DNA of 64,000 nt. Origin: Cyrtodaria siliqua. Taxonomy: Eukaryota > Mollusca > Bivalvia > Adapedonta > Hiatellidae. Position numbers and translations under genes: made by a program. Where the stretch lies: contig JAWPHD010011522.1 of NCBI GenBank assembly GCA_037043455.1, forward strand, positions 19,157 to 83,156, written 5' to 3'. Shown here piece after piece: positions 1 through 64,000 of the stretch (positions within the stretch are counted from its first letter, which is position 1; each line of letters starts with the position of its first letter). A model generated the notes under the pieces. The model saw only the letters and a program-made list of their open reading frames with translations, made no database searches and had not been told where the DNA came from.

Positions 1-126
1 CACAGCCATGATAATGTGCAGTTACTATACAGTATGATTATTGTGCAATAGATCTTAGAACGAGTGTAATAGCGGTTTGTTTACAGATTCAACTTGATTT
101 AATCAGAATTTAATTTGTTTATCATC

Positions 127-624
127 ACCTAATCTCTGTCTGGTACGTGAAACCGTGAAGAGGTTTTTGTTAACCGTGTAGCTTTTCCAAGTTGGTGTAC
201 AGCCGGGAATACGAGAGGTAGGTACTTTATTATTAAGCCAATATATTTTTTAATTTAGGTTTCAGCAACAGGTCAATGCACGTGGCATAGGCCCAAATAG
301 TCCAGTATTAAACACTGACTCCTGTCCGAGCTCTGCCTAGCGACAGGTGTAAGTAATCAATGTCCAAACTAAACACGTTTTTGTAAACAAAAAGATGAAA
401 CGGGCAACAACACGATTTTTGTCGTTCGGAAAGCACACTCGCAACTGTTTTGGTATATAAAAAAAGCGAATATTATCACACAGCTTGTACGTGAGGTACA
501 GCTGCCCATATTGAAGCTATATTATTAAGGATATTTGAGTTTGAAAAAATATCATTGTTCACCGTGTAGACCAAGTTCGTTGTCTGGTACGTGTTTCGGT
601 GTAGAGCTTTTATGATACGGTGTA
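127..624. repeat. Outer inverted arm, left part (first segment)
   Basis: This segment pairs in inverted orientation with 22546-23018. Blocks such as CACGTGGCAT, AAATAGTCCAGTATTAAACA and CCTAGCGACAGGTGTAAGTA (about 270-350) recur on the minus strand near 22800-22900. The last part (about 575-624) pairs with 20418-20466 instead. The arm contains degenerate internal repeats of CTGTCTGGTACGTG and ACCGTGTAGA. It continues after the foldback insertion at 8333. The outer edge near 127 is where similarity fades and is approximate. Confidence 0.8.
616..624 (+). repeat. 9-bp target site duplication, left copy
   Basis: TACGGTGTA lies immediately left of the foldback element and recurs at 8324-8332 immediately right of it. 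The inverted arm elsewhere in the window has a single uninterrupted copy (TACACCGTA, 20418-20426) in matching context, so it acts as an empty site. A 9-bp duplication fits Mutator-like and Foldback-type transposition. Confidence 0.85.
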
Positions 625-640
625 ATGACATGAACGTGAA

Positions 641-1489
641 GTTGGCAGTAGCAGTAGCAGCAGTAGCAGTAGCTACTGCTACTGCTACTGCTACTGCTAC
701 TGCTGTTACTGCCAGCAGTAGCAGCAGTAGCAGCAGTAGCAGTAGTTACTGCCAGCAGTAGCAGCAGTAGCAGTAGTTACTGCCAGCAGTAGCAGCAGTA
801 GCAGTAGTTACTGCTAGCAGTAGAGCACCATCTCTGTAGGTATATTCATCGCAAGTGTTTTCTTTGCGCATTATGTTGTTTCTACTTTCCACCATCATAT
901 TTAGCCGACAACCCCTTTCGCATATTTCGCAACAATCATATGTTTCCTACTGCTATTGCTACTGCTACTGCTACTGTTAACTACTGCCAGCAGTAGCAGC
1001 AGTACCAGCAGTAGCAGTAGCTACTGCCAGCAGTAGCAGCAGTAGAGTCAATAGTCATCTTAATTACGACGATATATGATCATCTATATATGATATTTCT
1101 TTGCGCAAGTATGTTGTTTCTACTTTCCCACCATCATGTTTAGCAGACAACCCCTTTCGCATCTTTCACAACCATCATATGTTTGCTTCTGCTATTGCTA
1201 CTGCTACTGCTGGCAGTAGTTAGGAGTAGCAGTAGCAGTAGCAGTAGCAGTAGCAGTAGCTACTGCCAGCAGTAGCAGCAGTAGCAGTAGCTACTACCAG
1301 CAGTAGCAGCAGTAGAGTCATTATCATCTTAATTACGACGATATATGATCATCGGTTTACTTTGCGCAAGTATGTTGTTTCTACTTTCCCACAATCATGT
1401 TTAACAGACAACCCCTTTCGCAACCGTCATATGTTTGCTACTGCTATAAATACTGCTACTGCTGTTTGATTGAAAGTTCGAAAGTATTA
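641..1489. repeat. CAGTAG/CTACTG microsatellite and spacer, left arm of foldback
   Basis: Imperfect runs of GCAGTAG and CTACTGC switch orientation repeatedly, creating small self-complementary sites such as CAGTAGCTACTG. They alternate with about 100-bp spacers (near 850-950, 1085-1190 and 1360-1430) containing ATGTTGTTTCTACTTTCC. The mirror-image counterpart is 7255-8300. Confidence 0.85.
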
Positions 1490-2452
1490 AAACACGTCTG
1501 GTCGTCGGATAACGAGTGTTGCCGGCGGGCAGATCAACATCATAGACACGCTGGCGCAGCGTTTTTTAAAAGCCTTTTGGTAGTGCTACTAAAATCACAC
1601 CATTTCAGACCGTTTATCACAATTTTGGTTCTACTGCTGTATGATTTAAAAATCGAAAGTAGTCAAAAACACGTCTGGTCGTCGGGTTTCGGGTGTTGCC
1701 GGCGGGCAGATCAACCACATAGACATGCTGTCGCAGTGTTTTTTTAAAGCCTTTTGGTAGTACTACTAAAATCACACCATTTGAGATTGTTTATCGCAGC
1801 TTTTGTTCTACTGCTGTAGTATTGAAGTCGAATAACGGTACATTTGAACGTGCGTTTTCTGTCGGATAACGAATGTTGCCGGCGGGCAGGTCAACATCAT
1901 AGACATGCTGGCGCAGTGTTTTTTAAAGACCTTTGCTAGTGCTACTAGAATCAACCTATTTGAAATTCTTTATCAACGTTTTAGTTCTACTGCTGTGTTA
2001 CTGAAGTTTGCACTGAAATAGACTCGAAATGGCGTTTTTGTCGGGTTTCGGGTGTTGCCGGCGGGCAGATCCATATCAAAGACACGCTGGCGCAGTGTTT
2101 TTTTAAAGCCTTTTGGTAGTGCTACTATAATCACACCATTTCAGATCGTTTATCACAGTTTTGGTTCTACTGCTGTATGATTGAAAGTTCGAAAGTAGTC
2201 AAAAACACGTCTGGTCGTCGGATGACGAGTGTTGCCGGCGGGCAGATCAACATCATCGACACGCTGGCGCAGTTTTTTATAAAAGCCTTTTGATACTGCT
2301 TCTAAAATCACACCATTTGAGATTGTTTATCGCAGCTTTTGTTCTACTGCTGTAGTACTGAAGTCGAATAACGGTACAGTTGAACGTTCGTTATCTGTCG
2401 GATAACGAGTGTTTCCGGCGGGCAGGTCAACATCATAGACATGCTGGCGCAG
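1490..2452. repeat. 180-bp satellite monomers, left arm (about 6 copies)
   Basis: The anchor GTTGCCGGCGGGCAG recurs near 1518, 1694, 1874, 2053, 2231 and (as a variant) 2411, a spacing of about 178 bp. The monomers belong to the same three types as the right arm but run in the opposite orientation. The array ends at the inversion centre near 2452. Confidence 0.85.
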
Positions 2453-5400
2453 TGTTTAAACAATCTCAAATGGTGTGATTTTAGTAGCACTACCAAAAGG
2501 CTTTCATAAAAAACTGCGCCAGCGTGTCTATGATATTGATCTGACCGCCGGCAACACCCGAAACCCGACAAAAACGCCATTTCGAGTCTATTTCAGTGCA
2601 AACTTCAGTAACACAGCAGTAGAACTAAAACGTTGATAAAGAATTTCAAATAGGTTGATTCTAGTAGCACTACCAAAGGTCTTTAATAAAACACTGCGCC
2701 AGCATGTCTATGATGTTGACCTGCCCGCCGGCAACATTCGTTATCCGACAGAAAACGCACGTTCAAATGTACCGTTATTCGACTTCAGTACTACAGCAGT
2801 AGAACAAAAACTGCGATAAACAATCTCAAATGGTGTGATTTTAGTAGCAGTACCAAAAGGCTTTCATAAAAAACTGCGCCAGCGTGTCTGTGATGTTGAT
2901 CTGCCCGCCGGCAACACTCGTCATCCGACGAGCAGACGTGTTTTTGACTACTTTCGAACTTTCAATCATACAGCAGTAGAACCAAAACTGTGATAAACGG
3001 TCTCAAATGGTGAGATTTTAGTAGCACTACCAAAAGGCTTTAAAAAAACACTGCGCCAGCGTGTCTATGATATTGATCTGACCGCCGGCAACACCCGAAA
3101 CCCGACAAAAACGCCATTTCGTGTATATTTCAGTGCAAACTTTAGTAACACAGCAGTAGAACTAAAACGTTGATAAAGAATTTCAAATAGGTTGATTCTA
3201 GTAGCACTACCAAAGGTCTTTAAAAAAACACTGCGCCAGCATGTCTATGATGTTGACCTGCCCGCCGGCAACATTCGTTATCCGACAGAAAACGCACGTT
3301 CAAATGTACCGTTATTCGACTTCAGTACTACAGCAGTAGAACAAAAACTGCTATAAACAATCTCAAATGGTATGATTTTAGTAGCACTACCAAAAGGCTT
3401 TCATAAAAAACTGCGCCAGCGTGTCTATGATGTTGATCTGCCCGCCGGCAACACTCGTCATCCGACGACCAGACGTATTTTTGACTACTTTCGAACTTTC
3501 AATCATACAGCAGTAGAACCAAAACTGTGATAAACGGTCTCAAATGGTGAGATTTTAGTAGCACTACCAAAAGGCATTAAAAAAACACTGCGCCAGCGTG
3601 TCTATGATATTGATCTGACCGCCGGCAACACCCGAAACACGACAAAAACGCCATTTCGAGTCTATTTCAGTGCAAACTTCAGTAACACAGCAGTAGAACT
3701 AAAACGTTGATAAAGAATTTCAAATAGGTTGATTCTAGTAGCACTACCAAAGGTCTTTGAAGAAACACTGCGCCAGCATGTCTATGATGTTGACCTGCCC
3801 GCCGGCAACATTCGTTATCCGACAGAAAACGCACGATTAAATGTACCGTTATTCGACTTCAGTACTACAGCAGTAGAACAAAAACTGCGATAAACAATCT
3901 CAAATGGTGTGATTTTAGTAGCACTACCAAAAGGCTTTCATAAAAAACTGCGCCAGCGTGTCTGTGATGTTGATCTGCCCGCCGGCAACACTCGTCATCC
4001 GACGACCAGACGTGTTTTTGACTACTTTCGAACTTTCAATCATACAGCAGTAGAACCAAAACTGTGATAAACGGTCTCAAATGGTGAGATTTTAGTAGCA
4101 CTACCAAAAGACTTTAAAAAAACACTGCGCCAGCGTGTCTATGATATTGATCTGACCGCCGGCAACACCCGAAACCCGACAAAAACGCCATTTCGAGTCT
4201 ATTTCAGTGCAAACTTCAGGAACACAGCAGTATAACTAAAACGTTGATAAAGAATTTCAAATAGGTTGATGCTAGTAGCACTACCAAAGGTCTTTAAAAA
4301 AACACTGCGCCAGCATGTCTATGATGTTGACCTGCCCGCCGGCAACATTCGTTATCCGACAGAAAACGCACGTTCAAATGTACCGTTATTCGACTTCAGT
4401 ACTACAGCAGTAGAACAAAAACTGCGATAAACAATCTCAAATGGTATGATTTTAGTAGCACTACCAAAAGGCTTTCATAAAAAACTGCGCCAGCGTGTCT
4501 ATGATGTTGATCTGCCCGCCTGCAACACTCGTCATCCGACGATCAGACGTATTTTTGACTACTTTCGAACTTTCAATCATACAGCAGTAGAACCAAAACT
4601 GTGATAAACGGTCTCAAATGGTGAGATTTTAGTAGCACTACCAAAAGGCATTAAAAAAACACTGCGCCAGCGTGTCTATCATATTGATCTGACCGCCGGC
4701 AACACCCGAAACACGACAAAAACGCCATTTCGAGTCTATTTCAGTGCAAACTTCAGTAACACAGCAGTAGAACTAAAACGTTGATAAAGAATTTCAAATA
4801 GGTTGATTCTAGTAGCACTACCAAAGGTCTTTAAAGAAACACTGCGCCAGCATGTCTATGATGTTGACCTGCCCGCCGGCAACATTCGTTATCCGACAGA
4901 AAACGCACGTTCAAATGTACCGTTATTCGACTTCAGTACTACAGCAGTAGAACAAAAACTGCGATAAACAATCTCAAATGGTGTGATTTTAGTAGCACTA
5001 CCAAAAGGCTTTCATAAAAAACTGCGCCAGCGTGTCTGTGATGTTGATCTGCCCGCCGGCAACACTCGTCATCCGACGACCAGACGTGTTTTTGACTACT
5101 TTCGAACTTTCAATCATACAGCAGTAGAACCAAAACTGTGATAAACGGTCTCAAATGGTGAGATTTTAGTAGCACTACCAAAAGGCTTTAAAAAAACACT
5201 GCGCCAGCGTGTCTATGATATTGATCTGACCGCCGGCAACACCCGAAACCCGACAAAAACGCCATTTCGAGTCTATTTCAGTGCAAACTTCAGTAATACA
5301 GCAGTAGAACTAAAACGTTGATAAAGAATTTCAAATAGGTTGATTCTAGTAGCACTACCAAAGGTCTTTAAAAAAACACTGCGCCAGCATGTCTATGATG

Positions 5401-7254
5401 TTGACCTGCCCGCCGGCAACATTCGTTATCCGACAGAAAACGCACGTTCAAATGTACCGTTATTCGACTTCAGTACTACAGCAGTAGAACAAAAACTGCG
5501 ATAAACAATCTCAAATGGTATGATTTTAGTAGCACTACCAAAAGGCTTTCATAAAAAACTGCGCCAGCGTGTCTATGATGTTGATCTGCCCGCCGGCAAC
5601 ACTCGTCATCCGACGACCAGACGTATTTTTGACTACTTTCGAACTTTCAATCATACAGCAGTAGAACCAAAACTGTGATAAACGGTCTCAAATGGTGAGA
5701 TTTTAGTAGCACTACCAAAAGGCATTAAAAAAACACTGCGCCAGCGTGTCTATGATATTGATCTGACCGCCGGCAACACCCGAAACCCGACAAAAACGCC
5801 ATTTCGAGTCTATTTCAGTGCAAACTTCAGTAACACAGCAGTAGAACTAAAACGTTGATAAAGAATTTCAAATAGGTTGATTCTAGTAGCACTACCAAAG
5901 GTCTTTAAAGAAACACTGCGCCAGCATGTCTATGATGTTGACCTGCCCGCCGGCAACATTCGTTATCCGACAGAAAACGCACGTTCAAATGTACCGTTAT
6001 TCGACTTCAGTACTACAGCAGTAGAACAAAAACTGCGATAAACAATCTCAAATGGTATGATTTTAGTAGCACTACCAAAAGGCTTTCATAAAAAACTGCG
6101 CCAGCGTGTCTATGATGTTGATATGCCCGCCGGCAACACTCGTCATCCGACGACCAGACGTATTTTTGACTACTTTCGAACTTTCAATCATACAGCAGTA
6201 GAACCAAAACTGTGATAAACGGTCTCAAATGGTGAGATTTTAGTAGCACTACCAAAAGGCTTTAAAAAACACTGCGCCAGCGTGTCTATGATATTGATCT
6301 GACCGCCGGCAACACCCGTAACCCGACAAAAACGCCATTTCGAGTCTATTTCAGTGCAAACTTCAGTAACACAGCAGTAGAACTAAAACGTTGATAAAGA
6401 ATTTCAAATAGGTTGATTCTAGTAGCACTACTAAAGGTCTTTAAAAAAACACTGCGGCAGCATGCCCATGATGTTGACCTGCCCGCCGGCAACACTCGTT
6501 ATCCGACAGAAAACGCACGTTCAAATGTACCGTTATTCGACTTCAGTACTACAGCAGTAGAACAAAAACTGCGATAAACAATCTCAAATGGTGTGATTTT
6601 AGTAGCACTACCAAAATGCTTTTATAAAAAACTGCGCCAGCTTGTCTATGATGTTGATCTGCCCGCCGGCAACACTCGTCATCCGACGACCAGACGTGTT
6701 TTTGACTACTTTCGAACTTTCAATCATATAGCAGTAGAACCAAAACTGTGATAAACGGTCTCAAATGGTGAGATTTTAGTAGCACTACCAAAAGGCTTTA
6801 AAAAAACACTGCGCCAGCATGTCTATGATATTGATCTGCCCGCCGGCAACACTCGTTATCCGACAGAAAACGCACGTTCAAATGTACCGCTGTACAGACT
6901 TCAGTACTACAGCAGTATAACAAAAACTGCGATAAACAACCTCAAATAGTGTTATTTTAGTAGCACTACCAAAATGCTTTAAAAAAACTCTACGCCAACG
7001 TGTCTATGTGGTTGATCTGCCCGCCGGCAACACCCGAAACCCGACGACCAGACGTGTTTTTGACTACTTTCGAACTTTCAATCATACAGCAGTAGAACCA
7101 AAATTGTGATGAACGTTCTGAAATGGTGTGATTTTAGTAGCACTACCAAAAGGCTTTAAAAACGCTGCGCCAGCCTGTCTATGATGTTGATCTGCCCGCC
7201 GGCAACACTCGTTATCCGACGACCAGACGTGTTTTACTACTTTCGAACTTTCAA
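2453..7254. repeat. 180-bp satellite with 3-mer/6-mer higher-order structure, right arm
   Basis: About 27 monomers are marked by CCGCCGGCAAC. Three types follow in strict order. After the anchor they read ACCCGAAACCCGAC, ATTCGTTATCCGACAG and ACTCGTCATCCGACGA. This gives a trimer of about 538 bp. Subtle variants (TGGTGTGAT versus TGGTATGAT near 2832, 3368, 3905, 4442, 4979 and 5517) alternate between trimers, so part of the array repeats as a hexamer of about 1074 bp. Order decays after about 6050. Confidence 0.85.
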
Positions 7255-8300
7255 TCAAACAGCAGTAGCAGTAGCAGTAGCAAACATATGACGGTTGCGA
7301 AAGGGGTTGTCTGTTAAACATGATTGTGGGAAAGTAGAAAAAACATACTTCTGCGAAGAAAACCGATGATCATAATTATATCGTCGTTATTAAGATGATA
7401 TTGACTCTACTGCTGGTACTGCTGGCAGTAGCTACTGCTACTGCTGCTACTGCTGGCAGTAGTTAGCAGTAGCAGTAGCAGTAGCAATAGCAGAAGCAAA
7501 CATATGATGGTTGCGAAAGATGTGAAAGGGGTTGTCTGCTAATCATGATGGTGGGAAAGTAGAAACAACATACTTGCGCAAAGAAATATCATATATAGAT
7601 GATCATATATCGTCGTAATTAAGATGACTATTGACTCTACTGCTTCTACTGCTGGCAGTAGCTACTGCTGGCAGTAGTTAGCAGTAGCAGTAGCAATAGC
7701 TGTAGGAAACATATGATTGTTGCGAAATATGCGAAAGGGGTTGTCTGCTAAACATGATGGTGGGAAAGTAGAAACAACATAATGCGCAAAGAAAAAAACG
7801 CGATGAATATACCTACTGAGATGATGTTCTACTGCTAGCAGTATCTACTGCTACTGCTGCTACTGCTGCTACTGCTGCTACTGCTGGCAGTAACTACTGC
7901 TACTGCTGCTACTGCTGGCAGTAGCTACTGCTACTGCTGCTACTGCTGGCAGTAGTTAGCAGTAGCAGTAGCAATAGCAGTAGGAAACATATGATTGTTG
8001 CGAAATATGCGAAAGGGGTTGTCTGCTAAATATGACGGTGAGAAAGTAGAAACAACATAATGCGCAAAGAAAAAAACGCGATGAATATACCTACTGAGAT
8101 GGTGTTCTACTGCTAGCAGTATCTACTGCTACTGCTGCTACTGCTGGCAGTAACTACTGCTACTGCTGCTACTGCTGGCAGTAACTACTGCTACTTCTGC
8201 TACTGCTGGCAGTAACTACTGCTACTGCTGCTACTGCTGGCAGTAACAGCAGTAGCAGTAGCAGTAGCAGTAGCTACTGCTACTGCTGCTACTGCTACTG
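7255..8300. repeat. CTACTG microsatellite and spacer, right arm of foldback
   Basis: This is the inverted counterpart of 641-1489. CTACTGCTGGCAGTAG-type blocks alternate with spacers containing AAACATATGATTGTTGCGAA and GAAAGTAGAAACAACATA. It is longer than the left side because the CTGCTACTG blocks have expanded. Confidence 0.85.
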
Positions 8301-8323
8301 CCAACTTCACGTTCATAATACAT

Positions 8324-8332
8324 TACGGTGTA
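8324..8332 (+). repeat. 9-bp target site duplication, right copy
   Basis: TACGGTGTA is followed by TTATTTTCAAGATGGCGG, the direct continuation of the outer arm seen uninterrupted on the minus strand at 20401-20426. Confidence 0.85.
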
Positions 8333-8500
8333 TTATTTTCAAGATGGCGGAAAATGCTTACGTCGGGAAGTATGTTTCCAGTAATTTCACCTGGATTGTT
8401 CATATCCATCGTTTATATTATATATAATCATACTTGAACTATCGGGGGAGGTCCAATGTCTTTAATTATTCCCGTCAATCTCACTGATCTCCGTTTTTAA
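8333..8500. repeat. Outer inverted arm, left part (second segment)
   Basis: Pairs with 20255-20417 on the opposite strand. Shared blocks include TTATTTTCAAGATGGCGG, TTTCACCTGGATT, ATATCCATCGTTTATATTAT and ATTATTCCCGTCAATCTCAC. It contains CAAGATGGCGG, a YY1-type motif, also kept in the other arm. Confidence 0.85.
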
Positions 8501-9053
8501 AACCACAATCAGCTCTCACAACCAGTGGTTTCCTATTTTTAAAAAATGAATCGAGAGATTACCACTATTTTGGTGTCTGGGAGTCATTTAGAGGCATTCT
8601 TACTCCTAGAAGGTGCATAAATATTCGAATCTTTTAGTTCAACCTGCATGGCCGGTAGAAGCTACACACATCAGATAAAGGCAGGGCTTACCCTGAACAG
8701 CTGATAATACACTGAACTAAAATTATTAGTGTTTAATAATGCTAGCCTCTAAACTGCATAGGTGCTGATAAAGAATACCATAATCTGTGATATTTTGTAA
8801 TTAGACTATATTAACGGCATATTGTAAAGAATTAAAATAGCATAATAACACAAACTTATTCACACTATTGCAGATTGATCATAATGACCAGAACATTTGA
8901 AAATTAAGACAATTTGAAAGTTTAGCATTGTCTTTAATTCGTTCAAGGTTATCGCCTGTATTATGTGGTTCCATTTTTACAGATATAGTATTAAATAGTT
9001 TCCAAAGAATGTCTAATCATTATTACAATTACATCAGTATGAGTAATTAATTC
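8501..9053. other. Unassigned AT-rich sequence
   Basis: This is the start of the interior enclosed by the outer arms. I see no open frame of note, tandem array or recognisable element. Confidence 0.4.
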
Positions 9054-9211
9054 AAGGTTTACCACCACTAGTTACATGTAAACCTTAGAGATGTAGTCGA
9101 ATGTAGTTCCTATAATAAAAAGTAATCCCTCCTCTTTTGATGGAAATGGGCATTATAAGTAGGGGAAAACTGCCAATTTCTATTCGATTTTATGGTTGTA
9201 TATATAAGAAG
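9054..9211 (+). repeat. 158-bp direct repeat, copy 1
   Basis: Runs from AAGGTTTACCACCACTAG to GGTTGTATATATAAGAAG. It matches 10372-10528 in the same orientation with few substitutions, including the block TCCCTCCTCTTTTGATGG. The two copies enclose 1.16 kb of non-coding sequence. They do not begin TG and end CA, so they are not obvious LTRs. A duplication or a repeat family inserted twice are alternatives. Confidence 0.8.
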
Positions 9212-10371
9212 CGTATTAATAGGTTTTACTGGATAACTGATGAATATTTTCGAAACTTACACTTTGTGAGCAATGAAAATAGTCAATCAATGAAAACAGC
9301 TGTACCCTTGGCCCGTTTATTAAACAAACCAGAACTTTCTTACATGTCGAGTGACCCCACCTTTTCTGTTGATTTTCCAAGAGGAAAACTAGTTTTCTAT
9401 ATGAACATTACACTGCTGCATTATCCATACTTGTGTTGAGTTGGCAGCAAATCATTACTATGTGACACTTTAACATTGGTGTCTATGGGGGAAATAATTA
9501 GTGGTATCACACCTGTAAGAGATACGTGCAGTAATTTGGACACGCTCAGATTCGTACATAGGGACATTTTTTCGATAACAATTGGTAAAATAAGCTCAGA
9601 AATAAGTTTTCCATAGTTTATTACATAGTTCTGAGCGGTTTTAGTCCAATTTTGTCTATAGAAGCCGTAATTTTGAGTTTCATTTTTTTCGTGTTTAAAA
9701 TGACGTGTTTGTGAAGGGTTTGCAATTGAACTATGTCTTTTTGGTATCAACACGTGGGGTTGCATGTTTGCAACATGTTTTCATGAATTAAATCTACATG
9801 GCAACAGGTTTCGTAGGCATGAAACCACTAAATCTTTCCCTACCCCTCTAAAATAGAATAGTGTGAAAAATGAAGATTTGTGTAAACGGTAAAATATTAT
9901 TCCTTATCATTCAAACTCGACTTGTTAGCGTTCAGCTAGTATCAATTTAGATTTTAGCGGTATTTTTGGCATTTTTAAACTCGTATTCGCTACTACATTC
10001 AGGTAAGGTACCACCAATTTTGAAGAATTTGCTTAAACAATCAATTTTGGCATGAAAATCGACATAAATTGGCATATTCATCGCCCTAATTGTACCTAAA
10101 ATGCATATTTTATTTATGTCTATTGGATGTTCTAAACATTTAATCTATTTAATATTATGTATTGACAAGAAATGCCATTTAGTATGACAATTCAGATAGT
10201 GTAAAAGTTCTGACTTTTGACGATTTCAGACTATTGTCCTTGGTATTCACAGAACCATATCTCGGCAAATACACATTCGATTTGCCTGAAGTAGGTGTTT
10301 TTAAGCTTGTTATGAAAATGACAACATAAAGTTCTCATTTAAGAAAAATCTGAACATGTTTTCTTCTCTTA
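9212..10371. other. Non-coding spacer between two direct repeats
   Basis: AT-rich with no convincing protein. Short frames on both strands (for example 9421-9765 minus) resemble no family and lie in ordinary AT-rich sequence. Confidence 0.4.
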
Positions 10372-10528
10372 AAGGTTTACCACCACTAATTACATGTAAA
10401 CATTCAACGTGTAATCGAATGTAGTTCCTATAATAAAAAGTATCCCTCCTCTTTTGATGGATATGGGCATTATAAGTAGGGGAAAACTGCCCATTTCTAT
10501 TCGATTTTATGGTTGTATATATAAGAAG
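10372..10528 (+). repeat. 158-bp direct repeat, copy 2
   Basis: Second copy of the 9054-9211 repeat, starting AAGGTTTACCACCACTAATT. After its last shared block the sequence diverges at once from that following copy 1, giving a sharp repeat edge. Confidence 0.8.
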
Positions 10529-10529
10529 T

Positions 10530-10760
10530 AGTGTTATTTTTACTAGTCCTTTGGGACCAGCGAGCCCAATATAGGTGGTTTTGAAGTAGAATACCGCTTA
10601 AGCCGGTGCCAGGGGGCGTGAGAAGTGTTGCTTCTTTCATTACTTCTCATGAACAGACTCCATAAAACCGAGTCTGCAGCTTTATTCTCTTAATTGTGTT
10701 TGTTGCTCCCAAAGGATCACCTTTATCAGTATATATTTCAAATAATCTTGTTTACATTAA
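10530..10760. repeat. Dispersed repeat family A, copy 1
   Basis: The block CATGAACAGACTCCATAAAA, a short hairpin (GACTC/GAGTC around ATAAAACC) and TGTGTTTGTTGCT recur at 34417-34510 in the same orientation. The 34 kb copy lies in intron 1 of the hydrolase gene. It is probably the end of a dispersed transposable element. I cannot name the family. Confidence 0.6.
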
Positions 10761-11939
10761 TTTAAATAATACCTAGTTGTAACATTCCAGCCACCTGTTA
10801 TGTTTATAAGTGATTAGTTAGATAACAATTTGTGATAGATAATTAGAGAACTAGATACAAGACTATAACCTTGCATTTCATCCACATCTCATAATCAAGA
10901 GGCAAATAAACAAAGACAATAAACAAAGGCAGTCCACTATCAGTGACAGTGGTGGGTTTCAGTAATGTATAAACTAGATTCACGACTGATAATTACTGTT
11001 GAACTTACCAGTAATTTATGTAAAGATATACAATTAAAGAAAAACATATAAAGAGTATTATTTATTTCAATGTCATATTTTTTATTGTATATCAGTAAGG
11101 CATAGTCCCCTTCCCTCTCAGTCTCCCCCTTTAATAATGGAACAAACTCGGGTCAAGACCTGTTTAAATCTCCCTACAGAAAGTGAATGAGAAATAACGT
11201 TGAAAACAATTGGATACTTTATTTCGTTTTTTTGAATATAACAATTGGAATTTTGACGAATTTTTAGTAAAATCAAAGTGCCACAGATCCATGTGGAGGA
11301 AATGATGCTAATGATCATTATAGTGATGATAATGACGATAGTGATGATAATGCAAGACAAACTATAGCATTTGGTTGATACGAATGAAATAGTGATGATG
11401 ATGATGATGATGATGAGGACAATAATGACAACAACAGACAAGCTGCCAACCAGAATGAAGATCAGAGATGTGGACACTGTTTTATTGCACCATATATTAC
11501 CACCAAACGTCAAACTTGGCTTGGTGATGGTGCAAACCCGCACCCTAGAAATAGCAGTATCCGGAAATTGAAGTACAGGAAGTTTTGGAATATGGTGTCC
11601 AATGCTGGAGCCTGGTATCTCCAAGAATAATAACAAAAAAGCAAAGACTCCTAAATAGAGAGAGCGATCATGATGACAATGTTTGGACTCTTAGGGAGAT
11701 TATGTCTTTATGTGTTCTGACAGAGTTCAGAAACCTGTATCCAAATCCACCCGGTCAGCCATATATGGGACATAAGTGGAACTAGATAATATTTTCATGT
11801 TTTATGACACCTAACAATCGATTTTCATGACTAATTTACAGATCCTTAATTAACTATATATTCTTAGAAAAGTGTCTTATTATATTCTAAATAAAAAATT
11901 TTGTATTCACTATCAGGTGTTCGGTCGCCACCTACATCC
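10761..11939. other. Unassigned sequence with a short GAT microsatellite
   Basis: A GATGAT microsatellite lies near 11394-11415, with degenerate copies around it. Otherwise non-coding and AT-rich. Frames across 11118-11785 on both strands are mostly low-complexity. Confidence 0.4.
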
Positions 11940-11993
11940 GGTCACGTCGGACATGTTTTCTTGTGAGTGAGTGATTTTTCTGCAAAATTCAAA

Positions 11994-13150
11994 ATGGGAG
12001 TATCTGTGGACCAATGGAGGGCCAAAATAGGTTGTTTTTGTATGCCCGGAAAGTTTAAGGATTATTTGAAGACGTTAAAGGTGCGTAAAAATCAAATTAA
12101 GCTGACAATTCGTCTACTATACGGACTCGGTATACCGTTGGTAATGGCGGGAATTGAGCCGAACCCAGGTCCATCTTCGTCGCAAAGTCATACTTCATCT
12201 AAATTACATGCTATAATTACTCGTGCCAATAGTAATGTTGATAAACCATCTAACGTCAGAAATACACGAACACGCCAGTCTACGATATCGGTAACCGAAG
12301 AGGGAGACCTGGGACTTTCTAGTGGCCGACAATCAATGCCCGGCAATACACAAAGTGAGCTGACCCAATTAATATTGTCGATAAAACACGATCTCAACAC
12401 GACTATAAACGCGAACATGTCAGTTATAAATACTAGCTTGAAGAGTTACGTGTGACGAATTGAAACAGGAAAATGTGAGACTTCAAGAAAAAAATGGTCA
12501 GTTAGAGACTCGTATTCGCACTTAGATAAACACGAGGCATACTCCAGGCGGAATAACCTATGCTTCGATGGTATTGAAGGCCCCAGTAACGAGAAATGGG
12601 AGGTAAGCGAGGAAACAGTGCGGAGATGTATTCAGGACACAATTGGGATTCACGATGGTGCGACAATGGACATAGAGCGTGCACATCGTATTAATAATGG
12701 TCGGAATAATGGCAATTGACAATAATTGTTAAATTCACAAAATTTAAGGATAAAGATTGAGTATTGAGAACCGCTAAAGACAATCTCCGCAGAGATTCGT
12801 CGATTAGGGTCAGTGAAGACTATACAGCACGTGTAAAACATCACCGGTGGCAACTCGGTAAGAAGATGATGGAGGCTCGATCAGACGGACGTTACGCCTC
12901 TATAAGGTATGATAAACTTTACATTGACGACAAAATATACATATGATGATGACACACAGGAATGCACGTGTATCGGCAGAAACACAGAGCATACACGCCG
13001 ATCATTCCTAACCTACGGCGGAAAACAAACACGCCCACATCAACCAATCGAGAGAGAGAGAAGCTGCCGATACGGTCAGTGGTGACGAGGAGAACTACAG
13101 GGGAGGAGGAGCTACTGGTGGACACGTGGATTGAGGAGATGGGCAAGGTC
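11994..13150 (+). pseudogene. LINE ORF1 (RNA-binding protein type), broken
   Basis: Starts at ATG 11994; an apparent upstream extension to 11967 begins with GTG. About 60 residues in lies a 2A-like motif. A serine/threonine-rich stretch follows, then a coiled coil (ELKQENVRLQEKNG, about 12457-12500). After it come YSRRNNLCFDGI (12540 on), IERAHRI (12672 on) and VKFTKFKDKD followed by VLRTAKDNL (12728-12790). This order matches the coiled-coil, RRM and C-terminal layout of L1-type ORF1 proteins. It is broken by a stop at 12453-12455, a frame change near 12520 and a TGA at 12758-12760, among others. The product would bind element RNA in a ribonucleoprotein particle. Confidence 0.75.
12147..12173 (+). 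other. 2A-like ribosome-skipping motif in LINE ORF1
   Basis: Encodes AGIEPNPGP, preceded by a hydrophobic stretch (RLLYGLGIPLVM). The 2A consensus is D-[VI]-E-x-N-P-G-P; here the aspartate is replaced by glycine. Such sequences near the N-terminus of ORFs are documented in invertebrate non-LTR retrotransposons, where they separate the leader from the rest of the protein or act as signals. Activity with G in place of D is unproven. Confidence 0.65.
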
Positions 13151-13162
13151 CGTCGATTAGGA

Positions 13163-16100
13163 ATGCGAGTGATTCATAATGATGTAAACAAAAACATAAA
13201 CATTAGCGATGTAAATAATAACATAAACATTCTAACTTGGAATATACAGGGTCTGAACAAATATAGTGACAAGGGTAATTTAGCATATTTGACATAGTAG
13301 CTTTATGCGAAACTTGGAATAACTATACAACTGAATTTGACAAGTTTTTACATAATTATACATGTTTTGACGATGTCCGAAGAAAATCTTCATCTCGTAG
13401 AAATAACGGAGGTGTATGAGTATTTGTGAAACAATATTTTACGAGGAATAATATTATTACAAGAATATTTACATGTTCTAAGAACTGTGTAGTTGTGCAT
13501 TTTAAAGGTTCAATGTTTCAAGGTATGCAAGATGTTATATTCTATTTCACATATATTTCGCCCGAAGGTTCTTATATTTACCAACAAGGGGATGATAGTG
13601 GGATTACTATTTTTGAAAGTCATATTACTAAAAGAGTGACTACACTGATCACTTACTGTTTGTGTGTTGTTGTTGTTGTTTTTTTGGGGTGGGGGTGGGT
13701 GGGGGCGGGGGAGGGGTGGGGGGGGGGGGGCAATAAAGAGTGACTACACCGATCACTTACTGTTTGTATGTTGTTGTTTTTTTGTTTTTTTTTGGGGGGG
13801 GGGGGTGTGAGGGGAATAAAGAGTGACTACACTGACCACTTACTGTTTGTGTGTTGGGGGAGGGTGGGGGTACACAAGATTTTCTAGATTTCATACCAGA
13901 CGATAGATTAGATAATATCTTTGGGGATACTCCATATACGGGAGATACATTCAGCTTACATAGAAACAATAAAGACATCAGATACAATAATTATGGCACT
14001 TTGCTTACTGAATGTTGCTGTTTGATATGCACATCTTAAATGGCCGATTATTTGATGACAAAGAAGGGAATATAGCATCCACTGATCTTTTTCAGTTTAT
14101 CTCATACTTTACTGTAGAAGACCGCGATGAATCAGATCATTTCCCTTTGCGTTGTGAAATTAGTCTTACACCTAGGGTTACCAATATTAATGATACGGCA
14201 TCCGTTTATGTGGAAACGGCACCGAATATAGAAGGTCCAGAAGTAGTGCGATATAACTGGGTAGAATCGAAAAAAGACGAGTTTCTGACTAAATTTAATT
14301 ATTTGCTAAACTCTTCGTACTCTTACATAGTTAAAGGTATAGAGGAAAACATAAATATTGCAGCCGATACCCTAATTAGCGTGTGTAAATGCGCAGAGAG
14401 TATGTCGATGGGTGCTAAAGTTATAAATATTTTCAAACACAGCCACACTGGTGGGATGATGAGTGTAACAACCTCAAAAAGTCAAATATTTCTTACTGCG
14501 TAAATTTCGAATATCGAATAACCAGGATGATCTCTCAAATTACAAAATATCAAAAAATACGTTCAAATCTACATGTCGTACAAAAAATAATATTTGTTTA
14601 GCCAGAAAAAGGCAAGATCTAGTTAATACCCGAATTAATCCAAATAAGTTTTGGAAAACACTTAAGTCGTCAACCAAATCAAAATGTAATAAATCAAACA
14701 TTACACCGGAAGAATGGTTCACTTATTTTAAGAATCTTCTTCATTCAGACGATCTCACTGAGATTGATCTAGAAGAGGCTCTGAATAATGACAATACGGC
14801 GGATGTATTAAACGATCCTATTACTGAATTAGAGGTGCGCCAAAGTATTACGTCCTTAAAAACAGGCATAAGTAGCGGAAGAAACGGACTGGCACCAGAC
14901 TTCTTCATAAATACAGTCGATATGGTGACATCAATTCTTACGAAGATATTTAATGGAATATTTAACACAGACCAATTCTCTGAGTCATGGGAACTAGGCA
15001 TTATGTGTCCGATTCACAAGAATGGATCGATAAATGACCGAAATAATTATCGCGGTATTTCCCTCATAAATACAATTTGCGAAATATGTTCTACAATCTT
15101 TAAAAAACGATTATATACGTGGGCTGAATTGAATAATAAAATAGACGAGGCACAAGCTGGGTTTCGAGAAGGTTACTCTTCTATTGTTAACATGTTTATT
15201 TTACAAGCGTTAGCGCAAAAATACCTATATCGTAAGGGAGGTCGCTTCTATTGCCTGTTCGTTGACTTTGCTAAAGCGTTCGATACGCTGCGGCATTCAA
15301 TTCTCATGGCTAGCCTTATGAGTAAAGGTGTGCACGGGAAATTTCTAAACACTGTCAGTACCATGTACGGTAACTTATCTGCTTGTGTTAAATCACATGA
15401 TCATTAACGGAGAGTTTCCCGTACAAGACCAGAGGATGTAAACAGTCCTCTGATGTTTGTGTTTTTTATTAATGACTTATGTACTCTTCTGAGAGAGAAA
15501 TGTCAGACTGGTATATTTGTAACAAATGACATTCCTGACATATTAACGCTGTTATTTGCGGATGACTTGGGAAACTGCAGAAACTAAGATACAACTACAA
15601 AGACAAATAAATGTTATTAGAGATTTCTGCGATAAGACAGGTATGAGAGTAAATCTCTCAAAAACCGAAGTATTAGTCTTCAGAAAAGGTGGACCATTGC
15701 GTAACTCTGAAAAATGTACTTTTGGTGATAGTCCGATAAAAACAACGTCCCTGTATAGGGCTCATATTTACTCCCAAACTTTCATGGTCAAATTGCAAAA
15801 CGAAAATTAGCAGCACAGGCTAAAAAATCTCTAAAAGCTATTCAATATTATCAAAGTAAGTTTGGTTACTTTTACAGTACAGAAATGTTTAAGATATTTG
15901 ATGCGATGATCAAACCCATTCAGAAATTTCGGGCTTCGCATATTCCGACAAAATCGAATCGGTACAGTCACGAGTATGTAAATCGTTCCTTGGTATCAAC
16001 TTTTCGGTAAATAATAGCATAGCTATTGGCGAGTGCGGAAGGCTACCGTTATGCCACGAATATTATTCAGGATGTATAAAATATTGGTGTAAACTCCTGC

Positions 16101-16722
16101 AAATGTCTGATACTAGATCTCCAAAAAGTTGTTACAATATGCTTAAATCGTTGGACGACGTAGGTCGGAAAACATGGGCATCAGAAGTTAGACATCTTCT
16201 TTTTAAGTTTGGATTCGTTTCGTATGGATAGCCCACGATATAGGTAACCCTGATATCCAACTCAAGTTAAGGATCGCAGATTGCTTAAAACAAGATTGGC
16301 ACAATAGTATCGATAATTCTTCGCGATGTGACCATTACAAACACTTCAAATCTCTTTTAAACGTTGAGAAATACATAAGTTTAGATATGCCATTTCACTT
16401 GAGAAAAGCTATGGCACGATTTCGATGCTCAAGTCATAAACTGAATATAGAGACGGGTAGACATGTCGGTGTTGATAGAGAAGAACGCATTTGCACTCAT
16501 TGTCTTGTTCATAATGATATTGAAGTTGTTGAGCACGAGTACCATGCGTTTTTCTTTTGTCATAGATACACAGATTTGCGTAATCGATATCTACATTCAA
16601 TATCCGCCAATAAATCCATCGAATCCTTGTATTCTCTTCTTTGTTGTACAAATAAAACAACGATATTTAGAATGTCATCTTTTATTCATAACATGTTAAA
16701 GATCAGAGACCAACAGGTATAA
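13163..16722 (+). pseudogene. LINE ORF2: endonuclease and reverse transcriptase, broken
   Basis: The endonuclease starts with ILTWNIQGLN (13229 on) and DIVALCETW. It is interrupted by the 13626-13865 insertion and ends with SDHFPL (14132 on), whose Asp-His pair is the catalytic end of the fold. The RT frame is open from about 14508 to 15404. It contains APDFF, RNNYRGISLINT, AQAGFREGYS and FVDFAKAFD (15258-15284), the last with the first catalytic aspartate. A stop at 15405-15407 precedes SPLMFVFFINDL and LLFADDLG, where FADD (15555-15566) is the catalytic box. LSKTEVLVFRKGG follows in another frame. The C-terminal segment (16387-16722) has CTHC and H-x-C pairs of the usual LINE tail. Multiple frame breaks make it non-functional. 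Confidence 0.85.
13626..13865 (+). repeat. G-rich tandem insertion inside the LINE endonuclease
   Basis: Three copies of a unit with GAGTGACTACAC, ATCACTTACTGTTTGT and a GTTGTT run end in G-tracts of up to ten or more guanines. The units are of unequal length (about 80-115 bp). They separate the N- and C-terminal halves of the endonuclease. G-quadruplex formation on the plus strand is likely. Confidence 0.8.
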
Positions 16723-16815
16723 AGTACAGTTCGTATTCACAGTTTAATTTATTGAAATTTAGTTGGAATTGTACGACAATTGATTAGGTGGTTTGTTATA
16801 ATTCACATTATGTAT

Positions 16816-16870
16816 TATACTTGTATTGTGGGCCGGAGGCCTTTGATTACTTAATAAAGAATTACTGTAT
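16816..16870 (+). promoter_or_regulatory. LINE 3' hairpin and polyadenylation signal
   Basis: GGGCCGGAGGCC forms a short stem just upstream of TTAATAAAG, with AATAAA at 16853-16858. A related hairpin plus signal is on the minus strand at 16996-17045, suggesting related LINEs recognised through a shared 3' end. Confidence 0.6.
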
Positions 16871-16995
16871 ATATCAGTTGTATTCACAAAAAAGAATAAA
16901 GTTTAAATTGGAAGTATACTGCTTTATAAAGGTAAGAACAATATTCACTACACAATTTCTGCTATTTATATTGACCAATATCCTACTGAAGTAAT

Positions 16996-17345
16996 GAATA
17001 GAATAGAATAGAATAGTGCTTTATTACCATAAAGGGCCCACAAGGGGCATAATACAACATGTCAAACTTATCAAACAACGTGAATACAATAATAATAATA
17101 CAATAAGAATAAAAACGGAAAGATATATGAAATATAGTTATAGATTGCAAATGGAAACATGATTAAATAAGAGATTGTGTCCTCCTCGTGCACGATGCAG
17201 AAAAACAAGTACCAAGGGTAGATACTAAAAGGACCAAGGGAGACAATTTTGGTTAAGTCGCACTCGGAATAACAATACGATGTGATGTTGCAGCATCAGG
17301 ATATAATAACCTGGTAGTAAAGATAAATACTGCACTAGTAATAAG
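16996..17345 (-). mobile_element. 3' end of a second LINE, minus strand
   Basis: Read on the minus strand, the end is CCCCTTGTGGGCCC, TTTATGGTAATAAAGCAC and then a tandem (TATTC)n tail at 16996-17016. Pentamer tails and a hairpin before AATAAA are typical LINE 3' ends. Upstream sequence on that strand has ATT-rich runs (17090-17110) and no open frame. The element is 5'-truncated and sits tail-to-tail with the LINE at 11940-16880. Confidence 0.6.
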
Positions 17346-17353
17346 TAACATCT

Positions 17354-17480
17354 TTGGACAAGAGGAATAAACCATGGAAACAATTTAAGACAGTATTCTT
17401 CCCAGAGTATCCCTCCAAATCCAAAGTCCAAATCGTAGACACAGGAATGCCTCGATCATGTTTCTACTGTAAGCGACCGT
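17354..17480 (+). pseudogene. Fragment encoding a Cys-x2-Cys segment, unrecognised
   Basis: A short open stretch reads KQFKTVFFPEYPSKSKVQ followed by GMPRSCFYCKRPSADLHEC. The cysteine spacing is reminiscent of a zinc knuckle in retroelement nucleocapsid-like proteins, but it is too short to assign. The Cys-x2-Cys coding stretch is exactly what has been tandemly amplified downstream as a 50-bp unit. Confidence 0.3.
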
Positions 17481-17815
17481 CTGCGGACCTACATGAATGC
17501 CTCGATCATGTTTCTACTGTAAGCGACCGTCTGCGGACCTACAGGAATGCCTCGATCATGCTTATAATGTAAGCGACCGTCTGCGGACCTACAGGAATGC
17601 CTCGATCATGTTTCTACTGTAAGCGACCGTCTGCGGACCTACAGGAATGCCTCCATCACGCTTCTACTGTAAGCGACCGTCTGCGGACCTACTGGAATGC
17701 CTCGATCATGTTTCTACTGTAAGCGACCGTCTGCGGACCTACAGGAATGCCTCGATCATGTTTCTACTGTAAGCGACCGTCTGCGGACCTACAGGAATGC
17801 CTCGATCATGTTTCA
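17441..17815 (+). repeat. 50-bp minisatellite, about 7.5 copies
   Basis: The unit reads ACAGGAATGCCTCGATCATG, TTTCTACTGTAAGCGACCGT, CTGCGGACCT. Copies are near identical (substitutions near 17476, 17560 and 17650). Because 50 is not a multiple of three, the array cannot stay open. Confidence 0.95.
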
Positions 17816-17880
17816 AAGTTGACGGTAGAGATATCCTCCGAATACGTACACGAATTCTGAATGAAACAACTGGAAAATAT
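17776..17880 (+). repeat. Inverted repeat pair, left member
   Basis: CTACTGTAAGCGACCG, CATGTTT and ATATCCTCCGAATA are found in the same order on the minus strand at 19640-19745. The pair encloses about 1.8 kb containing the acidic frame at 17949 and the Penelope-like fragment, nested inside the larger inverted arms. Confidence 0.75.
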
Positions 17881-17948
17881 GGTTTGATGACTAACAACTT
17901 TGAAATAATTCGAGAAGTGACAATATCTTTAAATAAGAAAACCTGAAA

Positions 17949-18215
17949 GTGGACGAGAGTGACTTCACATTAGAAATAAAAGAACAATTACAGTATGCTG
18001 ATAATGATAACGACACTGATGATTATAACGAAAAGAACGAGTATGCACTAACATGTGACATGTTTGATAACAGTCTATGTGACGATGCAGTCGACAATTT
18101 GGAAGATTCCGTGCACTATTTAACAATTGGAATTGGTGTCGAGGGAGAAAAGCTATATAGTCCTTTTGCTAAACGTTTTAAAGTAAGTATAAAAGCCGAA
18201 CACAGAATGCAGTAA
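17949..18215 (+). CDS. Short acidic open frame, unrecognised
   Basis: An 88-codon frame with a GTG at its nominal start and no in-frame ATG near it. It is rich in Asp, Glu and Asn (for example YADNDNDTDDYNEKNEY) and contains LTIGIGVEGEKLYSPFAKRF. The composition looks protein-like, but I recognise no family. It is probably a piece of a decayed element ORF or a captured exon between inverted repeats. Confidence 0.25.
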   Translation: MDESDFTLEIKEQLQYADNDNDTDDYNEKNEYALTCDMFDNSLCDDAVDNLEDSVHYLTIGIGVEGEKLYSPFAKRFKVSIKAEHRMQ

Positions 18216-18879
18216 ACTCAAAAGCACGCAAAAGGACAAACATGAATGGCAGTCTTAACAAAGAATAAAGGCAAATGACGTCACAAACACAAATGGTTGA
18301 CAATAGGGCTGACGCCACGGGACGGGCAGTGAAAGTAAAGGCCACTGGAGGGGGCGGGGTGTGGCGGGTGTTAAACCAGGTTCCAGGGTGCACCAAACCT
18401 CACACTTACCCTACTGTCATCCCAATAAAACAGGACAGTGTAAATAAAGAAATATCCGCCATGAGCTATTCTCTAGCCAACAAGGCAGCATTAATAGGCA
18501 ATATAAGTAAAACACAAAGATGCTCGTGTATATATAAATACAGAAAAAAACAATAGCCTAGAAAGCCACAAAGAAGGTACTCAATGACTTGGCAGAAGTC
18601 AGAGCAACAATAGAATAGACCATTGAGGGCACGACAAGACAAGATTGCAGACAAACATCAAACGTCACCGTCCTTTTGGGCTTTAGGTAGACATCATAGG
18701 GTTCACAGCCTGTCCGGTCATCCCACAATTAAAGAGGAAATCATAGTGGCGAACTGTAAATGGGTTCACCACCAAGCATGCAGTGCGTTGCAAAATGATA
18801 GAGCCATAACCTTTTTTGATAACCTTTTAACAAGTAACAAAGATAGTATGAAAGTGATCATGTTGTAAATCACATCACC
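18216..18879. other. Unassigned sequence in the outer-element interior
   Basis: Contains a GC-rich patch (18310-18380) and short frames with no recognisable protein. Nothing else seen. Confidence 0.35.
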
Positions 18880-19295
18880 ATAGAAGTCAGGTTATGATAG
18901 TCCTTGTCGCAGAAGAATTCTTAAATTACTATTATATTTTGATTTATATTTGGAAAGAAGATCAGAGTTACGGTAATGAAATGTTGCAAAGATTTTACAA
19001 GGTAGCGCTTATGGAGTAGCTTTTTAGTTATATAAATATTACGAATATTAAAGTCCTCAACTCGAGTACAAGCTCTAGAAAAACGAATAAGTTAATACAC
19101 ATAGACCCCATAAGAAGTTGCTCGGGGAACATCCCCATCTAAATGGGGATAATTAACAATATCAAAATTAAAATCATCTCTCTTGTCATAGATTTTGCTA
19201 ATTATTTCACCATTTTCAATAGAGAGATGTAAATCGAGAAAATATTTTTTAATATCAGAAATATTAGCTTTGTTAAGTTGAACACTGTTAAACAC
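18880..19295 (-). pseudogene. Penelope-like retroelement fragment, C-terminal to RT
   Basis: On the minus strand an open stretch (19295-19092) reads QLNKANISD, KIYDKRDDFNFDIVNYP and GDVPRATSYGVYVY. After one stop it continues LIRFSRACTRVEDFN and KKLLHKRYL to about 18900. This series of motifs is typical of the segment following the RT in Penelope-like retroelements, judged from remembered family patterns. The RT core is not present here, although a plus-strand RT fragment of the same kind lies at 39165-39400. It is truncated at both ends. Confidence 0.6.
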
Positions 19296-19639
19296 TCAGA
19301 ATATAAATCAATACCACATTCTGAAAACAATAATAATGACTCTTCAAACCAATTTAAAGAAATGCTACCGAATGTTATAGATTAACTTAAAAACATAGCC
19401 ATCTGGAAACATGGCTTCAAATGAACACAATGATAAAAGATGGAGATTTTCCTTTTAAAAACTTCGCGTTTTTACTGTTTATGGACGTAATTAAATTCTA
19501 CTCTTGTGAAAACACATCATCGATAAAATATAGTGTAACGGTTCAACTAATTTGGAGAATTGGTTTTCGTCTTTTTAACGATAAATGGCTTCGGTTCATG
19601 AGTGGACCAAAACACACCCATGTGACTGAAAAGGGTTGT

Positions 19640-19745
19640 TTGATTTAGAACTGTTATACTTATTCGGAGGATATTTCGACCGTGAACCATTTAAACATGA
19701 TCGATGCATTCCTGTAGGTCAAACGTCGGTCGCTTACAGTAGTAG
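19640..19745 (-). repeat. Inverted repeat pair, right member
   Basis: Reverse-complement match to 17776-17880. It carries a single copy of the 50-bp unit, so the tandem expansion occurred only on the left side. Confidence 0.75.
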
Positions 19746-20053
19746 CATTGGTGCGTCTGGTCTAAGGGTTCCATTTTGAGAATTTACAGACTGCAGACGA
19801 AAAACAGATTAAAAAACAAATAAAAACTAAAATGTATGTTTGTATACGGTTTTAAGCCATTTTTAGCTTCAATTGATAGTCTGTATATGTATGTAAGGCG
19901 ACCGTTTCATGGAAGCATTCCAAAACAACCACAACTACTGAAGTTACAGGTTTCCGTTTTATATCAACTAGGCGATCGTGATTATATTTTGAAAGAGTTT
20001 AGCAGCAAAACAATTCAAGATAGTTAACTAAAACTACTTCAAGCATATAAGTT

Positions 20054-20231
20054 CGTTCTACACCGTATCAACAATGTGCTCGGACTACACCGTATCAACA
20101 ATGTGCTCGGACTACACCGTATCAACAATGTGCTCGTTCTACACCGTATCAACAATGTGCTCGTTCTACACCGTATCAACAATGTGCTCGGACTACACCG
20201 TATCAACAATGTGCTCGGACTACACCGTACC
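20054..20231 (+). repeat. 27-bp minisatellite, about 6.6 copies
   Basis: Unit CTACACCGTATCAACAATGT followed by GCTCGGA or GCTCGTT. It includes TACACCGTATCA, the arm motif that also served as the foldback insertion site (20418-20429). It lies just inside the right outer arm. Confidence 0.9.
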
Positions 20232-20254
20232 ATAGTAAAATAGCATTGGATACA

Positions 20255-20466
20255 CATGGAGATATGTGAGATTGACGGGAATAATTCAAGACAGTGGACC
20301 TTCCCTGATACCTCAAGTATGATTATTTATAATATAAACGATGGATATGAAAAATCCAGGTGAAATAACACGACACCTACCTTCCGACTTAAACATTGTC
20401 CGCCATCTTGAAAATAATACACCGTATCATAAAAGTTCTATACCGAAACACGTACCAGACAGTGAA
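20255..20466 (-). repeat. Outer inverted arm, right part (inner segment)
   Basis: Reverse complement of 8333-8500 plus about 575-624. It passes uninterrupted through the site (20418-20426) where the left arm carries the foldback element, so it provides the empty-site control for that insertion. Confidence 0.85.
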
Positions 20467-20738
20467 GTAGTAATATGCGAGTTTACCGTGTAGACCTATG
20501 ACTATTTCAAGAAAAAGATTACCGTGTATATTGCTGTTTGGTTTACCGTGTAGAGCCTGCTATTCAGATATGTTTGCTTCAGGTAGCAACATTAATCGGC
20601 TACTTTATATATTCCGATTATCTTATACTTTATCAGCACTTGAATCCTTTTTATTCAGATTTAAAGGCAATTACATGTGATATTGGCGGCATTTATCTTG
20701 TTTCTCTTATCGTTTTGTTGTTGTTGTTGTTTTTTCAG

Positions 20739-20802
20739 TTAAAAAGAGTGAGAAGGGTGAACAGAGTGAAGATGAAACATCGATATTATTAATGCGATAA
20801 GA
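20739..20802 (+). pseudogene. Possible captured 3' exon
   Basis: After a GTTGTT pyrimidine-rich run and TTTTTTCAG (a strong splice-acceptor context), a short charged frame reads KKSEKGEQSEDETSILLMR and stops. It looks like the terminal exon of a cellular gene, but I cannot identify the protein. It lies inside an inverted-repeat-bounded insertion, where fragment capture is plausible. Confidence 0.25.
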
Positions 20803-20948
20803 CTGCAACTTTGAATAGGCCTACTCTTGCTGAATGACAAAATTATAGGTAAATTTATATGGATTGACTTCAAAGAACCTTGGTTTGGTTTTAAATGAGA
20901 GGCTGTCCTTTGACACAAAAAATTATAGACTGGACATTAGAAATATAA

Positions 20949-21188
20949 GAAAAGGAGGATAGTATAAATCCAATAGTGACTGAGTTAATATCATCAGCAG
21001 AACAGAAAGGAAATGTCCGCGATATCGATGAGTTCGAGTTCACTGGACAAAGACTGCTCGACAATAGTAATCTTCAAAGTCCTCGAAGTCCCGAAAAAAG
21101 TAAAGCACGGAAGCAATCACAACGTATGGGTGCTAACTCGAAACCTGACGCAATAACAGACAGGAACATATTGGGGCAACACATTTAG
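20949..21188 (+). pseudogene. Coding-like stretch, unrecognised
   Basis: An open frame without its own ATG start reads EKEDSINPIVTELISS, AEQKGNVRDIDEFEFTGQ and SPRSPEKSKARKQSQRMG before a stop at 21188. Its balanced charged composition is unlike the surrounding AT-rich frames. It could be a captured exon fragment or an ordinary chance frame. Confidence 0.25.
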
Positions 21189-21282
21189 TTGATGTTGAAA
21201 TATTGTATTGTGCGCCAAACAAATTACACATTGACAAACTTACATTTATTTGCATTAAAACAAAAACGGTAGTAGAATCTAA

Positions 21283-22030
21283 CAGCAGAGTTATGGCCCT
21301 TGATTTAGTTAAAAATGATATAGTTTGCCTCTTTAAGACAATAGGGCCTTAATTTTTCATCCGATCTTTACCAAACTCTAATAGATTGCTAACATCAATG
21401 AAAGCTCGACCAGCCAGATCGAACCAGTAACAGAGGAGTTATGGCCCTTGCTTTAGTTAAAATGCTATATTTTGCATCGTTAAGACGTTAGGGGCTTCAC
21501 TGTTCATCCGATCTTTACCAATCTTTAACACGATGTTAATATTAATGCAAGCTCGTTAATCCGCCTGATCGGACCAGTAAAATCGGAGTCGGGGCCCTTG
21601 ATTTAGTTAAAAATGCTATATTTTGCCTCGTTAAGACAATAGGGTCTTCGTTTTCATCCGATATTTACCAAACTTTACCAGATTGTTAATATCAATGAAA
21701 GCTCGGAATAGTTCGAAAACCAGCCAGATCGAATTGTAACAACGTAGTTATGGCCCTTGATTTAGTTAAAATGCTATATTTTGCCTCGTTAAGACGTTAG
21801 GGGCTTCATTTTTCATCCGATCTTAACCAATCTTTAACATATTGTTAATGTCAATGAAAGCTCGGACGAGTTTGAAAACTAGCCATATCGGATGAGTAAC
21901 AGCGGAGTTACGGCCCTTGATTTAGTTAAAAATGCTATATTGTGCCTCGTTAAGACGATAGGGCCTTCATTTTTCATCCGATCTTTATCAAACTTTATCA
22001 AATTGTTCAATCAATGAAATTTTGCTGTTT
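21283..22030 (+). repeat. About 150-bp tandem repeat, 5 copies
   Basis: GAGTTATGGCCCTTGATTTA recurs near 21287, 21436, 21586, 21745 and 21904, each followed by AATGCTATATTTTGCCTCGT and TTCATCCGATCTTTACCAA. Copies differ by about 10-20 percent and their period ranges from 149 to 159 bp, so it is an old array. Confidence 0.85.
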
Positions 22031-22139
22031 CCGTGAAATCAAGGAACTCATTTAATATCGTTTCAAGATGTTTATAATTTGCTAAAAGCTATGGCCAGTG
22101 TACAAATGCAACTATAAAAAAAGCCGGTAACTTGAAACC

Positions 22140-22390
22140 ATGCCATCCAAACCAGGCCTTTCAAACCAGGCCATCCAAATCAGGCCACCCTAACCAGGAC
22201 ATCCAAACCAGGCCATCCTAACCAGGACATCCAAACCAGGCCATCCAAACCAGGCCACCATAACCAGGCCATCTAAACCAGGCCATCCTAACCAGGACAT
22301 CCTAACCAGGCCATCCAAACCAGGCCATCCTAACCAGGTGATCCTAACCTGGCCATCCAAACCAGGCCATCCTAACCAGGACATCCAAAA
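22140..22390 (+). repeat. 14-bp minisatellite, about 17 copies
   Basis: Unit CCATCCAAACCAGG with A/T and C/A variants. The minus-strand open frame here (GLDGLVRMSWLGWP) is only the translation of the repeat. Confidence 0.95.
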
Positions 22391-22545
22391 GGAAGACGCC
22401 CTACTTGCCAACAAGGGAGGAAGTGGTGTTTATTCTGTCAAGCTAATGCACAATAACGAATGAGTACAAACTAGCAAAATCACACACAAAACAACGATAT
22501 ACACGGTAACATTTTGTTTGAAACAGTCATGGGTCTACACGGTTA

Positions 22546-23018
22546 ACACGCATATTACATCTTGGTCTAAACGGTGAACAGTGCATTTTTTTCAAAATCA
22601 AATACCCCTAATACTAAAGCTTCAATGGGGGTACATGGGCATAACTTACAAACTGTGGGATAATATTCGCTTTTTTACCAGAACAGATGCGTGTGTACTT
22701 GCCTAAAGACACAAATACACAAAAGTCATGTTGTTAATTACACGCTTCTTTTTTCTTTTTTTTTACACAAACGTGTACAGTTTGAACATCGATTACTTAC
22801 ACCTGTCGCTAGGCAGGGCTCGGACAGGAATCAGTGTTTAATACTGGACTATTTGGGCGCATGCCACGTGCATTGAACTGGTGTTGAACTAAATCAAAGA
22901 TATCGGCCAAATAATAAAGTACCTACCTCTCGTGTTCCCGGCTGTACGCCATCTTTGAAAATATACACGCTTAACAAACAACTCTACACGGTTTCACGAA
23001 CAAGACACTGCTAATCTA
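22546..23018 (-). repeat. Outer inverted arm, right part (outer segment)
   Basis: Reverse-complement match to 127-about 570, ending near 23018 where similarity with the left edge fades. With 20255-20466 it forms the right arm, so the whole outer structure spans about 22.9 kb. Confidence 0.8.
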
Positions 23019-24400
23019 ATTGTAAAAAGTATTGTATGCGTTAAAACAGAAAAAAACCCAGCTTAAATGACCGGGCACGTAGAAGATTTATTGTTTCCGA
23101 ATGGGCACACGGGCAATGCGACAATACCGACACGCACAATCAATTCAAGTCGGACCGAGTACCTGTAAATTCTGTACCGAAGTGTCCATTATGAGGTATA
23201 ATTGATCCTGCTTTATGTAAAACAGACAATGGATACCCAATATTGCAAAACTCCGTGGCCGGGATGGTAAAGACGCAGCGTTTTCTTATTGTATGCGTAT
23301 TTGAGTACCATGTCCGCATATGCACATTTGAGTACCATGTCCGCATATGCGCATTTGAGTACCATGTCCGCATATGCAGATACTTACTTAGTTTTGTTTA
23401 TGCGTTAATCTACACATCCAATTTCTTGCATTTAGTTTCGGCAATATCTTAACTTGATGTGTCATGATTAAGGCAAATATAAAAACGAATTGTATATTTC
23501 CATGTAATATTGACTAGGACTGTAACCTAAAAAAAAAAAGAAAAAGTTAGTAGATGTATACTGATAGACATAAGGCTTTTTATATTAATGAACTATCTAT
23601 ATATTTCATTATAAAATAACAAACGTGTATTCATCAGATGGACAATAATGAATATATTACATATACTGGTAAAAGTGATGCCATAGACTGTTAAATTATA
23701 AATATGATGTGTTTTGTATTGTATACTGATAGGCCTTTTGGTATTTTGTATTAATAAAGTTTACAAAGTTTACATACTATTACTGGAATTGAAGTTTTGT
23801 ATTACACGTACCGGTATAATAAACTTAATTCAGGGCATTAAATTGGATTGACTGTTGCCTTAAACGTATCATCAATACATTACAGGTTATTTAGAGAGAG
23901 GGGAAGGATACATAGGAATCCGGGCAACTGTTTCTAACGAATAGATTCCTACTATTCTTTAAACAAAGTGTCTTGTCCAAGAACACTCCGACGAAACTCA
24001 GTGGCACCGGCGAGGCTTGGAAATTAATAGCTTGTAACAAGTGGCATCATGGAATCCTGGAAAAGCACACGCGCACATATTTGTATTGCAATGAATACTG
24101 CGAAATGGTAGAAACTTACCTGTTTTCTACCACGTAGCACGGCATTAGTTATTTCAACTTGTCTGAATAAACACTTAAAGTTTCGAAAGAAGCGCTTTTA
24201 CGGTATCATTTACATTTTATAATGTGTACACAGTTATATTTGGATTATAAACAAGCAATTAAAACATATCATCGTAACTTTTAGGTTGTATAATGTTTGC
24301 TCATGTTTCTAATTGGTACTTTTAAGAACGCCAAAGGAGCTGACGTGTGTTTTCTATATATCCATTAAGACACGGGCATTTGACAGAGAACGATTCAAAA
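23019..24400. other. Region upstream of the hydrolase gene
   Basis: Holds a 27-bp triplicate (23285-23373, TTGAGTACCATGTCCGCATA) and a patch resembling a SINE central domain on the minus strand (CTTGGACAAGACACTTTG, about 23960-23980). It should contain the gene's promoter. I see no clear initiator, only a weak AT-rich TATA-like stretch (CTATATATCC, near 24352). Confidence 0.4.
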
Positions 24401-24693
24401 ATGAAATTTATATTTTCGGTGGTTATTTTATTTTTCACAGCGGGAGATGGGAATATTTTTCCGGCCAACGAAGAGGAAAACATTAGTGCATTCGTCAACA
24501 GTGTAATTGAATGCCGACAGATGCCCGGACTGACCCTGTCCGTCGTCAAAAACGGCGATTCGTGGACGCGAGGTTTTGGAATTGCGGATGTTTCGACGGG
24601 TCGACGCGTTGACGAGACGACTATATTTGCGATCGGATCTTTAGGAAAAGCGTTCACAATGACGTTACTGGAAATCCTGCTGGAGGAAACAGG
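24401..24693 (+). CDS. Hydrolase exon 1: signal peptide and SxxK serine
   Basis: ATG 24401 is chosen because a hydrophobic leader follows at once (MKFIFSVVILFFTA). Upstream in-frame codons to 24347 give no such signal. The exon codes for residues 1-97 and two bases of 98. GLTLSVVKNG and GFGIADV are typical first strands of the fold. SLGK is at 24638-24649, with Ser80 the expected nucleophile and Lys83 the general base. The donor is AACAGG|GTTTGT. Confidence 0.88.
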
Positions 24694-27600
24694 GTTTGTT
24701 TTAATAATTATGTTTATATTGTGCTTTTCAGAGGCGGATTCAGGGGAGGGGTGCATCCAGCGCGCGCCGACGGTTTATGTGTGTTTATGTGGGGAGGGGG
24801 AGGGGTGGGGGTGGTGGTGGTGGTGGCTAGAGGCTCACCTGGCGCGCAATATTCCCGCATCCCACTAAAATCTGATATTAAATTCTTCGGACATATTATT
24901 TTTTGTTGCGCCCCATCCCCTCCCCGCGCTACATCACCCCGTAATCACAAATCCTGTATCCGCTCCTGTTTTTTGTCTTTGCTTTATACCTTTTTTAAAC
25001 CATTTTCTTCCCCATTTTCTTATTTCTACCAACTATTTTAAAGGGACACACGACAATCTTGCTTTATTTGCACCCACGGTTATTTTGAGAAAAAAAACAC
25101 AAAACAAAACTGTTTCATTATAGTGAACATTTAACTTTTATTAGCAGTTTATTTATATTCCAAACTAAAGACATTTCCATAAGGGGAAATAACACTTACC
25201 AAATAATTTTTTAAATATTGTTTAATCTTATTAACACCATGTATAACATATTATATAGCCACTTCTCAATATTACTGACAGATACTTTTACATTATTGCC
25301 GTGCAGTTTAAACTATATTTTTTTCTTTTATTTTTCTCAACTTGCGGGACAACACTGAGTTTCAAAGAAGATGCGCATAATGGACTGTAACGCTCTACTG
25401 GTTTAAAGGGACACAGGCAGTCTTGATGTTTTGCGTCACGTTAGATTTTCTACATAACTCGCATTTGTTCAATCATTTGTAATCATTATAATCGTCAAAC
25501 TGTTTTTGCATATTATTAACTTTTGATTATATTGCACCAATACTATATTATATAACCTATGGTAGAATAAGACAAAAAAATGAAAACTCAAAATCTTATT
25601 TTATTATATGCAAAAAGGTTTAAAGTCAAAATCATACTAGATGAATAAACCTAGACGCTAATTTCAATGCTTGATAAATAAACCGAGACCGTCACACTAA
25701 TTTCAATGCTTGATAAATACTTCAACATTGTCGTGCATCTCTTTACGGTCGTATGGTCTCTTTAATTTTTTGAAATGATTTTTATCTCATTGATAAACAT
25801 CTTCTCAAAAATTGGGAGGAAATCAAACGAAGGGGCGTGTGGAGGTTGGGGAGTCGGGTTATGGTGTCAGATACGACTAGTTTACAATTTTGTCCGAGAT
25901 TTTATTGAAATTAACGTTCTAAACTCGGTAAAGATCAGAAACTCGGTAAAGTTAGCAGAATGGCAGAACAGCAGAAGTATTATATTCTCACAGTAGAATG
26001 GGCAGAACAGCAGAATGAACTCCAGAATGAATTTATTATTCTGCCAGCAGAATGGGCATCAGAATGAAATCTAGGTTGAATTTATTATTCTGCCAGCAGA
26101 ATGGGCAGAACAGCAGAATGAAATCGAGGATGACTTTATTATAAGGCCAACACAATGGGCAGAATAGGAGAATGATTGGGCAGAATAGGAGAATGATATC
26201 CGGATGAATTAATCATTAGGCCAGCACAGTGGGCAGAATAGGAGAATGATATCCGGATGAATTTATCATTAGGTCAGCACAAAGAATGAAATCCAGGATG
26301 AATTCATAATTCTGCCAGCTGATTGGCCAGAACAGCAGAAGTTGTCGGCAGAAAGTGCAAAACAACAGAATGCCAACCCGATAAAAGAGCTTTATATCAG
26401 CAGAAAAAAGCTTCCTTCATCTTGTTCATTGTGCCAAAGTTGCGCCACATGCTGAAAACAAATATTAATGACATTACCGCAAATAATTATCAGTTTTCAC
26501 GCTATATCATTATCAGCAGAATGAAACTTCCATTCTTCTGGCAAAATGGAATAGACAATTCTGCTGTGCTGCCATTCTTCTAATGTTACTGTGTCAGCAA
26601 GGCGAATTTCCTCTGATTATTCTTTGGGACCATAACACGGTACATATCTCTCTGAGCATCGTCACTTACTCTCACTGAGCATCGTCACTTACTCTCTCTG
26701 AGCATCGTCACATACTCTCACTGAGCATCGTCACATATTCTCACTGAGCATCGTCACATACTCTCACTGAGCATCGTCACTTACTCTCTCTGAGCATCGT
26801 CACTTACTCTCACTGAGCATCATCACTTACTCTCTCTGAGCATCGTCACATACTCTCACTGAGCATCGTCACATATTCTCACTGAGCATCGTCACATACT
26901 CTCTCTGAGCATCGTCACTTACTCTCACTGAGCATCGTCACTTACTCTCTCTGAGCATCGTCACATACTCTCACTGAGCATCGTCACATACTCTCACTGA
27001 GCATCGTCACTTACTCTCTCTGAGCATCGTCACTTACTCTCTCTGAGCATCGGCACTTACTCTCATTGAGCATCGTCACTTACTCTCTGAGCATCGTCAC
27101 ATACTCTCACTGAGCATCGTCACTTACTCTCTCTGAGCATCGTCACTTATTCTAACTGAAAATCGTCACTTACTCTCACTGAGCATCGTCACTTACTCTC
27201 ACTGAGCATCGTCACTTACTCTGACTGAGCATCGTCACTTACTCTGACTGATCATCGTCACATTCTCTCACTGAGCATCGTCATTTACTCTTTCTGGGCA
27301 ACGTCACTTACTCCAACTGAGCATGTCATTCACTCTGACTGAACATTATCACTTATTCGCAGTGATCATCTTCACTCACTCTCACTGATCATTGTCACAT
27401 ATTCTCCTCAATAAGAATGTTCACTCACTCTCAATGATTATCGTCTATTACTTTCACTGAGTACCGTCACTTACTCTCCTTGAGCATCGTCACTTACTTT
27501 CACTGAACATCGTCACTCACTCTGACTGAGCATCGTCACTTATTCTCACCGAGAATGGTCACTTACTCTCAATGACTATCGTCACTTAATCTTACTGAGT

Positions 27601-29925
27601 ACCGTCCCCTACTCTCACTGGTCATCGTCACTTACTCACTGATCATCGTCACATATTCTCCTCACTGAAAATGATCACTCACTCTCAATGAGTATCGTCT
27701 ATTACTCTCACTGAGCATCGTCGCTTACTCTTCACTCCCGCTGAATACCGTCATTTCTATCATTACGCATTATATTTTATCACTCTAGAAATACGTTCCT
27801 TCATAGAATGTTATTTATATAACATTTATTTTTATCATATGTAGATTATGTTATATGTATGTTCATTCCATCCATGTTGATTTTATATTGTTTTGTTGTT
27901 ATTCTGTTGTATTCGCATACCGCGGGAAAGGGTCTTGAATTAAATAAAAACTTGAAACTTGCCAATAACCTCTCAAATGCTCCATGAAATGTAAAACATA
28001 ACCTTGAAGGAATCGTATAGCTCTGTGGTAGGTACACACTAGAAAACCTAGACTAGCTGTTATCCCAGTGGTTATTTTTTTTAAAATATTTTGCAGTCAG
28101 ACGCAAAATTAAATCTTAAAATCCCAAACATTTCTGAATTGCTCTAAACCACTAAGAGCCATTCTTTTCACAGCTAGCTAAAGTAGGATGTTTGTTTGAA
28201 CAGTGTTTTACCTCATTTTCAGCATATGTTAGGTCATATAGGACGGTAGATTTCTTTTTTTGTGGTAGTCTACATGAGCCTGTCTGTGCCTAAAATGATG
28301 TGTAGGCACACTGGACTTACAGAGAGATAGAGGGTCCGGGTGCATGCTCCCTCGTATTTTTAATTATAAAATAGAGTACAGATCATGGGGTTGGATGGTA
28401 AGTTTTTCCCGATGCGTAGGCACGTGCCTACAGTGGCTATAGGTAGCTATGCCACGTGTAGAGGCAAACCACCTCATTTTTCCTGGGTAGAATCAGTACT
28501 GTACCTCCGCCCTCCGTAAGAATCGACACTTTCTCACTTGACAAGTCAAGGTCACATTGAGATTCGAGCACGCAGCGGTGAGAGGTGAGACAGTTTTAGA
28601 CGTATACTCTTGAATATCCCGCCCACGAAGGCCCTGCAGTAAGAATAAACCTCATCCAAAGCATATGATGTTGTTGTTTTGTTTTTTTATGTACGAAATC
28701 GGAAATTATGATTTAATAAAAAGTAGGTCAGATAATCGGCTTTCTCCCAATGGAACTCGGTTAATAACCTTCAAGATTAGCTTTAGTATCTCAGAAAAAT
28801 GGCATTCATCAACTTAGGATTCAACTGAAATGTAAGGCAGATGTTTTCAGTTAGATTTTGTTTATGTATACTTCAAGATAACACCAGGAAAAGGTAGAAT
28901 TAACTACTGATCAAGACGTGAAAGAAACACCATTACCACCATTGGCAACATCTAACATACACACTGTGGTATAGCGACGTGAAATATCTAACACAAGAAT
29001 AGTCTTTAATATGTATTAAACTACTATCTATTTATCTTTCACAATAACTATAAACAGTTAAAAACCAGAGCAAATGTTCAACTTTCAATAAATGTACAAA
29101 TTATATCGTGCAAGGAGTCCTAACGTTCAAACGATGAGAGCTAGGCAGTCAAAATGAATCTGAATTAATCTCCCAATGAAGGCAATCTCGCTTCTCTCCG
29201 AAACTGGTTCTACGTCGCCAAAACTGGGGTTAATCGTACAGATCTCCTCTTTTTGGAGTAAACAAATTATTTGGAGTAAAACTTACTTTCAAAACTGCTG
29301 GATACAGGGTATTTATTTAAGACTCCCATTGTTCAGAAACAAGTTGAGGAGACCCCCTCACTCGTGGTTGCCATGAGTTGCACCGGTCATCCCATGGTTT
29401 CATCAAACAAACCTCCACTTAGACTATAGGTTTTGGTCATGCTGTTACTAACTATATACTTAAATAGGCTGACCATAAAGATGTTTACACAACCATCCCA
29501 TTGTTCGATAGAATACAAGGCGACCCTATCACCCTAACTGTTCGAAGTCCAGACTCTATTGTGCCCATAGCGACCAGGGTTATCCAGGCGTTTTAGTTGG
29601 CGGAGGGACTTTAAACCTTAGAAGTACACACACACACTCACCCTAACTGTTCATCCTAATGCCTGAACTTGCATAAGTGTTTTTCATCCAGGTTAAGCGG
29701 TCAGCATTTTAATAAGCTACCAATTAATTTGAATGGTCATACATGCTCCACATGCATTTACATATATTGGTCACCTCGTTCCTGACACAATACATGTATT
29801 GACCAGACCTGAGTGCATGATATTAACTTACTTAGAAACCCAGCTCTATATAGCTACAATGCGTCCACCATTAGCCTAAAAATAAACAGCAGTATCGCCA
29901 TCACGAACTTGTCATGATCATCTCT

Positions 29926-29975
<50 letters not shown>

Positions 29976-32900
29976 TTATCATCATCATCATCATCATCCC
30001 CATCGTCATCACCATCACCATCATCATCATCCTCCTCATCATCATTATTTATCATCATCATCATTAGCATCATCATCACCATCATCATCGCCATCATCAT
30101 CATCATCTTCACCATTATCATCACCATCATCATCATCACCATCATCATCGCCATCATCATCATCATCTTCACCATTATCATCACCATCGTCGTCATCATC
30201 ATCATCATCATCTTCACCATTATCATCACCATCGTCGTCATCATCATCATCATCGTCATCTTCAGTAGCGGCAGCAGCATCTCATCAAATATTATAGTTT
30301 CCATCAATACAGCAACATCTAAGATTATTTAAACCAGCAACAATAGCACCAGCATTACACAAAGGCAACATGCATCAGCATTGCCATTAGTTAAAAATAA
30401 TAGATGTTGTAGAATGGTTATGATTCCTAAATATTACAGGCATCGGGTAAAAATTAGGCAAAGTCTTGACACAACTTATATAACACATCCATATATCTAG
30501 CCCGTTTAATATTGTATTTAAGAAACTTCATTTTGCGCACTACACACAGTGTATATATATCCGAAACTTTCCAACGAGCCTCTGGGGTGCAGCAAAACTG
30601 AAAATTCACACGGTCTTAGCATGGACTGTATTATTATATATCACCAAGTCGTAGTATAAAAGGAACTCCTAACACGCCCATATATCATATTTTAAACCTA
30701 TTTGTTTTTCATTTTCTTGTATGGGTACTGTACATTTGAACCGTATTCCAACATAACTGTACAACAATTTAGTTCGATTTTTTTTTCTTCAATTTTATCT
30801 AAATCGATTGAAATTAAAAGAAAACACTGAGCGATAGTATATGTTATTATAACACTCTTGGCCAGTCTCAAGTTCATTGTAAACACAGAACTACAATATA
30901 AAAATACATAAAAAATAGAGAGAAAAACCTGCATATTGTTTATACGTGACTTCATATTTTTAAGAGAGATTTCAAACATGAATTATTGCCAAAGTACGAC
31001 AGGTTCACTAGGACGCAGAACTTCACCCTTATTTTATTGCTTTTACTTTATTACCCCGGGTTCATGAGTATATGTCAGACATATCGACTGTGTTTCGATC
31101 TCCAACTGTACTAGAAACGAAATAAATCGTGAAAGTGTCGATTCATATTCACGTGACACACTGCAATCTTGAAGCTTTCATCAAGCATTAAAATTATCAC
31201 CCCGATTTACTAATACAATAATATGAAATAGGCACTACCTATGTAACGGGCAAAGCAATTTGATCGCATGTACACTTTTTAGCCATCTCTATTTAATTTT
31301 AAGGGTCAGAACTAACTATAAATTTGATCAGATCTTAAAGTCAGGAAATAGTTATAGATAGATCTTTGCACAAGTATGTAAATAAATATATTTGTAAGTC
31401 CTAATAAAATAATACCCTTGTTTACTGCAACAATAAGTAATGGGTAGGAAGGTCAGCTTTTTGTTTTATTTTGTATCTGTAATAAGACTTTAAACTTGAG
31501 AACAATAAGATACGGATAGATTTGAGTGCAGACTTTATTTGATCTTTTCCTTTACACAGAAAATATGCGCAAGCATTTCTGGTGCAGTTTTGTGTGAGTC
31601 GGTGTATTTCAATTTTCGGAGGGCTAACAAACTGAACAGTTTTCGGAAAAAATAGATTTGTTTTATTCTCATAAAAGATGTCGGCAGCATTTTAAAGGAG
31701 ATGGTCCGGTCACGGTGAACACATGTTTATTTGTAATCCGAGCCTTCTCTGACCGAACCACTGTAGATAATCTCAAAGAATCTAGCAACATGTTTATAAT
31801 TTATTCTAGCATGTCCAACGGAATGTAAGTGTATACATAAAATTGAAATATATCAAGGTTCTGTTTGTTGGCATAAATACCCATCAAAATACATAGTATG
31901 TTTTTTCTGTGTTTAATGAATGAGACTCATAGGTAGTGGTAAGTAGGTAGTCATGGCCGTTTAACCCTTTTTCGCATCGGTCCGTATAAGGCCACTTCCC
32001 CACCCAAATTACTTTGAAAATCATGCAGTTAACTGTGAAAATGTCATTTCCCAGTCGTGGATCTTTCCCACATTCTAGGCCAAAATGCCCCTTTCCAGAC
32101 CTCAGGGCTCTTTTAACCTATTTAACAGGGGCCGAAATTCGGCCTCTTCCCAATTGCAAAAACCTCTATTTTCCCTTGGGGTAAAAAATTCCCATTTAAA
32201 AAAAAACAACGTATGTATATATATTTTTTTTTTTTGGTAATTAAGTGACATACTTTACATAGTTTGTATGTTAAAATAACTCAGTTGTAAAACCAAATCA
32301 ATATTTTACCTAAAACTACATTTTAATGATGTTTCCCCTTAAAAAAACTTTTCCCAAAACAACGAAAATCACGCTATTTTTTTCCCAATTTGGACAGTCT
32401 CGCGCTTATTTTCCCCAAATTCAGCAGGCCTAGGCCTTTTCCAAATTTCCTTGAATAAAATACCTGTATCTAGTAAAAGGCTCTGGTGGTGTTGAGGATG
32501 GGGAGGCAAGTTTATTTTCATATCTTAAACTGTTACTAGTGAAATTTATTTTTTGTCTGCTCAACCCGTTATCTGTTTAGAGTTATTGAGAATATTTAAT
32601 TGATCTTTGTTACCTGTTATCAAATTCTTACTCCAGTCCCCATCCATTCCATACAAAATTAAATTAATCATTCATTGTATCAAAGTACTTTGACCGTTAT
32701 ATAGGCAGTGCCTGTTTCATATTAAAACATTATTGTTATTTTTTTAACTTTCGATTAAGGTAAACATATGTATATTTGTCTAGCCTTTTCCTTATTTTAT
32801 GTAGGATCTCTTTACTGGAAACACATATTTACTTAAATAAACTCTTCTTAATCACAATTACTGTTATCATATTTTGTTATAAGGGGTCGAAATTCGACTC

Positions 32901-35900
32901 ATTCCGTCTCAAAAATGTATTTTATTGCAGTAAACCTCACCTACTTGGAACCCATTTAAAATTCGATGGAGAACCCGGAAATCTCGCCGTGTTTTGAACC
33001 TGTCCTTTTTAACCAGTAAAGAGATTCATCTCCCTTTATTATAAGTACAAATTTGTTTTTTCTCGAGGTTTTGCGAATGTGAATTCTAGAAACGCTGACA
33101 AGAAATATGCAACAGAGCTGCGTTAATTTGTTTGTTAAACGAAAACATTACACAGCAAGGTCACTTAATTCGTATTTTCCGTAAAAATAGCGGAGAATAA
33201 GGCCAGTGACCTGTAATAGTCGCACGTCGTAGAGAACGCTAACGCTCTGTGGAAACTTTCATTACGACGTGTGAATCTTACGACCTATACCGATTACGAC
33301 GTGCGAAACGTACGATCTACACCGATCACAGACGCTTCAAAATTGAAGCGCTTCAGAGTCCTAGAAATACTGAAAAACATATAGAAAACTCCTAGGTACT
33401 TCATAAAAATGTAAGCATTCTTCAAAATTAATTATTTCTGTTAACAATGGAACGCCGGTAAGTTACTTGTGGCTTTCAACTGTTAATCACGTCTGCGTGA
33501 CTTCACCGTGAGACAGGAAGCTGGTCAAAAATGCGACCGGAAGTTTCAAAATGGCGCCGTCCGCGTCGTCTGCCATCTTGGAGACAAAATTTAAGTTTGA
33601 TGCACTACGAAAATGAAAATTAGTAGCGTTAGTTAGTGAGTATTTAACATATTCATTCCCATGCATACATGTACATACGTGTAACCTATAGTCGGGCTTC
33701 GGCAGGTCGAGCTTTGCCCGTATAATGTTAACTTCAAACCTGCCTGCATAAAATCGGGAACGTTTACAGTTCTCCGGTCATATTTTGTTTCATGAACATG
33801 TTTATGTTTATTTTAATCGAAATGAATACACAACAATAGATATTTACAATTCACACATTGCAATATCTATGAAAAGCAAGAATAAGATTTTATTTGATGA
33901 CGTAGAAAACATTGAACAGGTAAATTAATCCACAGGTAAATGTATTTATCAATTATCTGGCAATAGTTGTGCAGCTATATAATTCAATTCAGATCTACCT
34001 CATTTCCACGTGCAGTCACGCAGTGGTAAAAGCAGTATCTACATCATGCAAATAATACTTATTTTTACATATCTACGTCATGCAAATAATACTTATTTTT
34101 ACATGCGACTAAGTAGCGGTTTTCAATATATGTTTCTCTCCGAGACTGTCAAGAGATGTTTGAGATTCAAATTGGTTAATTGATAATACTACAAAAATAG
34201 AGTACACGTTCCCTATAAAATTAAATCAAATAGTGCGGTTTTAATTTTCTTCCTTATTCTACCAAATGTTTAAACATACTATTGATGCAATATAATCAGA
34301 GCTAGTAATATTTAAAACAATTTACTTTGAACTAATCTAATAATTAATATTAAAAAATACAAATATGCTAGTTATGTAGACAACTAACAGCACGCCGCTA
34401 GGTGTAGCACTTTACACTACCTGTCATGAACAGACTCAATAAAGCCGAGTATCTAGTTTTATCTCTTGTTTGTGTTTGTTGCTTCCAAGGGATCCCCTTT
34501 TCAGTATTTAAACGAATGAAAATTGCCGTGTCCCTTTTATGGTACTTTCCTTGGTGAAAAAACCCCGTAATAAACCACTTAAATCACTGGTGAAAAGAAG
34601 CTTTATTTGCCATGTAATGAATATATGTGAACCAGCGAAGACCAGTTGCAACCTGTTGAATCGTGTGTGATAGCATCACTTGTCTGGTGGCTTAGCCATA
34701 AAGTCTTCTATTTACACTAGTGACTACGCTTTCCTCCGTATGATTTGTTTATATTTATATTTATTACACGAATATTTTCATAATGTTCCGTTAACCTTGC
34801 ATGAGAGCTAAAGGTCACTAGTTCCCTGCTGAGGAAGATACTATTGACTCGGCAAGAGAACTATTCACCCGAAAGAGAACTATTGACTCTCAAGTCTAGT
34901 TTAAACCGGATTGAACGCGTTTGAACACATTTTCAAGTCAGTAGTTCATACTAATGACTTTCACGTGACTGCTATTCAGCCAATAAAAACTACGTATATA
35001 AAATGATATATAATAATCCGCAATACATGATTATCATTGTGTTATATCGCCTATTAATGATCAGACTACACCAATTACCAACCAATCAGCTGGCAGGGAA
35101 AAAGTTCCAGGGTAAATTCGGAGCTATTACACAGAATCTCTTAATTTTGATTGGTTGACAAGGTAAACAAACCAAAAAATCTTGCTAAAAAATTAACATT
35201 CAACTTTTGAAGGTTACTTATAAAGGTTAAATCATACATTTGTGCAATGTATTCATAATGTGTTGCATAATCAAAAAAAGAAGTATATTTTACATATACC
35301 TCATGTTTCTATTTGCAAGTAGGTGGGTCAGCACCATCCGACCCAAACAGCTTTTTCAAAACATACTCACTGTATGGCTTATGTATGTTTTTTTGATAAA
35401 ACTAAGATAGGTCTTTCAAAACAAGTAATTAAAATGCAGCTTCCTATATTAGGGAACTCAGTACAGAGCTTAAAGCTATAAGGTAGGCCTATGGAAAATG
35501 AATTGGTGTAGTATGACCTATAGCTGCCTAGTTTGCGTATTAGAGAAGAGCATGGGGAGATTCCCATAGTTACTATAATTACTCTTACTATACTGAGCAA
35601 AAATAGAAGCGTCCCCAACTTTACCCATAGATTTAGACACAATGAAATTATATTTTATTTAATCTTATATGTCAATACCTTTGTCAGTTAAGGCCAGCAC
35701 TGTCATGAACACAATGTTCTTTGAATCAAACTTGTCGGCAAACTTATTCCCCTTGATTTGGTTTAAACGGCATTTCCGGGTATTTTGGTTAAAACTTTGA
35801 GTTAACACAGTTTTGTTATATTGAAATAAACAGAGAATGACCTCATCACCACAAAAAGGGACGCTGATCTTTACACTCATTTTTGCGCCATATAGCTTTC

Positions 35901-38900
35901 AAGAACGAATATTTTCAGATTACCTCCCTTTATAATAAAAATATAGTGATTTCGCAATTTGAATAAAACATGTTTTAGCAGCAACAGACAAACTTTGGTT
36001 TTCGATGATTATTAATATTGATCAGAATGATGGAGTGATAAGTATAAAATGATGAAATTATATCTAGATTGGTGTACAAAGTGTAACAGAGTCAACCTTA
36101 TGCAAATCACAGCTTAACAGAGGGACGTTTCTATTTTTGCTGAGTATAGTTTGACAATAGGGTTAGATTGTGGTTTGGTGCACCCTAGAACCGGGTACAC
36201 CGTGGTAAATAAAAATACATTAGTTTTGAAAATCGGTTGAGAAATAATTATTTTAAAGGAACAATTTTAATGTTAACTCATTCTTGCTGGCACAGCAGAA
36301 AATTGAGAAATCTCAAATCTGTTCAGTTCGCCTTAATAGTTTTCTATACAACATATAGGATGTCTTAATTTATGTTTGTTCAAAAAATTAAACCATTTTT
36401 AGATAACAATTCTAAAACATATATATTTGTTCTAAGTTTTGATGCAGGTGAAAGTTTTTTCAAACAACTTTAAAAAGTACGATATTTTTATTTACCACTA
36501 AACATGTCTATTTCGTTGATATACAACTTATTTAGTTTAAATTTGAATCTTATCTGTAAAGTTCGAAAAATGCTTGGCTGAAACAAGCGCCCCTAACAAT
36601 ATGGCAAATGTGAGAGTTTTAACGCTTGGTTTACAACCAAATGCATGCTTGTGAAACATGGCTAGAATCCCGTTACGATCTGTCAAACAAGCTTATATTC
36701 CCCAGAGATTTAAGCCGATCGAAAGTCCAACATGTATTTGCCACTGTAAGAAAATCACATGTAGTACCAGTACCACAAACAATTCTAAAATACGATGGAG
36801 CATATGACCAAGATTTGTACGAAGTTGAGCCATGAACAGTAACGAGCTATCTACAGTTCTTTACCTACGAGTGACGAAGCAAAATTAAAAAATGTACACC
36901 CCTTTACTGAAAAAAATACTGCGTTTGTGAGACTCGAACTGACGATCTCCAGATTGGCAATCCACGTGCTTTATCATTGGATTATGTAATTATTTTCCAA
37001 CATTAGACATGCTATAAACTGAAACTATGCTTTGTATGTTTGTTGTATGCATTAAATATACGATAAATTAAAATTGATTATCAGTTAACATTGTCAATCC
37101 GGGGGTCTCGAGTTTAAATCCCATGTTGAGTATAAACTTTTCAATGTTTAGGGCAGTGTTGTTTTTGATTTTCCTACATTGAACAAGGGAATGAAAATGA
37201 TGTCTTACTAAACTGTTCTCCTCTGATATATACAGTACAGGTTAACAGCTTAATAGACTGACTATATCTCCAATGCCTAACGTGTAGCTATAGTAGCTTT
37301 AAAAAACACAAAACAAATTGTTAATTGACACTATTACAGATATTAATTAAATGATATCAAAATTGGTTATCCACTGTTTGATTAAACATTGTATCTTGTA
37401 TTATTATTCAAGTTATCAATGGACTACAAAACTATCTGACATAAACGGCCTGGATCTCACATTCGTCAATGAACAGTTGACAAGAAACGCAACTCTTGAA
37501 GACCTTCTGGCACATCGAACTGGATTATCGTCCGTTAATGACTACGGGTTCATTGGTGGATACCCAGCGGGAACGGATATAGCTTATCTGAGCAGGTACA
37601 CGATGGTTATGTCTGCTTTTTGCATATAACTAGACATGTCGTATGTCCTAGATACTTCAACCACACCGATCTTTACTACCAAAGGCGCCAGGCACAGTAA
37701 ACATTTCACTTCGCATGTTATGTTTAATTTATTTCATGTTTTAAGCATGTAATAAATTGTTTAATTTATTACATGCTTTAAGATTATTACTTGCTTTAAG
37801 CTAACCTATATTGCGTGACCTGAGTAGTGTTGATCATCTTTGGCGCTTGGTTATAAAACGTCTTGACACTTTGTGCAGAGTAACAACTGAAACCGGAAAC
37901 ATATGTCCGATTTTTTTGGGATTTTTTTAGTATATATATGTCCGATTTTTTTTGGATTTTTTTAGTATATACTCGGTAAAAGAAGTTTTGGACCAGGGTA
38001 TATAAAGTCATATAAAAATAAAACTAGTGAACAGAATTTAAGTGTCTTTTTTTTAGAAACCAAGGTCTACCCTATCCTGTTAATTTGGTACCAGAAACAC
38101 TAAATTCCAAACAAGATTTGATTTTAAAAAAATATCGCGAACACACAAAGGGTTTGTAAAAAATGTTGCAAAGTCCATAGAAAGTAACAGTTACGGACAC
38201 ATTCGAGTAACCAATAAAAAGATTATTATTTTTTTCGCAAACTTTCATTGTAAACGATAATTATTGTTGATTGTTGACCTATTGTGAATTATCAACTCAG
38301 ATAATAAGGGTTATGGTCGAATGTCAAGGTTCGGCGATCATTGTACGGGTTCGAACACTGCCTAGGTCCAAAACTCTTTTTTACAGAGTATAGTATTTTT
38401 GACCATCACATTTAGTTCGTCGATATAATATAATGATGAAGTTTCCCTCTTTTTTTTTCTTTCTGCTGTTCTGCATATCTTGATTAGAAGGTGAGTCCTT
38501 ATCAGCCAATCATGAACGATATGACAGAATCTCGGTAAAATGGGTTCCGCGTCAAACTGTTTTTAGAAGAAAGGTTCTAGATGTTTGTCTTGACAACCAG
38601 TAAGCGTCGCAGATGATCTAGACTATGACCTAAGCAGTTATTTCCTAGGTTTGTCTAATCTGTTTTTTGTCTTCGCCAACACCGAGGTGATTTAAATTTC
38701 GAGGATTTTAGTATCAAACTGTGTCGTAGAGAACGTGCGGACCCAAATTCCCTTCCTTTGGAAAAAAATCTGTTCTTAAAATAATTGATACCCGTATTAC
38801 CTTTTATGCATATAAGCCCTTTTACAATCCTCGGAGACCTAGTTTTTCGATTCGTAATTTGAAATCGGGAATTCAGGAATTGCTGATAAAGCAACTAATA

Positions 38901-40226
38901 ATGTTACCATTGTTTGACACCGTCATTAGGTCAATGTTATATTTCTGGAACTCTGGAGAACTTATTCGTATACTCCAGGTCAATCTAATGAGAATGATGT
39001 TGTTTCCACGCATATTACCCAGTGCACGGCTTTCAGGCTGAAGTAGACACAAGGCAAACGAAACTTGCATCCATGTACTGGATTCTTTAATTACACAAAA
39101 AAAACGTTATAAAGCCCATTGTATTTCCAATTTTAGCGGCAGTTTAGAAATGTGGATTTGCCAATACGTTTGCGAATCACTAATTTTTCTATTAGACAAT
39201 ATGTTCATCAGGTATGGAACTACGGTTTATAAACACAATGTTGATATCCCTATTGGTACTAACTGTACAGGTCTTATCGCAGATTTGTATTTGTATTGCT
39301 ATGAAAAAGATATGTTGATTCTTTCACCAGATATTCAGACAGATGACAGACAATGCTTCAATAACAAGCCCCTTGTCTGGATCATAAATGAAAACTAATA
39401 ATTGGACTAGAATGAAACTTGACACTTGACACAATCGTAGAGGACAGTAAAAAGAAGTGTAGGGATAAGAACGATAATTACAACTTTAGTTTCAGCAAAT
39501 ACAGAATTATCCCCCTTTGTACACTTATATTTATTTTTATATGCATGTTAATATATCAGACATCTCTCGTCTGGAATGTAATAACTTGCCATTCTCTTCT
39601 TTTAATTGGTAAGCATTAGTATGTTATTGCTTTTGAGCTTTAATAAAATCACTCATAACATATAATAACATACAGACATACATCCGTTTATTATATTTTT
39701 TTACATTTCCACTTTAACGTATACTTTGTGTACACTGCGAAAACGTCATTAGAAAGCATCTACGTTCGTCGGGGAGCAATCGTCGGTTCTATCAATGTGC
39801 TTGTTCTAAATTCTAGGAACAACCTGCTCACCATTGTTGAAATATAATTTTCGCATGTCTTTCTGTACTTTTAGTACTTTGCTTTTACTTAATTCCCAGG
39901 CGACTTAAATATTTACCAGAAAAGGGAACTTTTCGATCGTCGTTTGTATATAACAACATGATGTATATGGTGCTGGGTCACGTGATTGAGGTGCTCGGCA
40001 AAGACTCGTGGGAGAATCTGGTGACTTCACGACTTCTAGAACCGATCGGAATGGACCAGTCCATGGTGCTGAAGTCCATAGATGACATATTGAGGCCCAA
40101 TGGTGCCAAACCGTACATTGTGAAAGATGGAAGGCTTCAAGACGGCAATCATGCCATATATAAGTAAGTACACCCAAAAGTGGCTGTATCGGTTGGAAAC
40201 TAAAAAAAAAAAAAAAAAAAATAAAA

Positions 40227-40261
<35 letters not shown>

Positions 40262-43200
40262 AAAAAAAAAAAAAAAAATAATGTTTATGTTATTTGTTGA
40301 AAACAAATATATTTTAAGTTTTACTGAAAAAAATGTCCCAGAGTATCGTAGTTATAGATAAGGTTTAAAGCTCTCTGTGGTCAACATTTGATACCTAACT
40401 GATTTCATCAATTATTTTTTTGGCCAAATTCCGAGAATTACCATCAATCTGGACTGGTTGGAACCGCAAATGTATGCCGTTCTCGAAACCGAAAACCGAA
40501 AACAATTCGATCAAACCGTTTTTCTGTGACAAGTCAAAATGCTTCGAAAAACGCGATTTCCAATTAGGTATAAATCACTGTAGAAGAAAATAAAGCACAT
40601 ATTCACCGCTATTGGTGGCGATTCCCCGAATGTACCAGTGTCAACCAATTCAATCCGAGGGGATTTCAACACCGGAACAAGTAATAAACATAAATATGGC
40701 GATTACCTTTTTCAAATTTTTTGTATTTGACGAGAAATCGTCAGCTTAGAATATTCAAAACATCGTCTGCCTCATTTGTTTTGAATAGTCATGATCATCT
40801 GCGACGCTTGCTTTTTTAACCTTTGCCTTTGTCTTTAAAAAAGCAAACGTCGTATATGATCAAGATTCTAGATTCTATAATACACTGAGGTAGTGGTGGA
40901 GTCTATTGGCCAACTTATTAATTCTATATATTCATGCCCCGCGGTCTCGAAAAACCGGAGTGCATTTTGCACTGCCAGTCGGCCCGTCCGTCCGTCCGAG
41001 TGTTCGTCCTATGTTCGTGTCCGGTAAATAAATTCACTATCGTTTAATGATTTCTCTCAGACTGCTACCATGAAAAACTATCTAAGAGCGCAAGACCAAT
41101 AACTCTGTCTAGCATTTCTGCGGATTTATGCACCGTTTTATACCTAAACAACTTGTGCAACTACTCTGGTTTTTGGCCGGTGCACAATTGTTAATATCGT
41201 TAAATTATTTTCTTTCAAACGAGTTACAATGAATAACCATCTTATGTATCTTACCTTTTTTGGAGGAGATGTTTTAATGTTACGTAATCACATATGTTTT
41301 TAGGCTGACTCCATTGGAACCGGCTGGGAGCATTCTGTCTAACGCCGTTGACATGGCAACATGGATGAAATTTAACCTGAACAATGGCACTATTTCCAAC
41401 GGGAAACACCTCGTGGATTCAACAAGATTTGCAGATGCTTTCGAGGTAGTTGTTTTATAAAGCGACTGTACTTATAAAAGGGTGATATGTATGTTGTTGT
41501 TAACTAAAATACATATTTACAAAAATAAAATAAATAGTTCAATGTTTTTCTCGGAAGGGAAAAAACGTATTAAGTTATACGGCCTACTTATAACTTTAAG
41601 GGTGCTTGTTTATCCAGTTCGTATCATAAAAGCTTCAGACTGAGTGGTATATTACATAATATATTGCAATGATTCGATTATTTTTATTTTAAACTTATTT
41701 ACTTTACATTTATTGTAACGAAAGCTGTATGGACTTCTTTTAATCACTCTCGATGTTTTCCTGGGTAGCCTGAGAAACCGTGCTAAGCAAATACAGATAA
41801 AGTGTCTTTCTCAGAGACACAACACAGAATGGTCATGGCGGGGATCGAAGTCACGACCTTTTGATCATGAGTCCGACGTTCTACTTCTAGACCACAGCGG
41901 TCCACCTAAATTGTAATGAATTGAAACAGACATTAAATATATTTAAATTGTAACCGTAAATAAAATGTGTGCTATTATTTGAATTTCCGAATCCTTTGCA
42001 TGTAGAAAAAAACCTGTACTTTTCTTTGCATCGGTCGCACATTCCTACGTAATATTTTGTTAGAAAGGAAAATATGAAACCCGTCCGCTTGCTAGCTAGC
42101 GAGTCAAGAAATACTGTTGCGCACCTTTCATTTGGGGGAAACACAACAAAACAAACAAAAAAACACATTCTAAAAGTGTATTCTAATACATGGTCGTTTT
42201 CACATACATTTCACATGTTATACATTCAGACCCACAACGAGGTTCCCAGCTTCATGGTAAACAATCTACAACAGCCAAAATTCCCCGTTGATGACATAAC
42301 CCACGGGTTACGGCTTTGGCTGGTTTGACTCGACATACAGAGGTGAGTTATAGCATATATACGTCTTTGTCTGAGTTGACTCGACATACAGAGGTGAGTT
42401 ACATCATGTCTACGACTTTGGCTGATTTGACTCGACATACAGAGGTGAGTTATATCATATGTACGTCTTTGGCTGATTTGAATCGACATAAAGAGGTGAG
42501 TTATATCATATATACGTCTTTGGCTGATTTGACTCGACATACAGTGTTGAGTTATGTCATATATACGGCTTTGGCTGCTTGGAATCGACATACAGTGTTG
42601 AGTTATGTCATATATACGTCTTTGGCTGATTTGACTCGACATACAGTGGTGAGTTATGTCATATATATGGCTTTGGCTGATTTGATTCGACATACAGTGT
42701 TGAGTTATGTCATATATACGGCTTTGGCTGGTTTGCCTCGACATGCGGAGGTGGGTTTTATCATATATACTTCTTTGGCTGGTTTGATTCGACATACAGT
42801 GGTGAGTTATATCATATATACGGCTTTGGCTGGTTTGACTCGACATACAGAGGTGAGTTATATCATGTATATGGCGTTGGCCGGCTTGACCCGACAAACA
42901 GAGGTGATAAATATCATATATATGGCGTTGGTTTGTTTGACTCGACATACAGAGGTTAGTTATATCATATATACGGCTTTGGCTGGTTTGAGTCGACATG
43001 CAAGGATTAGTTATATCATATATACGAAATTGGCTGGTTTGACTAGACATACAGAGGTGATTTATATCATATATACGGCTTTTACTGGTTTGACTCGACA
43101 AAGGGTAAGTTATATCATATATATGGTTTGAGTCGACATACAGGGGTGAGTTATATCATATATACGGCTTTGGCTGGTTTGACTCGACATACAGGGTAAG

Positions 43201-46200
43201 TTATATCATATAAATGGTTTGAGTCGTCATACAGGTGTGAGTTATATCATATATACGGCTTTGGCTGGTTTGACTCGACATGCGGAGTCGAGTTATATCA
43301 TATATACTTCGTTGGCTGCTTTGACTCGACATACAGAGTTGAGTTTATATCATATATACGTCTTTGGCTGGTTTGACTCGACATACAGAGGTGAGTTATG
43401 CCATATAATCGGCTTTGGCTGGTTTGACTCGACATGCAGAGATGAGTTATATCATATATACGGCTTTGGTTGGTTTGACTTGACATACAGAGGTGAGTTT
43501 ATATCATGTATACGTCTTTGACTGGTTCGACTCATCATACAGAGGTGAGTTATATCATATATATACTGCTTTGGCTGGTTTGACTCGACATACAGAGGTG
43601 CGTTATATCATATATACGGCTTAGGTTGGTTTCAGTCGACATACAGAGGTGAGTATATAGCATATATACGGCTTTGGCTGGTTTAACTCAACATACAGAG
43701 GTGAGTTATATCATATATACAGCTTTGGCTGGTTTGACTCGACATACAGAGGTGCGTTATAATCATGTATACGGCTTTGACTGATTTGACTCGACATACA
43801 GGGGTTTGTTATATATCATATATACGTCTATGGCTGATTTGACTCAACATGCAGAGGTGAATTATGCCATTTATACGGCTTTGGCTGGTTTGACACAACA
43901 TACAGGGGTGAGTTATGTCAATATATATACGGATTTGACTGGTTTTGACGCGACATTGCAGAGGCCAGTTATATCATATATACAGCTTTGGCTGGTTTGT
44001 TTCGACATACAGAGTGAGTTATATCATATTTTACGTCTTTGGCTGGCTTGACTCGACAAACAGAGGAGATTTATATCATATTTATGACGTTGGTTGGTAT
44101 GACTCCACATACAGAGATTAGTTTTATCATATATACGGCTTTGACTGGTTTGACTCGACATGCAAGGATGAGTTATATCATATATACGGCTTTGGCTGGT
44201 TTGAGTCGACATGCAGAAGTGAATTATATCATATATACGGCTTTGGCTGGTTTGACGCGACATGCAGAGGTGAGTTATATCATATTTATGACGTTGGTTG
44301 GTTTCACTCCACATACAGAGATTAGTTTATAAACATATATACGGCTTTGACTGGTTTGACTCGACATGCAAGGATGAGTTATATCATATGTACGGCTTTG
44401 GCTGGTTTGACTCGACACGCAGAAGTGAATTATATACATATATACTGCTTTGGCTGGTTTGACGTGACATGCAGAGGTGAGTTTATATCATATATATGCT
44501 TTGGCTGGTTTGGCTCGACACGCAGTGGTGAATTATATCATATATATACGGCTTTGGCTGGTTTGACTCGAAAGACAAACAGAGGTAATTTATATCATAT
44601 ATACGGCGTTGGCTGGTTTGATTCGACATTGAGAGGTGAGTTATATATCATATATACGGCTTTGGCTGGTTTGACTCGACATGCAGGGGTGAGTTATATC
44701 ATATATGCCGCTTTGGTTGGTTTGACTCGATATGGAGAGGTGAGTTATATCATATATACGACTTTGGCTGGTTAGACTCGACATACAGAGGTGAATTATA
44801 TCAATATATACGGCTTTGGTTGGTTTGATTCGACATACAGAGGTGAGTTATATCATATATACGGCTTTGGCTCGTTTGACTCCACAAACAGAGGTTCGTT
44901 ATATCATATATACGACTTTGGCTGGTTTGACTCGACATACAGGTGTTAGTTATATCATATATGCGTCTTTGGCTGATTTGACTCAAAATGCAGAGGTGAG
45001 TTATATCATATATACGGCTTTGGCTGGTTTGACTCGACATACAGAGGTGAGTTATGCCATATATACGGCTTTGGCTGGTTTGACTCGACATACGTGGGTG
45101 AATTATGTCATATATGTATACGGCTTTTGGCTGGTTTGACTCAACATACAGAAATGAGTTATGTCATATATACGACTTTGGCTGGTTTGACTCGACAAGC
45201 AGAGGTGAGTTAAGGTCTGACTCGACAGACGGTGTTGAGTTATGTCGTATATACGGCTTTGGCTGGTTTGACTCGACATACAGAGGTGAGTTATATCATA
45301 TATACGTCTTTGGCTGGCTTGAATCGACAAACAGAGGTGATTTTATATCATATATATGACGTTGGTTGGTTTGACTCGACATACATAGGTCAGATATATC
45401 ATATATACGGCTTTGGCTGGTCTGACTCGACATTCAAGGATGAATTATATTATATATACGGCTTTTGCTGGTTTGACTCGACATGCAGTGGTGAGTTATA
45501 ACATATATACGGTTTTGCGCTGGTTTAATCGACATGCAGATGTGAGTTATATCATATATACGGCTTTGGCTGGTTTGACTCTCGACATGCAGAGGTGAGT
45601 TATGTTATATATACGGCTTTGGCTGGTTGGACTCGACATGCAGATGTGCGTTATATCAAATATACGGCTTTGGCTGGTTTGAAACGACATACAAGGGTGA
45701 GTTATATAATATATACGTCTTTGGCTGGTTTGACTCAACATGCAGAGGTGAGTTATATCATATATATACGTCTTTGGCTGGCTTGACTCGGCAAACAGAG
45801 GTGATTTATATCATATGTATGGCGTTGGTTGGTTTGACTCGACATACAGAGGTTAGTTATATCATATTAACGGCTTTGGCTGGTTTGACTCGACATGCAC
45901 GGATTAGTTATGTCATCTATACGGCTTTGGCTGGTTTGACTCGACATGTAAAGGTGAATTATATCATATATACGGCTTCGTCTGGTTTGACGCGACGTGC
46001 AGAGGTGAGTTATATCATATATACGGCTTTGGCTGGTTTGACTCGATATACAGGGGTTAGTAATATCATATATACGGCTTCGGCTGGTTTATCTCGACAT
46101 ACAGGGGTTAGTTATATCATGTATACGGCTTTTGCTGGTTTGACTCGATATACAGGGGTTAGTTATATCATATATACGGCTTTGGCTGGTTTGACTCCAC

Positions 46201-48500
46201 ATACAGGGGTTAGTTATATCAGATATACGGCTTTGGCAGGCTTGACCCGACAAACATAGGTGATGTATATCATATATATGGCGTTGGTTGGTTTGACTCA
46301 ACATACAGAGGTTAGTTATATCATATTTACTGCTTTGGGTGGTTTGACCCGACATGCAAGGATTAGTTATGTCATATATACGGCTTTGGCTTGTTTTACT
46401 CGACATGCAGAGGTGAATTACATCATATATACGGCTCTGGCTGGTTTGACGCGACATGCAGAGGTGAGTTATATCATATATACGACTTTGGCTGGTTTGA
46501 CTCGACAGAAAAACAGAGGTAATTTATATCATGTATACGGCTTTGGCTGGTTTGACTCGACATACAGGGGTTAGTTATATCATATATACGGCTTTGGCTT
46601 GTTTGACTCGACACGTAGAGGTGTGTTATATCATATATACGGCTTTGGATGGTTTGATTCGACACGCATAGGTGAGTTATATCATATATACGTCTTTAGC
46701 TGCTTGGTTTGACGTACACATGTGAGTTGTATCATATACTAGAGGACAAAAGAAACGCAACTCTGTGCTTATAATCACATATCTTTCAGAGTATTTAACA
46801 AAACAAACAAAACAATTCAGTTCAGTACACAGTATTAATTTTCAATTGAAAATGTGGTGAAAATATGGTGGCGATGCCTGATAAATTAACAATAGATGTT
46901 TTAAACAAACAAAACAACATAGATCCTGACCCTTAAACAGTTGCGTTTCTTTGTTCCTTAAGTATATTTAAAGCTTTGACTAGTTTAACTCGACAGACAG
47001 TTTCGAGTTAGATCACAGGCATGGCTTTGATTGGTTTGAGTCGACACACGCATATTTATACACATACTGGCCGAAACACTGTAAGGCGGGTGCGGGAATT
47101 TTGCTATTGAGTGCCATCCACTCGATCTCAATATGTTAAGACATTATAAGGTTGATTGAAAAAATATCCATCTTTGCGAAGACCGTCAAGCGAGTGATTC
47201 CTGGCATTCGTGGCCCTGTTTTTAGAGCATGGACGCTTTGTTCTTCACATTAAAGGGACACATGACAATTTTGATTTTTTTTAAAAACTCACGGCGTCCC
47301 GTTAGTTTTTCTCTTAACTTGCATTTGTTCAATCATTAATATTAACTGTTAGAATAGTTCAGAGCAAACTGTTTTTACATATTACTATTTTTTTGTAATA
47401 TTGCACCAATAATATATTGAAAATTTTCGTAAAATAACGTAAGAAAATTGAAATCTGATTTTTTTAAATTTAATTATATGCAAGCAGTTTTAAAGTCAAA
47501 ATGACGCAGAATAACTAAGTCGAGGAGCAAATTTTAATGTTTGCATAAAACTCACGATTGCCATGTGTCCCTTTAATTCCACCAAATTTCTATAGCAAGT
47601 AGAGCGATACACGCGCTATTGAGCCCCTTTGTTTTGCAATCATCTACACTAGTTATATACACCCGCCTAGATATTGAGCTTTGGATGACTTGTTGATGTT
47701 ACTTTTTCGATCGTTATTCTTAATATTTGGTGATTTGCTGATACTAACGATTATTGACCTTATATTGGGGCTTTTTTGTTGCAGGATTAAGCCGTAAATG
47801 GCACAGCGGCGGACTGTTTTCGTATGTATCGCTACTCTGGTTGTATCCCGATGAAAAGATCGGAGTTTTTGTCAATACCAACGGACCAGCAATCCCATCT
47901 GTTCCCGGATTGGGACTCCAGGCTATACTAACTTATGTTTCGGATATTTTACTCGGACAGGAACCTTGGTTAAATCTGACAACAGGGTGTACGTTTCCAA
48001 GTCCATGGCAGAAACAATTAACCTTTCCAATTCCTCCACAACCCACATTTACAAATGACAATTTAACAGATTTTGTCGGAATATATGGGAATCCACTTTT
48101 ACCAGACATAGAAATAACAGTTATAGAAAGTAAGGGGAATGAGAGTGAAAACAGCTTGTATCTAAACTGGAACAGAATTAAGGGCGAGCTACTTCCCACT
48201 GCAGAAGGCGACGTGTTCGGATTTTTGATGACGGAGCCATGGGAATATGCGATAGAGCGCGTATGGAACGAGAATTTTACTATCACTTACAAGGTGGCGT
48301 TTGAACGAATGGAAAACGGAGATGTCTTTGCCTTTGATATTTTTCTCAGCATGGTAAAAGGTTTGAGCTTCCGGAAAGATGTTAGATTCCTGAGTGATGA
48401 TGACGTCAGTGATGCAGCTTCTACATTCAAATATTGCATTTCATACATGTTGGTTTGCACTTTCATATTACTGACGGTAACAACACACTTGACCCTTTAA
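24401..48500 (+). CDS. Secreted beta-lactamase-like serine hydrolase (peptidase S12 fold), six exons
   Basis: Exons: 24401-24693, 37413-37595, 39900-40163, 41304-41445, 42230-42342 and 47785-48500. All introns are GT-AG and all phases agree. Ignoring one surplus base in exon 5, the product is 569 residues. It has a signal peptide (about 1-16), SLGK (Ser80-Lys83), YNN (Tyr176-Asn178) and HSG (His338-Gly340), the three active-site motifs of class C beta-lactamases, penicillin-binding proteins and LACTB-like proteins. A beta-rich C-terminal domain follows (about 400-540), then a hydrophobic tail (about 548-569) suited to a membrane or GPI anchor. Expected role: extracellular serine peptidase, esterase or amidase of unknown substrate. 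The surplus base creates a TGA at 42326-42328, which would cut the protein at 326 residues without HSG. The gene is intact elsewhere, so sequence error, allelic damage or recent pseudogenisation are all possible. Confidence 0.85.
24729..24968 (+). mobile_element. Non-autonomous hAT-like element in intron 1
   Basis: The left end CAGAGGCGGATTCAGG and the right end CCTGTATCCGCTCCTG are imperfect inverted repeats of 16 bp with the CAGRGGCGGAT start common in hAT-type ends. No clear 8-bp duplication is visible. Inside, a GGGGAGGGGGAGGGGTGGGG tract (about 24793-24812) with a GGT run should form a G-quadruplex, just downstream of the exon 1 donor. Confidence 0.55.
25038..25110 (+). mobile_element. 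5' end of a TTAAAGGGACACA MITE, truncated
   Basis: TTAAAGGGACACACGACAAT matches the terminus of the MITE at 47250-47576. No matching right end is visible before the next copy at 25403. Confidence 0.5.
25403..25765 (+). mobile_element. TTAAAGGGACACA MITE, copy in intron 1
   Basis: Starts TTAAAGGGACACAGGCAGTC and ends GTATGGTCTCTTTAA, a degenerate inverted terminus. The interior shares GCATTTGTTCAATCAT, CAAACTGTTTTTGCATATTA, TATTGCACCAATA and GTTTAAAGTCAAAAT with the better-preserved copy at 47250-47576. It is an older copy of the same family. Confidence 0.75.
25960..26345 (+). repeat. GCAGAAT-rich degenerate minisatellite
   Basis: Units of about 60-65 bp contain ATGGGCAGAACAGCAGAATG and GATGAATTTATTATTCTGCC. 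CAGCAGAAT and ATTCTGCC are mutually complementary, so each unit can fold into a hairpin. Related fragments continue to about 26580. Confidence 0.8.
26654..27760 (+). repeat. 23-bp minisatellite, about 48 copies
   Basis: Unit CTGAGCATCGTCACTTACTC followed by TCA or TCT. The first 600 bp are nearly homogeneous, alternating ACTTACTC and ACATACTC variants. Copies after about 27280 are degenerate, a one-sided decay gradient. Confidence 0.95.
27761..29915. other. Intron 1 sequence, unassigned
   Basis: AT-rich and non-coding. A CAAACTTAC-type short repeat (29610-29640) is minor. I see no recognisable element or exon. Confidence 0.4.
29920..30270 (+). repeat. (ATC)n trinucleotide microsatellite
   Basis: A pure (ATC)n run at about 29925-29975 continues as interrupted CATCATCACC and ATCATCTTCACC blocks. 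Within the latter a 60-bp block (CATCTTCACCATTATCATC) repeats three times. Poly-His, poly-Ser and poly-Asp frames here are translations of the microsatellite. Confidence 0.95.
30300..33160. other. Intron 1 sequence, unassigned
   Basis: AT-rich. The stretch 31960-32460 repeatedly contains TTTCCCA-type pyrimidine motifs and may be an old transposable element. Minus-strand frame 30698-30979 shows no recognisable family. Confidence 0.35.
33264..33328 (+). repeat. CpG-rich 33-bp duplication
   Basis: TTACGACGTGTGAATCTTAC then GACCTATACCGA is followed at once by TTACGACGTGCGAAACGTAC then GATCTACACCGA. A third relic, GTCGCACGTCGTAGAGAACG, lies near 33220. CpG density is far above the AT-rich surroundings. 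Confidence 0.6.
33530..33590 (+). promoter_or_regulatory. Candidate TATA-less promoter-like cluster
   Basis: Within about 50 bp are ACCGGAAGT (33536-33544, ETS consensus), CAAAATGGCGCC (33547-33558, YY1-like) and GCCATCTTGG (33572-33581, YY1-like on the other strand), all in a CpG-rich patch. This combination is usual at animal housekeeping promoters. Only a 21-codon frame (ATG at 33551) follows, so it may be an alternative promoter within intron 1, an element's promoter or chance. Confidence 0.35.
33640..34416. other. Intron 1 sequence, unassigned
   Basis: AT-rich. Contains a short tandem duplication of CTACGTCATGCAAATAATAC (near 34038-34100) and nothing else I can name. Confidence 0.4.
34417..34515. 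repeat. Dispersed repeat family A, copy 2
   Basis: TCATGAACAGACTCAATAAA, GCCGAGT, TGTGTTTGTTGCT and CAAGGGATCCCCTTT align with 10645-10730 in the same orientation. Only this part of the family is present. Confidence 0.65.
34516..35588. other. Intron 1 sequence, unassigned
   Basis: AT-rich and non-coding. No repeat edges recognised. Confidence 0.4.
35589..36148. mobile_element. Tc1/mariner-like non-autonomous element (560 bp)
   Basis: The left terminus TATACTGAGCAAAAATAGAA then GCGTCCC and the right terminus, read on the minus strand, TATACTCAGCAAAAATAGAA then ACGTCCC are inverted repeats of about 27 bp. TATA ends suggest TA target sites. The interior has no transposase. The minus-strand frame 35665-35880 has no recognisable DDE motif. 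Confidence 0.8.
36629..36838 (+). pseudogene. Coding-like fragment in intron 1, unrecognised
   Basis: A frame reading ACETWLESRYDLSNKLIFPR and VQHVFATVRKSHVVPVPQTI has balanced composition and few low-complexity runs, starts without clear initiation context and ends at TGA. It may be a fragment of another gene or element. It does not fit the phase or content of the hydrolase. Confidence 0.25.
36915..36990 (-). pseudogene. tRNA-like sequence, degenerate
   Basis: The minus strand shows a D-arm-like CCAATGATAAAGCACG, an anticodon-like loop TTGCCAA and a B-box-like CAGTTCGAGTCTC. Acceptor pairing is not evident, so it is a tRNA pseudogene or the head of a SINE, not a working tRNA. Confidence 0.45.
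37413..37595 (+). CDS. Hydrolase exon 2
   Basis: Acceptor TTATTATTCAAG|TTATCAATGG and donor CTGAGCAG|GTACAC. The exon enters and leaves in phase 2 and codes for residues 98-159. The stretch ending in LEDLLAHRTGL is the strongly conserved segment following the SxxK helix in LACTB-like and AmpC-like proteins. It confirms the join to exon 1, 12.7 kb away. Confidence 0.88.
37596..39160. other. Intron 2, non-coding part
   Basis: Includes a tandem duplication of about 36 bp (TGTCCGATTTTTTTGGG to AGTATATA, 37902-37974). No other exon-like stretch. Confidence 0.45.
39165..39400 (+). pseudogene. Penelope-like reverse transcriptase fragment
   Basis: An open stretch reads ESLIFLLDNMFIRYG, VYKHNVDIPIGTNC and LIADLYLYCYEKDML. 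The I-P-x-G-T-N-C block and the following ADLYLYCYE are the signature of RT motifs 3-4 in Penelope-like elements. It degenerates where the catalytic DD box should follow (after CFNN). It lies in intron 2 in sense orientation and is not part of the hydrolase. The assignment rests on motif memory. Confidence 0.6.
39401..39899. other. Intron 2, 3' part
   Basis: AT-rich. Ends with a pyrimidine-rich stretch and the exon 3 acceptor TTCCCAG (39893-39899). Confidence 0.5.
39900..40163 (+). CDS. Hydrolase exon 3: YxN motif
   Basis: Acceptor AATTCCCAG|GCGACTT, donor ATATAA|GTAAGT. Codes for residues 159-247. FRSSFVYNNMMYMVLGHVIE contains YNN (39949-39957), the second active-site motif; its Tyr acts in proton transfer. 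SWENLVTSRLLEPIGM is the conserved helix after it. Confidence 0.9.
40201..40282 (+). repeat. Poly(A) tract
   Basis: About 80 bases of A interrupted by a few T. It lies 38 bp into intron 3, just after the exon 3 donor. Length is probably unreliable in assembly. Confidence 0.9.
40283..41303. other. Intron 3, remainder
   Basis: No element recognised. It ends in TATGTTTTTAG, the exon 4 acceptor. Confidence 0.5.
41304..41445 (+). CDS. Hydrolase exon 4
   Basis: Codes for residues 247-294. LTPLEPAGSILSNAVDMATW matches the conserved PAG-x2-S-x3-DMA segment of the family, where the Ser/Asn region lines the active site. Donor TTCGAG|GTAGTT in phase 0. Confidence 0.88.
41446..41750. other. Intron 4, 5' part
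   Basis: AT-rich. No element recognised. Confidence 0.5.
41755..41906 (-). mobile_element. tRNA-derived SINE (V-SINE-like) in intron 4
   Basis: On the minus strand, GCTGTGGTCTAGAAGTAGAA (A-box region), an anticodon-like CTCATGA and GACTTCGATCCCCGCC (B box) form a tRNA-derived head. It is followed by GAAAGACACTTTATCTGTAT, a conserved SINE central domain type known from bivalves. A 3' tail is not clear. Confidence 0.7.
42230..42342 (+). CDS. Hydrolase exon 5, with a one-base frame error
   Basis: Acceptor TTATACATTCAG|ACCCAC, donor CATACAGAG|GTGAGT. Codes for residues 295-332. The frame entering from exon 4 reads VPSFMVNN, QQPKFPVDDITHG and then stops at TGA 42326-42328. The frame required to join exon 6 reads YGFGWFDSTYRG. 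The two differ by one base within CACGGGTTACGG (42302-42313). Without it, FPVDDITHGYGFGWF would be the expected family sequence. The last 34 nt are the founder of the 51-bp array. Confidence 0.75.
42308..46734 (+). repeat. 51-bp exon-end/5' splice site minisatellite, about 85 copies
   Basis: The unit is TACGGCTTTGGCTGGTTTGA, CTCGACATACAGAG and then GTGAGTTATATCATATA, that is 34 nt of exon 5 end plus 17 nt of intron 5. The first copy is the real exon end. A large share keep GTGAGT; others have GTTAGT, GTGAAT or GTGATT. Because 51 bp is 17 codons, long frames stay open on both strands (for example 42226-43101 minus and 42316-43131 plus). These are repeat translations, not genes. In the gene frame the consensus unit has no stop, but copy 1 has TAG at 42351-42353. 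Confidence 0.92.
46735..46966. mobile_element. MITE inserted in the 51-bp array
   Basis: Left end TATACTAGAGGACAAAAGAA then ACGCAACT; right end on the minus strand TATACTTAAGGAACAAAGAA then ACGCAACT. This gives 28-bp inverted repeats with TA borders, typical of Tc1/mariner-like MITEs. The terminal motif resembles the element at 35589. A decayed array unit continues on its far side (46967-47060), so it inserted after the array formed. Confidence 0.8.
46967..47249. other. Decayed array remnant and intron 5 sequence
   Basis: GACTAGTTTAACTCGACAGA and GGTTTGAGTCGACACACG are diverged 51-bp units (to about 47060). The rest is unassigned. Confidence 0.6.
47250..47576. mobile_element. TTAAAGGGACACA MITE, well-preserved copy in intron 5
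   Basis: Left terminus TTAAAGGGACACATGACAAT; right terminus, minus strand, TTAAAGGGACACATGGCAAT. A 327-bp AT-rich interior has no frame. The same family occurs at 25403-25765 and 25038. Confidence 0.88.
47785..48500 (+). CDS. Hydrolase exon 6: HxG motif, C-terminal domain and anchor
   Basis: Acceptor TTTTTTGTTGCAG|GATTAAGC. Codes for residues 332-569 and the stop. LSRKWHSGGLFSYVSLLW contains HSG (47802-47810), the third active-site motif, in the position of KTG in class C enzymes. YPDEKIGVFVNTNGP follows as the next strand. The C-terminal half (FVGIYGNP, LYLNWNRIKGELLPT, ITYKVAFERM) looks like the beta-barrel accessory domain found after S12 catalytic domains. The end (YMLVCTFILLTVTTHLTL) is hydrophobic, preceded by DDDVSDAAS, which would suit GPI attachment or a single membrane helix. 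Confidence 0.9.
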
Positions 48501-48612
48501 TTGCCCTTAAGGGAGTACCTCAGGTTTTTTCTAGAAAATATTAAATCTTTAAAATTGTTCCAATTTATGGTAAAAATGTCATAACAATCAAACCGTAGTG
48601 TACGCTTCATGC

Positions 48613-48618
48613 AATAAA
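48613..48618 (+). promoter_or_regulatory. Polyadenylation signal of the hydrolase gene
   Basis: AATAAA lies 112 bp after the stop codon. The tandem array begins only 52 bp further on. Confidence 0.6.
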
Positions 48619-48669
48619 TTACATTTGATTCACAAAAACTATTGAATGAAACTGGACATAAACTTCTTA

Positions 48670-49476
48670 AATTAACCCTGCAGTATATCCTAGGATATCA
48701 AATATTACGGTGCAGAATGAATTAACCCTGCAGTATATCATAGGATATCAAATATTACGATGCAGAATGAATTAACCCTGCAGTATATCCTAGGATATCA
48801 AATATTACGGTGCAGAATGAATTAACCCTGCAGTATATCATTGGATATCAAATATTACGGTGCAGAATGAATTAACCCTGCAGTATATCCTAGGATATCA
48901 AATATTACGGTGCAGAATGAATTAACCCTGCAGTATATCATAGGATATCAAATATTACGTTGCAGAATGAATTAACCCTGCAGTATATCCTAGGATATCA
49001 AATATTACGATGCAGAAATAATTAACCCTGCAGTATATCATAGGATATCAAATATTACCTGCAGTATATCCTAGGATATCAAATTAACCCTGCAGTATAT
49101 CCTAGGATATCAAATATTACCTGCAGTATATCCTAGGATATCAAATTAACCCTGCAGTATATCCTAGGATATCAAATTAACCCTGCAGTATATCCTAGGA
49201 TATCAAATATTACGATGCAGAATGAATTAACCCTGCAGTATATCATAGGATATCAAATATTACCTTCAGTATATCCTAGGATATCAAATTAACCCCGTTA
49301 CGGTGCAGAATGTATTAACCCTGCAGTATATCATAGGATATCAAATATTACCTGCAGTATATCCTAGGATATCAAATTAACCCTGCAGTATATCCTAGGA
49401 TATCAAATATTACGGTGCAGAATGAATTAACCCTGCAGTATATCCTAGGATATCAAATATTACGTTGCAGAATGAA
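48670..49476 (+). repeat. 50-bp palindromic minisatellite, about 19 units
   Basis: Unit ATTAACCCTGCAGTATATCC, TAGGATATCAAATATTACGG, TGCAGAATGA. The core ATATCCTAGGATAT is a perfect palindrome. In the first eight units CCTAGG alternates with CATAGG or CATTGG, giving a 100-bp dimer. After about 49030, shortened units of about 30 bp (lacking the TGCAGAATG part) intermix with full ones. Confidence 0.93.
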
Positions 49477-49718
49477 TTTCCTTGTAAACAAGAAGTCGTT
49501 TTAAGGTTTATTCAATATGTTTTGTTCCTTTAAGATAGTTAATATCATTATTTGTCAATTTTAAGTCAGACTCCAAGAGCCCCCTTTAGAGTCCCTGCAA
49601 AATGACTAGTAGTAAATGTTTAGCATTAAGGTTCCAATAAAATAGACTGAACAATATTAAACCCGAACACGTGATCAATCAGTATAATATACTACACAGA
49701 CTACTAATTTGGCATATA
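49477..49718. other. Spacer
   Basis: AT-rich with no feature seen. Confidence 0.4.
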
Positions 49719-49999
49719 CATTACGTGGTCCGAGCATTAACTTTCATACCCCATCCAACCCCTTCTCCAAGAAGCGAAAACGGGGTTGGTTGGGGTATGA
49801 AATAAAACCTTAATTTCGGCTTAAACAGTTTGCTTATTGTAAAATTAAAACATTAAATAGATAATTTTAAACAGGCTTTCGCACTTTGTTCAGTATAAAA
49901 TGATTTTAAACATGTTTTATTGTCGAAATATCCGTTATAATATCCTGCTAATATCAGCTTTCCCATCGTTTAATGGAATTAAGGCGGGACCACGTAATG
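49719..49999. mobile_element. Small inverted-repeat element with internal hairpin
   Basis: Ends CATTACGTGGTCC (49719-49731) and GGACCACGTAATG (49987-49999) are perfect 13-bp inverted repeats. Inside, TTTCATACCCCATCCAACCC (49742 on) pairs with GGGTTGGTTGGGGTATGAAA (ending 49802) with one mismatch and a loop of about 19 nt. No coding capacity. A MITE is most likely. A transcript would contain a strong 21-bp stem. Confidence 0.7.
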
Positions 50000-50006
50000 A
50001 AAAGTA

Positions 50007-50066
50007 GCATATGATTCTGATATGATTCTCATTTGATACTTTTTATATGCTGCTTATATAAAAGGA
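50007..50066 (+). repeat. Left inverted flank of the 26-bp array
   Basis: ATATGATTCTGATATGAT and TATATGCTGCTTATATAAAA match the reverse complement of the right flank (61818-61863), with an extra 11-bp block on this side. It runs directly into the first array unit. Confidence 0.6.
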
Positions 50067-53000
50067 GAAGTACATGATCTTATATAAAAGGAGCAGTACA
50101 TGATCTTATATAAAAGGAGAAGTACATGATCTTATATAAAAGGAGCAGTACATGATCTTATATAAAAGGAGCAGTACATGATCTTATATAAAAGGAGAAG
50201 TACATTATCTTATATAAAAGGAGAAGTACATGATCTTATATAAAAGGAGCAGTACATGATCTTATATAAAAGGAGAAGTACATGATCTTATATAAAAGGA
50301 GAAGTACATGATCTTATATAAAAGGAGCAGTACATGATCTTATATAAAAGGAGAAGTACATGATCTTATATAAAAGGAGAAGTACGTGATCTTATATAAA
50401 AGGAGAAGTACATGATCTTATATAAAAGGAGAAGTACATGATCTTATATAAAAGGAGAAGTACATGATCTTATATAAAAGGAGCAGTACATGATCTTATA
50501 TAAAAGGAGCAGTACATGATCTGATATAAAAGGAGAAGTACATGATCTTATATAAAAGGAGAAGTACATGATCTTATATAAAAGGAACAGTACATGATCT
50601 TATATAAAAGGAACAGTACATGATCTTATATAAAAGGAGAAGTACATGATCTTATATAAAAGGAGAAGTACATGATCGTATATAAAAGGAACAGTACATG
50701 ATCTTATATAAAAGGAGAAGTACATGATCTTATATAAAAGGAACAGTACATGATCTTATATAAAAGGAGAAGTACATGATCTTATATAAAAGGAACAGTA
50801 CATGATCTTATATAAAAGGAGAATAACATGATATTATATAAAAGGAGAATTACATGATATTATATAAAAGGAGAAGTACATGATATTATATAAAAGGAAA
50901 AGTATATGATCTCATATAAAAGGAACAGTACATGATCTTATATAAAAGGAGAAGTACATAATCTTATATAAAAGGAGAAATATATGATCTTATATAAAAG
51001 GAACAGTACATGATCTTATATAAAAGGAGAAGTACATGATCTTATATAAAAGGAGAAGTACACGATCTTATATAAAAGGAGAAGTACATGATCTTATACA
51101 AAAGGAAAAGTACATGATCTTATATAAAAGGAGAAATATATGATCTCATATAAAAGGAGCAGTACATGATCTTATATAAAAGGAGAAGTACATGATCTTA
51201 TACAAAAGGAAAAGTACATGATCTTATATAAAAGGAGAAATATATGATCTCATATAAAAGGAGAAGTACATGATCTTATATAAAAGGAACAGTACATGAT
51301 CTTATACAAAAGGAACAGTACATGATCTTATATAAAAGGAACAGTACATGATCTTATATAAAAAGAACAGTACATGATCTTATATAAAAAGAACAGTACA
51401 TGATCTTATATAAAAGGAACAGTACATGATCTTATATAAAAGGAACAGTACATGATCTTATATAAAAGGAACAGTACATGATCTTATATAAAAGGAGAAG
51501 TACATGATCTTATATTAAAGAGAAGTACATGATCTCATATAAAAGGAGCAGTACATGATCTTATATAAAAGGAACAGTACATGATCTTATATAAAAGGAG
51601 CAGTACATGATCTTATATAAAAGGAGAAGTACATGATCTTATAAAAAAGGAACAGTACATGATCTTATATAAAAGGAACAGTACATGATCTTATATAAAA
51701 GGAGCAGTTCATGTCCTTATATAAAATGAGAAGTACATGTTCTTATATAAAAGGAACAGTACATGATCTTATATAAAAGGAGAAGTACATGATCTTATAT
51801 AAAAGGAGCAGTACATGATATTATATAAAAGGAGCAGTACATGATCTTATATAAAAGGAACAGTACATGATCTTATATAAAAGGAGCAGTACATGATCTT
51901 ATATAAAAGGAACAGTACATGATCTTATATAAAAGGAGCAGTACATGATATGATTTTATATAAAAGGAGAAGTACATGATCTGATATAAAAGGAGTAGTA
52001 CGTGATCTTATATAAAAGGAGCAGTACATGATATGATTTTATATAAAAGGAGCAGTACATGATCTTATATAAAAGGAGCAGTACATGATCTTATATTAAA
52101 AGAGCAGTACATGATCTTATATAAAAGGAGAAGTACATGATCTTATATAAAAGGAGCAGTACATGATATTATATAAAAGGAACAGTACATGATCTTATAT
52201 AAAAGGAACTTTACATGATCTTATATAAAAGGAACAGTACATGATCTTATACAAAAGGAACAGTACATGATCTTATATAAAAGGAACGGTACATGATCTT
52301 ATATAAAAAGAACAGTACATGATCTTATATAAAAAGAACAGTACATGATCTTATATAAAAGGAACAGTACATGATCTTATATAAAAGGAACAGTACATGA
52401 TCTTATATAAAAGGAACAGTACATGATCTTATATAAAAGGAGAAGTACATGATCTTATATTAAAGGAGAAGTACATGATCTCATATAAAAGGAGCAGTAC
52501 ATGATCTTATATAAAAGGAACAGTACATGATCTTATATAAAAGGAGCAGTACATGATCTTATAAAAAAGGAACAGTACATGATCTTATATAAAAGGAACA
52601 GTACATGATCTTATATAAAAGGAGCAGTTCATGTCCTTATATAAAATGAGAAGTACATGTTCTTATATAAAAGGAACAGTACATGATCTTATATAAAAGG
52701 AGAAGTACATGATCTTATATAAAAGGAGCAGTACATGATATTATATAAAAGGAGCAGTACATGATCTTATATAAAAGGAACAGTACATGATCTTATATAA
52801 AAGGAGCAGTACATGATCTTATATAAAAGGAACAGTACATGATCTTATATAAAAGGAGCAGTACATGATATGATTTTATATAAAAGGAGAAGTACATGAT
52901 CTTATATAAAAGGAGTAGTACGTGATCTTATATAAAAGGAGCAGTACATGATATGATTTTATATAAAAGGAGCAGTACATGATCTTATATAAAAGGAGCA

Positions 53001-56000
53001 GTACATGATCTTATATTAAAAGAGCAGTACATGATCTTATATAAAAGGAGAAGTACATGATCTTATATAAAAGGAGCAGTACATGATATTATATAAAAGG
53101 AACAGTACATGATCTTATATAAAAGGAACTTTACATGATCTTATATAAAAGGAACAGTACATGATCTTATAAAAAAAGAACATTACATGATCTTATATAA
53201 AGGAACATTACATGATCTTATATAAAAGGAGAAGTACATGATCTTATATAAAAGGAGCAGTACATGATATTATATAAAAGGAACAGTACATGATCTTATA
53301 TAAAGGAACATTACATGATCTTATATAAAAGGAGAAGTACATGATCTTATATAAAAGGAGATTTACATGATCTTATATAAAATGAGCAGTACATGATATT
53401 ATATAAAAGGAACAGTACATGATCTTATATAAAGGAACATTACATGATCTTATATAAAAGGAGCAGTACATGATCTTATATAAAAGGAGAAGTACATGAT
53501 CTTATATAAAAGGAACAGTACATGATCTTATATAAAAGGAGCAGTACATGATCTTATATAAAAGGAGAAGTACGTGATCTTATATAAAAGGAGCAGTACA
53601 TGATATGATTTTATATAAAAGGAGCAGTACATGATCTTATATAAAAGGAGCAGTACATGATCTTATATAAAAGGAACAGTACATGATCTTATACAAAAGG
53701 AACAGTACATGATCTTATATAAAAGGAACAGTACATGATCTTATATAAAAAGAACAGTACATGATCTTATATAAAAAGAACAGTACATGATCTTATATAA
53801 AAGGAACAGTACATGATATGATTTTATATAAAAGGAGAAGTACATGATCTGATATAAAAGGAGTAGTAAGTGATCTTATATAAAAGGAGCAGTACATGAT
53901 ATGATTTTATATAAAAGGAGCAGTACATGATCTTATATAAAAGGAGTAGTACATGATCTTATATTAAAAGAGCAGTACATGATCTTATATAAAAGGAGAA
54001 GTACATGATCTTATATAAAAGGAGCAGTACATGATATTATATAAAAGGAACAGTACATGATCTTATATAAAAGGAACTTTACATGATCTTATATAAAAGG
54101 AACAGTACATGATCTTATACAAAAGGAACAGTACATGATCTTATATAAAAGGAACAGTACATGATCTTATATAAAAAGAACAGTACATGATCTTATATAA
54201 AAAGAACAGTACATGATCTTATATAAAAGGAACAGTACATGATCTTATATAAAAGGAACAGTACATGATCTTATATAAAAGGAACAGTACATGATCTTAT
54301 ATAAAAGGAGAAGTACATGATCTTATATTAAAGGAGAAGTACATGATCTCATATAAAAGGAGCAGTACATGATCTTATATAAAAGGAACAGTACATGATC
54401 TTATATAAAAGGAGCAGTACATGATCTTATATAAAAGGAGAAGTACATGATCTTATAAAAAAGGAACAGTACATGATCTTATATAAAAGGAACAGTACAT
54501 GATCTTATATAAAAGGAGCAGTTCATGTCCTTATATAAAATGAGAAGTACATGTTCTTATATAAAAGGAACAGTACATGATCTTATATAAAAGGAGAAGT
54601 ACATGATCTTATATAAAAGGAGCAGTACATGATATTATATAAAAGGAGCAGTACATGATCTTATATAAAAGGAACAGTACATGATCTTATATAAAAGGAG
54701 CAGTACATGATCTTATATAAAAGGAACATTACCTGATCTTATATAAAAGGAGCAGTACATGATATGATTTTATATAAAAGGAGAAGTACATGATCTGATA
54801 TAAAAGGAGTAGTACGTGATCTTATATAAAAGGAGCAGTACATGATATGATTTTATATAAAAGGAGCAGTACATGATCTTATATAAAAGGAGCAGTACAT
54901 GATCTTATATTAAAAGAGCAGTACATGATCTTATATAAAAGGAGAAGTACATGATCTTATATAAAAGGAGCAGTACATGATATTATATAAAAGGAACAGT
55001 ACATGATCTTATATAAAAGGAACTTTACATGATCTTATATAAAAGGAACAGTACATGATCTTATAAAAAAAGAACATTACATGATCTTATATAAAGGAAC
55101 ATTACATGATCTTATATAAAAGGAGAAGTACATGATCTTATATAAAAGGAGCAGTACATGATATTATATAAAAGGAACAGTACATGATCTTATATAAAGG
55201 AACATAACATGATCTTATATAAAAGGAGAAGTACATGATCTTATATAAAAGGAGATTTACATGATCTTATATAAAATGAGCAGTACATGATATTATATAA
55301 AAGGAACAGTACATGATCTTATATAAAGGAACATTACATGATCTTATATAAAAGGAGCAGTACATGATCTTATATAAAAGGAGAAGTACATGATCTTATA
55401 TAAAAGGAACAGTACATGATCTTATATAAAAGGAGCAGTACATGATCTTATATAAAAGGAGAAGTACATGATCTTATACAAAAGGAAAAGTACATGATCT
55501 TATATAAAAGGAGAAATATATGATCTCATATAAAAGGAGCAGTACATGATCTTATATAAAAGGAGAAGTACATGATCTTATACAAAAGGAAAAGTACATG
55601 ATCTTATAAAAAAGGAGAAATATATGATCTCATATAAAAGGAGAAGTACATGATCTTATATAAAAGGAACAGTACATGATCTTATACAAAAGGAACAGTA
55701 CATGATCTTATATAAAAGGAACAGTACATGATCTTATATAAAAGGAACAGTACATGATCTTATATAAAAGGAGAAGTACATGATCTTATATTAAAGGAGA
55801 AGTACATGATCTCATATAAAAGGAGCAGTACATGATCTTATATAAAAGGAACAGTACATGATCTTATATAAAAGGAGCAGTACATGATCTTATATAAAAG
55901 GAGAAGTACATGATCTTATAAAAAAGGAACAGTACATGATCTTATATAAAAGGAACAGTACATGATCTTATATAAAAGGAGCAGTTCATGTCCTTATATA

Positions 56001-59000
56001 AAATGAGAAGTACATGTTCTTATATAAAAGGAACAGTACATGATCTTATATAAAAGGAGAAGTACATGATCTTATATAAAAGGAGCAGTACATGATATCA
56101 TATAAAAGGAGCAGTACATGATCTTATATAAAAGGAACAGTACATGATCTTATATAAAAGGAGCATTACATGATCTTATATAAAAGGAACAGTACATGAT
56201 CTTATATAAAAGGAGCAGTACATGATATGATTTTATATAAAAGGAGAAGTACATGATCTGATATAAAAGGAGTAGTACGTGATCTTATATAAAAGGAGCA
56301 GTACATGATATGATTTTATATAAAAGGAGCAGTACATGATCTTATATAAAAGGAGCAGTACATGATCTTATATTAAAAGAGCAGTACATGATCTTATATA
56401 AAAGGAGAAGTACATGATCTTATATAAAAGGAGCAGTACATGATATTATATAAAAGGAACAGTACATGATCTTATATAAAAGGAACTTTACATGATCTTA
56501 TATAAAAGGAACAGTACATGATCTTATAAAAAAAGAACATTACATGATCTTATATAAAGGAACATTACATGATCTTATATAAAAGGAGAAGTACATGATC
56601 TTATATAAAAGGAGCAGTACATGATATTATATAAAAGGAACAGTACATGATCTTATATAAAGGAACATTACATAATCTTATATAAAAGGAGAAGAACATG
56701 ATCTTATATAAAAGGAGATTTACATGATCTTATATAAAATGAGCAGTACATGATATTATATAAAAGGAACAGTACATGATCTTATATAAAGGAACATTAC
56801 ATGATCTTATATAAAAGGAGCAGTACATGATCTTATATAAAAGGAGAAGTACATGATCTTATATAAAATGAACAGTACATGATCTTATATAAAAGGAGCA
56901 GTACATGATCTTATATAAAAGGAGAAGTACATGATCTTATATAAAAGGAACAGTACATGATCTTATATAAAAGGAGCAGTACATGATCTTATATAAAAGG
57001 AGAAGTGCATGATCTTATATAAAAGGAGAAGTACATGATCTTATATAAAAGGAGAAGTACATGATCTTATATAAAAGGAACAGTACACGATCTTATATAA
57101 AAGGAGAAGTACATGATATGATTTTATATAAAAGGAGCAGTACATGATCTTATATAAAAGGAGAAGTACATGATCTTATATAAAAGGAGCAGTACATGAT
57201 CTTATATAAAAGGAACAGTACACGATCTTATATAAAAGGAGAACTACATGATATGATGTTATATAAAAGGAGCAGTACATGATCTTATATAAAAGGAGAT
57301 GTACATGATCTTATATAAAAGGAGAAGTACATGATCTTATATAAAAAGAGCAGTACATGATCTTATATAAAAGGAGCAGTACATGATCTTATAAAAAAGG
57401 AACAGTACATGATCTTATATAAAAGAAGAAGTACATGATATTATATAAAAGGAGCAGTACATGATCTTATATAAAATGAGCAGTACATGATCTTATATAA
57501 AAGAAGAAATACATGATCTTATATAAAAGGAACAGTACATGATCTTATATAAAAGGAACAGTACATGATCTTATAAAAAAAGAACTTTACATGATCTTAT
57601 ATAAAAGGAACAGTACATGATCTTATATAAAAGGAGAAGTACATGATCTTATATAAAAGGAGCAGTACATGATCTTATATAAAAGGAGAAGTACATGATC
57701 TTATATAAAAGGAGCAGTACATGATTTTATATAAAAGGAGAAGTACATGATCTTATATAAAAGGAACAGTACATGATCTTATATAAAAGGAGCAGTACAT
57801 GATCTTATATAAAAGGAGAAGTACATGATCTTATATAAAAGGAGAAGTACATGATCTTATATAAAAGGAGAAGTACATGATCTTATATAAAAGGAACAGT
57901 ACACGATCTTATATAAAAGGAGAAGTACATGATATGATTTTATATAAAAGGAGCAGTACATGATCTTATATAAAAGGAGAAGTACATGATCTTATATAAA
58001 AGGAGCAGTACATGATCTTATATAAAAGGAACAGTACACGATCTTATATAAAAGGAGAACTACATGATATGATGTTATATAAAAGGATCAGTACATGATC
58101 TTATATAAAAGGAGATGTACATGATCTTATATAAAAGGAGAAGTACATGATCTTATATAAAAGGAACAGTACATGATCTTATATAAAAGGAGCAGTACAT
58201 GATCTTATATAAAAGGAACAGTACATGATCTTATATAAAATGAGCAGTACATGATATGATTTTATATAAAAGGAGAAGTACATGATCTGATATAAAAGGA
58301 GTAGTACGTGATCTTATATAAAAGGAGCAGTACATGATATGATTTTATATAAAAGGAGCAGTACATGATCTTATATAAAAGGAGCAGTACATGATCTTAT
58401 ATTAAAAGAGCAGTACATGATCTTATATAAAAGGAGAAGTACATGATCTTATATAAAAGGAGCAGTACATGATATTATATAAAAGGAACAGTACATGATC
58501 TTATATAAAAGGAACTTTACATGATCTTATATAAAAGGAACAGTACATGATCTTATACAAAAGGAACAGTACATGATCTTATATAAAAGGAACAGTACAT
58601 GATCTTATATAAAAGGAACAGTACATGATCTTATATAAAAGGAACAGTACATGATCTTATATAAAAGAAGAAGTACATGATCTCATATAAAAGGAGCAGT
58701 ACATGATCTTATATAAAAGGAACAGTACATGATCTTATATAAAAGGAGCAGTACATGATCTTATATAAAAGGAGAAGTACATGATCTTATAAAAAAGGAA
58801 CAGTACATGATCTTATATAAAAGGAACAGTACATGATCTTATATAAAAGGAGCAGTTCATGTCCTTATATAAAATGAGAAGTACATGTTCTTATATAAAA
58901 GGAACAGTACATGATCTTATATAAAAGGAGAAGTACATGATCTTATATAAAAGGAGCAGTACATGATATTATATAAAAGGAGCAGTACATGATCTTATAT

Positions 59001-61817
59001 AAAAGGAACAGTACATGATCTTATATAAAAGGAGCAGTACATGATCTTATATAAAAGGAACAGTACATGATCTTATATAAAAGGAGCAGTACATGATATG
59101 ATTTTATATAAAAGGAGAAGTACATGATCTGATATAAAAGGAGTAGTACGTGATCTTATATAAAAGGAGCAGTACATGATATGATTTTATATAAAAGGAG
59201 CAGTACATGATCTTATATAAAAGGAGCAGTACATGATCTTATATTAAAAGAGCAGTACATGATCTTATATAAAAAGGAGAAGTACATGATCTTATATAAA
59301 AGGAGCAGTACATGATATTATATAAAAGGAACAGTTACATGATCTTATATAAAAGGAACTTTACATGATCTTATATAAAAGGAACAGTACATGATCTTAT
59401 AAAAAAAGAACATTACATGATCTTATATAAAGGAACATTACATGATCTTATATAAAAGGAGAAGTACATGATCTTATATAAAAGGAGCAGTACATGATAT
59501 TATATAAAAGGAACAGTACATGATCTTATATAAAGGAGCAGTACATGATCTTATATAAAAGGAGAAGTACATGATCTTATATAAAAGGAGATTTACATGA
59601 TCTTATATAAAATGAGCATTACATGATATTATATAAAAGGAACAGTACATGATCTTATATAAGGAACATTACATGATCTTATATAAAAGGAGCAGTACAT
59701 GATCTTATATAAAAGGAGAAGTACATGATCTTATATAAAAGGAACAGTACATGATCTTATATAAAAGGAGCAGTACATGATCTTATATAAAAGGAGAAGT
59801 ACATGATCTTATATAAAAGGAACAGTACATGATCTTATATAAAAGGAGCAGTACATGATCTTATATAAAAGGAGAAGTACATGATCTTATATAAAAGGAG
59901 AAGTACATGATCTTATATAAAAGGAGAAGTACATGATCTTATATAAAAGGAGAAGTACATGATCTTATATAAAAGGAACAGTACACGATCTTATATAAAA
60001 GGAGAAGTACATGATATGATTTTATATAAAAGGAGCAGTACATGATCTTATATAAAAGGAGAAGTACATGATCTTATATAAAAGGAGCAGTACATGATCT
60101 TATATAAAAGGAACAGTACACGATCTTATATAAAAGGAGAACTACATGATATGATGTTATATAAAAGGAGCAGTACATGATCTTATATAAAAGGAGATGT
60201 ACATGATCTTATATAAAAGGAGAAGTACATGATCTTATATAAAAAGAGCAGTACATGATCTTATATAAAAGGAGCAGTACATGATCTTATAAAAAAGGAA
60301 CAGTACATGATCTTATATAAAAGAAGAAGTACATGATATTATATAAAAGGAGCAGTACATGATCTTATATAAAATGAGCAGTACATGATCTTATATAAAA
60401 GAAGAAATACGTGATCTTATATAAAAGGAACAGTACATGATCTTATATAAAAGGAACAGTACATGATCTTATAAAAAAAGAACATTACATGATCTTATAT
60501 AAAAGGAACAGTACATGATCTTATATAAAAGGAGAAGTACATGATCTTATATAAAAGGAGCAGTACATGATCTTATATAAAAGGAGCAGTACATGATCTT
60601 ATATAAAAGGAACAGTACATGATCTTATATAAAAGGAGAAGTACATGATCTTATATAAAAGGAACAGTACATGATCTTATATAAAAGGAGCAGTACATGA
60701 TCTTATATAAAAGGAGAAGTACATGATCTTATATAAAAGGAGAAGTACATGATCTTATATAAAAGGAGAAGTACATGATCTTATATAAAAGGAACAGTAC
60801 ACGATCTTATATAAAAGGAGAAGTACATGATATGATTTTATATAAAAGGAGCAGTACATGATCTTATATAAAAGGAGAAGTACATGATCTTATATAAAAG
60901 GAGCAGTACATGATCTTATATAAAAAAAAACAGTACACGATCTTATATAAAAGGAGAACTACATGATATGATGTTATATAAAAGGAGCAGTACATGATCT
61001 TATATAAAAGGAGATGTACATGATCTTATATAAAAGGAGAAGTACATGATCTTATATAAAAAGAGCAGTACATGATCTTATATAAAAGGAGCAGTACATG
61101 ATCTTATAAAAAAGGAACAGTACATGATCTTATATAAAAGAAGAAGTACATGATATTATATAAAAGGAGCAGTACATGATCGTATATAAAAGGAGCAGTA
61201 CATGATCTTATATAAAAGAAGAAATACATGATCTTATATAAAAGGAACAGTACATGATCTTATATAAAAGGAACAGTACATGATCTTATAAAAAAAGAAC
61301 ATTACATGATCTTATATAAAAGGAGAAGTACATGATCTTATATAAAAGGAGCAGTACATGATCTTATATAAAAGGAGCAGTACATGATATTATATAAAAG
61401 GAACAGTACATGATCTTATATAAAAGGAGCAGTACATGATATTATATAAAAGGAGCAGTACATGATCTTATATAAAAGGAGCAGTACATGATCTTATATA
61501 AAAGAAGAAATACATGATCTTATATAAAAGGAACAGTACATGATCTTATATAAAAGGAACAGTACATGATCTTATAAAAAAAGAACATTACATGATCTTA
61601 TATAAAAGGAACTTTACATGATCTTATATAAAAGGAACAGTACATGATCTTATAAAAAAAGAACATTACATGATCTTATATAAAGGAACATTACATGATC
61701 TTATATAAAAGGAGCAGTACATGATCTTATATAAAAGGAGCAGTACATGATTGATCTTATATAAAAGGAGCCGTACATGATCTTATATAAAAGGAAAAGT
61801 ACATGATCTTATATAAA
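50053..61817 (+). repeat. 26-bp TATA-containing satellite array, about 450 copies
   Basis: Consensus CTTATATAAAAGGAGCAGTA then CATGAT, 26 bp, with GAGCAG, GAGAAG and GAACAG as main variants. It fills 11.8 kb. Units with insertions or changes (GATATGATTTTATATAAAAG; GGAGTAGTACGTGATC; GCAGTTCATGTCCTTATATA) recur as blocks, showing higher-order repeats. Each unit carries TATATAAAAGG, matching the TATA-box consensus TATAWAAR. Since 26 is not a multiple of three and the unit contains TGA and, on the minus strand, TAA, neither strand can code. Confidence 0.97.
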
Positions 61818-61863
61818 CGTTTTTATATAAGCATCATATATGTATCATACGAGTATCATATAC
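61818..61863 (-). repeat. Right inverted flank of the 26-bp array
   Basis: On the minus strand reads ATATGATACTCGTATGAT and TATATGATGCTTATATAAAA, the inverted partner of 50007-50066. Confidence 0.6.
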
Positions 61864-62199
61864 AAGTTGACAAATATCTTTTTCTCATGGAAGTTATATG
61901 AAAATGTGTTTTTTAAAATGAATCTTTTATGAAGTTATTCTTATATGAAAATTATATAAAACTCTTATTATATCATATGAGAATTATTTGTGCAATGATA
62001 TTTTTTATAATATATGGCACAATTGCCCATGTATCATGTGGCTGATGTCTGTTGATGAAAACACAATTGGAAATAAGTATGCCTGTTTACTGCAACGATA
62101 TCTAGATAGTTTTGATTGCGTTTTTGATACATTGTATAGTCATTCTTTTTTATGGGTCGCCGTTTTACCGTTTTACTATTTATTCACTATTTGTAGATA
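61864..62199. other. AT-rich flank
   Basis: Short ATATGA and TCATAT motifs continue, fading from the array flank. The 72-codon frame at 61988-62206 shows no family similarity. Confidence 0.4.
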
Positions 62200-62790
62200 T
62201 CCATAATTAAATTAAAGATATCTATAATTCGAATATAAGATATCATACATTATGTATAGATATCATTAATCATATTCATATATATATTATATTCGAATTA
62301 TGTATATCTTTAACTCGTTTAAAGATCTTTAACTCGTTTAAAGATATCTCTAATTATGGATATCCATAATAAGCATTAATTGACGAGCATTACTAAGATA
62401 TCTTATAATAGATTTACAGATATCTATATTTCAATTTAATATAGCCATAAATCTATTTATAAATATCTTTATATGAATTATGGATATCCATAAATACCAT
62501 TGAATTAATTATATCTATAATTTAATGCATTCAATGTCCACGAACTGGTGCCTTGGAAATATTTACTGGGTGTAAACTGATATATAGATATCTATAACTC
62601 AAGCGATTTAAAGATATCTTATATTGAATTATAGATATCTTAAAATCGAATATATAAGGTATCTCTATTTCAATTGAATTAAAGATATATCCATAATTCA
62701 TTTTTTAAGATATCTATAAATCGATTTACAGATATCTTATATTCGAATTATAGATATCTTTAATTCAATTATGGATATCTATAAATAGTG
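62200..62790. repeat. Palindrome-dense AT tract (GATATC motifs)
   Basis: AGATATC/GATATCT occurs about twenty times, often as TAGATATCTATA or separated by ATTCGAAT, itself a palindrome. Units are irregular. Inverted arrangement gives many small cruciform-capable sites. Confidence 0.75.
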
Positions 62791-63150
62791 ATTAAATAGT
62801 TAAACAGCGCCCCATACTGTTTGCTCCACTAATAATATGCTGCGTGGATGGTACACTACTCAACGTTTGTTAAGCACCAAGATCTCAAGTGGCTGGTTTT
62901 ACCAACAGCATATATCTCAACAATTTATGTTGTTTTACGATCAATTTATGTAAACTTTATTATTTTGTCAAAATTGATCGGAAAACAATTGTATTGTGTA
63001 TTTGTGCATGTCACCCTACATAATACAGTTTTGCGAGGTATTTGAGATGAAATTGTGAAGTTGAAAAGGAGTGGTTAGGTAGAAAACGTTGAGTGGTATA
63101 TTATACTCAGGCACACATAATATGAGAAGTTCTTTTCTATATATATTATA
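62791..63150. other. Unassigned sequence
   Basis: No repeat or convincing frame. Confidence 0.4.
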
Positions 63151-63154
63151 TATT

Positions 63155-63262
63155 GTGTGTGTAAGTGCGTGCATACGTGCGTGCGTGAGTGCTTGCATGC
63201 ATGTATGGATGTATGGATGGGTGTATGTATGGATGGATTGATGGATGGATGGATGAATGGGG
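63155..63262 (+). repeat. GTGC/ATGG microsatellite
   Basis: A GTGTGC-rich run passes into GGATGGATGGATGGATG. It abuts the 3' end of the minus-strand SINE and may be its expanded tail. Confidence 0.85.
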
Positions 63263-63560
63263 GGTTAACTATTATTTTAACTTTCAGTCACATCACGACG
63301 GTGCCTACTTGCAGCAGTGAGCTCAATGCTCAACTTTATAGTGGTGCTGCCATACTGGAACACCACACTGTAGACACATGACATAATACCCCACCCAGTC
63401 ACATTATACATTCACCGGACCGACAATCTAGAACCATCCTTTATATGCCGTGAGTCAGTCAAAGTAGTACCATTTTTATGATGTCTTTGGTATGACCTGG
63501 ACAAGGACCTCCCGCATGCGAGGCAAACGTTCTATCACTAAGCAATGCCGCGGTCTCCAC
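63256..63560 (-). mobile_element. tRNA-derived SINE
   Basis: Minus strand: GCGGCATTGCTTAGTGATAG (A-box region), TTTGCCTCGCATGCGGGAGG (tRNA-Ala-like anticodon arm) and GTCCAGGTCATACC (decayed B box). Then come GGTACTACTTTGACTGACTC, AAGGATGGTTCTAGA, ACAGTGTGGTGTTCC and GTGATGTGACTGAAAGTT. This body resembles SINEs I know from bivalve genomes, by memory of the pattern. It ends at the ATGG microsatellite. Confidence 0.75.
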
Positions 63561-64000
63561 ATTGTGTCAACACCCATTATGCTGAGATTTATCCAAAGGA
63601 GAAGAGTTTAAAGGAGAAGAAAGCTGATTCTTCTTTCTTTTACTTGTTCTCAATAAAGATGCCAATCCACTAAATAACTGCAAAGTACAACACAAAAAGG
63701 TACTATAACAAGGTATATGTGCCGATTAAAAGGAAGTGTTTATTAATGGGTTCTTAAAATACCCGTGATTTAATATGCGTAAAATGAATTATGAGTTGGT
63801 AACTCTTAATTCGACGCTCCACTTTTGGGATTTGGTCTGGCTGGTTAAAGTCGTGTATTATATATGTCTATAGAGTTTGGATTCTCAAAATATATATACC
63901 TCGTCGTCAGTAGGTTTAGAAACGGTGTAGATATGTTGTAAAATGTGACTGTTGTTGGCGGGATAGCTACTTTAACACATGTATTCACTTGTCTATTGTA
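63561..64000. other. Unassigned sequence at window end
   Basis: AT-rich. No feature seen. Confidence 0.4.

Follow-up and report, generated by a model that had tools for sequence, protein, structure and literature searches.

A minisatellite derived from an exon end with its splice donor in a beta-lactamase-like gene of Cyrtodaria siliqua

A PF00144-like gene and the array behind its exon 5

The window, i.e., the whole 64,000-nt stretch that was analyzed, covers positions 19157-83156 of contig C11522 of Cyrtodaria siliqua and reaches the contig end. It contains a PF00144-like gene, of which five exons were placed on the forward strand (numbering follows an earlier sequence-only reading of the same DNA); no exons were found upstream of these. 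Exon 2 (37413..37595) is supported by an open frame, splice junctions, and conservation in three other copies of the gene, exon 3 (39900..40163) by its junctions and the PF00144 match of the joined exons, and exon 4 (41304..41445) by splice junctions. These are followed by exon 5 (42230..42342) and by exon 6 (47785..48500), which includes the stop codon and is the final exon by the present count. The junctions of all five exons (2-6) are GT-AG. Intron 5 spans 42343-47784 (5442 nt), and its genuine 5′ splice site, GAG/GTGAGT (42343..42348, forward strand), agrees in phase with exon 6.

With exon 5 entered as it is read in the intact copies, not in the window's own frame, the joined exons matched the Pfam Beta-lactamase profile PF00144 over positions 92-312 of 329 (E = 4.6e-25, 88.9 bits, cut-off 27). 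Profile positions below 92 fall outside the exons found, and a motif scan of the forward frames across 8000-37500 of the window gave no match to the N-terminal catalytic SxxK segment. The joined-exon protein also aligns with PDB 2qmi (E = 7.6e-9), and this alignment crosses the exon 5/exon 6 junction. The position of the exon 5 end is thus supported by splice phase and by protein alignment, as well as by two distant paralogs described below, in agreement with the sequence-only reading.

Exon 5 is 113 nt long in the window and one base shorter, at 112 nt, in each of the three others, owing to an extra C: the window has ACCCACGGG where ACCACGGG or ACCACAGG is found elsewhere, and the surrounding sequence reads ...ATAACCCACGGGTTACGG... 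In the window's own frame, a stop falls inside the last 34 nt of the exon. In the three other copies (on contigs C11542, C249, and C2472), the peptide DD(I/N)TTGYGFGW(F/L)DSTYRG is read into exon 6 without a stop, the frames are open through exons 2-6, and all junctions are kept. Hence, the peptide YGFGWFDSTYR proposed for the exon end holds in frame in those three copies and lies out of frame in the window. The extra C may be genuinely allelic or may have arisen in assembly.

Beginning inside exon 5, a 51-bp minisatellite of 87 units occupies 42309..46734 on the forward strand, as delimited by Tandem Repeats Finder (TRF) and by wrap-around alignment, both of which place its start at 42309, one base later than previously given. 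TRF reports a period of 51 with the consensus TACGGCTTTGGCTGGTTTGACTCGACATACAGAGGTGAGTTATATCATATA. By wrap-around alignment, some units are partly deleted, and the mean identity to the consensus is 0.90. Each unit consists of 34 nt of exon 5 end (TACGG...CAGAG) and 17 nt of intron 5 start (GTGAGTTATATCATATA). The exonic part of unit 1 is the end of exon 5 itself (42309-42342), its intronic part reads GTGAGTTATAGCATATA, and a majority consensus built from the 86 later units is identical to the exon end at 34/34 positions. The claim that the unit equals the exon 5 end plus its donor, with the genuine exon end as first copy, is thereby borne out; on all four contigs where the array was found, it lies in intron 5 of this gene. 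The array has the makeup of a donor-bearing minisatellite, with tandem units of minisatellite size that start at a genuine exon end and carry donors. It does not end at 46734, as had been supposed. At that position, it is interrupted by a 234-bp element (46734..46967) with 29-nt terminal inverted repeats that are 86% complementary, behind which lie two decayed 51-bp units (~46964..47066, forward strand) with an alignment score of 90, whereas the largest score in 200 shuffles was 30.

The donor is retained to various degrees along the array. The GT at the donor position is kept in 74 of the 87 window units and GTGAGT in 36 of 87 by alignment (a raw string count over the array gives 35), and the full GAG/GTGAGT is aligned in 22 units. 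Across the 64 kb of the window, 23 exact copies of the 9-mer GAGGTGAGT were counted, all of them on the forward strand and within 42340-46469, against 0.21 expected from shuffles; exact sites include those of the nearest three later units, at 42391, 42442, and 42493. On a generic donor matrix that was not fitted to this organism, unit 1 scores 11.45 bits and the gene's other three donors score 4.2, 7.6, and 4.9; the score of unit 1 is equaled or exceeded by 21 of the 86 later units. Strong decoys thus number about 35, in place of the earlier figure of about 85.

Other copies of the gene and the age of the exon end

The assembled genome (2.88 Gb, 26,948 contigs) was searched at the DNA level with the first three units of the array. 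At least 102 matches were obtained, on C11522 (the window), C11542, C249, and C2472, all within intron 5 of this gene. A dispersed satellite at many unrelated loci was not found among these matches, whose counts are lower bounds, and the unit stands as a repeat of this gene. A protein search with exon 6 returned the same four places at 94-100% identity, together with 17 more distant matches on eight contigs. In the four close copies, the array lies in the same intron, and the sequences flanking it on either side align collinearly to the window. The 1.26-kb stretch that precedes the array is 97.7% identical to the window in C11542, 89.1% in C249, and 85.4% in C2472. C11542 is probably the other haplotype of the window locus, and C249 and C2472 are probably older duplicates. 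Four places with the array do not prove four loci, since two of them may be haplotypes of one locus.

Array length differs widely among the copies, with 87 units in the window, about 120 in C11542 (150 segments minus 30 inside an insert), 10 in C249, and 20 in C2472. Intron 5 measures 5442 nt in the window, 8710 nt in C11542, 1686 nt in C249, and 7315 nt in C2472. The first and last units share recognizable variants across all four arrays; the array therefore predates the gene duplications. Within C11542, 15 segments are identical at 49 or more of 51 positions to the segment 46 places on, and 15 to the segment 51 places on, as if blocks of units had been duplicated. The C2472 array has a majority variant of its own that involves two bases. 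The insert in C11542 is about 1.55 kb long, lies within the array on the reverse strand (17082-18628 of the first 30 kb, L009-L011), and is missing from the window array.

Of the eight contigs that carry distant paralogs, two (L034 and L035) were read over 3000 bases each. In both, the corresponding exon stops at the same codon (...YRG) and is followed by a phase-1 intron without the 51-bp array; these introns are 523 and 423 nt long, as read from the printed sequence. Because two distant paralogs share the exon end without the array, the exon end is the older feature, and the array was derived from it. The matching intron of L035 (the C17082 paralog) contains other tandem repeats at 2644-2800 on the reverse strand, namely a 27-bp repeat and CCA and ACT triplets.

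The window as a whole is very rich in tandem repeats. Just past exon 6 lies a 50-bp array (CTGCAGTATATCCTAGGATATCAAATATTACGGTGCAGAATG..., 48670-49478), which the other copies have too. Directly behind the gene, at 50053-61817, about 448 copies of a 26-bp repeat extend over 11.8 kb, and parts of this repeat also match C11542, C249, and C2472. Further arrays at 1456-7268, 22135-22389, and 26647-27736 have units of 177-180 bp, 14 bp, and 23 bp.

Constraint on the gene and on the decoy donors

Pairwise comparison of the copies on C11542, C249, and C2472 over 472 codons gave dN/dS values of 0.29, 0.44, and 0.41. The open frames of these copies, together with ratios of 0.29-0.44, indicate that the gene has been under constraint. 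For the window, exons 2-4 and 6 gave a dN/dS of 0.24 against C249 and 0.40 against C2472. The exception among the pairs is the window with C11542, for which the same exons show 1.2 synonymous versus 11.8 nonsynonymous changes. This nonsynonymous excess may reflect sequence errors or relaxed constraint. Taken with the frameshift in exon 5, these counts make constraint on the window copy doubtful.

Units of the window and C11542 were paired by an order-keeping alignment with a score of 287.5, against at most 112.5 in 30 trials with shuffled order. Among 73 unit pairs, 20 of 649 donor cells are changed versus 88 of 3038 at the remaining sites (P = 0.80); this set drew on 127 C11542 segments (60% identity cut), seven of them from the inserted element. 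Restricting the count to the 67 pairs in consecutive runs leaves 16 changes in 596 donor cells and 74 in 2786 others (P = 1.0). The window gives 5/80 donor and 28/366 other changes against C249 (nine pairs), and 9/99 and 31/457 against C2472 (11 pairs). The change rate of paired units, about 2.9%, is near the 2.3% of the flank. Furthermore, the donor 9-mer ranks only 47th in conservation among the 51 cyclic 9-mers of the unit in the window and 46th in C11542, and GTGAGT is present in 44% of paired units, compared with a mean of 56% for 35 control 6-mers, six of which are lower. There is no sign that GTGAGT is kept in the decoys, and at most a slight shortage of it. The decoy donors thus show no constraint. 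The array as a whole, through its length or the number of its donors, may nevertheless have an effect even though single decoys are unconstrained.

When read in phase with the intact copies, all four copies have a stop codon that ends 11 nt past the genuine exon end (TAG in three, TAA in C249), and the base that makes it (G or A) is present in 4/4 first units but in only 9 of 233 later units. Because of this stop, the use of any decoy would truncate the protein. Splicing from decoy 1, 2, or 3 would leave the stop 40, 91, or 142 nt ahead of the exon 5/exon 6 junction. Nonsense-mediated mRNA decay follows a 50-55 nt rule, by which decoys from the second onward would commit the mRNA to decay. The stop shared by the four first units could be a kept safeguard. 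Common descent suffices to explain it, and it is best taken as a hint, not proof.

The unit is 51 nt, or 17 codons, long, and its consensus has no stop. As the period is a multiple of three, long open frames occur on both strands of the array. A role of the array as a coding extension of exon 5 was considered and rejected, given the stop 11 nt past the donor in 4/4 copies and the frame-breaking net indels in 25 of the 87 window units. Recursive splicing, or exons made of the units, was likewise considered weak because the unit lacks a good acceptor; the 20 nt ahead of its CAG are 50% pyrimidine, versus 60-80% at the four genuine acceptors.

A probable neutral origin, its rivals, and known parallels

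The array is most likely a neutral minisatellite that was born from the exon 5/intron 5 junction and lies within the intron without a selected function, with splicing most probably proceeding from unit 1. A tandem duplication across the junction would have created the 51-bp unit with its exon end and 5′ splice site. The array may then have grown and shrunk through unequal exchange or slippage in the four gene copies, while its units presumably drifted neutrally within intron 5. Use of unit 1 is likely because its donor keeps the phase between exons 5 and 6 without adding any sequence, and products spliced from a decoy would be truncated or degraded by virtue of the stop behind the genuine exon end. 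Among donors of equal strength, the one nearer the acceptor is often preferred. A puzzle therefore remains as to how unit 1 wins, given exact sites in each of the three units that follow it. Three functions had been offered for the array on sequence alone, i.e., U1 titration, donor competition, and neutrality; the last of these fits best, as the donor positions of the decoys are unconserved.

Decoy donors might be used all the same, with the array serving as a splicing rheostat: decoy transcripts would gain a stop and be truncated or degraded, and the number and strength of the decoys would set the output of the gene in an allele-dependent manner. The 22 complete sites, the 21 of 86 later units that equal or exceed unit 1 on the generic matrix, the three nearest later units among the 23 exact sites, the stop found in 4/4 copies, and the span of array lengths from 10 to about 120 units are all consistent with such a role, and in human G1P3/IFI6 downstream minisatellite units are used as donors (PMC4526556). 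We nevertheless regard it as rather unlikely, because the decoy donors change at the same rate as the rest of the unit and are less conserved than most of it, and because the C249 copy, with nine later units and GTGAGT in 5/10 units, has a gene that is equally open. A splicing switch dependent on allele length, in which dozens of strong decoys compete with the genuine donor, the kept stop leads to truncated or degraded mRNA, and hydrolase output is tuned by an array length that differs among haplotypes and paralogs, seems improbable too.

A decaying gene, with the array inside a pseudogene, is similarly unlikely. The one-base frameshift in window exon 5, the motif scan of the forward frames across 8000-37500 that found no N-terminal catalytic exon, and the nonsynonymous excess between the window and C11542 would fit decay. 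Three of the four copies, however, are open over exons 2-6 with intact junctions, dN/dS is 0.24-0.44 in the other five pairs, and the window frameshift may be an assembly error.

In another reading, the array would bind U1 snRNP along the intron and thereby aid the definition of exon 5 or suppress premature polyadenylation. GTGAGT is kept in 36/87 window units and 55/120 C11542 units, as this would predict, but the donor positions are not conserved, and AATAAA/ATTAAA is absent from the 4393-nt array part of the intron, leaving little to suppress; such a function is very unlikely. Finally, the perfect match between the exonic part and the array consensus would be expected if a dispersed or satellite repeat had come first and inserted at or supplied the exon end, but this order of events is rejected as highly improbable, since the unit is found on four contigs only (counts being lower bounds), always within the PF00144-like gene, the same exon end exists in two distant paralogs without the 51-bp array, and the junction sits within a protein domain alignable to PDB 2qmi.

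A minisatellite at an exon-intron junction has partial parallels elsewhere. A minisatellite in human G1P3/IFI6 (6-16), reportedly described by Turri, Cuin and Porter in 1995, is said to supply several splice donors. The unit of the human minisatellite is 12 nt long. The C. siliqua array resembles it in that both are minisatellites located where an exon ends and contain splice donors in their units. It differs in the gene concerned, in its 51-bp unit of 34 exonic and 17 intronic nt, in having many more units, and in occurring in four copies of the gene, where it has from 10 to about 120 units and there is a stop past the genuine donor. In the human gene, splicing is stated in a later paper to use two of the downstream repeat units as donors (PMC4526556), whereas decoy use in the C. 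siliqua array is conjectural.

De Grassi and Ciccarelli (2009) reported tandem repeats of variable length where exons meet introns in human genes of recent duplication, and indicate that such repeats can create new introns and alternative splicing (PMC2812944). Our array is like those cases in being a variable minisatellite at an exon-intron boundary of recent paralogs. Those cases were selected by transcripts that keep or splice out the repeats, whereas the repeat here is read as intronic from genomic sequence.

Zhuo et al. reportedly described intron gain by tandem duplication in 2007. The same process is treated by Lehmann et al. (2010; PMC2891723). The likeness is that the duplicated stretch holds splice motifs; the difference is that in C. 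siliqua the duplication enlarged an intron already present and multiplied the donor alone, the unit being without a good acceptor. A looser parallel is the intronic minisatellite of earthworm metallothionein genes (PMC12783039). In a literature search, which covered few subscription papers, neither this gene nor an exon-end/donor array of similar size was seen described.

How the splicing machinery chooses among strong, identical 5′ splice sites is an old question, usually approached with two or three engineered copies. Here, four natural versions of one exon are followed by 9, 19, 86, and about 119 further copies of its end and donor, with strength varying from unit to unit. The origin of the minisatellite can be traced base by base to a coding exon, and the array amounts to a natural experiment on how the spliceosome chooses among near-identical donors that differ in distance, number, and strength.
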